This document shows positions 1 through 37,080 of a stretch of DNA of 37,080 bases, in pieces. Numbering within the stretch: the stretch's first letter is position 1; every line of letters begins with the position of its first letter. The DNA lies in contig JAHEKM010000004.1 in assembly GCA_024638325.1 (NCBI GenBank), positions 15,380 to 52,459 on the forward strand, in the 5' to 3' direction. A model generated the notes under the pieces. That model was not told where the DNA came from and did not search any database. It saw nothing but the letters and a program-made list of their open reading frames with translations. The position numbers were made by a program, and so were the translations under genes. This stretch comes from Gemmatimonadota bacterium. GTDB taxonomy: Bacteria; Gemmatimonadota; Gemmatimonadetes; Longimicrobiales; Gaopeijiaceae.

Positions 1-1
1 C

Positions 2-1510
2 GACCACGGAGGCGTCGTCAGGTTCGTCAACCATGCCGCAGAACGACTGTTGGGGGGGACTCCCCAGCGCGTGGAGGAGCTCCCGGAGGAGATCCGACTC
101 ACGCAGGAGGGCACCGCCGGCCTCAAGCTGTCCACCGGCCGCGTCGTTGATACCCGGAAGGTGGAGACGATATGGAATCAGCAGCCCGCGTGTCTCGTCT
201 CGCTGCACGACTGCACAGAGCGGCACCTGGCTGAAGAGACATTGAGTCGGCTCACGGAGGAACTCACGCGGGCCAACGAGAAGCTGGGTGAGCTCGTGGC
301 CACGGACCCGCTCACCGAGGTCCTCAACCGACGGGGGGTCGAGAAGGCCCTGGGCAAGGAGATCGCTCGGATGCAGCGCACCGGTGAGGATCTGATCGCG
401 ATCCTCATCGACTACGACGACTTCAAGCAGATCAACGAGTCCTACGGGCATGCCGTCGGCGACGCGACGCTCCGCGCCCTCACGGCGAGCGTGAGCAGCC
501 AGCTGCGGGCGGACGACTACCTGGGCAGGGTCGGGGGGGACGAGTTCCTGATCCTGCTTCCCGGGACGGACACGAGACTCGGGCTCGTGGTCGCCGACAA
601 GGTGCGGCGCGCGATCAAGGCGACGACGCTACCGGTCGCAGACGGACACCTCAATCTGTCCGCGAGTCTGGCTGTGGGCCGCGTCGCTCCGCACGTCGTC
701 TCGCTGGAAGAGGTGTTGGCGGTGACGAATCCGGGCCTCCGGCGAAGCAAGCAGGGAGGCAAGGACAGGGTCTCGGGTGTCGAGCCATGGCTCGAATCCG
801 CCGCAAGGGAAACCGAGGTCGATGTTGCCGAGATGCCACTGCACACGGCCCTCCAGGAGATCCGTGAGGTGGAGACGGGGCGCGCGGTGGGGTACGAGGC
901 CCTGACCCGCGGCCCGCCCGGAGCGCTCGCCACGCCGGTCGAGATCTTCCGTGCCGCGTTCGAGCGGGACCTTCTGACTTCACTCGATCTCCGCGCGCTC
1001 GCCACGAGCCTGAGCGTGCTCAAGCACGGATTCGTCGACGGTTGGTTCCACGTCAACATGTTCCCGTCGACGATCCTCAACACGTCCATCGAGCGAGTCG
1101 TCGAGATGCTGCAGGAGGGAGGTCGGGCCAGCGACGTTTGCGTGGAGATCAGCGAGCAGCAGTTCTTGGGAGATCCCAGCTATCTGACCGAGTCGATCGC
1201 AGCGATGCGCCGCGAGGGCGTGCGGGTCGCACTCGATGACGTAGGATATGGCCGCAGCTCCATCGAGGCCCTTCTGGTGCTCGAACCGGATGTGGTGAAG
1301 GTCGACCGCAGCTGCGTGCGCTCTATCGACAGCCGCCCTCGTGAGCGACGGCGACTGGAGCGTCTGGTCTCGATGATCGAGATCAACGGTGCCGTCACCG
1401 TCGTGGAGGGGGTCGAGACGGAAGCGGAGCTCGCCGTCCTCCGGGAGATCGGGGTCCAGTACTGCCAGGGGTACCTGTGGGGACGTCCGCAGCCCGTGCT
1501 GACGGACTGA
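2..1510 (+). CDS. PAS-GGDEF-EAL cyclic-di-GMP signalling protein (5' partial)
   Basis: The reading frame is open from the first bases, so the N-terminus lies outside the window; an in-frame TTG at 50 is not the real start. The visible 502 residues begin inside a PAS-like segment (NHAAERLLG), followed by a GGDEF domain with an intact GGDEF motif at about 533-547. An RxxD inhibitory-site motif (RADD) sits just upstream at the usual spacing. An EAL domain follows: YEALTR near 893-910, then FHVNMFP, EISEQQ, ALDDVGYG, VVKVD, EGVE and CQGYLWGRP, which carry the acidic, Asn, Lys and Gln residues used for metal and c-di-GMP binding. Both halves look catalytically competent, so synthesis, hydrolysis or both are possible. 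The histidine kinase gene starts 15 nt downstream, suggesting one transcript. The domain call is strong; the input signal is unknown. Confidence 0.93.
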   Translation, partial: DHGGVVRFVNHAAERLLGGTPQRVEELPEEIRLTQEGTAGLKLSTGRVVDTRKVETIWNQQPACLVSLHDCTERHLAEETLSRLTEELTRANEKLGELVATDPLTEVLNRRGVEKALGKEIARMQRTGEDLIAILIDYDDFKQINESYGHAVGDATLRALTASVSSQLRADDYLGRVGGDEFLILLPGTDTRLGLVVADKVRRAIKATTLPVADGHLNLSASLAVGRVAPHVVSLEEVLAVTNPGLRRSKQGGKDRVSGVEPWLESAARETEVDVAEMPLHTALQEIREVETGRAVGYEALTRGPPGALATPVEIFRAAFERDLLTSLDLRALATSLSVLKHGFVDGWFHVNMFPSTILNTSIERVVEMLQEGGRASDVCVEISEQQFLGDPSYLTESIAAMRREGVRVALDDVGYGRSSIEALLVLEPDVVKVDRSCVRSIDSRPRERRRLERLVSMIEINGAVTVVEGVETEAELAVLREIGVQYCQGYLWGRPQPVLTD

Positions 1511-1525
1511 CCTCAGGCCAGACCG

Positions 1526-4162
1526 ATGATGACGCTACGCACCCGCATGACCGCGGCGATGATCGTGCTGGTCGTTGCCACCGCGATCTCGGTGGCCTGG
1601 TTGGCCAATCTAGCGTTCGGTGCTCAGGGCCTGCCGGAGGCGCTGGACGCGTTGGGCAGCGATACACGTCTGCTAGCGGCTACGCTGCAGGCCACGGCGA
1701 TCGGAGCCGCCGCCGATATACTGACGTTCGGCCGCCTCGATGTGGCCGCAGCCGTAGCCGAGGGTGGAAGCACTACCGCCGAGGCCGAGGCGCAGCTGGC
1801 CGACCTCTTCGCGGCGGCTCTGGCCGTGAAGCAGCGGTATCTCCAGCTGCGGTTCATCGATACGACGGGTTTCGAAGTGGTTCGGGTCGATCGTCGGGAC
1901 GGTCGGGTTCACTCCGTGCCGCAAGTAGAGCTGCAGGACAAGTCCGAAAGGCCGTACGTCCAGGGCGCCCTCTCCTTGCAGCCGGGTGATCTCTACGTCT
2001 CGCCCGTCCAGTTGAACGAAGAGGAGGGTGAGCTGGACGTGCCCTACGTGCCGGTCGTGCGCCTCGCCACGCCAGTCGCGAGCAGTTCGGGTGTGGTGGG
2101 CGGGTTCATCATCGTCAACATGGACATGCGGAGTGTCCTGGCGACCCTCAAGAGGGACGCGATGGACCGCGGTCGCGAGCTGTACATCATGTCTGCGAGC
2201 GAGTATCTGCTCCATCCCGACCACGACCGGGAGTTCGAGCGCTCCCGGGGCCTGAGTCGTGGGTGGAGCGACGACTTTCCTGATCTCCCGCCCGACCTGG
2301 CGAACGAAGTCGCGTGGACGGGCCTGGCCGACATTCGAGGCGAATCCGTCGGTGTGGCAGTGAGGGGGCTGCCGTTGGCAGGTGGTCCCCGGGTGGTGGT
2401 CCTGACGACCGAGCCCGAGGCGCAGCTCATGGCAGGGCCAAGGCGCGTCGTGACCTCTGCCGTGCTGGGCGGTGGCCTCGTCGCTCTCATGGCGACCGTG
2501 CTCGCCGCGTTGCTGGCCCGGTCCCTTTCGCGACCGATGGCCCGGCTCGCTGGCGCTGTGGCGCGCTTCGAAACCGCTGGCGATTGGGACGTTCCTTCGG
2601 GAACGACGGGTGAGGTCGGCGTCCTCGCGGACACGCTCGACCGAGCGATACGGTCCGAGCGCGAGAAGCATGCCGAACTGGAGGAGCAGATCGAGATCCG
2701 CCGCGAGACGGAGGCGAAGCTAGAGCGCGAGGCGGCGAGACTCCGTCATCTGTCCACCGTCGCTCAGTCGTCGTTGGACGGCATCTATACGATGACAGCC
2801 GAGGGGACCGTGACCTCCTGGAATCCCGGTGCCGAGCGGCTCTACGGATACACTGCGGACGATATGGTGGGCCGGCACATCTCGGTGCTCGTTCGTGACG
2901 ACGACCGTCCAGAAGTCGAGGGAGTTCTCGAGCGACTGCGCTCGGGCGAGGCCGTCCGCGACTACGAGACCGTTCGCCTCACCCGGCAGGGGGAGGGACG
3001 CGACGTGTCTCTCACGCTGTCCCCGGTGCGCGACGACGCGGGCGCCGTGGGAGGCATTTCGGCCATCGCTCGTGACATCGGCGAGCGAAAGGCGCTGGAG
3101 GAGCGGTTCAGGCTCTCGGTCGAAGCCTGTCCGAACGGCATGGTGATGGTAGACGAGTCCGGCGTGGTGGTTTTGGTCAACCGCGAGGTCGAGCGCCTCT
3201 TTGGATACTCCCGGGAGGAGCTTCTCGGGGAGTCGATCGAGAAGCTGGTCCCGGAGGCGGCCCGGGGGGCCCATCCCGGCCTGAGGCGGCGCTTCGCCGG
3301 CGAGCCACGCCGGAGGGCGATGGGTTCGGGCCGCGATCTCTTCGGCCGTCGCAAGGATGGCGCGGAGATCCCTGTCGAGATCGGACTGAATCCCATCCAG
3401 GCGCCGGACGGGCTCTTCGTGCTCGCCTCGATCGTCGACATCAGTGAGCGTCTGAAGGCGCAGGAGGAGCTCCGCCGCTCCAACGAGGACTTGGAGCAGT
3501 TCGCCTACGTGGCTTCGCACGACCTCCAGGAGCCTCTGCGCATGGTGGCCAGCTACACCGAGCTGTTGGCGCAGCGATACGAAGGCCAGTTGGACGAGCG
3601 TGCGGACAAGTACATCCGCTATGCCGTGGACGGTGCGAAGCGCATGCAGTTGCTCATCACCGATCTGCTTCGCTTCTCGCGCATCGATTCGCAATCCAAG
3701 CCCTTTGCCCCGACCGAGTTGAACGCCGTGGTGCAGGAGGTGATCGACGCACGACTCGCGGCAGCCCTGCATGAGGCGGGTGGCACGGTGGCCGTGGCGG
3801 AGCTACCGGTGGTTCAAGCGGATGAGGTCCAGATCGGTCAGGTCTTTCAGAACCTGATCTCGAATGCGCTGAAGTTCCGCCCTGAAGACCGACCGCCCGA
3901 AGTTCATGTAGCTGCCGAGCGGCAGGGGCCGATGTGGCTTATTTCGGTCCGTGACAACGGAATCGGCATCGAGGAGGAGTACGCCGAGCGGATCTTCGAG
4001 ATGTTTCAGCGTCTGCACGGCGTGGGAACCTATTCGGGCAGTGGCATCGGGCTGACGTTGACGCGCAAGATCGTCCGGAGACACGGCGGCCAGATCTGGT
4101 TCGAGTCGACGCCGGGATCGGGCACGACGTTCTACTTCACCCTTCCCGTGGACGAGCGATGA
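1526..4162 (+). CDS. Membrane sensor histidine kinase (extracytoplasmic sensor-HAMP-PAS-PAS-HisKA-HATPase)
   Basis: An 878-residue hybrid-free sensor kinase. A transmembrane helix lies at about residues 9-32. A periplasmic region of roughly 270 residues resembling a Cache-type sensor follows, then a second helix at about 305-330, a HAMP linker, two PAS domains (about 405-525 and 530-645) ending in typical ERxxAxE-type linkers, and a HisKA domain. The phospho-acceptor is His665 in [10 protein letters not shown]. The ATPase domain shows the N box (NLISNALKF), DNGIGI, and a G2 box GSGIGLTL. This HisKA/HATPase type is common in bacteriophytochrome-like and Rcp1-partnered kinases. The start is one of two consecutive ATG codons, 15 nt after the upstream gene. 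The stop codon overlaps the start of the response regulator (ATGA), which marks that protein as the likely partner. Confidence 0.95.
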
Positions 4163-4581
4163 CCAGCGACGTACGCGCCATCGAGGTGCTTCTCGTCGAG
4201 GACAACCCCGGCGACGCTGACCTGACCCGCGAGGCGCTCGAAGCCGACAGGGTGCGGGTGAACCTGACTGTGGTGACCGATGGAGTCGAGGCTTTGGACT
4301 TCCTGCGAAGCGGGTCCCGGCCGGACTTGATCTTTCTGGACCTCAACCTGCCCAGGAAGGGCGGGCGCGAGGTGCTCCGAGAGATCAAGGAGGACGCGGA
4401 GCTCCGATCCATCCCCGTGGTGGTCCTCACCTCCTCCGCAGCCGAGTCGGACATCGCGCAGAGCTACTACCTCGGCGCCAACTGCTACGTGACCAAGCCG
4501 GTCGACCTGCGTGCGTTTCAGCAGGTCATGGCGCAGACCGGGAGCTTCTGGTTCACGCTGGTGCGGCTGCCACCCGCCTGA
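4159..4581 (+). CDS. Single-domain CheY/Rcp1-like response regulator
   Basis: A 140-residue receiver domain with no output domain. The acidic pocket is [10 protein letters not shown] (Glu14-Asp15), the phospho-acceptor is Asp61 in IFLDLNLP, the conserved Ser/Thr lies in VLTSSA, and the Lys is in YVTKP. The NPGDADL segment and the [11 protein letters not shown] loop are typical of Rcp1-like regulators paired with PAS/phytochrome kinases. Its ATG overlaps the kinase stop codon by 4 nt, so translation is probably coupled. With no effector domain it probably acts by binding a target protein or as a phosphorelay intermediate; the neighbouring GGDEF-EAL protein is a possible target, which is inference. 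Confidence 0.94.
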
Positions 4582-4640
4582 CGTCGGGTCCGGCCACGGC
4601 GGCCACGCTCGGTCTAACGGTGCAGCGGGACAACACGCCC

Positions 4641-4670
4641 TTGGCGCCCCCCGGCACACCTTGGTAGACT
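4641..4670 (+). promoter_or_regulatory. Candidate sigma70-type promoter for the PLP decarboxylase
   Basis: TTGGCG (4641-4646) and TAGACT (4665-4670) are separated by 18 nt. The -10 element ends 8 nt before the ATG at 4679, so transcription would begin at or within a few bases of the start codon and the message would be essentially leaderless. No Shine-Dalgarno sequence is visible before that ATG, which fits. This is motif matching only. Confidence 0.4.
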
Positions 4671-4678
4671 CCGGTCCC

Positions 4679-6319
4679 ATGCCCGCGCCCTACCGTGTCC
4701 TCCTCGAGACCCTGCGCCAGGGCTTCCCGCAGCCGGTCTCCGATCGCGTCCACGACGCCTACTTCGTGTTCTCGATCATGCAGGCGCTCGACAAGGTCGA
4801 CGACATGAAGTCGGAGCTCCCACTCCTGGGCGAGCCCACCGAGCTGGACTACGAGTCGGCGCGGAGGCAGGAGATCGGTCCGTCGAGCGCCTCCGTGGAG
4901 GACGTGTCGCGCGAGCTGGTGCGACACTTCGCCGGCCTGCCGATCTTCTCGCATCCGCGGACGCAGGTGAACGTGGTGCCGCCCTCGTCCATCGCCAGCA
5001 TCATCGGCGCGCTACTGCCGACGATCTACAACCCGAACCTGGTCTCGGACGACACCAGCCACGGTATCGCGGTCGCGGAGCAGCGCGTCGAGGCGATGAC
5101 CTCGCGGCTTCTGGGATACGAGCCCAGCCGCTCGGCGGGCGTCTTCACCTTCGGGGGCACCGGGACGACGCTCTACGGCGTGAAGATCGGCCTGGAGAAG
5201 GCCGTCCCGGACGCCATGGAGAGAGGGGTCCACTCACGCGCCGTGATGATCTCGTCGGGGCAGAGCCACTACGCCCGGCTGAGCGTGGCGGGATGGTTGG
5301 GCATAGGGGAGGACAACGCCGTTCAGGTCCCGACCCACCTGACGAACGACATCAGGATCGACCTCCTGGAGCAGGCGATACGCGAGGTGGTCGCCGACGG
5401 CAAGCGCATCGCCGCGATCGTCGCCACCATGGGGACGACGGACGCCTTTGGCATCGATGACATCGAGGCGATGGTGGCGTTGCGCGACCGCCTCGTGGGC
5501 GAGCTAGGACTCGACTACACGCCCCACGTGCACGCCGACGCGGTCATCGGGTGGGCGTGGTCCGTCTTCAACGACTACGACTTCGAGGAGAACCGCCTCG
5601 GCTTCCGTCCGCGCACGGTTCGCGCGCTCGCAGGCGCCGGGCGGCGCATCCGGAAGCTGTCGCTGGCCGATTCCATCGGCATCGACTTCCACAAGACGGG
5701 CTTCGCGCCGTACATCTCGAGCCTCTTCCTCGTGCGCGACGGAGAGGACATGCGGTACCTGGCGCGTGGCCGCGAGGACATGCCGTACCTGTTCCAGAGC
5801 GGTGAACACCACCCGGGCATCTTCACGCTCGAGACCTCTCGCAGCGGCACCGGCGTTCTGGCGGCACTGGCGAGCCTGCTCTTCCTCGGCAAGGACGGAT
5901 TCCGAGCGCTGCTCGGTCACATCGTCGAGATGGCGGAGCTCCTGCGCGAGCATCTCGAGGGACACTCGACGACCACGGTTCTCAATGGCGGCAACGTGGG
6001 CACCGTCACGCTGTTCCGCGTGTACCCCGACGGCGTAGACACCTGGACGGTGCCGGAGCGCGAGCGCACGGACCCGACGTATGGGGAGAAGCTGCTCGAG
6101 CACAACGAGTACAACCGGAAGATCTATCGCTACCTGCACGAGAAGGCGATGGACGGGAAGGGCGTCCTACTCTCTATGACGGACTGCTACCGCCACACCG
6201 ATTACGACGAGCCGATGGTGGCGCTCAAGTCGTACATCCTGTCGCCGTTCGTCGATGAAGAGCACGTGCGCCTCATCGTCGACAGCGTGCTCGAGGCGCG
6301 AGAGCACGTCAGGGGCTGA
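4679..6319 (+). CDS. Pyridoxal-phosphate-dependent decarboxylase (group II amino-acid decarboxylase fold)
   Basis: 546 residues from the ATG at 4679. An in-frame upstream start at 4511 would overlap the response regulator and translates to low-complexity sequence, so it was not used. The PLP-binding lysine is Lys339 in DFHKTGFAPY, and the cofactor-ring aspartate is in HVHADAVIGW. The segment FTFGGTGTTLYGVKIGLEKA is the usual phosphate-binding region. Family members decarboxylate glutamate, tyrosine, DOPA, tryptophan or, in the PanP group, aspartate. At about 540 residues, with a long N-terminal part (SHPRTQVNVVPPSSIAS), it is nearer the GadA/PanP-like proteins than compact tyrosine decarboxylases, but the substrate cannot be set from sequence. 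It stands alone between the signalling operon and a convergent hydrolase gene. Confidence 0.88.
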   Translation: MPAPYRVLLETLRQGFPQPVSDRVHDAYFVFSIMQALDKVDDMKSELPLLGEPTELDYESARRQEIGPSSASVEDVSRELVRHFAGLPIFSHPRTQVNVVPPSSIASIIGALLPTIYNPNLVSDDTSHGIAVAEQRVEAMTSRLLGYEPSRSAGVFTFGGTGTTLYGVKIGLEKAVPDAMERGVHSRAVMISSGQSHYARLSVAGWLGIGEDNAVQVPTHLTNDIRIDLLEQAIREVVADGKRIAAIVATMGTTDAFGIDDIEAMVALRDRLVGELGLDYTPHVHADAVIGWAWSVFNDYDFEENRLGFRPRTVRALAGAGRRIRKLSLADSIGIDFHKTGFAPYISSLFLVRDGEDMRYLARGREDMPYLFQSGEHHPGIFTLETSRSGTGVLAALASLLFLGKDGFRALLGHIVEMAELLREHLEGHSTTTVLNGGNVGTVTLFRVYPDGVDTWTVPERERTDPTYGEKLLEHNEYNRKIYRYLHEKAMDGKGVLLSMTDCYRHTDYDEPMVALKSYILSPFVDEEHVRLIVDSVLEAREHVRG

Positions 6320-6345
6320 GACCGAGGGCGCGATTCCTACAAGTC

Positions 6346-7362
6346 CTACAGTGGATGACGCTCGATGAAGTCCAGGATCTGCTCGGCCACCGCCTCGGGC
6401 TGATCCTCCTGAAGAAAGTGGCCGGCACCCTCGATGACGATGAGCGGCTCGTCCATGGCGGTCGGGATCAGGCGGCGCAGGTAGTTCTGGTGCGGCCCCA
6501 GGATCTGGTCACCGTCCGAGAACATGACGAGGGCCGGCTTGTCCCAGCGCTGTAGCCGGCGAGCCGTGCGCAGCATGCGTTCCGCCGCCGGATCGTTGGG
6601 CAGGATCGGCAGGATCTGCGGGAACGTGTTGGGACCCGCGTAGTAGCTCGGGTCGGGGAAGGGCGCGGAGTACGCGCGCACCCGCTCGGGGTCGCGCCCG
6701 CCAGCCGCGAAGACGCGCTCTTGGCCTGAGGCGGCCTGCTGCCGCGTGCGGTCGCGGTAGCCGTACCACATCGGCGTCATGATGCCGTATCCGGTGGGCA
6801 GCGCAGTGTTCATGATGACCAAGCGCGCGATGCGGTCCGGAATCTCGGTCGCGAGGGGCATGCCGAGGATACCGCCCCAGTCTTGCATCACCAACGTGAC
6901 GTTGTCGAGGTCCAAGGCCTCGACGAAGGCCATGGCCGACTGGAAGTGCATGCGGAAGCTGTAGTCCGCCTCGCGAATGAACTTGTCGGACTTGCCGAAG
7001 CCGATCCAATCCGGCGCGATGACCCGGTGCTCGCTCGCAACGATCGGAATCATCTTGCGGTACAGGTAGCTCCAGGTCGGTTGGCCGTGGAGCATGAGCA
7101 CCGCGTCTCCCTCCCCCTCGTCCACGTAGTGCATTCGCATGGGCACCCGCTCCTGACCGCCGACGGCCCGCTCGATGCGCAGGTCCACATAGTGGGGCTC
7201 GAAGGGGTAGTCCTCGAGGTTCTCGAAACGTGCGTCGGGCGTCCGCAGAACCCCGGGGCGGACCTCGTTCGGATTCGCGATCGGCGAAAGCCGCTGCGCC
7301 GACACCGGTGCTACGGTCAGGACGAGCGCGATGGACAAGAAGGCGGATGTCCTTTGAGCCAT
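6346..7362 (-). CDS. Secreted haloalkane dehalogenase-like alpha/beta hydrolase
   Basis: 338 residues. A Sec signal peptide (about residues 1-22, ending VSAQ) precedes an alpha/beta-hydrolase domain with the hallmarks of haloalkane dehalogenases: an oxyanion segment LHGQPTWSYLYRKMIP, nucleophile Asp161 in VMQDWGG with the adjacent Trp used to bind halide, a candidate acid in FSDGDQ, and His315 in GAGHFLQED as the base. An Asp rather than Ser nucleophile separates it from esterases; epoxide hydrolases are the main alternative. Most characterised dehalogenases are cytoplasmic, so the signal peptide is unusual. The ATG at 7362 is supported by an AGGAG about 7-11 nt upstream on the minus strand. 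It follows a secreted esterase on the same strand. Natural substrates are unknown. Confidence 0.85.
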   Translation of the reverse strand: MAQRTSAFLSIALVLTVAPVSAQRLSPIANPNEVRPGVLRTPDARFENLEDYPFEPHYVDLRIERAVGGQERVPMRMHYVDEGEGDAVLMLHGQPTWSYLYRKMIPIVASEHRVIAPDWIGFGKSDKFIREADYSFRMHFQSAMAFVEALDLDNVTLVMQDWGGILGMPLATEIPDRIARLVIMNTALPTGYGIMTPMWYGYRDRTRQQAASGQERVFAAGGRDPERVRAYSAPFPDPSYYAGPNTFPQILPILPNDPAAERMLRTARRLQRWDKPALVMFSDGDQILGPHQNYLRRLIPTAMDEPLIVIEGAGHFLQEDQPEAVAEQILDFIERHPL

Positions 7363-7406
7363 GGGGTTCTCCTCGTGGGGTGCGACCTCATGGTAAGGGC
7401 CGGAAA

Positions 7407-7426
7407 CGGGGGCGGAAATGCCCCCG
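7407..7426 (-). terminator. Intercistronic hairpin between esterase and dehalogenase genes
   Basis: A perfect 7-bp G/C-rich stem (CGGGGGC / GCCCCCG) with a 6-nt loop lies between the stop of the esterase gene and the start of the dehalogenase gene. The run of T after it on the minus strand is short and broken (TTTCC), so it may be a weak terminator, an attenuator or an mRNA-stabilising stem. Confidence 0.35.
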
Positions 7427-7448
7427 CGCCGCGGACCCGCCGCCCTCG

Positions 7449-8330
7449 TCAGGGCGCCGAGTCAGCGGCTCCCAGGAGTAGGTCCAGACCCATGGTGAAG
7501 TTCTGCGCCGACGGCATCTCGTGGCCCATGCCCTCGATCTCGATGTAGTGCAGGTTGGTGAACCCGTCGCGCTCGTGTGCCTCGGCCGTGAGTCGGCACT
7601 CCTCGCGGTTGTAGTCGCCTTCGCCCGTCATGATGACGAACGGCTGACGCTTGGCGCGGTTCAGCACGCGGTTGGTCGGGCGCGGAAAGAAGGGCACGAA
7701 GAGACCCGGGGTGGACTCGAGCCGAATCTGCAGGTAGCTGGTCACCCCGATGATCGGGTAGGCTCCCGCGAAGACCTCGGGGTAGTCGATGCCGAGCATG
7801 GCGGACAAGCGCCCCCCGCCGCTCAGGCCGGACAGGTAGATCCGCTCCGGGTCGACGTTGTAGAACTCGGCCACGTTCGCGGCCGCGTCCAGAGTGAGGC
7901 CGGATCGTGGGAAGAGGTGCCTCCGGTTACCTGCGCCGTTCGGGCTGATCCAGATGAGGCGGCGCTCGGCGAGCACGGTCCTCAGTTGGTCGGGAATCGC
8001 GCCGTCGTCGAACGGTGATACCCAGACCAGCACCCCATACGGTTCACCGTCCGCCGAGTAGTCTTCCGGCACATAGAGGCTGAAGCTCTCCTCCGCGAGG
8101 TCATAGTCCCAGTTCGTGAGGTCACCGCCGAACTGGAAGCGCTCCGTCCAGCGATCGGGCTCGGACTCGGGGGAGCGCACGGGCATGACGGCGTTGAACG
8201 TGCCGGTGCGGTGGGCCGTGATGGGCGTGGGCGAACCGGCCCGAAGGTCGGCGGCGGGGGCGTTCTGGCCGCGGGCGCTGGAGGCGACCAGCAGGGCGAC
8301 CGGGACCGCGAAAGCCGCAATCGTCCTCAT
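7449..8330 (-). CDS. Secreted esterase of the PHB-depolymerase/feruloyl-esterase type
   Basis: 293 residues with a Sec signal peptide (about residues 1-21, ending SARGQ). The alpha/beta-hydrolase core carries a GxSxG nucleophile elbow in LSGLSGGGR, an upstream oxyanion strand (YGVLVWVSPFDDG), a candidate catalytic Asp in TGEGDYN and the His in GMGHEMP near the C-terminus. The order and spacing resemble extracellular polyhydroxybutyrate depolymerase-like and feruloyl-esterase-like proteins. No separate carbohydrate- or PHB-binding domain is present. It probably hydrolyses a small ester outside the cytoplasmic membrane; the substrate is not predictable. The dehalogenase-like gene follows 86 nt downstream on the same strand. 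Confidence 0.8.
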   Translation of the reverse strand: MRTIAAFAVPVALLVASSARGQNAPAADLRAGSPTPITAHRTGTFNAVMPVRSPESEPDRWTERFQFGGDLTNWDYDLAEESFSLYVPEDYSADGEPYGVLVWVSPFDDGAIPDQLRTVLAERRLIWISPNGAGNRRHLFPRSGLTLDAAANVAEFYNVDPERIYLSGLSGGGRLSAMLGIDYPEVFAGAYPIIGVTSYLQIRLESTPGLFVPFFPRPTNRVLNRAKRQPFVIMTGEGDYNREECRLTAEAHERDGFTNLHYIEIEGMGHEMPSAQNFTMGLDLLLGAADSAP

Positions 8331-8593
8331 GCGCTTCTACCGACTGAGAGCCGACTGTGCGGTTGGGCGTGGGACATGAACCGACGCTACGCGTTGATAT
8401 GAGGCTGCGTCAACGGCCGGCCCGGCCGCGGCGGCGCCTCGAGTGGGCGCGAAGGCCCCTGAGCGTCCTGAATAGAGGACGCATCCGAAGGGGCGGCGAC
8501 ACCGTAACGCGTGTGTTTGCAGCGTGTTATGCATTGGCATGCCCATTGCCTTGTACTCCCGTGCAGGCGTAGCAATCGAACAGGGGAAGGGTC
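8331..8593. other. 263-nt divergent intergenic region
   Basis: This region separates the minus-strand esterase from the plus-strand small secreted protein, so it should hold two promoters. It contains a G/C-rich inverted repeat near 8413-8427 and a short palindrome GGCATGCC near 8535. No convincing -35/-10 pair could be chosen. A short minus-strand frame covers much of it but has no coding character. Confidence 0.5.
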
Positions 8594-8992
8594 ATGGGAC
8601 GGATGAGAGTCGGAATCGGGGTCCTTGCGGCGCTCGCGATGCTGCTCGCGGACGGAGCGCCGCTCGAGGCGCAGGGAAGATCACGCCACAAGGCCTTCCG
8701 CGTTCCGCCGGGCCACATGCCGGCGCCAGGTGAGTGCCGCGTGTGGTACCAGGGCGTTCCGCCGGGCAGGCAGCCCCCCGCCGTACCGTGCAGGGCCCTG
8801 CAGGGACGACACTTCCCCGGGGCGGTCATCGTCCACACGCCGTTTAGCGAGCGGCGCGGTCGCCGCGATCGGGCGCGGGTCGAGCACTTCGTCCCGGTGG
8901 ACTTCAGGCACCGTGACTCGAGGTACCGTCTGGACGTGGTGGAGCCGGTGCGCGGGGGCTTCCTCGAACTCCGCCTGGTCTTCGGGAACTAG
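8594..8992 (+). CDS. Small secreted protein with PPGHMPxPGxCRVWYxGxPPGRQPPxxxC motif
   Basis: 132 residues with a signal peptide (about residues 1-27, ending LEAQG). The mature N-terminus carries a Pro/Gly-rich motif with two cysteines, PPGHMPAPGECRVW and GVPPGRQPPAVPC, which could form a disulfide. A basic Arg-rich stretch and a C-terminal beta-like segment (YRLDVVEP, GGFLELRLVFGN) follow. Similar motifs occur in small secreted proteins of unknown function in Gemmatimonadota and other soil bacteria; that is recalled, not searched. A strong purine-rich ribosome binding site (AGGGGAAGG, 8582-8590) sits just before the ATG. It is a single-gene unit ending at the hairpin at 9001-9028. No function is assigned. 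Confidence 0.75.
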   Translation: MGRMRVGIGVLAALAMLLADGAPLEAQGRSRHKAFRVPPGHMPAPGECRVWYQGVPPGRQPPAVPCRALQGRHFPGAVIVHTPFSERRGRRDRARVEHFVPVDFRHRDSRYRLDVVEPVRGGFLELRLVFGN

Positions 8993-9000
8993 GCGAGCAC

Positions 9001-9028
9001 GAGCCGCCCCTCACGAGGGGGGCGGCTC
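9001..9028. terminator. Bidirectional terminator-like hairpin
   Basis: A perfect 10-bp inverted repeat, GAGCCGCCCC (9001-9010) and GGGGCGGCTC (9019-9028), has an 8-nt loop. It lies between two convergent genes and its right arm overlaps the first two bases of the minus-strand stop codon. Neither side has a long T tract, so efficiency is uncertain, but position and stem quality support a shared terminator. Confidence 0.6.
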
Positions 9029-9518
9029 AGTGCGTCATGCCCTCCTCGGGCGAAAGCTCCCGGAGGCTGTCCTCGAGCCGCATGTACCAGGGCTCGTTCA
9101 CCGAGTCCCGGTAGAAGTAGAGGATGAACTCGCGTTCCTCGATGCGCTCGTCCAGTAGCAGCTTCGCCCTCACCCGCATGCGGATTCGGGCCCGTAGCCC
9201 GCTGGAGTCGATCTCGGCGAGGACGACTTCGTAGTCCATGACATCGAGCGCCTCCGGCCGCACCTGAAAGAGCCGCTGGAGAAGGAACGGAATGTCGACC
9301 GTCTCCATGAGCTCGGGCGCGTGGTAGCTGGCCGCCGAGACGAAGTCCTTGAACTGGATGTCCTCCATGAAGTCCATGGAAATCCGGCGCAGGATGCCCC
9401 GGTCGCCTCCCAGTGGCAGCCCCATGGTCCAGAAGGCCGCACCCGAGACGTGGGCAACCGTGAGGTAACCGCCACCGAGGACGGCCACCGCCGCCAGCAC
9501 GGTGAGAGGCTTCTTCAT
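9027..9518 (-). CDS. Membrane-anchored protein of unknown function, ABC transporter partner
   Basis: 163 residues from the ATG at 9518. An in-frame extension to 9665 is possible but would overlap the permease gene and encodes unlikely sequence. The start chosen forms an ATGA overlap with the permease stop. One N-terminal hydrophobic helix (about residues 4-28) anchors a soluble domain of about 130 residues presumably outside the membrane. The soluble domain is acidic and mixed alpha/beta, with segments such as MDFMEDIQFKDFVSAASYH and REFILYFYRDSVNEPWYMRLED. It resembles no family I can name. As the last gene of a four-gene operon with an ABCG-type transporter it may be an accessory subunit or a transported-substrate factor. 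Confidence 0.75.
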   Translation of the reverse strand: MKKPLTVLAAVAVLGGGYLTVAHVSGAAFWTMGLPLGGDRGILRRISMDFMEDIQFKDFVSAASYHAPELMETVDIPFLLQRLFQVRPEALDVMDYEVVLAEIDSSGLRARIRMRVRAKLLLDERIEEREFILYFYRDSVNEPWYMRLEDSLRELSPEEGMTH

Positions 9519-10252
9519 GTCACGATCTCCCGCTTGGGGATCAGCGCCAACATCGCCGCGCCGATGAGGGCCGCGGCCATCACCACCAATACGGCGAACG
9601 AGAGCGCCACCATCAACCATCGCGGCTCGAGCGCCGCGCTCTCCTCGAACACCCGGTAGGCCCAATGCACCGGCATGAGCTTCTCCACGACCGCTACGGT
9701 GTCACTGTAGAGGTTATCAGGGATCGCCAGCTCCGAAAACAAGATTTGTGGAAGCAGCAGGAGCGGGACAGCGAACACCGCGCGCTCCTGCGTCCTCGCC
9801 AGGGCGCTCACCACGAGTCCGAGGCCGGTGCCCGTGAGCGAGGCTCCGAAGAGCGCCAGCATCTCCACAGCCATCGGACCACGCAGTCCGAGGTTCCATT
9901 CGACGGCCCCTTGGAGGAGCACGACCTGCACCGCCCCGACGCCGGCGAGCACGCGCACCTTCGACAGGACGTAGTCGCGGGGTCGCACCCCGAAGAGCCG
10001 CTCCCGCTCCAGGATCGGTCGCTCCTTTACGATCTCGCGGCAGGCATTGATGCAACCGAACCAGACCGCCGCGAGGCAGAGCACGAAGTAGAGCCCAGGC
10101 GTGTCTCGCTCGATGGAACCCCACACGACCGAGCACAGCCAGCCGATGAGCGGTGCCTGCCCCAGGAGGAGCAGGAGACCGCCGGCGTCGGAGAAGAGAC
10201 AGTCGCGGTAGCGAGCCGCGAGGATCTGGGTGTGTGTGCGGGCCGGGCTCAT
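9515..10252 (-). CDS. ABC-2 type (ABCG-like) transporter permease
   Basis: 245 residues from the ATG at 10252, which overlaps the ATPase stop as ATGA; a longer frame to 10324 would run into the ATPase gene. About six hydrophobic segments are visible, including LLLLLGQAPLIGWLCSVVW, LYFVLCLAAVWFGCINACREI, EMLALFGASLTGTGLGLVV, VFAVPLLLLPQILFSELAIP and a final helix before PKREIVT. The CREIVKERPILERERLFGV segment is characteristic of the connecting region of ABCG/White-type half-transporter permeases. Eukaryotic ABCG proteins carry ATPase and permease in one chain; here they are two coupled genes. The substrate is unknown. Confidence 0.87.
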   Translation of the reverse strand: MSPARTHTQILAARYRDCLFSDAGGLLLLLGQAPLIGWLCSVVWGSIERDTPGLYFVLCLAAVWFGCINACREIVKERPILERERLFGVRPRDYVLSKVRVLAGVGAVQVVLLQGAVEWNLGLRGPMAVEMLALFGASLTGTGLGLVVSALARTQERAVFAVPLLLLPQILFSELAIPDNLYSDTVAVVEKLMPVHWAYRVFEESAALEPRWLMVALSFAVLVVMAAALIGAAMLALIPKREIVT

Positions 10253-11070
10253 CAGCGCGGTACTCGCCCCGGGCGGAGCCTGAAGAGGCGCTGGACGGTG
10301 TCGGCCGCGGCCAGAGTGCTCCACGCCGAGGGGGGCTGTTTCTCCAGTTGGTGGAACAGGTCCTCGTAGCGGTCGACCCGGAAGAAGGTCAGCGCCTCCC
10401 GCGGGGGACCGAAGTACGCGACGTGCCCGCCGACCAGCACGCAGAGCGCGTCTGCCAGGTCGAGGCTTCCCATGGCGTGGGTCGCTACCAGCACGATGCG
10501 TCCCCCCGCGGCGACCTCGGCGAGCAGCTCCATGGTGCGCGCCTCGAGGCCCGGATCGAGCCCGGACGTGGGCTCGTCCAGAATCAGCAGGTCGGGGCTG
10601 GTGAGGAGCTCCAGGGCGACCGCGACGCGCTTGCGTTGTCCTCCTGAGAGACGACGGATGCGGGAGCGGGCTCGCTCCTCGAGGCCGACCTGCCGCAAGA
10701 CCTCCTCGACGCGGTTCGCCCGCTCGTCTTCGGTCGCCTCGGGGAGTCGGAGCTCGGCCGCGTAGGAGAGCTCCCTCTCCACCCTCAGGCCGCGATGGAG
10801 CGCGTCGTCCTGTGGCACATACCCCATCGCCACGGAGTCCGTCCCACCCTCGTCGCCAGTGCCGATGCGCACCGTGCCCTCGGCGGCTTCACGGAGGCCG
10901 AGCAGGACGCGGATGAGCGTACTCTTGCCCGCACCCGAAGGCCCGATGAGGGCGCACATCTCGCCCGGGTGGAGCGTGAGCGTCACGCCCTCGAGGATGT
11001 TCCTTCCCCCGGCTCGAACGCCTACGCCGTCCAGGCGGAGCGCCCGGGTCGCTCCATTCGTGGACGTCAC
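10252..11070 (-). CDS. ABCG-like ABC transporter ATP-binding protein
   Basis: 272 residues from a GTG at 11070; the frame is open to 11211 but that extension lies inside the rhodanese gene. Walker A is GPSGAGKST, the signature is LSGGQRKRVAVALELL and Walker B with D-loop is LLILDEPTSGLD; the switch His is in VATHA. The RKRV form of the signature and the PREALTFF C-terminal segment are typical of ABCG-family ATPases. It pairs with the permease encoded immediately after it (4-nt overlap). It follows the rhodanese gene by 37 nt, so the four genes are probably one transcript. Confidence 0.9.
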   Translation of the reverse strand: MTSTNGATRALRLDGVGVRAGGRNILEGVTLTLHPGEMCALIGPSGAGKSTLIRVLLGLREAAEGTVRIGTGDEGGTDSVAMGYVPQDDALHRGLRVERELSYAAELRLPEATEDERANRVEEVLRQVGLEERARSRIRRLSGGQRKRVAVALELLTSPDLLILDEPTSGLDPGLEARTMELLAEVAAGGRIVLVATHAMGSLDLADALCVLVGGHVAYFGPPREALTFFRVDRYEDLFHQLEKQPPSAWSTLAAADTVQRLFRLRPGRVPR

Positions 11071-11107
11071 GTGTGCCCTGCTCGAGCGGATCCTGCGGTC
11101 GTGCGAG

Positions 11108-11527
11108 CTAGCGCTCGACCATCGGCAGCCCGGCGGCTGCCCACGCGTTGAACCCGCCCTCGAGGGAATAGACCTGCGTATAGCCGAGCCCGGCCAGCGT
11201 CGTCGCCGCACGGTCGCTCATGGGTCCTGAACGACAGTACAGCACCACCGGCGCGTCCTTGTCCTCCGGGAGCTGGTCAAGGTGGTCCGTGACCTCGTTG
11301 AAGGCGATGGATACGTCGGTGCCCACGATGTCGCCCTGGTAGGGAATATGCGTGTTCACGAGCAACGGTCGGTCCCCTCCCAACATTCCCTGGAGCTCGG
11401 CCACCGAGACCTTCCAATAGGAGCCACCCTGGACCTCCACGCGGTCGCCGACCTGTGCGGCTGCGGTCGCCGGCAGGAGCGCCAGCGCCAGGAGGGGTAA
11501 GAGTCGTGAAAACAAGCGCGCGTTCAT
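11108..11527 (-). CDS. Periplasmic rhodanese-like sulfurtransferase
   Basis: 139 residues from the ATG at 11527; upstream in-frame starts to 11701 cross the divergent gene and were rejected. A Sec signal peptide (about 1-25, ending TAAAQ) is followed by a single rhodanese domain with LLVNTHIPYQGDIVG, the active-site cysteine in VVLYCRSGPMSDRAA and the C-terminal VYSLEGGFNAWAAAGLPM. The six-residue active loop CRSGPM is the size expected for sulfur rather than phosphate substrates. It heads the ABC-transporter operon and is divergent from a DUF2892 membrane protein, the partner domain of rhodanese in YgaP. Confidence 0.88.
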   Translation of the reverse strand: MNARLFSRLLPLLALALLPATAAAQVGDRVEVQGGSYWKVSVAELQGMLGGDRPLLVNTHIPYQGDIVGTDVSIAFNEVTDHLDQLPEDKDAPVVLYCRSGPMSDRAATTLAGLGYTQVYSLEGGFNAWAAAGLPMVER

Positions 11528-11668
11528 TCGGTCGGCTCCGGTCTGCGGGAACGATACCGGCAAAGTAACCTGGCTCTCGCCGGTCCGCCGCAGGGGGGCG
11601 GCGGTCGGGATCTTCGGACGTCTCCCATGGATTTGCCTATTGGAGTGCACAGAATCCAGGAGATCGAG

Positions 11669-11875
11669 ATGGCCAGCAGGTTCTTCAGCCGGAATGAACA
11701 TGGTGTCGAGCGGATGATCCGAGTTGCACTGGGGCTCGCGTTGCTCAGCCTCGTCTTCGTCGGGCCCCAGACGATGTGGGGCCTGATCGGTATCGTGCCG
11801 CTGGTGACCGGGCTCGCGGGCACGTGTCCGCTGTACTCGATACTCGGCGTCAGTACGTGCGGCCGCCGTGCGTAG
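11669..11875 (+). CDS. DUF2892/YgaP-like two-helix membrane protein
   Basis: 68 residues from the ATG at 11669, chosen over an in-frame ATG at 11627 because AGGAG lies 7 nt upstream and the family begins at this point. The opening NEHGVERMIRVALGLALL matches the NVGxxDRxIRxxLGxxLL start of the DUF2892 family. Two membrane helices (about 17-34 and 37-56) and the typical GTCPLYSILGVSTC end, with two Cys residues, follow. In Escherichia coli YgaP this domain is fused to a rhodanese; here a rhodanese gene lies divergently 141 nt away. A role in sulfur or cyanide-related chemistry at the membrane is inference. Confidence 0.85.
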   Translation: MASRFFSRNEHGVERMIRVALGLALLSLVFVGPQTMWGLIGIVPLVTGLAGTCPLYSILGVSTCGRRA

Positions 11876-11880
11876 GGGCG

Positions 11881-11908
11881 GAGCCCGGAGGGTCAGCCCT
11901 CCGGGCTC
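11881..11908. terminator. Bidirectional terminator-like hairpin
   Basis: A perfect 12-bp stem, GAGCCCGGAGGG (11881-11892) and CCCTCCGGGCTC (11897-11908), has a 4-nt TCAG loop. It lies 5 nt beyond the plus-strand DUF2892 stop codon and extends into the last codons of the convergent TetR gene; the loop contains part of the TetR stop. No long T run follows on either strand, but the stem is the strongest in the window. Confidence 0.65.
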
Positions 11909-12528
11909 GCCAGGTACGCGGCGATCATCCCCTTGGCGGCCTTCCCGACCGCCTGTAGGTCGGTTGCCTCCGGATCGATCAGGTACTGAGAGGCAGTGCC
12001 TCGCAACATGCCCAGGACGGCGGTGACCAGCGCGTGAAGGTCGACTCCCTCGGGGATCTCGCCACGCGTCTGCGCTGCCGCGAGCCGGGCCTTCAGGTAC
12101 GTGCGAACCTGTCCATTGAGGTCAGCGATGTCTGGCCTGAGCTCCTCGAGCGACGTGATGCTCTCCGCCTGGAGCGCGAGAATCGCGCGGTAGCGGGCGC
12201 TGTCCGCTTCGAGCGCGACGATGTAGCGGTCGACCCACGCCTCTAGGATGTCGCGGTCGGGGACCGGATCGACGCGGGGAACCGTGTCGAGCTGGAACCC
12301 CTCCTTGATCAGCCCCACCAACGAGCGAGCGAGACCGAGCTTGGAGCCGAAGTGCTGCGTGACCAGCCCCCTGCTGTACCCCGCCGCTGTACCGATCTGG
12401 GCGACGGTCGTGCCGGCGAAGCCCTGGACGGCGATGAGCTCCAACGCGGCGCGGAGCAGCCTGGCCTCGGACTCGGCCCGGCGCTCCGATTGCGTTCGTG
12501 ACTCGGTGCTGGTGGGTGGTTGGCTCAT
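11893..12528 (-). CDS. TetR/AcrR family transcriptional regulator
   Basis: 211 residues. The N-terminal DNA-binding domain (about 20-65) shows the TetR pattern: LLRAALELIAVQGFAGTTVAQIGTAAGYSRGLVTQHFGSKLGL, here with VTQHF in place of the common LYxHF. A helical ligand/dimerisation domain follows. The target is not evident. The DUF2892 gene is convergent and the TPR/cytochrome operon lies upstream on the same strand, so only autoregulation or a distant target can be suggested. No clear operator palindrome was found in the 75-nt upstream gap. Confidence 0.9.
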   Translation of the reverse strand: MSQPPTSTESRTQSERRAESEARLLRAALELIAVQGFAGTTVAQIGTAAGYSRGLVTQHFGSKLGLARSLVGLIKEGFQLDTVPRVDPVPDRDILEAWVDRYIVALEADSARYRAILALQAESITSLEELRPDIADLNGQVRTYLKARLAAAQTRGEIPEGVDLHALVTAVLGMLRGTASQYLIDPEATDLQAVGKAAKGMIAAYLASPEG

Positions 12529-12603
12529 GCGCTTCGGCTGGTGGGCAGACCATCAAATAAGGCCGTTCCGCCTCTGCGCCTCAACCGCGGCGGAAGCCGG
12601 GTC

Positions 12604-13047
12604 TCACCACCGCATCGTGTTCAGGGCCTCGACGTCGGCGGGAAGCTCGCGCGCCCCGGGTTCGCGTCCGTTCAACTCGAGCATGTACGCCACGACCGCT
12701 GCGTACTCGGCGAGCGATAGGCTGCCCGGTGCGTCCTGGGGCATGGACGCGCTGACGTGCTGAAAGAGGTGGCCCACGGGCTCGGCGACCCAGGTGAACT
12801 CGAAGATCGGGCCGGTGAACTCGTTGCGGCCGTGGCAGACGCTGCAGACTGAGCCGAATACCCGGCGACCACGCTCAGCCTGTTCGGCGGTGTAGAAGGC
12901 GGGGATGAACTCGACAGACCCGGGAGCGACGGTGGCTGAAGCTGGCGCCTCGACACCCGGGCCCCCGCCGCAGCCGACGACGGCCCCCACGACGACGAGA
13001 AGCCGGGCGACGCTAGCGCGCCCCCGGCTCCCGTCCCTCCGCGTCAT
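12604..13047 (-). CDS. Lipoprotein c-type cytochrome
   Basis: 147 residues. An N-terminal hydrophobic segment ends in a lipobox-like AVVGC, giving a predicted lipid-anchored protein, probably in the periplasm. A single CxxCH haem-binding site, CSVCHGR, lies at about residues 68-74. The distal methionine is probably that in SASMPQDAPGSLSLAEYAAVVAYML, the usual C-terminal helix of class I cytochrome c. It begins 23 nt after the TPR gene stop on the same strand, so the two are probably co-transcribed. A role in electron transfer to a periplasmic dehydrogenase is plausible, but none is encoded nearby. Confidence 0.87.
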   Translation of the reverse strand: MTRRDGSRGRASVARLLVVVGAVVGCGGGPGVEAPASATVAPGSVEFIPAFYTAEQAERGRRVFGSVCSVCHGRNEFTGPIFEFTWVAEPVGHLFQHVSASMPQDAPGSLSLAEYAAVVAYMLELNGREPGARELPADVEALNTMRW

Positions 13048-13070
13048 GCGAGGCTCAGACCCGCGATCGC

Positions 13071-14663
13071 TCAGAAGATCGAGCGCTGGATCACCACGTC
13101 CGCCCGGGGCCAGACCCGGTCGAAGTCGGCTCGGGCCTGGTCGGCTTCAGCGTTCTTCCCCTGGGCGCGAAGGGCTTTCTCGAGTCCGAAGTATGACCAG
13201 CCGTTGTCGGGATGCTCCTCGAGCGCGGCGCGGTACACGCGTTCGGCGTCGGCGTAGCGCTCGGCTTCGAGCAGTGCGTCGCCCAGCCAATGACGAGGGG
13301 AGAAGTTCAGCGGCTCCGGCTCGTCGTAGCGCAGCCCATCGTCGGTCTCGACCGCACGCTCCAGCACCTCGATGGCCTCGTCGAGCATGCCTCCGGCCCG
13401 GAAGATCTCGGCCCTCAGAATGTCGCCGCTGATGCCGAGGAGGTCCTCGGCGGCATGAGCGCGCATGCGGGTGCTGTCCCCGAGCTCCATCGCCTTCTGA
13501 TCCACGCGCTCCAGATAGACCGCCGCGCTGTCCGGCGCTCCGGTTCGCAGGTGCGCGTAGCCGCGGGAGAACTCCCAGAGTCCCTTGTACAGTTGGTTCT
13601 CCGGCTCCTCGGTCAGCCCGAGCACTTGCTGGAACTCACCGAACCGCAGCAGGACCAGAGAGTGGTAGAAAACGCCCCCATCCACCTGTCTGGCGTACTC
13701 CTCGGCGGCGGCGGTGCTGACCTGTCCCTGCCCGTCCATCGATCCGGCGAAGAAGAGCATGTGCAGGTTGTGGGTGCCCCCGTACGACACGCCGCGCCCC
13801 TCGGCCGAGCGGTCGTCGGAGCGCCACGCCATTGCATTGGATCGGACCGCCTTACCCCACCTCCCGATCACGTTGTACGTGTGTGACGGCATGTGGTTGA
13901 GATGGCTGGATCCGGGCACGGCCGTCATGAGCAGGTCGGCGCACGCCTCGGCCTTGTACGCCACCTCGGTCGCCTCGGTTGCGTGGATGTAGAGATGGCA
14001 TGCGCCGGGGTGCTCGATGTTCTGAGCGAGCACGCCCTCGAGCGTCGCGTGGATGCCCTGCACGAACGGGTCGGAGGTCTCGTAGCCCCAGCGTGCGGTG
14101 TTGAGGAGCATCAAGGACTCGGCATAGAGGGTGCCGACGTCGTGGTCGTTCGGGTAGGCGCGATAGACCTCCGACATCGCCTGGCTGTACGCGCTGTCCA
14201 GCACCACCCGGTTCTCCTGAGTGTGCTCCTCGGCGTATCGGATGGACATGGCCCGAATGAGCGCTTGCTCGATCGGATCATCGGTCTCGTCGATCAGACC
14301 GATCGCCGCCTGTGCCGCCTCGTACGCCTGCGGCGCGTTCGCGTCCGACATCCGGCTGTTGAGGAAGGGTCCCCGCGCCTGGGCCTCGCCCCAGTAGCAC
14401 ATCGCGCACGTCGGGTCCTGGCGTTGCGCCTCCTCGAAGGAGCGAATCGCGACGGGGTACGTGAAGGCGTACACCATCTGCATGCCCTGGTCGAAGTAGG
14501 CCTGGGCGGTCGGAGACCGGGTCACGATGGGGCGAGTGAAGTCGCCGGTGACCTCGGTCAGGAGGGGAACCTGAGACGTCTCTCCCGTCCCCTCGTTCTG
14601 TGCGGCCAAGGGTGACGAGGCGACGGCCAAGGCCATCAGGAGTGCTGCGAGCGGGCGCGCCAT
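13071..14663 (-). CDS. Secreted tetratricopeptide-repeat protein with conserved His-rich motif
   Basis: 530 residues from the ATG at 14663, which has GGAGG just upstream; a longer frame to 14747 lacks a signal peptide at its start and was not used. A signal peptide (about 1-20, ending PLAAQ) precedes helical repeats: YPVAIRSFEEAQRQDPTCAM near the N-terminus and, near the C-terminus, YADAERVYRAALEEHPDNGW. The middle carries GACHLYIHATEAT and SSHLNHMPSHTYNVIGRWG, whose clustered His residues look metal- or ligand-binding. Proteins with this pattern are widespread but uncharacterised as far as I know. It is coupled to a cytochrome c gene downstream. Confidence 0.82.
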   Translation of the reverse strand: MARPLAALLMALAVASSPLAAQNEGTGETSQVPLLTEVTGDFTRPIVTRSPTAQAYFDQGMQMVYAFTYPVAIRSFEEAQRQDPTCAMCYWGEAQARGPFLNSRMSDANAPQAYEAAQAAIGLIDETDDPIEQALIRAMSIRYAEEHTQENRVVLDSAYSQAMSEVYRAYPNDHDVGTLYAESLMLLNTARWGYETSDPFVQGIHATLEGVLAQNIEHPGACHLYIHATEATEVAYKAEACADLLMTAVPGSSHLNHMPSHTYNVIGRWGKAVRSNAMAWRSDDRSAEGRGVSYGGTHNLHMLFFAGSMDGQGQVSTAAAEEYARQVDGGVFYHSLVLLRFGEFQQVLGLTEEPENQLYKGLWEFSRGYAHLRTGAPDSAAVYLERVDQKAMELGDSTRMRAHAAEDLLGISGDILRAEIFRAGGMLDEAIEVLERAVETDDGLRYDEPEPLNFSPRHWLGDALLEAERYADAERVYRAALEEHPDNGWSYFGLEKALRAQGKNAEADQARADFDRVWPRADVVIQRSIF

Positions 14664-14791
14664 GATCCCTCCATTACTGAGCTTGATGATCGCGTTGATC
14701 TCGTACGGCGCGGGTAGCCGGAACGTTCGGGTCGCCGTGACGCACATTGAGCTTAGAGGCGGGGCGAGTGGGCGGTCAACTGGCGGTCTGC

Positions 14792-16213
14792 TCAGACGAT
14801 GCCACCCCCCGACAGCGCCTTCACCAGTCGGTACAGGAACTCCTGGCCCTCGTAGAAGCTCCGCACCCCGATCCGCTCGTCCTGGCCGTGGGCCCGGTTG
14901 TCGTCCATGTCCGTGAAGATCCCGCTCACGCCGTACACGGGGATGCCCTCACGCCTGAGGTAGAGGCCGTCGGTGGCGCCGGTCGACATCACGGGCAGCA
15001 CGGTCACGCCCGGCCACATCTCCTCGGTGATGCGCTGGATCGGCCCCAGCACCTCGTCGGTCAATGGGGACGGCGGGCTCGGGGTGACCGTGCCGGCCGG
15101 CGTGACCTCGACGTCGTACGGGGCCGCGAGGGCCTGGAGCCGGCGGTGAACGTCGTCCGGGTCGTGATCGGGGAGTATCCTGCAGTTCACGTTCGCGTGG
15201 GCGAGCTGGGGCAGCGCGTTGGTGGCGTGACCGCCGTCGAGCAGGGTCGCCACACACGTCGTCCGCAGGCGGGAGTCGTAGGCGGTATTCGTGGACAGAA
15301 TCCGCGCAGCTCCGGGATCCGACGGGTTGGCCACGATGCGCCGCATGGCCTCCCCAACCTCACCCCCGACGAGGTCCGCCGAGCCGCTGAAGAAGGCGGT
15401 CGTGACCTCGTTCAGCATGATGGGGAAGTCATAGTTCTGCACCGCGAGCAACGCCTGCGAGAGGTCGTAGATCGCGTTCTTGTCCTCGGGCAGGGAAGAG
15501 TGCCCGCCCGGGTTGCGGGCGGTGAAGTCGAAGTTGAGGAACTTCTTCTCCGCCGCTTGCACGTTGTTGGAGATGTGGCGGCCGTTCTCCGACATGCCGC
15601 CGCCACCCTCATTGAGCGCGTATTCAGCGTCGATCAACCCGCGGTGCTCGGCCAGCAGGAACTGGACGCCGTTGCGCGGGCCGCCCTCCTCGTCGGCTGT
15701 GAGAGCCACGATGATGTCGCGGTCGGGGACGTAGCCCTCCTGCCGCAAGCGGATGAGGTTCGCCGCGTAGATCGCGGCCTCGTCCTTGTCGTCCAGGACG
15801 CCCCGACCGTAGAAGTAGCCGTCCCGCTCCGTGAACTCGAACGGATTCAGGTCCGGGCTCCAGTCCTCCGGGAGCGCCTCGACCACGTCGATGTGCGCGA
15901 GGAGCAGGAGGGGGCCCCGCCCGGTGTCCCGCCCCCGGTACCGGACGACGATGTTGCCCTTGGTGGGCGCGTCGTCCGGCACGAGGACGTGGATGTCTTC
16001 GGCCGGGAAGCCCGCTGCGAGGAAGCGGCGCTCAAGGGCGCGGGCGGCGGCGGTGTTGTCCCCTCGGACCGAGTTCGTCGTGTTGATCTCGACGATCTCC
16101 TCGAGGATCGAGCGCGCCAGCTCTGCATGCGGGGCGGGGGCGGGCTGGGCGAGTGCGGCCTGTGGGACGGCCACCAAGGCCAACGCACCCACCGATGCGA
16201 CGAGGACTCTCAT
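14792..16213 (-). CDS. Secreted M20 family metallopeptidase
   Basis: 473 residues with a signal peptide (about 1-22, ending AALAQ). M20 zinc-binding and catalytic segments are in order: LLLLAHIDVV (His and the base-positioning Asp), YGRGVLDDKDE (bridging Asp), TADEEGG (catalytic Glu pair), ALNEGGGG, a dimerisation-domain segment GGHSSLPEDKNAIYDL, and the terminal zinc-ligand region AHGQDERIGVRSF. The full-length family architecture is present. Substrates are likely dipeptides, acyl-amino acids or similar, outside the cytoplasm. GGAG stands 9 nt before the chosen ATG. It is transcribed towards the TPR gene but separated by 128 nt, so it may be independent. Confidence 0.9.
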   Translation of the reverse strand: MRVLVASVGALALVAVPQAALAQPAPAPHAELARSILEEIVEINTTNSVRGDNTAAARALERRFLAAGFPAEDIHVLVPDDAPTKGNIVVRYRGRDTGRGPLLLLAHIDVVEALPEDWSPDLNPFEFTERDGYFYGRGVLDDKDEAAIYAANLIRLRQEGYVPDRDIIVALTADEEGGPRNGVQFLLAEHRGLIDAEYALNEGGGGMSENGRHISNNVQAAEKKFLNFDFTARNPGGHSSLPEDKNAIYDLSQALLAVQNYDFPIMLNEVTTAFFSGSADLVGGEVGEAMRRIVANPSDPGAARILSTNTAYDSRLRTTCVATLLDGGHATNALPQLAHANVNCRILPDHDPDDVHRRLQALAAPYDVEVTPAGTVTPSPPSPLTDEVLGPIQRITEEMWPGVTVLPVMSTGATDGLYLRREGIPVYGVSGIFTDMDDNRAHGQDERIGVRSFYEGQEFLYRLVKALSGGGIV

Positions 16214-16292
16214 GCCATGTCTCCGGAAGCGAAGCGAGCTGACGCGTCGGTAGCGTCGTGCGAGGAGGCCGCGCGCGCAAATACGCGTCGCT

Positions 16293-17885
16293 CTACCTCT
16301 CCCCCGAGTACGCCTCGACGAACCACTGCCTGAACTCGTCCATGCGGCGCGCCGACGGAGGCCCGCCGGGGAGGGCCCCGTGCTGGAAGCCCCATGCGAG
16401 GAACGGAGCGACGAGCGCGGAGTCGCGAGCGACGACGTGCACAGGCACGTCTGCGCCTTCGGCTCCAGTGACCCAGGGCGCGGCCTGGTGGTCCCCCGAC
16501 ACGATCAAGAGCGTGCCATCGTCCAGGTAACGCTCGGCGAACTCGACCATCGCCTCGAGGGAGTAGGCTGTGGAGCGCGCATAGCCGTCCCGCAGCACGT
16601 CGACGTCCCACCACATCTCCTCCGGTGGATAGCCGTCCTGCCGGTATGGCTCGAACACCGATCCATCCCCGAGTCCATCCCACTCGATGAGAGGAAGCAC
16701 CAGCGTCCACGGCGCGTGGCTGCTCACCATCCCGGCCTCGACGAAGCGTGGCCCCCCACCGTCGGCCAGCAGGTCACCGATGAACGACCAGGTGAACTGG
16801 TCCGGAACGGTCACCCAGTAGAACGGTGGTCCCCGGTAAGGAATGGTCCGACTGGTATGGACCTCGTCGAACCCTATACGGTCGGCCTCCGGCCACGCGG
16901 TCGTGATCGCGGGCATCACGGTGGCCGTTCGGTACCCCGCGCGGCCGAAGTCGTCGAGCAGGTTCTCGCGGTCGCTCGCCAATACGATCTCGTACCGGAG
17001 CTGGTTTTCGAGCCAGAGGCCGTTCAGCATGGTTCCGTGCGCGTACCACGACTGCCCTCCGAGCGTGGGCGAGGTGAGGCGGCCGCTCACCACCCGCAAC
17101 CCGGCAGCCTCGAGTCGCGCCACGCCGGCCTCCAGGCGCGGACCTACGACGGCCTCGAGCTCGGGGTCGTCCAGGGCGGCCATCCCGTACGACTCCAGGT
17201 AGGCGAGCACCACGTGAGTTCCATCGAGACGGGCGAGCGGCTGCCCGATATCGATCCGTCCGTCGGGCCACTCCGCGAGGTCGGCCCCAAAGGCGATGCG
17301 CTCGGCCCTGGTCTCTCGCAGGTACTGGCTTTGGTCGGCTACCAGGGTCGCCGAGGGTGTGGCGACCCTGAGGGCAACCGGCTCTGCGGCGAGCCCCAAG
17401 ACAGTCAGCACCAGCGTGGACACCACTAGCCCAAGGGCCGCGCGCCCCAGGGGGTCACTGGGCGACGGGGGCTTGGCGCGCGGCCCTAGCGCCCACGCGA
17501 TCGCGAAGCTCATGCCGGCGCCGAGCCCCGTGAGCAGGACGAAGGCGGCCGCAGCGCGCAGGGTTCCCATGTTGCCGACCGCGAGGCGGCGCACCGCGTC
17601 CAACAGATAGAGGTCGAGGGACAGGTCGAGAGGCCGGCCCAAGCTCACCCGGAAGACCAGATCGCCGAACCAGACCATGGCCGTCAGCAGCACTCCGGCC
17701 GCGATTATCCAAGCCATGGCACGACTCCATGGGCGTCTGGGTAGGAAGATCATCCCACCCGCGATCAGGCCCGCCTCCACGGAAATCCACGGGGGCGTCG
17801 GCGTGCCCGTCAGGGCGGCAGAAAGCCAAGTCGGCCCTAGGAGGACGGCATTGACAAGCACCCAAGCGCACACGAGCCTGGTCAT
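16293..17885 (-). CDS. Membrane sulfatase-fold protein, LTA-synthase/phosphoglycerol-transferase-like
   Basis: 530 residues. Five hydrophobic helices in the first 175 residues are followed by an extracytoplasmic alkaline-phosphatase-superfamily domain. VVLAYLESYGM matches the LES metal-binding segment of LtaS/MdoB proteins, a Ser/Thr nucleophile probably lies in SPTLGGQSWYAHGTML, and VSGDHQ carries the C-terminal Asp-His metal ligands. The architecture is that of lipoteichoic acid synthase and MdoB, which move phosphoglycerol or phosphoethanolamine from phospholipids to glycans. It is divergent from the GTP cyclohydrolase II gene with 143 nt between, so it borders the biosynthetic cluster and might modify its product; that link is inference. 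Confidence 0.83.
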   Translation of the reverse strand: MTRLVCAWVLVNAVLLGPTWLSAALTGTPTPPWISVEAGLIAGGMIFLPRRPWSRAMAWIIAAGVLLTAMVWFGDLVFRVSLGRPLDLSLDLYLLDAVRRLAVGNMGTLRAAAAFVLLTGLGAGMSFAIAWALGPRAKPPSPSDPLGRAALGLVVSTLVLTVLGLAAEPVALRVATPSATLVADQSQYLRETRAERIAFGADLAEWPDGRIDIGQPLARLDGTHVVLAYLESYGMAALDDPELEAVVGPRLEAGVARLEAAGLRVVSGRLTSPTLGGQSWYAHGTMLNGLWLENQLRYEIVLASDRENLLDDFGRAGYRTATVMPAITTAWPEADRIGFDEVHTSRTIPYRGPPFYWVTVPDQFTWSFIGDLLADGGGPRFVEAGMVSSHAPWTLVLPLIEWDGLGDGSVFEPYRQDGYPPEEMWWDVDVLRDGYARSTAYSLEAMVEFAERYLDDGTLLIVSGDHQAAPWVTGAEGADVPVHVVARDSALVAPFLAWGFQHGALPGGPPSARRMDEFRQWFVEAYSGER

Positions 17886-18012
17886 TTCGTGACTACCTCA
17901 TCGGCGGGGGTCCGACGGCCCGGGGGTCCTCCAGTCCCTGAACCGGCCTGGGACGATCCGCCGAGCGGCCATCCGACATCACACTCGCTCTCGGGGCTGC
18001 GGTGGTCCCAAG

Positions 18013-18018
18013 GATACT
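18013..18018 (+). promoter_or_regulatory. Candidate -10 element for the cluster's forward arm
   Basis: GATACT lies 10 nt before the ATG at 18029 in the 143-nt gap separating the forward arm from the divergent sulfatase-like gene. No good -35 hexamer is visible at the right spacing. If real, transcription would start almost at the ATG, and there is no Shine-Dalgarno sequence before it. No FMN-riboswitch-like sequence was recognised in the gap. Confidence 0.3.
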
Positions 18019-18028
18019 ACCTGCCTCA

Positions 18029-19153
18029 ATGACGCACAAAACGGAACGAGGGATCTTCGAGCTTCGCCAAGGACGCTCGCTCTGCGTCACGGACGACGCC
18101 CGTGACGTGTGCGCGCTCGTGGCGGCGGTCGAGGGCATGAGTCCGCGTCAGCTGGACGAGCTCCGCTCCTTGGGGGCCCCGCTCCGCCTCGTGCTCACCC
18201 TGCACCGCGGGCGGGCTCTCGGAATCGGGGAGCGCTCAGGCACCTCCGACCTCAGCATACCCGTCGGTTCGGCCGAGACCCCAGCCTCGCTTCTCGCGCT
18301 CGCCACGGACCGCACGCCCGCGGCCGCAAAGGGCCGGGGCACGGATCAGCGGCCGGCGACGCGGGCCGAGTCCGCCGGGCTGGCGCTCGTTCGGCTCGGT
18401 CACCTGCTTCCGTCCCTGGTGTCCGTCGAGGTCGCGGTTGACGATCCCTTGGTGGCTGCATGGCTCGCCGAGGGTGCGATCCTGGACGTGGGCGCCGACG
18501 AGGTAGAGCAGGCCTTGTCGGAGGGTGGCATCGAGATCACGGAGGTGGCCGAGGCACCGGTCCCGCTCGCCGTCACCGATCACGCTCGTTTCGTCTTCTT
18601 CCGTGAGGGAGGGGGCCTGCAAGAGCACGTCGCCGTGCTGATCGGTGAGCGGGACAGCTGGCCCGATCCCGTTCCCGTCCGGCTGCACTCGGCCTGCCTG
18701 ACCGGGGATCTCTTCGAGAGCAGGCGCTGCGACTGCGGTGAGCAGCTCCGCGGCAGCCTCGAGCACTTCAAGAACCAGGGGGGCGGCGTTCTGGTCTACC
18801 TCGCCCAGGAGGGGCGAGGCATCGGTCTCGGCAACAAGATCCGCGCGTACTCGCTGCAGGAGACCGGCCTCGACACGGTCGACGCGGACGGTGTGCTCGG
18901 CTTCGGTGCGGACGAGCGCCAGTACGACGCCGCGGTCGCCATCCTACGCAGGCTCGGAATCGACCGGGTGGAGCTCCTCACAAACAACCCGGCCAAGGTC
19001 GGTGCGGTAGAGGGGGCCGGGATCGAGGTCGTCGAGCGCACGCCCATCTACGGCGGACTCAATCGCCACAATCTCCGCTACGTGAAGGCCAAGGTGGATC
19101 GGTCCGGCCACTGGCTCATGGACATGATCTCGCAGCCCGTTTCGGCGGATTGA
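18029..19153 (+). CDS. ribA: GTP cyclohydrolase II with decayed RibB-like N-terminal domain
   Basis: 374 residues from the ATG at 18029 (a GTG at 18002 is also in frame). The C-terminal half (about 190-370) is a complete GTP cyclohydrolase II: zinc ligands Cys223, Cys234 and Cys236 in SACLTGDLFESRRCDCGEQ, the nucleotide-binding QEGRGIGL, KIRAYSLQ with Tyr274, GFGADERQY and LLTNNPAKV. The N-terminal part (about 5-165) aligns by eye to 3,4-dihydroxybutanone-phosphate synthase (RibB), but the acidic DDEDRENEGD stretch has become TDDARDVCALVAA and the HTEA segment has become RAESAGLALVRLGHL. The RibB activity is therefore presumably lost. Tyr274 corresponds to E. coli Tyr105, so the normal product with formate loss is expected. 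It heads the forward arm of the cluster. Confidence 0.88.
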   Translation: MTHKTERGIFELRQGRSLCVTDDARDVCALVAAVEGMSPRQLDELRSLGAPLRLVLTLHRGRALGIGERSGTSDLSIPVGSAETPASLLALATDRTPAAAKGRGTDQRPATRAESAGLALVRLGHLLPSLVSVEVAVDDPLVAAWLAEGAILDVGADEVEQALSEGGIEITEVAEAPVPLAVTDHARFVFFREGGGLQEHVAVLIGERDSWPDPVPVRLHSACLTGDLFESRRCDCGEQLRGSLEHFKNQGGGVLVYLAQEGRGIGLGNKIRAYSLQETGLDTVDADGVLGFGADERQYDAAVAILRRLGIDRVELLTNNPAKVGAVEGAGIEVVERTPIYGGLNRHNLRYVKAKVDRSGHWLMDMISQPVSAD

Positions 19154-19169
19154 GCCCAGGGGAAGTCGG

Positions 19170-21971
19170 GTGGACGCGCAGGCCGACCCGATGGCGGCAG
19201 CGGGCGGCGGAATCCGGATCGACGGGAAATTCCTGGAGGTCGACGGCCGCCGTTTCCTGATCAAGGGCGTCGCCTACGGCACGTTCGCGCCCGACGCGGA
19301 CGGGGCGCAGTTCCCCACGGCGGACCGCATCGACCAGGACTTCGAGGCGATGGCCGCGGCCGGCATCAACGCGGTGCGGACGTACACAGCGCCCACCCCG
19401 ACTGTGATGGACGCCGCCGACCGACACGGTCTCTTCGTCATGGCGGGGCTGGCCTGGCCACAGCACGTGCCCTTCCTCGACGACCGCAAGCTGGCCAGGC
19501 AGATCCGCCGCGAAGCCGTCGACGCGGTTCGGCGACTCAGCGGTCATCCGTCGGCGCTCTTGTTCGCGGTCGGGAACGAGATCCCGCCGGGCGTCGTGCG
19601 CTGGCACGGACCCCGGCGCATCGAGCGCTTCCTCGGTGAGCTGTACGACGATGTGAAGTCGGCGGCGCCGCAGAGCCTCCTCACGTACGTGAACTTTCCG
19701 CCGACCGAGCACTTGGAGCTCGACGCGTTCGACGTCGCTTCCTTCAACGTCTATCTGCATCGCGAGCCCGACCTGCGAGCGTACCTGGCTCGCCTGCAGC
19801 ACATCGCGGGGAATCGGCCGCTGCTCCTGGCCGAGGCCGGTGGGGACAGCATCCGGGAGGGGCACGAGGGACAGGCCGACATCACGGCCGCACACCTGCG
19901 CGCGGCCTTCGCCGAGGGCGCCTGCGGGGCCGTGGCGTACTCCTGGACCGACGAATGGTGGCGGGGAGGAACGACAGTCGACGACTGGGCCTTCGGGCTC
20001 GTCGACGAAAGGCGGCAGCCCAAGCCGGCGCTCGCCGCGGTCCGCGAGGTGTTCGCTGAAGCTCCTTTCTCGTCCGCCCGACGGTCGAGCTGGCCCAAGG
20101 TGTCCGTCGTCGTGTGCGCATACAACGCGGAAGCCACGATCGACGACTGCCTGACCTCGCTCGCGCGGCTCCGCTACCCCGACTACGAGGTCATCGTCGT
20201 CGACGACGGCTCGACTGACGGCACGGGCGACCGAGCCCGGAGGCATTCGGGCGCGCGGGTCATCGGTGTGCCGAACGGTGGCCTGAGCGCCGCGCGCAAC
20301 GTCGGCCTCGCGGCGGCCACTGGCGAGATCGTCGCGTACACGGACGCCGACGTCCGAGTCGATATCGACTGGCTCGACTACCTCGTGCAGCCGTTGTTGA
20401 CGTCGGACGTGGTCGGCGTCGGCGGTCCGAACGTCGTTCCACCCGACGATCCGTGGGTCGCGCAGTGCGTTGCGCGTTCACCGGGCGGGCCGATGCATGT
20501 AATGCTCGACGACCGCATCGCGGAGCACGTGCCGGGCTGCAACATGGCGTTCTGGCGTGAGTCGCTGCTGAGCGTCGACGGCTTCAATCCGGTCTACGTC
20601 CGCGCCGGGGACGATGTCGACATCTGCTGGCGGCTTCAGGAGCGGAAGCATCACATCGGCTTCTCTCCGTCGGCCCTGGTGTGGCACCACCATCGGACCA
20701 GCGTGCGGGCGTACTGGCGCCAGCAGGTCGGTTACGGTGAGGCTGAAGCGCGGCTGGACGCGCACCACCCGGAGAAGTTCCTGGGCGGCCACATGGTATG
20801 GAGAGGGCGCATCTACAGCCCGCTTCCGTTCCTCAAGGCGGGGGCCGAGCGTCGCGTGAACACCGGCGTCTGGGGCACCGCCGCATTCCCTTCGGTCTAC
20901 GGGAGCCAGGGACACGGGTGGCGGTACTTGCCGCACACCCCCCTGTGGATTGCGTTGTCCTTGACGCTCTTCCTCATCGGCATCTTCGGACCGTTTGCCG
21001 GCATGGACGCCGCCTGGCTCCCGCTGATCGTCGGGGCTGTCGGCTGCGCGGCGACGCTCGGGCACTGTGCGTGGTGCGCGTGGCGGTCGGATATCGAGGG
21101 GCTCACGAGCTTCGGTCGTCGCCCGAGATGGCGGAGCCGGCTCCGCTCCCGGGCATTGATCGCCTGGTTGCACTTGCTCCAGCCCCTCGCCCGGTTCCGC
21201 GGCAGGCTGCAGGGGCTGTCGACACCGCAAACGGTCGAGCCGCAACACATGACGCGACACCCGTGGAAGGCTCCCTTGCCGACCCTGCGTGACGCGCTCG
21301 GGGCCGTACGCCTCGCGACGCGAGCGGGTCGGGAGCGCGCGTTCTGGGCCGAGTCGTGGGTGTCGCCGACGAGACTCCTCACCGAACTGGTTGGAGTGCT
21401 GCGAGCTGCCAGGCCGCCCCACATCGTCCACGTGGACGAGGGGTGGCACTCCGATCGGGACGTCAGTCTGGCCATCGGTCGCTGGGGTTGGCTCCACGTG
21501 CAGACGGTCTTGGAGGAGCACGAGCACGGAGCGTGTCTCTTCCGTACGCGTACCCGCTTGAGGCCGAGCTTCATGGGGACGCTGCGGGGCGCCACGCTCG
21601 CCGTGGTGGTGGCCATCGGCACCAGCGCGTCGATGTTCCGCTACGACACCACGCTCACACTGCTGGTGGCGGCTGTCGGCGTGGCGGGTATCGCGGCCTG
21701 GACGACCTGGCAAGCGATCCGCGGCGTGGTCGTGGTCGACGGGGCCGTCGACCATGTCACGCGTGTGGGAGGGCTCACCGAGATCGGGGCTCGGAGCGCG
21801 GGGGCAGGAGGCGGGCGCGGGCGCCGCGGCCGTGAGCCGGACATCTCGAACGAGGCCGACCCGACGCCATCCGACTCGGACGCGTCCATGCCCGAGTCGC
21901 TGCCCGTGGCACCCCGGTGGCAGCCCGAGCACCCGGCCGCGCGAGTCCAACGGGAGGGGGCCCCCAAGTGA
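19170..21971 (+). CDS. Fusion of glycosidase-like TIM barrel, GT2 glycosyltransferase and C-terminal membrane region
   Basis: 933 residues from a GTG at 19170 preceded by GGGGAAG. Residues about 15-295 resemble a glycoside hydrolase family 2-type TIM barrel (FLIKGVAYGTF, AVGNEIPP with Glu137, LLLAEAGGDS with Glu222, AYSWTDEWWRGG); both catalytic-type glutamates are kept. Residues about 308-570 are a GT2 transferase: VSVVVCAYNAEATIDDCL, VVDDGSTDGT, DxD at Asp392-Asp394 and DVDICWRLQ. Two helices follow GT2 (about 588-630), and another pair lies near 810-850. The C-terminus is Arg/Gly-rich and low complexity. It probably transfers a sugar at the membrane; the barrel may trim or bind glycan. The stop overlaps the ABC transporter start (GTGA). 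Confidence 0.85.
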   Translation: MDAQADPMAAAGGGIRIDGKFLEVDGRRFLIKGVAYGTFAPDADGAQFPTADRIDQDFEAMAAAGINAVRTYTAPTPTVMDAADRHGLFVMAGLAWPQHVPFLDDRKLARQIRREAVDAVRRLSGHPSALLFAVGNEIPPGVVRWHGPRRIERFLGELYDDVKSAAPQSLLTYVNFPPTEHLELDAFDVASFNVYLHREPDLRAYLARLQHIAGNRPLLLAEAGGDSIREGHEGQADITAAHLRAAFAEGACGAVAYSWTDEWWRGGTTVDDWAFGLVDERRQPKPALAAVREVFAEAPFSSARRSSWPKVSVVVCAYNAEATIDDCLTSLARLRYPDYEVIVVDDGSTDGTGDRARRHSGARVIGVPNGGLSAARNVGLAAATGEIVAYTDADVRVDIDWLDYLVQPLLTSDVVGVGGPNVVPPDDPWVAQCVARSPGGPMHVMLDDRIAEHVPGCNMAFWRESLLSVDGFNPVYVRAGDDVDICWRLQERKHHIGFSPSALVWHHHRTSVRAYWRQQVGYGEAEARLDAHHPEKFLGGHMVWRGRIYSPLPFLKAGAERRVNTGVWGTAAFPSVYGSQGHGWRYLPHTPLWIALSLTLFLIGIFGPFAGMDAAWLPLIVGAVGCAATLGHCAWCAWRSDIEGLTSFGRRPRWRSRLRSRALIAWLHLLQPLARFRGRLQGLSTPQTVEPQHMTRHPWKAPLPTLRDALGAVRLATRAGRERAFWAESWVSPTRLLTELVGVLRAARPPHIVHVDEGWHSDRDVSLAIGRWGWLHVQTVLEEHEHGACLFRTRTRLRPSFMGTLRGATLAVVVAIGTSASMFRYDTTLTLLVAAVGVAGIAAWTTWQAIRGVVVVDGAVDHVTRVGGLTEIGARSAGAGGGRGRRGREPDISNEADPTPSDSDASMPESLPVAPRWQPEHPAARVQREGAPK

Positions 21972-23791
21972 GCGTCGCGCGCTGGACTCTCGGCTTCCTG
22001 CGTCCCTATCGGCGCCAGGCCGCCGCGATCGTGGGCCTTTCGCTCCTCGAGGTCGGACTCCTGGCGCTCTCGCCGTGGCCGCTCCAGGTCATCGTCGACT
22101 ACGTGCTGGGTGGCCAGCCTCTCCCTGATGTGCTCGCGCGGATCACCCCCGCGGCAGTGGCGGGCAGCGCGACCGCGCTGCTGATCGTGGTCGCCGCCGC
22201 GGGGCTGCTCATCCAGATCGGCAACGAAGTCGTCCGGATGGTGCACACGCAAATGCAGGTGGTGGTGGCCCAGGACGTCGTCTATACGCTGCGGTCTCGC
22301 ATTCTGGCTCACCTCCAAGCGCTTCCGCTGCGGCACCACCTCGCTACGCCCACCGCGGATTCCGTCTACCGCCTCGATGCCGACGCGCACTGCGTGGACG
22401 ACCTCATCTTGGGAGGTGTCTTCCCCCTGGGCGTAGCCGGCCTCAAGCTCATCGTGATGTTCTCGGTCCTGGTGTACGTGGACGCGACGCTCGCGCTCCT
22501 GTCGCTGGGGGTCGCTCCCTTCTTGTTCGTCTGCCTGCGCTACTACTCGCGGCGGATGGTCGACCGGGCGGAGCGGGTGAAGGGGCTCGAGTCGCGTGTG
22601 ATCGAACGGGCATTCGAGACACTCTCGCTCGTGGCCGCCGTGAAGAGCTTCGCACGCGAAGGGTACGAGCTGGCTCGGTTCCAGAGAGCCGGTGACGAGA
22701 GCGTGCGTGCCCGGCTCGGCCTCACTTGGCAGGAGTCGCTCTTTTCGGTCACGGTGACGGGCATCACGCTGGTCGGCACCGGGGCCGTCCTCGTGGTGGG
22801 AGGCCTTCACGTTCTGGCTGGGACGCTCTCGCTCGGGACGCTGCTGGTGGTCATTGCCTATCTGGCCGCCGTCTACGATCCGCTGTCCGCCATCGCGCAC
22901 TCGACGGGCTCTCTGCAGCAGGCCGTCGCCAGCGCCCGGCGGGTCCGCAGCATCTTCGAGCTGACGCCCGAAGGTCTCGACGAGCCGGATGCGCTCGACG
23001 CCTCGGGCATCACCGGGCACGTCCACTTCGAGGACGTGAGCTTCGCCTACGACGGACAGAGCGAAGTCCTGCACGCGATCGACTTCGAGATCCGTCCGGG
23101 CGAGCTCGTGGCGCTGGTCGGCCCGACCGGGGCGGGCAAGACGACCTTGGCGAGCCTCGTCCCGCGGTTCTTCGAGCCGGTGTCGGGCCGGGTACTCATC
23201 GACGGCGTCGACGTGTCTCGGTACTCACTGAGGTCTCTCCGGGAGCGAGTCGCTCTGGTGCCACAGTTCCCGGTTCTCTTCACGGGCACGGTCGCCGACA
23301 ACATCCGCTATGGACGGCTCGAGGCGGCGGACGCCGACGTGGAGGCCGCGGCCCGGGCCGCCCAGGCGCACGACTTCATCGCGCGTCTGCCCAAGGGGTA
23401 TGACACGCCCATCGGGGAGGCGGGCGCCACGCTCTCGGGCGGTGAGCGCCAACGCATCGGCATCGCGCGGGCGCTCCTCAAACGGGCGCCGGTCATCATC
23501 CTGGACGAGCCCACGTCGGCCGTCGACGCGATCTCCGAGGGAGCCATCTTCGACGCGCTTCGGCGCCTCCGGCCGGACCACTCCATGCTCGTCATCGCGC
23601 ACCGACTCTCGACCGTGCGCGACGCTACCCGGATCCTCGTGCTCGACGGCGGCCGCCTCGTGGCGCAGGGCCCGCACGACGAGCTGATCGACTCGTGCGA
23701 CCTCTACCGTCGCATGTGTCAGCGCCTTTCCCTCGCTCCCTCAGGATCCGACGAGGGGGTGCCGGGAACGGCGGTGCGGGCCGTCTCGTGA
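21968..23791 (+). CDS. ABC exporter, fused membrane and ATPase domains (MsbA-like)
   Basis: 607 residues from a GTG at 21968 that overlaps the preceding stop. A six-helix exporter membrane domain (about 1-310) precedes a nucleotide-binding domain (about 340-590). The latter has Walker A GPTGAGKTT, Q-loop LVPQFPVLFTGTVADNI, signature LSGGERQRIGIARALL, Walker B VIILDEPTSAVD and switch His in IAHRLS. This is the half-transporter layout of lipid, glycolipid and peptide exporters and works as a dimer. Its place between glycosyltransferase genes suggests that it flips or exports the cluster's glycosylated product or a lipid-linked intermediate. The last codons overlap the next gene (GTGA). Confidence 0.92.
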   Translation: MSVARWTLGFLRPYRRQAAAIVGLSLLEVGLLALSPWPLQVIVDYVLGGQPLPDVLARITPAAVAGSATALLIVVAAAGLLIQIGNEVVRMVHTQMQVVVAQDVVYTLRSRILAHLQALPLRHHLATPTADSVYRLDADAHCVDDLILGGVFPLGVAGLKLIVMFSVLVYVDATLALLSLGVAPFLFVCLRYYSRRMVDRAERVKGLESRVIERAFETLSLVAAVKSFAREGYELARFQRAGDESVRARLGLTWQESLFSVTVTGITLVGTGAVLVVGGLHVLAGTLSLGTLLVVIAYLAAVYDPLSAIAHSTGSLQQAVASARRVRSIFELTPEGLDEPDALDASGITGHVHFEDVSFAYDGQSEVLHAIDFEIRPGELVALVGPTGAGKTTLASLVPRFFEPVSGRVLIDGVDVSRYSLRSLRERVALVPQFPVLFTGTVADNIRYGRLEAADADVEAAARAAQAHDFIARLPKGYDTPIGEAGATLSGGERQRIGIARALLKRAPVIILDEPTSAVDAISEGAIFDALRRLRPDHSMLVIAHRLSTVRDATRILVLDGGRLVAQGPHDELIDSCDLYRRMCQRLSLAPSGSDEGVPGTAVRAVS

Positions 23792-24909
23792 AGATCGTGC
23801 TCGCGGGCATCGTCGCCCGCTATCCGTTCGGCGGTGTCACCTGGTGCTCGCTCATGTACCTCCTCGGGCTCCGGGCGCTGGGGCACGAGGTGCTCTACAT
23901 CGAGGACACGGGCGAGTGCGTGTACGATCCGGAGCGGGACGAGATCTCGACCGACCCCTCGTACGGCACGCGCTACATCCACGACGCGCTGGAGCCGTTC
24001 GGGCTCGGCGATCGCTGGAGCTTCGTCAACTACGATGGGACGTACCACGGGCTCTCGCGCGAGGCCGTGCGGGCGTTCTGCTCGGACGCGGACCTCTTCG
24101 TGAACCTGTCGGGAGGGTCCTGGTTCTGGCGCGACGAGTATGCCGCGATTCCTCGTCGCGTCTTCGTCGACTCCGACCCCGTGTTCACGCAGCTCGCCAT
24201 CGCGAAGGGTGAGCCCTGGTACGTTGATTTCTTCCGTGGTTTCGACAGGCTCTTCACCTTCGGTGCCAACATCGGCACCCAGGCCAGCGACGTGCCCACG
24301 GGGGAGTTCGAGTGGCGCCACACGTGGCAGCCGGTGGTCACCGAGCTCTGGCGTCCGACGGAGGGTCCCACGCGGGACCGCTTCACGACCGTCATGACGT
24401 GGAAGACCGAGAGCTTTGCGGACGTCGACGGCAACAAGGACAGGGAGTTCCTCGGCTTCCTCGACCTACCGGCCCAGACGCACGCCCGCTTCGAGCTGGC
24501 GGTGAACGGACCCATGGAGCTGCTCGCCGAGCATGGGTGGGCGCCCATCGAGGCGATGGGCGTGTCGCGCTCGCTCTGGGAGTACCGGGACTTCATCCAA
24601 AGCTCCAAGGCCGAATTCGGGATCGCAAAGCACGCGTACGTGTCGCGGCGTTCCGGTTGGTTCAGTGACCGCACCGAGTGTTACCTGGCTGCGGGGAGGC
24701 CCGCGTTGGTGCAGGACACCGGCTGGACGGATCACCTCCCAGCGGGGATGGGCCTGGTCGCGTTCTCGACCGTGGAGGAGGCGCTGGAAGGCCTGCGGCG
24801 CATCGAGTGCGACTATCAAGCGCACGCCGAGGCCGCAGCGCGTATTGCCAGCGACCACTTCGACGCGACGCGCGTCCTGCCTCGCTTCCTCGAGGAGGCG
24901 TTGTCGTGA
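23788..24909 (+). CDS. GT-B type glycosyltransferase (CgeB-like)
   Basis: 373 residues from a GTG at 23788 inside a GTGA overlap; the frame extends back to 23695 but that part shadows the ABC gene. The N-terminus KIVLAGIVARYPFGGVTWCSLMYLLGLRALGHEVLYIED is a Rossmann strand-helix typical of GT-B enzymes. The C-terminal half contains AKHAYVSRRSGWFSDRTECYLAAGRPALVQDTGW, a donor-binding pattern seen in CgeB-like and related group-1 transferases, including an acidic residue before the YLAAGRP turn. Donor and acceptor are unknown. It sits in the chain of 4-nt overlaps and should be made together with the exporter and the GT4-deacetylase fusion. Confidence 0.8.
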   Translation: MKIVLAGIVARYPFGGVTWCSLMYLLGLRALGHEVLYIEDTGECVYDPERDEISTDPSYGTRYIHDALEPFGLGDRWSFVNYDGTYHGLSREAVRAFCSDADLFVNLSGGSWFWRDEYAAIPRRVFVDSDPVFTQLAIAKGEPWYVDFFRGFDRLFTFGANIGTQASDVPTGEFEWRHTWQPVVTELWRPTEGPTRDRFTTVMTWKTESFADVDGNKDREFLGFLDLPAQTHARFELAVNGPMELLAEHGWAPIEAMGVSRSLWEYRDFIQSSKAEFGIAKHAYVSRRSGWFSDRTECYLAAGRPALVQDTGWTDHLPAGMGLVAFSTVEEALEGLRRIECDYQAHAEAAARIASDHFDATRVLPRFLEEALS

Positions 24910-26735
24910 CGACGCCCCTTAGGATCGCCGTGGTCGGCCCGGTCGCCCAAGGAATTCCACCGGTCCGTTCGGGATCGGTGGAGAGCGTGACCGCGCTCCT
25001 CGTGGACGGACTCGTCGCCCGCGGTCACGCCGTGTCGCTCTTCGCAGCCGGAACCTCGCGCACGAGCGCGGAACTGCACGCGACCTTCGCGCGTGGCTAT
25101 CACGAGGACACCGACCTGTGGCCCTGGGAGCTCTGCGAGCTCATGAACCTGGCCGCCGCGGTCGAGCGTGCGGCCGACTTCGACGTCATCCACTACCAGG
25201 CGGAGTACGCGCCGTCGTCTTTGGCGTTCTCGCGGCTCTCACCGACCCCCGTTGTGGTCACCGTCCATCACGCGCCGTCGCCACCCGAGGTCGCTCTCTG
25301 GAGCCTGTACCCCGAGGCGCCCTTCATCGCCGTGTCGCGGGCCCAGGCGGAGCGGATGGCAGGGCTCGAGGTCGTGGGCACGATCCATCACGCCGTGGAC
25401 ACGGATGCTCTGAGCGCCCACCCCCGGCCGGGCGAAGACCTCCTCTTCTTGGGTCGCTTCACCGAAGGAAAGGGCGTGCTGGAGGCGATCGAGGTGGCCC
25501 GAGCTTCGGGCCGACGGTTGACGCTCGCGGCGGCGGAGAACGAGTACTACCGCGAGGTGGTCCAACCGCTCGTCGACGGTGAGCGCGTGGTCTACGTCGG
25601 AGAGGTGGGCGCCGCTGAGAAGGTCGAGCTGCTCGGCCGCGCCGCCGCCCTCCTGTATCCCGTCCAGTCGCCGGAGCCGTTCGGGCTCGTGCTTGCGGAG
25701 GCGATGGCGTGCGGTACTCCCGTGGCCGCCCTGAGGCAGGGGGCCGTCGCCGAGCTCGTCGACGAGGGGGTCACGGGCGGGTGCTTCGACACGCTGGACG
25801 CCCTCTCGGCAGGTCTCCCCGGGGTGTTGGCTCTGGACCGCGAGGGGGTGCGCCGCCGTGCCGTCGAGCGCTTCAGCCCATCGCGCATGGTCGACGAGCA
25901 CCTGGAGGTCTACGCGCGCCTCGTACGGCGACGAGTCACGAGCCCGCCGCACCACCCCGGTCCGCGCGCCGAGGGCGACCTCGCCGGCCGCTCTCTGCTC
26001 GTGTGCGTCGCCCACCCGGACGACGAGTCGCTGGCATGTGGCGGGCTGATCGCGCTCTGCGCCGAGCGAGGCGCTAGCGTGACGCTCCTCTGTCTCACGC
26101 GCGGCGAGCAGGGGCCCGGCGCGGGGAATGGTCCGCTCGGTGACGTCCGGGAACGCGAGCTCCGCGCCGCGGCCGAGGCGCTGGGCGTCGCGGAGGTGGT
26201 GCTCAAGGGTTACGAGGACGGCATGCTACCATGGGTCGACGCCGAGGTGCTCGAGGCCGACATCGCCGACGTGATACGCCGTGTGAGGCCCGAGGTCGTG
26301 GTCACCTTCGACGAAGACGGGCTGTACTGGCACCCGGATCACATCGCCGTTCACGAGCGGACGACAGCGGCGGTCACGGCGTTGGGTCCCGAGGCGCCCG
26401 CACTTCGCTACGTGAGCTTACCGGCCGGTGCGATTGCGGGGGTCGCCGAGAAGGCCGGAGGCGGCGCTGTGCTGGGCGTCGCCGATGTCGACGCCTTCGG
26501 CGCCATGGCTCCTCCTGCGTCGTTCGCGGTCGAGGCCGGCGAACTGGCGGGCCGCAAGGTGGCCGCGCTGCGGTGCCATCGTTCGCAGGTCGAAGGAGGC
26601 CCCTTGGCCCGGATCGCCACGGCCGACGCAGTGCGGCTCCTGGCCACCGAGCATTACCGGGTGGCGCCCGTGGGCGCGCCCGGCCCCGCATTCATCGATG
26701 GTTTCGGCACCCCGCTACGAGCTGCGAAGGTCTGA
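24906..26735 (+). CDS. GT4 glycosyltransferase fused to PIG-L/LmbE N-acetylglucosamine deacetylase
   Basis: 609 residues from a GTG at 24906 in a GTGA overlap. Residues 1-345 are a GT4 transferase: IPPVRSGSVESVTALLVDGL, LLFLGRFTEGKGV, and EPFGLVLAEAMACGTPV with an intact EX7E pair. Residues about 362-600 are a zinc deacetylase: AHPDDE (His370, Asp372, Asp373) and HPDH (His476, His479) match the PIG-L/MshB/BshB family. The order mimics MshA then MshB (mycothiol) or BshA then BshB (bacillithiol), where GlcNAc is added to an acceptor and deacetylated. A single chain doing both steps suggests a glucosamine-containing product. No cysteine ligase (MshC or BshC) is encoded here, so a thiol product is not supported. 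Confidence 0.88.
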   Translation: MTTPLRIAVVGPVAQGIPPVRSGSVESVTALLVDGLVARGHAVSLFAAGTSRTSAELHATFARGYHEDTDLWPWELCELMNLAAAVERAADFDVIHYQAEYAPSSLAFSRLSPTPVVVTVHHAPSPPEVALWSLYPEAPFIAVSRAQAERMAGLEVVGTIHHAVDTDALSAHPRPGEDLLFLGRFTEGKGVLEAIEVARASGRRLTLAAAENEYYREVVQPLVDGERVVYVGEVGAAEKVELLGRAAALLYPVQSPEPFGLVLAEAMACGTPVAALRQGAVAELVDEGVTGGCFDTLDALSAGLPGVLALDREGVRRRAVERFSPSRMVDEHLEVYARLVRRRVTSPPHHPGPRAEGDLAGRSLLVCVAHPDDESLACGGLIALCAERGASVTLLCLTRGEQGPGAGNGPLGDVRERELRAAAEALGVAEVVLKGYEDGMLPWVDAEVLEADIADVIRRVRPEVVVTFDEDGLYWHPDHIAVHERTTAAVTALGPEAPALRYVSLPAGAIAGVAEKAGGGAVLGVADVDAFGAMAPPASFAVEAGELAGRKVAALRCHRSQVEGGPLARIATADAVRLLATEHYRVAPVGAPGPAFIDGFGTPLRAAKV

Positions 26736-26739
26736 CCAC

Positions 26740-28008
26740 GTGAACGTCGCGCTTCTGGATATCCTGCGATGCCCGTTCTGTGGCACGGCGTTCACGGTCG
26801 TGGAGAACGAGGCACTTGTGCGGAGGGGCGACGAGATCCAGCAAGGGGTGCTCGGTTGCGAATGCTGCGCGTTTCCGGTCGTCGCTGGCATCCCCGTGCT
26901 CATCGCGGACGATGACGCCCGTCGTGCGATCGCGGCCATCGAGTCCGGTCAGGGCCGCGAGGCGCTGCTGGACCTTCTCGCGCGTGCGGCAGACGAGCCG
27001 ACGCGACGCCGGCTCTCCGAGATCGCGGACGGGGAGGGCGGTACCTATCGGGAAGCGCTGGCGCTCCTCTGTGACGACGCCGAGGGCGTCTATCTGCGCC
27101 ACCGGCTCGCCGACCCGACGTACGTCACCATGGAGGCCGTGCTCGACGCGCTGTCGCAGGACCCCGCCACGTTCGCGGGGCGGGTACTGGACCTCTGCGG
27201 TGGGGCCGGCCACGTCACACGTCTGCTCGCTCAGTTCAGGCACCCGACCGGAGCGAACGACTCGGCCGCGACGGTGCTCGCCGACCTGCACTTTTGGAAG
27301 CTCTGGCTCGCGCGGAGGTTCGTGGCTCCAGGTATCGAGGCGGTGGTTTGCAACGCGGACAGCCCCCTCCCCTTCGGCCGCGAGTGCTTCTCGGCCGTTC
27401 TCCTCGCCGACGCCTTCCCCTACATCTGGCACAAGCGGCTGGCGGTCGAGGAGATGATGAGGGTCGCAGGCGATGACGGGGTCGTCGTGATGCCCCACCT
27501 CCACAGCAGCCTCGGCGAGAACCACTCCGCCGGCGATACGCTCACGCCTGCCGCCTATCGTGACCTCTTCCACGGCTCACGAGAGACACGGCTCTTCAGT
27601 GATGCGTCGCTCTTGGACGACGTGCTGGAGAGCAGCGTGGTCGACCTCGGCGATGCTCGCACACCGGACGAGTTGGGCGAGGAGCCCTCCTTCACCCTGA
27701 TCTCGACCGGACGCACCGAGCTGTTCCGTCGCCACCAGCTCGCGCGACCCCGAGCGGTCACGGGCGAGCTACTCGTCAATCCGCTGTACAGGGTGGACGC
27801 GGCGGCTTCGGGATGGACGCTGACGCTGGACTTCCCGACGCCCGAGTACGAGGACGAGTTCGGCGCGTGTCGGCGTTATCTGCCGGAGCGGCTCGCGCTG
27901 GCCGTCGACCCGACCGGGCCGATCTCTCCCGAGTCGCTCGGCGACGCGTACGAGGATCTGCTGGACCGTCGGGTGCTGATCGACGCGCCCTTGGGGTACG
28001 GACGGTGA
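26740..28008 (+). CDS. SAM-dependent methyltransferase with N-terminal Trm112-like zinc ribbon
   Basis: 422 residues from a GTG at 26740, 4 nt after the previous stop; the frame runs far upstream in the shadow of the GT4-deacetylase. The first 60 residues look like a Trm112/YbaR zinc-ribbon module: ILRCPFCG (Cys11, Cys14), GCECCAFPVVAGIPVLI (Cys40, Cys43). The methyltransferase fold follows near residue 148 with VLDLCGGAGHVTRLL, where the usual GxGxG is present as GGAG. The C-terminal 120 residues have no recognised domain. Fused Trm112-like modules occur in small-molecule methyltransferases of biosynthetic clusters. The acceptor is unknown. The stop overlaps the next methyltransferase start. 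Confidence 0.83.
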   Translation: MNVALLDILRCPFCGTAFTVVENEALVRRGDEIQQGVLGCECCAFPVVAGIPVLIADDDARRAIAAIESGQGREALLDLLARAADEPTRRRLSEIADGEGGTYREALALLCDDAEGVYLRHRLADPTYVTMEAVLDALSQDPATFAGRVLDLCGGAGHVTRLLAQFRHPTGANDSAATVLADLHFWKLWLARRFVAPGIEAVVCNADSPLPFGRECFSAVLLADAFPYIWHKRLAVEEMMRVAGDDGVVVMPHLHSSLGENHSAGDTLTPAAYRDLFHGSRETRLFSDASLLDDVLESSVVDLGDARTPDELGEEPSFTLISTGRTELFRRHQLARPRAVTGELLVNPLYRVDAAASGWTLTLDFPTPEYEDEFGACRRYLPERLALAVDPTGPISPESLGDAYEDLLDRRVLIDAPLGYGR

Positions 28009-28874
28009 GCGGATCCGCGGACGTCGCCCGCTACTACGACAGCAACACCCGACGCTTCATGCTGTCAGGGCCAGGGGGTGGTGTGCACGCCATGCACCGC
28101 GAGCTCTGGGGCCCGGGCGTCACGACGTCCAGCCAGGCCGCGGAACACATCAATCGACTCCTGGGCGACGAGATCCACGACCTCCTCACAGCGGAAACGG
28201 GCCCACCGCGGTCTCCCGCCATCCTCGACTTCGGCTGTGGCGTCGGGGGTACGCTCTTTCACCTCGCGCGCCGCTTTCCCGACGCTCGGTTGAGCGGGGT
28301 AACGGTGAGCCAGCGGCAGGTCGACATCGCCCGGCGGCTCGCGCGGAAGCTCGGTTTTTCGGAACGCTGCGAAGTGCGCCGCGCCGACTTCCATACGCTC
28401 GAGTCCGGAGCCCGGGCCGACGTGTTGGTCGCCGTGGAGTCGTTCGCCCACAGCGACGGGGCCGACGTGTTCCTGGCGAGCGCGGCCCGGCAGGTCCGAC
28501 CTGGTGGACACGTCCTGATCGCGGACGACTTCCTCCTTTCGGAAGAGGACCGCATGGATGCGACGGAGCGGCGGGTAGTCGGGCGATTCCGAGCCGGCTG
28601 GCGGGTCCCCGCGGTGTGCACCGCGGACCATCTCCTCGAGGTGGCGCGCCGGGCCGGGTTCTCCGCGGTGCGCACCGTCGATCTCAGCGGACTGACGCGG
28701 CCCGGCAGTCGGGTGCGTGACAGGGTGCTGGCCCTGTTCAGCCCGTTGCTGACCGCGCTCCGTCTGGAACGGGTGCCTTTCTTCGGAAACCTCATCGGGG
28801 GCCACGCGCTTCAGATCGGCCTCGCAGGCGGATTCCTACGGTACCAGTTGGTCGTGTTGCGGAGAGTCGCTTGA
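28005..28874 (+). CDS. Class I SAM-dependent methyltransferase (UbiE/tocopherol-MT-like)
   Basis: 289 residues from a GTG at 28005 in a GTGA overlap. Motif I is ILDFGCGVGGTLFHLARRFP (Asp75-Gly79), followed by LSGVTVSQRQVDIARRLARKLG, the post-I/motif II pattern of gamma-tocopherol and sterol methyltransferase-like enzymes, and LVAVESFAHS and VRPGGHVLIADDFLLSE for motifs II and III. These enzymes methylate O, N or C atoms of small molecules. The N-terminal RYYDSNTRRFMLSGPG also fits this class. It is the second methyltransferase in tandem in the cluster. Confidence 0.88.
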   Translation: MSGSADVARYYDSNTRRFMLSGPGGGVHAMHRELWGPGVTTSSQAAEHINRLLGDEIHDLLTAETGPPRSPAILDFGCGVGGTLFHLARRFPDARLSGVTVSQRQVDIARRLARKLGFSERCEVRRADFHTLESGARADVLVAVESFAHSDGADVFLASAARQVRPGGHVLIADDFLLSEEDRMDATERRVVGRFRAGWRVPAVCTADHLLEVARRAGFSAVRTVDLSGLTRPGSRVRDRVLALFSPLLTALRLERVPFFGNLIGGHALQIGLAGGFLRYQLVVLRRVA

Positions 28875-29821
28875 GGGCCCGGCTGCCGCGCGCTACGATG
28901 CCGCACCTCGATCTCCCTAGAAGAGTGGCCAGCTTGGTGACCGCCTCCCGTATTGTCCTTCTGTCTGCCGCGCTACTGCTGCCGGCGGCCCCGGGCACAG
29001 CCCAGGACGCCGAGGACGGAGTGGCAGCGGTCGTCACGTTGGACGTCATGACCTTCAACATCCGCACGGCGGGTGGGCGGGACGGCTCCGACGCCTGGGA
29101 GTACCGGAAGGAGCTCGTCGCCGAGACCATCGGCGGTGCCAACCCGCATATCCTCGGACTGCAGGAGGCACTCACCGAGCAGATCGACTTCCTCGAGGAA
29201 GCGCTGCCGCAATACCGCTGGTTCGGCGTCGATCGAGGGTTGAATGGCGGGCAGGGCCTGAGCGAAGCCACGCCGATCTTCTATCGCTACGAAGAGCTGG
29301 CCCCCATCGAGGCCGGGACGTTCTGGCTGGGGAACCCGCCCGACGGTCGCCCCACGCGTCGCGGCCGCGGCTCGCGCATCGTCACGTGGGCACGATTCCA
29401 CCACGTCCAGACCGGACGTCAGGTGTATGTCTTCAACACCCACCTCACGCTGCGGGAGGGTCCGCGTCAGCACGAGGGCGTGGCGATCATCAACGAGCGT
29501 ATCGCGGCCCTCCCACCGGGGAGCGCGGTGGTCGTGCTCGGTGATTTCAACGCGCTCGCCGGCTCCAGCGGGACCTGGGACCTCGCGACCAGCCAGGGCC
29601 TACGTGACTCGTGGCACATCGCGCGAGCGCGTCAGGGTCCGGCCGTCACGTCCAACGGATTCGGACCGCCGCCCGAGGACTGGGAGGGACGCATCGACTG
29701 GATTCTCGTGGGCGGACCCATCGCCGTGCCTTCCGTGGCGACGATCGTGCACAGCGTCGAGGGTCGCTTTCCGTCGGACCACTATCCGGTGTTCGCGACG
29801 CTCGAGATCCATCCGAGCTGA
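28871..29821 (+). CDS. Secreted endonuclease/exonuclease/phosphatase (EEP) family protein
   Basis: 316 residues from a TTG at 28871 that overlaps the previous stop (TTGA); an ATG at 28898 is an alternative start. A hydrophobic segment (about 20-42, ending PGTAQD) is a likely signal peptide. The EEP catalytic set is complete: MTFNIRTA (Asn), LGLQEAL (metal-binding Glu), FNTHLTL, VVVLGDFNAL (Asp and Asn), GRIDWILV and the terminal PSDHYPV His. The family cleaves phosphodiester or phosphomonoester bonds in nucleic acids, inositol phosphates or lipids. An exported member inside a coupled operon suggests action on a phosphodiester outside the cytoplasm, for example in the cluster's product; this is inference. 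Confidence 0.83.
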   Translation: MRARLPRATMPHLDLPRRVASLVTASRIVLLSAALLLPAAPGTAQDAEDGVAAVVTLDVMTFNIRTAGGRDGSDAWEYRKELVAETIGGANPHILGLQEALTEQIDFLEEALPQYRWFGVDRGLNGGQGLSEATPIFYRYEELAPIEAGTFWLGNPPDGRPTRRGRGSRIVTWARFHHVQTGRQVYVFNTHLTLREGPRQHEGVAIINERIAALPPGSAVVVLGDFNALAGSSGTWDLATSQGLRDSWHIARARQGPAVTSNGFGPPPEDWEGRIDWILVGGPIAVPSVATIVHSVEGRFPSDHYPVFATLEIHPS

Positions 29822-29836
29822 CGCGGGGTCGAGCGG

Positions 29837-30586
29837 GTGTCCGAGTGGTTCGGCCTGCTGCGCTCGCTCGCGGTCTATTGGCGACCCGGGAGGCAGAGGG
29901 GGCTGAGGCGCCTCTATGCCCCGTTCGTGCGTAGGGGCGACCTGGTATTCGATGTGGGCGCACATCTGGGAGACCGCACGGCAGCCTTCGCCGCGCTCGG
30001 GGCCAGAGTGGTCGCGCTAGAGCCCCAGCCCGCGGTAGCGCGTTGGCTGCGTCGCTTGGTAGGCGGCAAAGCTGGCGTAACCGTCCGAGACCAGGCGGTA
30101 GGGGCGAGGTCGGGGGTCGAGCGTATCGCTGTGAGCCGGCGCACGCCCACGGTGTCGACCATGTCAGAGTCGTGGCGGGCCGGCGTGGTCGAGGCGCATC
30201 CGGGCTTCGAGGGGGTGCGCTGGGACGCGTCCGTCGAGGTCCCCGTCGTCACGCTCGACGCTCTGATCGAGGAGTACGGCACGCCCGCGTTCTGCAAGGT
30301 CGATGTCGAGGGATATGAAGCGGAGGTGCTCGCCGGCCTGAGCTCGCCGGTGAGGGCGCTCTCCGTCGAGTTCGTGGCGGCGCAGCTCTCGGTCGCCGAG
30401 GCCTGTGTGCGGCGCCTGGCCGAGCTGGGGCGCTACCGTTTCAACGTGGTCCTGGGGGAGGGCCGCGGCTTCCTACTCGACGAGTGGGTCGGGTCCTTCG
30501 AGATGCTCGCCTGGCTGGCGGCCGGAGCGGACGGCGCGTCGTCGGGGGACATCTACGCGCGCCTCGACGAGCCTCCGCCCGTATGA
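29837..30586 (+). CDS. FkbM family methyltransferase
   Basis: 249 residues from a GTG at 29837, 15 nt after the previous stop. The SAM-binding motif is LVFDVGAHLGDRTAAFAALGARVVALEP and the family signature is FCKVDVEGYEAEVLAGL near residue 155. The middle region TVSTMSESW is commonly conserved in FkbM proteins. Family members usually O-methylate sugars, polyketides or other hydroxyl acceptors. In this cluster a sugar hydroxyl or a ribityl/pterin position is a reasonable acceptor, but that is inference. The stop overlaps the start of the creatininase-RibD fusion (ATGA). Confidence 0.9.
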   Translation: MSEWFGLLRSLAVYWRPGRQRGLRRLYAPFVRRGDLVFDVGAHLGDRTAAFAALGARVVALEPQPAVARWLRRLVGGKAGVTVRDQAVGARSGVERIAVSRRTPTVSTMSESWRAGVVEAHPGFEGVRWDASVEVPVVTLDALIEEYGTPAFCKVDVEGYEAEVLAGLSSPVRALSVEFVAAQLSVAEACVRRLAELGRYRFNVVLGEGRGFLLDEWVGSFEMLAWLAAGADGASSGDIYARLDEPPPV

Positions 30587-32319
30587 CCGCATCTCGCGGA
30601 CCCGAGCCGCCGCGCTGGGACCGACTCTCCGAGGCCGAGCGAGAGGCGGCGGTGGCGAGAGACCCCGTCGTCGTCTTGCCCCTGGCCGCGACCGAGCAAC
30701 ACGGGCCCCACCTTCCTCTCTCGACCGACGTTGACATCGGGATGGCGCTGCTCGTTGAGGCATTTGCCGGACTGCCGACCCCCATCGCCGCTTGGACGCT
30801 GCCGGTGGTGGCCGTCGGAGCCAGCCTCGAGCACGCGCGCTTCCCGGGGACCGAGAGCGTCTCGGCCGATGAGCTCGTTCGCATCATCGTGGATACCGGG
30901 ACGGCGGTGGCAGACGCGGGTGTACGGCGGCTCGTGCTCAGCAACAGCCACGGCGGAAATCGCTTCGCCATGGAGAGCGCGGGGCTCCTTCTGCGGGAAC
31001 GCCATGACATGCTCGTCGTGAAGGTGAGCTGGCCGAGGCTCGGACGTCCCGACGGCGTCGACCTCCCCGAGGTCGAGTGGCGGCACGGCCTCCATGGTGG
31101 AGCAGTGGAGACGGCGATGATGCTGCATGCCCGACCGGACCTCGTGCGTGCCGACGCGATCGCCGACTTCGCCTCGTTGGGAGCAGATCTGGAGGTCGCG
31201 CTCCGCCGCGTCGGCCCCGAGGGCGAGGCGTCCTTCTCCTGGCTGGCAGGGGACCTGAACCCTCGCGGCGTCGTGGGGGACGCGACGTTGGCGACCGCCG
31301 CGATGGGTGAGCGGCTGGTCCGGTACTACGGAGCGGTACTCGCAGAAGTGATTCTGGACGCGGCCGACTTCCCCCTGGATCGGCTCGTCCGGGCCGGGAC
31401 CTCCGGTTCCGCCGACGTTGGCGCCGTTCTCGACGAGCGGGCGGCCTGGGAGCTTCTTCGGGCGGCCCGCTCCGCGACACCGGGGAGTGGATCGGGCGGG
31501 CGACCCGACACCACGACCGTCGAGTCCGAGTCCGCTCCGCGCTTGCGTCTGGAGCTGCACGCCGACGGTACCTGGACCGCCGACGCCCCGCCCACGGAAG
31601 GGGCCAAGAAGCTGCTCGACGTCTTCGCCGCGATCGTCGCCGTCCCCGAAATCGTTATCGGACAGCTGGGCCAGAGCCTGGACGGACGCATCGCGACCGA
31701 GTCGGGCGCGTCGCACTACGTCACGGGTCAACAGGACCTGGAGCGCCTGCATCGGCTTCGCGCGCTGGTCGACGCGGTGGTCGTGGGCACGTCGACGGTC
31801 GCGCTCGACGATCCTCGGCTGACGGTTCGCCTCGTCGAGGGAGCGGACCCCGTGCGGGTCGTGCTCGACCCCTCCGGTCGCATCGACGCCGCGAGCCGCG
31901 TCCTCAGCGAGGTCGGAGGCAAGACGCTGGTCGTGCGGGCCGCCGAAGGCGCCGCGGTCGAGTCCGGCACCGACGCGAACGCCGCCAAGGGCGCCTACGA
32001 AGTGCTGCGCGTGCCCTGGTCCGCGCCGGGGGAGCTCGATCTCTCGCGCCTACTGGCCGACCTGCGGGCGCGCGGGCTCCGGCGCATCCTCGTCGAAGGT
32101 GGCGGCCTCACCGTGTCCCGATTCCTCGAGTGCGACCTGCTGGACCGCCTCCACGTGACCGTCGCCCCTCTTCTCATCGGCTCCGGCCGGCCGTCGCTGA
32201 CGCTGGAGCCCATTGTGGGGCTGGACGAGGCGCTGCGGCCGGCCGCACGCCGCTTCAGTCTCGGCGAGGACGTCCTGTTCGACCTGGACCTGCGAGCGGA
32301 GCCTTCAGGAGCGCCATGA
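30583..32319 (+). CDS. Creatininase-family amidohydrolase fused to RibD C-terminal reductase
   Basis: 578 residues from the ATG at 30583. Residues about 12-250 are a creatininase-fold hydrolase with metal ligands Glu38, His40 and Asp49 in the TEQHGPHLP region, His123 in SNSHGGN and Glu176 in HGLHGGAVETAMML. Residues about 355-575 are a RibD_C/pyrimidine reductase: GQLGQSLDGRIATESG, LRALVDAVVVGTSTVALDDPRLT, ILVEGGG and HVTVAPLLIGSG. About 100 linker residues separate them. In archaea ArfB (creatininase family) removes formate from a GTP-derived formamidopyrimidine and ArfC (RibD_C family) reduces the ribosyl group; this protein joins the same two families. MftE, also a creatininase relative, is the main alternative parallel. 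No deaminase domain is present. It ends the forward arm. Confidence 0.9.
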   Translation: MTASRGPEPPRWDRLSEAEREAAVARDPVVVLPLAATEQHGPHLPLSTDVDIGMALLVEAFAGLPTPIAAWTLPVVAVGASLEHARFPGTESVSADELVRIIVDTGTAVADAGVRRLVLSNSHGGNRFAMESAGLLLRERHDMLVVKVSWPRLGRPDGVDLPEVEWRHGLHGGAVETAMMLHARPDLVRADAIADFASLGADLEVALRRVGPEGEASFSWLAGDLNPRGVVGDATLATAAMGERLVRYYGAVLAEVILDAADFPLDRLVRAGTSGSADVGAVLDERAAWELLRAARSATPGSGSGGRPDTTTVESESAPRLRLELHADGTWTADAPPTEGAKKLLDVFAAIVAVPEIVIGQLGQSLDGRIATESGASHYVTGQQDLERLHRLRALVDAVVVGTSTVALDDPRLTVRLVEGADPVRVVLDPSGRIDAASRVLSEVGGKTLVVRAAEGAAVESGTDANAAKGAYEVLRVPWSAPGELDLSRLLADLRARGLRRILVEGGGLTVSRFLECDLLDRLHVTVAPLLIGSGRPSLTLEPIVGLDEALRPAARRFSLGEDVLFDLDLRAEPSGAP

Positions 32320-33199
32320 GCCCCGGCGCGGCGGACACGAGCACCAATAGCCCGTAGGCCACCGAGACCGCCGCGCCTTCTTCGGGCGTCATGCCCGCGA
32401 GGCCCCAGAGTGAGGCCGCGGCGGCTTCGCGCACACCCCAACCGGCCACGCTCACGGGCACGAGCATCGTCATGAGGATCGGCGCCACCAGCGGCAGCAC
32501 CGCCGACAGCGGCGCCTCGAGCCCGACCGCGCGGCCCGCCGCCACGAAGACCGCGATGTACGAGGCCACGACGAAGACGGCCGTGGCCACCTGCGGCACC
32601 AACGCTCCCGGTCCCAGGACGGCCGCGTGTGCGTCGGTCCACAGCCGCCCAAACAGCGAGTCGCGGCCCTGCGCCTGCGGGCGAGCGAGCCAGACCACCA
32701 GGACGGCGACGCCGACCGTGCCCGCGGCTGCGGCGGCAGCCCGAGCCCACACCGGCGCCCACGGCAGCGCGAGCACGGAAGCGAGCGCCGTCAGCGTCAT
32801 CACGACCTGCGCGGACGCGCGCTCGAGCACGACCGCGCGGACGGCAGGCCCCGTGTCGGCTTCGATACGTGCATGTCGCCATGCCCTCGAGACGTCCCCG
32901 GCCACCCCGCCGGGCAGGAGCTGGTTCAGGAGCACCCCGAGGTAGTACTCGCCGAGCGCCGTAGGCAGCGGCAGGTCGATACCCAAGCGAGCCGCGGTGA
33001 ACCGCCACCGCCACGCCAAGACGAGGATCTGCGCTACCGAGATCGCGAGACCAAGGACCACCCATCCCGGGCTCAGGTCGGACAACCGTGCGAGCACGTC
33101 GGACAGGTCGACCCAACGAAACACCAGCCAGAGGAGCAGCCCACTGACCGCGACGCGCACGAGCGCCTGTCCTGGGGCTCGGCCGGCCGGGTCCGTCAT
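32255..33199 (-). CDS. UPF0104/lysylphosphatidylglycerol-synthase-like integral membrane protein
   Basis: 314 residues from the ATG at 33199, which overlaps the methyltransferase stop (ATGA). About eight hydrophobic helices span the length: LVRVAVSGLLLWLVFRWVDL at the start, WVVLGLAISVAQILVLAWRW, then conserved YYLGVLLNQLLPGGVAGDVSRAWR, and late VAGWGVREAAAASLWGLAGMTPEEG. These match the flippase-like domain of MprF and AglD (UPF0104), usually acting on lipids or lipid-linked sugars. No catalytic lysyltransferase domain is attached. A role in flipping a lipid-linked form of the product is inference. The last 65 nt overlap the end of the creatininase-reductase gene on the opposite strand. Confidence 0.87.
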   Translation of the reverse strand: MTDPAGRAPGQALVRVAVSGLLLWLVFRWVDLSDVLARLSDLSPGWVVLGLAISVAQILVLAWRWRFTAARLGIDLPLPTALGEYYLGVLLNQLLPGGVAGDVSRAWRHARIEADTGPAVRAVVLERASAQVVMTLTALASVLALPWAPVWARAAAAAAGTVGVAVLVVWLARPQAQGRDSLFGRLWTDAHAAVLGPGALVPQVATAVFVVASYIAVFVAAGRAVGLEAPLSAVLPLVAPILMTMLVPVSVAGWGVREAAAASLWGLAGMTPEEGAAVSVAYGLLVLVSAAPGLMALLKAPLAGPGRTGRPRRD

Positions 33200-34005
33200 G
33201 TCGGCCCGGGAAGCGCCAACAGATCGACGTGTCCGACGGTCAGGCGCGCTTCCCCGGCCGCCAAGGCTGTGAGGCGGCGCTCGGCCCATCGGCGGACCCA
33301 CGTCTCGTCGTCGGGGTCGAGTTCGATGACGGCGTCGATCCAGCCACCGATGAGTAACTCCACGAGGTCCACGTCCCCCGGCGCGAGCTCCCAAGGGCTC
33401 GGCGCCAACCACGTCTGATAGCCGCGTTCCTGGAAGAGGTGCTCCGCGGTCCGCCCTGCGGTGGGTCCCAGCGCCGCTCCGAGCCCCTTGTCTCTCCTCT
33501 GGTGCTCGTTGAGCGCCTCGCGCACGCGCACGTCGTGGGGGTCGGGCGTCCCGTGCCACACGATGGCACCGTCGTAGGAGAGCGCGAAGAGCGCGCCACA
33601 AGAGTGGGCCACGCACGCGTCGGTGAGGGACGCCAGCCAGGGCTCGGAGACCAGATCGAGGAGGGCCGAGCCCGTCACCAGATCCGACTGCGCGACCTCG
33701 GCGAGGCCCTCCTCGGCGAGGTCGCCGTGAATCGTGCGCACCGACTCTACGCCCGCCACGCCGGGTACCGAGGCTCGCTCGAGCAGCTCCTGGTCGTGGT
33801 CGACCAGCGCCCACGTGCGCGCCCCCGGAAGCTCGGGAGCCAGATAGCGGAGGTTGGAGCCGGTGCCGCACCCTAGGTCGAGGATCCGGGAGCGCTCGCT
33901 CTCCGTCCACCAGGCTTGCAGAGGCTCCAGGAGCTCCCGCGCCCGGGATCGATGGTCCACCGGCTCGCGAACCTCGAGCCAAGTCGGGTCGAACGCTTCG
34001 CTCAT
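33196..34005 (-). CDS. Class I SAM-dependent methyltransferase
   Basis: 269 residues. Motif I ILDLGCGTGSNLRYLAPELP is followed by the acidic WALVDHDQELLERA (motif post-I) and then DLVTGSALLDLVSEPWLASLT, where methyltransferases usually hold motif II. The C-terminal half includes LFALSYDGAIVWHGTPDPHDVRVREALNEHQ and AEHLFQERGYQTW. This tail is typical of a group of SAM proteins adjacent to glycosyltransferase genes, but I cannot name a characterised member. Both ends overlap neighbours by 4 nt, so it is translated as part of the reverse arm. The substrate is unknown. Confidence 0.86.
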   Translation of the reverse strand: MSEAFDPTWLEVREPVDHRSRARELLEPLQAWWTESERSRILDLGCGTGSNLRYLAPELPGARTWALVDHDQELLERASVPGVAGVESVRTIHGDLAEEGLAEVAQSDLVTGSALLDLVSEPWLASLTDACVAHSCGALFALSYDGAIVWHGTPDPHDVRVREALNEHQRRDKGLGAALGPTAGRTAEHLFQERGYQTWLAPSPWELAPGDVDLVELLIGGWIDAVIELDPDDETWVRRWAERRLTALAAGEARLTVGHVDLLALPGPT

Positions 34006-35063
34006 GAGGTCAGCTCGGTCACGGCCTCGGCGAAGGCGGTAATCGAGTCAGCCCAGGTGGGCAGCCCCGCCGCGTGCCGCCGTGCCGCCGCCGCGAGCCG
34101 GTCACGGACCGACGGGTCGTCCGCGAGGAGCTTCCGTAGTGCGCCCGAGAAGGCGACTGGATCGCCCGGCGCGACGAGCAGTCCGGCCGTATGGGGCACC
34201 GTGAAGGGGATCGCCCCACCCGTGGTGCTCACCACCGGCAGGCCATGGGCGAGCGCGTCGGCCAGCGCCATCCCGTACCCCTCGTAGTGCGACGCCAACA
34301 CGAACGCCGAGGCTCCGCGGTACAGCTCGCCGAGGCCTTGGCCCAGACGCTCCCCGACGAACGTGATGCGGCTCTCGAGCCCGTGCTCGGCGACGGCGCT
34401 CAGAACGCTACGCGCGTGTGCGGGGTCGCGGTCGGCGGAGCCGGCGCACATGCACGTCCACTCGAGGTCGGCCACGCCGGCGAGGGCCGCGACCAGCACG
34501 TCGTAACCCTTCCTGGGTGTCAGGCTCGCCACCGAGAGCAATAGGGGAGGAGCGCCGGGTGGCGGCCCCTCCGCCGGCGGTACGCGCTCCGTGCCTGGCA
34601 GGACCACGCGGACCCGCTCTGGACTCACTCCGTACGTCCCGATCGTCTCCATGGTGAACGGGCTGGAGACGATCACGCCGGCGCACGGCACGAGCGCGCG
34701 ACGTTCGCTCTCACGGAAGCGAGCAGACTCCGCGGGCGAGATGCCCGTCTCCTCGGCGAGCGGATGGTGCAGCATCGACACGATACGCAGGCGATGGCCG
34801 TGCTCCTCCAAAGGCTCCGGCGCGCCGCCCATGGCGAGTCCGTCGATCACGATGGCCGTGCCGTCGGTCAAAGAGCCCAACATGGCGGACAGCGACGCCC
34901 GGGCCTCGGCGTCCGGATCGGGGAAGCTCCCTGCCAGGTCGTGGACCTGGACTTCCCATCCGAGCTGACGGAGGCCAGCGACCATGTGGCCGTCGTAGAC
35001 GTAGCCGCCTGTGAGTTGGTCCAGCGGACCGGGGACCGCGAAGTGCAGTTTGGCTCGGCTCAC
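34002..35063 (-). CDS. GT4 family glycosyltransferase
   Basis: 353 residues from a GTG at 35063 inside a GTGA overlap with the PTPS-like gene. The N-terminal domain begins [31 protein letters not shown], with a gly-rich acceptor loop. The C-terminal domain carries [20 protein letters not shown] and [29 protein letters not shown]. In the EX7E motif the second Glu is Asp (EGYGMALAD), a conservative change that other active GT4 proteins also show. Donor and acceptor are unknown. With the GT2 fusion, the CgeB-like enzyme and the GT4-deacetylase it makes four glycosyltransferase domains in the cluster. Confidence 0.88.
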
Positions 35064-35458
35064 ACCGGCCCTTCGTAGCTGCCCCACGCCACGTGGGACT
35101 CGTGAAGCGTCACGCATACCGCTGCGAGCCCACGCGCGCCCTCTCCCAACTTGCCTTCGCGCGCCGCGCCCACGATGCGCTCCTGGATCTCCCGGGCGAG
35201 GAACTCCGTGGTCGTGTTCTGGCCCTCGAAGACCGGCTCATCGTCCAGGTTGCGGTAGTTCATGTCCTCGAGAATCGACCCGAGCAGCTCCGAGGCGAGC
35301 CCGATGTCGACCACGAGGCCGTCGCTGTCGAGTTCGGCGCGCCGGAAGGTGGCGTCCACCACGTACGTCGCGCCGTGGAGTCGCTGTGCGGGACCGAAGA
35401 TCTCGCCTTCGAAGCTGTGAGCGATCATGAAGTGGTCGCGGACGTTCAGGCTGTACAT
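35060..35458 (-). CDS. 6-pyruvoyl-tetrahydropterin synthase/QueD homologue lacking catalytic residues
   Basis: 132 residues, the usual length of the T-fold PTPS/QueD family. MIAHSFEGE keeps the first zinc-type His (His14), but the C-x3-HGH motif has become A-x3-HGA: Cys to Ala24 and the last His to Ala30. The catalytic Asp-His pair (DHHYLND in E. coli QueD) is NYRNLDD here, so Asp to Asn67 and His to Tyr68. The pterin-anchoring Glu120 in [11 protein letters not shown] and the NTTTEFLA segment are retained. This matches the published description of Streptomyces coelicolor SCO6650, a PTPS homologue without zinc or catalytic triad but with a pterin-type pocket. It probably binds or acts differently on a pterin-like ligand. 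It lies between the MDR dehydrogenase (39-nt gap) and the GT4 (4-nt overlap). Confidence 0.88.
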
Positions 35459-35497
35459 CGGGCGCTCGCGGAAGGGGTGTGAGGGTGTCGCAGCAAG

Positions 35498-36475
35498 TCA
35501 TGCATATCGAATGCGGTGGCACAGGGCACCAGCGGGATCCTGGCTCAGCGAAGCCAGAGTGCGGGGCAGGTCGTCGAAGTCGCTCTCGCCCGAGATCAGG
35601 ACGTCGAGCCGGTCGTCCAGGAGCAGCTCGAGCGCCCGCTCCAGGCGCCTCCGGTGGTCCCAATCATGACACATGTGTGGCGGAATGTGACCGACCTGGC
35701 TGCTCTTGAGGGTGAGGCGTCGTGAGTGGAATGCCTCGCCGAGAGGGACGGCCACAGCTCGGTTGCCGAACCAACTGAGCTCCAGGACCGTCGCTTCCAT
35801 GCCGGCCGAGGCCAGGGCGGTGCGGAGTCCGGCTTCGGAGCCGCTCGCGTGGACGACGACGTCGGCGTCGGCGCCTGCGGGTGACTCGAGCATGAAGGTG
35901 AGTCCGAGTGCTCGCGCGACCTCTCCGCGGCTCGGGTCGATATCGTGTACGACGACCTCTGCACCGCCCAGGGTCGAGCAGAGGTGGGCGGTGAGCAGCC
36001 CCACCACGCCAGCGCCGACCACGACCACCCGCTCCCCGCCCTCCAAGCGGGCGTCCCACAAGGCGTTGAGCGCCGTCTCCATGTTGGCCGCCAGCACGGC
36101 GCGCCCCGCCGGAAGGCCTGTCGGGAGGGGGACCACGGCCTCCATCGGCACGCGGTAGAGATCCTGATGCGGATAGAGGCAGAAGATCGAGTGGCCGAGC
36201 AGCGGCTCCGGGCCCTCCACGACTTCGCCGACGCTCGAGTACCCGTACTTCACCGGCGCGGGGAAGTCGCCTTCTTGGAACGGCGCGCGCATCGACTGGC
36301 GCTCCGACTCGGGCACCTCTCCGCGGAAGACCATGGACTCGGTGCCCCGGCTGATCCCGCTGAATCGGGCACGCACGAGTACCTCCCCCTCTTGCCGGGG
36401 TGCGAGGGCGGCGGCCACGATCTCACCCTGGCCCGGTGACCGGATCCAGAACTGTCGGGCTGTAGTGGTGTCCAA
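35498..36475 (-). CDS. Medium-chain dehydrogenase/reductase without catalytic-zinc cysteine
   Basis: 325 residues starting at a TTG at 36475 with a GAGG-like site just upstream. The N-terminal catalytic domain has SGISRGTESMVFRG where zinc alcohol dehydrogenases have CGxCGTD, so the usual zinc Cys is Ser39, and the four-Cys structural zinc loop is absent. The nucleotide-binding domain begins VVVVGAGVVGLLTAHL with acidic HDID at the end of the second strand, favouring NAD(H). This SGIS(R/T)GTE form is seen in BchC-like and related small-molecule oxidoreductases. It presumably oxidises or reduces an alcohol or C=C in the product. It is the first gene of the reverse arm. Confidence 0.88.
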   Translation of the reverse strand: MDTTTARQFWIRSPGQGEIVAAALAPRQEGEVLVRARFSGISRGTESMVFRGEVPESERQSMRAPFQEGDFPAPVKYGYSSVGEVVEGPEPLLGHSIFCLYPHQDLYRVPMEAVVPLPTGLPAGRAVLAANMETALNALWDARLEGGERVVVVGAGVVGLLTAHLCSTLGGAEVVVHDIDPSRGEVARALGLTFMLESPAGADADVVVHASGSEAGLRTALASAGMEATVLELSWFGNRAVAVPLGEAFHSRRLTLKSSQVGHIPPHMCHDWDHRRRLERALELLLDDRLDVLISGESDFDDLPRTLASLSQDPAGALCHRIRYA

Positions 36476-36508
36476 AGTGACCTCGGGTCTCTATTCGTAG
36501 CGCGGGCC
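36476..36508. promoter_or_regulatory. 33-nt divergent gap with back-to-back -10-like elements
   Basis: Only 33 nt separate the TTG start of the dehydrogenase from the ATG of the CDP-alcohol phosphotransferase on the other strand. A small inverted repeat CTATTCGTAG (36491-36500) reads TATTCGT on one strand and TACGAAT on the other, and either could serve as a -10 element. Any promoters would have to reach into the coding regions, and transcripts would be nearly leaderless. Confidence 0.35.
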
Positions 36509-37080
36509 ATGGCGATCGCAAACCAGCAGAACCTCGCCGACCAGGCGACTGCTTCGGCACCGGGCGTTCTGGCCGACCTGGGAGTCGGGCTGATCTCGGC
36601 GCTCGTGATGGTGGCAGGAAGCTGGTGGCTCCTCGGTCTGACTGCCAGCTACGTCCTCGTGGGTGCGGCTCTGTATGTGGCGCTCGCGCTGATCGTCGCC
36701 TTCGCAAAGCGCGACGGCTTCCCGCGCCCGGGCATCGGGGCAGCCAACCGCGTCACGCTCGGGCGCGCCGTCCTCGCCCTGCCCGTGCTGGCGCTCGCGG
36801 TCTACCCGGGTGCGCTCGGGGTCGGCGGTCGCTGGTGGGTCATCCTACTGTCGACGCTCGTCCTCGTTCTGGACGGGTTCGACGGCCGGGTCGCGAGGCG
36901 CTCGGGTACCGAGACCGCGTTCGGCGCGCGCTTCGACATGGAGCTCGATGCCGCCCTCCTCATGGCGCTCTCAGTCCTCGTTTGGCGGGGCGGGCGAGTC
37001 GGTGTGTGGGTTCTGCTCATCGGGCTCATGCGCTACGGCTTCGTCGTCGCGGGGTGGGTGATGCCGGCTCTGGCCGCCGA
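36509..37080 (+). CDS. CDP-alcohol phosphotransferase family membrane protein (3' partial)
   Basis: The frame from the ATG at 36509 is open to the window end; at least 190 residues are visible and the C-terminus is missing. Several hydrophobic helices surround a perfect CDP-alcohol phosphotransferase motif: Asp122, Asp125-Gly126, Ala129-Arg130, Gly139, Asp143 and Asp147, matching DxxDGxxAR...GxxxDxxxD. These enzymes displace CMP from a CDP-activated lipid or alcohol to form a phosphodiester (phosphatidylglycerophosphate, phosphatidylinositol phosphate and others). The longer N-terminal extension of two helices before the motif is unusual for PgsA. Its place next to the reverse arm suggests that the cluster's product is linked through a phosphodiester to a lipid or polyol; the acceptor is unknown. 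Confidence 0.88.
   Translation, partial: MAIANQQNLADQATASAPGVLADLGVGLISALVMVAGSWWLLGLTASYVLVGAALYVALALIVAFAKRDGFPRPGIGAANRVTLGRAVLALPVLALAVYPGALGVGGRWWVILLSTLVLVLDGFDGRVARRSGTETAFGARFDMELDAALLMALSVLVWRGGRVGVWVLLIGLMRYGFVVAGWVMPALAA

Follow-up and report, generated by a model that had tools for sequence, protein, structure and literature searches.

Why should a GTP cyclohydrolase keep, at its N-terminus, a domain that has lost the chemistry of a second riboflavin enzyme, and which pathway does such a protein serve? The window, that is the whole 37,080-nucleotide stretch of DNA analysed here, raises both questions through a RibA-like gene at positions 18029–19153 (+ strand), which encodes 374 residues from an ATG start codon. 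An in-frame GTG is also present at 18002; the ATG at 18029 is the start that matches the relatives of the protein. The host is a Gemmatimonadota metagenome-assembled genome (MAG) of 3.1 Mb in 202 contigs, about 80% complete (G000; the window lies on contig C195), and the closest named relatives of the protein, themselves from Gemmatimonadota MAGs, are 58–69% identical to it across the whole length.

The protein consists of an N-terminal domain with the RibB fold but without the RibB active site (18029–18532, + strand, residues 1 to ~167–168) and a GTP cyclohydrolase II (RibA) domain (18536–19150, + strand). Among the library models, NCBIfam NF006456 (PRK08815) alone covers both halves, with 322 bits for the whole protein, below the curated cut-off of 464 bits, and 54.5 bits for the N-domain alone; its name and description are silent on an N-terminal RibB remnant. 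The explanation that we favour, with a probability of roughly 60%, is that this is the GTP cyclohydrolase II paralogue of a specialised biosynthetic cluster shared across phyla, in which the RibB remnant has been kept as a structural or docking module.

A paralogue beside a complete riboflavin operon

The original prediction, made from the DNA alone, took the gene to be a paralogue rather than the housekeeping ribBA, and a search of the genome for a second, intact ribBA bears this out. Contig C124 carries RibB (298 bits) and RibA (257 bits) in a single ORF, within a complete rib operon of the order ribD-ribE-ribBA-ribH, in which ribD (deaminase and reductase), riboflavin synthase and lumazine synthase adjoin ribBA. 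The RibA-like gene of the window is therefore a paralogue. Full-length copies occur in 19 of 198 genomes of the class, the present one included, and all belong to one family. A strong RibB match is found in all 62 genomes of that family that were examined, so the paralogue accompanies a RibB and does not replace one. Searches with Rfam gave no match, and no FMN riboswitch above the gathering score, in the window or in loci L091 and L089.

A separate observation concerns genera g2, g7 and g16 of the same family. In five of six sampled genomes (G143, G006, G041, G053 and G035) the only RibA match above the cut-off lies inside the RibB ORF (L094–L098), and in the four of these that were read (L095–L098) the RibA part has lost its zinc and catalytic motifs and is RibBX-like; the sixth genome (G187) has no RibA match. 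Archaeal GTP cyclohydrolase III was found in none of seven genomes (these six and G000). Lumazine synthase is present in all six, yet the first step of riboflavin synthesis is without a recognised enzyme there.

The N-terminal domain is a RibB homologue

Direct HMM searches list no PF00926 match in the N-domain, even at E-values up to 1, nor any other Pfam match. Profile-profile alignment (hhalign) gives a different picture. A profile of 18 Gemmatimonadota N-domains matches the RibB profile of the canonical RibBAs of the class with a probability of 96.3 (E = 1.8e-9), rising to 97.5 (E = 7.8e-12) when nine alphaproteobacterial N-domains are added (27 sequences); the nine alone reach 91.6. These are single-pair E-values, to be taken together with the column-shuffle control, in which the observed score was reached by 0 of 200 shuffles in each of the three tests. 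Reversed profiles score near 10, against 48–78 for the real comparisons, and no match to the RibB profile is obtained with the RibA half of these proteins. The Gemmatimonadota alignment holds 20 rows, the window copy and 19 relatives (L005 and L019 were left out), of which 18 entered the N-domain profile (without L006 and L008); the RibB reference has 11 rows, 10 of them distinct because one protein appears twice, as L001 and as L002. The alphaproteobacterial copies come from plasmid records: nine of the matches H1–H13 were taken in, H4, H6 and H10 being left out along with H2, which is from the same strain as H1.

The fold was also predicted with AlphaFold2 from an alignment of seven sequences. 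Residues 1–160 have a mean pLDDT of 62–91 per ten-residue block, mostly above 75; the RibA half is poorly modelled (mostly below 50), so that the model speaks for the fold of the N-domain and not for the arrangement of the two domains. The top solved structures for the modelled domain (Foldseek, VIA) are RibB/DHBP synthases, with Z-scores of 14.5–16.7 over approximately 150–167 residues at about 3 Å; the two-domain chain 6mnz is also among the matches, with a large rmsd in its alignment. The best-scoring fold of another kind, the YrdC/Sua5/HypF type, has a Z-score of about 5. That the domain could be another alpha/beta fold, unrelated to RibB, draws on the silence of the HMM libraries, but a Z-score of about 16 for RibB against about 5 for its nearest competitor, together with the profile homology, makes this hardly credible. 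The first half of the paralogue is thus a RibB homologue in which the fold is kept, as two independent routes agree. The claim that the first ~165 residues retain a RibB fold pattern was to be checked by just these two methods, and both recover RibB, with no sign of an unrelated fold.

Loss of the synthase active site

The 27 N-domain sequences were mapped column by column onto the RibBA of the same genome. The acidic loop is replaced, with a gap at the R and E of DRENEGD; since RibBA position 33 is still D in 14 of the 27 sequences, the first aspartate is often retained. The block from TAFTVSIDA through GVTTGISA lies entirely in a gap, so that the centre of the active site is deleted. At the GQTEA site, neither an H/Q nor an E is conserved in the proper columns. 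Compared with a bifunctional RibBA, the protein has the RibB fold in its N-terminal half but none of the motifs DRENEGD, TTGIS and G[H/Q]TEA. Judged by its sequence, the domain is dead as a DHBP synthase.

The mapping onto an intact RibBA confirms the predicted loss of the acidic DDEDRENEGD and the HTEA catalytic segments, with one amendment. The second site is indeed lost, but HTEA itself is no firm marker here: the textbook form of this motif is GHTEA, whereas the canonical RibBAs of the class have GQTEA in 11 of 12 distinct proteins and GHTEA in one (L001, L029–L039).

The RibA half appears intact

Pfam model PF00925 (GTP_cyclohydro2) matches residues 173–339 with 186.4 bits, against a cut-off of 23.3. 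Alignment to the E. coli enzyme (PDB ID: 2bz0) shows that Cys223, Cys234, Cys236, Tyr274, Asp295 and Arg297 are kept, and they are invariant in seven of seven sequences; we take the three cysteines to be the zinc ligands and the other three residues to be catalytic. All five RibA motifs are present in each of the 20 Gemmatimonadota rows, and among the nine alphaproteobacterial rows they are found in 9, 9, 9, 8 and 9. The pattern is the opposite of that in RibBX, as here the RibB motifs are gone and the RibA half is intact. The FAPy-releasing GTP cyclohydrolases II of Streptomyces (SCO6655 type) have a methionine in place of the tyrosine of the RAY motif, and loss of this tyrosine leads to FAPy as the product. 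In the paralogue Tyr274 is retained, and a RAY-type motif is found in 20 of 20 Gemmatimonadota rows. The RibA half is probably functional as a GTP cyclohydrolase II.

An old architecture under loose constraint

The original prediction called the RibB domain decayed, which implies a recent, local loss. This does not hold, because all 20 aligned Gemmatimonadota copies and the nine alphaproteobacterial copies share the combination of a dead RibB domain with a RibA domain, and recent decay was dropped as an explanation on the same grounds. The fusion of RibA to a dead RibB domain is of long standing in bacteria.

Selection was estimated by the Nei-Gojobori method. In near pairs, dN/dS is approximately 0.25–0.4 for the N-domain and 0.1–0.2 for the RibA half, and in the closest pair (dS 0.21) the values are 0.08 and 0.01, respectively; many other pairs give 0.5–0.76 with high dS and are unreliable, and most pairs are close to saturation in dS. 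With about two to four times the evolutionary rate of the RibA half, the N-domain is only loosely constrained. The domain is nevertheless under purifying selection, looser than that on the RibA half, which would fit either a structural or a regulatory use. Nearly invariant scaffold residues include E6, R7, R60 and P128.

These data bear on what the domain is for. It might be a useless, passive leftover of a RibBA ancestor, as its faster evolution and lost active site would allow; yet it has been kept across two phyla, it is untruncated in the aligned Gemmatimonadota rows, and its dN/dS is well below 1 in near pairs, so that we consider this distinctly improbable. The main rival to a structural or docking role is a regulatory one, in which the former RibB pocket would bind a metabolite of the pathway and tune the RibA half. 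There is a precedent in the RibBX protein of S. oneidensis, whose dead X domain is reported to tune the RibB half (PMC10012899), and both the purifying selection and the near-invariance of E6, R7, R60 and P128 are in keeping with such a role. On the other side, the central substrate block and nearly all pocket residues are lost or variable and no new conserved pocket motif is seen, which leaves regulation as the strongest of the alternatives, though still an unlikely one. We therefore return to the structural or docking module: the RibB remnant persists under purifying selection although the active site is missing throughout the family, and it would serve the RibA half in folding, dimerisation or docking.

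A conserved gene cluster surrounds the paralogue

The proteins of the window were compared by tblastn with 18 other Gemmatimonadota neighbourhoods of the paralogue, some of which are cut by contig ends, and the fractions below refer to these. Upstream, on the opposite strand, lies a sulfatase/LTA-synthase-like membrane protein (16293–17885, –), which has no Pfam match; it recurs in 17/18 neighbourhoods, and on Rhizobiaceae plasmids it matches genes annotated as sulfatases. Downstream, 16 nucleotides after the RibA gene, Pfam matches identify a GH2-like plus GT2 glycosyltransferase (19170–21971, +; also in G117 and G104). It is followed on the same strand by an MsbA-like ABC exporter (21917–23791, +; Pfam and NCBIfam) and, by Pfam, a GT4 plus PIG-L deacetylase protein (24678–26735, +), a methyltransferase-like protein (26428–28008, +), a methyltransferase (27813–28874, +), a member of the endonuclease/exonuclease/phosphatase family (28871–29821, +) and an FkbM methyltransferase (29837–30586, +; 16/18). 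The next gene (30484–32319, +; 15/18) encodes a creatininase-family domain followed by a RibD_C reductase domain, with no deaminase domain.

The remaining genes are mostly on the other strand. They encode an LPG_synthase_TM or flippase-like protein (32255–33313, –, by NCBIfam; Pfam matches the longer ORF 32255–33982), a class I methyltransferase (33196–34005, –; Pfam, and tblastn on the neighbourhoods), a GT4 glycosyltransferase (34002–35117, –; Pfam, 17/18), a PTPS/QueD-like protein (35060–35458, –; PF01242, E = 1.8e-21; 16/18), a zinc-ADH-like dehydrogenase (35498–36475, –; Pfam, 16/18) and a CDP-alcohol phosphatidyltransferase (36509–37078, +; PF01066, E = 1e-14; 16/18), which reaches the end of the window. 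In a test of co-occurrence, all 19 genomes of the family that carry the paralogue had the cluster dehydrogenase, as did one (G135) of the 43 that lack the paralogue.

The cluster is not confined to the phylum. Cluster genes lie near RibA in six of the nine alphaproteobacterial plasmid loci, and the cluster and ribA occur together on plasmids of Rhizobium, Peteryoungia, Agrobacterium, Methylosinus and Palleronia (by annotation; by tblastn in Rhizobium SSA_523). For the other three copies, the RibAs of Microvirga, Cereibacter and S. fredii, a search of the surroundings to about 10 kb shows none of the cluster genes. As a separate observation, the same set is represented on a plasmid of Candidatus Thiodictyon syntrophicum (L044) by genes for the dehydrogenase, the PTPS, the GT4, the methyltransferase, the RibD-family protein and the CDP-alcohol transferase; the 40.8 kb of it that were examined gave no match to RibA.

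In a tree of the RibA domain, cluster and non-cluster copies are intermingled, so the architecture either predates membership of the cluster or is independent of it; the tree was midpoint-rooted for drawing and carries a long-branch warning, and it places the RibAs of Palleronia and Cereibacter next to canonical RibBA. Together with the non-cluster plasmid copies, this led us to drop the architecture as a mark of cluster membership. The earlier idea that the dead domain marks a specialised paralogue thus survives in part. The paralogue is bound to a cluster, as the neighbourhoods and the distribution of the dehydrogenase show, but since Microvirga, Cereibacter and S. fredii have the same architecture outside it, the dead domain occurs independently of the cluster and is by itself no mark of specialisation. 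Specialisation is evident from the gene neighbourhood, not from the dead domain.

Deaminase motifs are present in the housekeeping RibD and absent from the cluster reductase, and the creatininase domain of 30484–32319 occupies the position that the deaminase has in an ordinary RibD. The six proteobacterial RibD-family proteins of the cluster are 252–324 residues long and do not have the HAE motif, while one has a PC...C match. The PTPS-like protein keeps a TTTE-type segment, but the Cys and the second His of CxxxHGH, presumably the catalytic cysteine and a zinc ligand, are replaced in 14 of 14 aligned cluster sequences. This protein may bind a related ring without performing the usual chemistry.

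In six neighbourhoods from two genera (L061, L063, L065, L069, L071 and L083; genomes G120, G056, G062, G185, G141 and G147), an upstream membrane GT2 (MdoH-like) continues in frame into the paralogue without an intervening stop, in ORFs of 1002–1099 residues. This is an apparent glycosyltransferase–RibA fusion, and in those genomes the opening of GTP might take place at the membrane.

A possible pathway and its product

In the explanation that we favour, the RibA half would open GTP to the diamino-ribosylamino-pyrimidinone, and the RibD-type reductase without a deaminase and the later enzymes would convert this product to something other than riboflavin. Riboflavin synthesis needs the RibD deaminase; a cluster reductase without one suggests that the 2-amino group is retained in the product, and this is a concrete clue to its nature. 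The genes for the CDP-alcohol transferase and the flippase-like, sulfatase-like and glycosyltransferase proteins point to a membrane-bound product, and the end product would be glycosylated and probably lipid-linked. A pterin is not a secure assignment because the PTPS of the cluster is without the canonical catalytic Cys and zinc His. The creatininase domain counts against this explanation, as it has no obvious substrate should RibA work normally.

That domain is the basis of another alternative, a split GTP cyclohydrolase in which RibA would release formylated FAPy and the downstream creatininase domain would deformylate it. The fusion of a creatininase domain to RibD_C within the cluster would suit such a division of labour, as would the precedent of BrbF of S. 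meliloti, a member of the creatininase family that is reported to be an FAPy formamidase (PMC9478397). The proteobacterial clusters contain a RibD_C gene but, by tblastn, no creatininase match near RibA. Tyr274, whose loss gives FAPy in Streptomyces, is also kept, and we regard a split cyclohydrolase as improbable. We put forward as a possibility, on which we would not place even odds, an undescribed pathway in Gemmatimonadota, Alpha- and Gammaproteobacteria. It would lead from GTP through the dead-RibB RibA, the deaminase-less RibD reductase (with an amidohydrolase in the place of the deaminase in Gemmatimonadota) and a PTPS-fold protein without canonical catalytic residues to glycosylation and lipid anchoring. 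A search of the literature for the gene combinations of the cluster found no description. Taken alone, the dead domain is a modest finding; it gains from the cluster, which appears to put riboflavin-type chemistry to the making of another product.

Relation to known fusions with a dead half

Dead halves in RIBA-type fusions are already known from published accounts of plant RIBA3 and of RibBX. Arabidopsis AtRIBA3 is a bipartite protein reported to combine a dead DHBPS half with a working GCHII half and to be of a type retained throughout the vascular plants (PMC3509567), and the likeness to the paralogue described here lies in the pairing of a dead RibB half with a RibA half. In RIBA3 the loss is described as exchanges of essential residues (PMC3509567), whereas here the central active-site block is deleted; RIBA3 has no gene-cluster link and the present paralogue has one. 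RibBX (Shewanella, Acinetobacter, Aeromonas and Bradyrhizobium; structure 6mnz) is likewise a fusion with one dead half, but it is a mirror image, with RibB working and the RibA-like half dead. With the two mirror-image cases, what a dead half contributes to RibBA-type fusions could be tested by deletion of the domain. The literature searched yielded no account of a bacterial RibA that has a shortened, dead RibB half and belongs to a cluster shared across phyla.

The BrbF branch of S. meliloti resembles the cluster in having a creatininase-family protein beside a GTP cyclohydrolase step. BrbF is reported to serve riboflavin synthesis; the creatininase domain of the window, by contrast, forms one protein with a RibD-type reductase and belongs to a cluster apart from the complete rib operon of the genome. 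According to the report on BrbF, its GTP cyclohydrolase partner is yet to be discovered (PMC9478397). The dead-RibB RibAs that lie outside clusters, such as that on the S. fredii plasmid (L048) and those at L046 and L047, might be considered as possible candidates for this partner.
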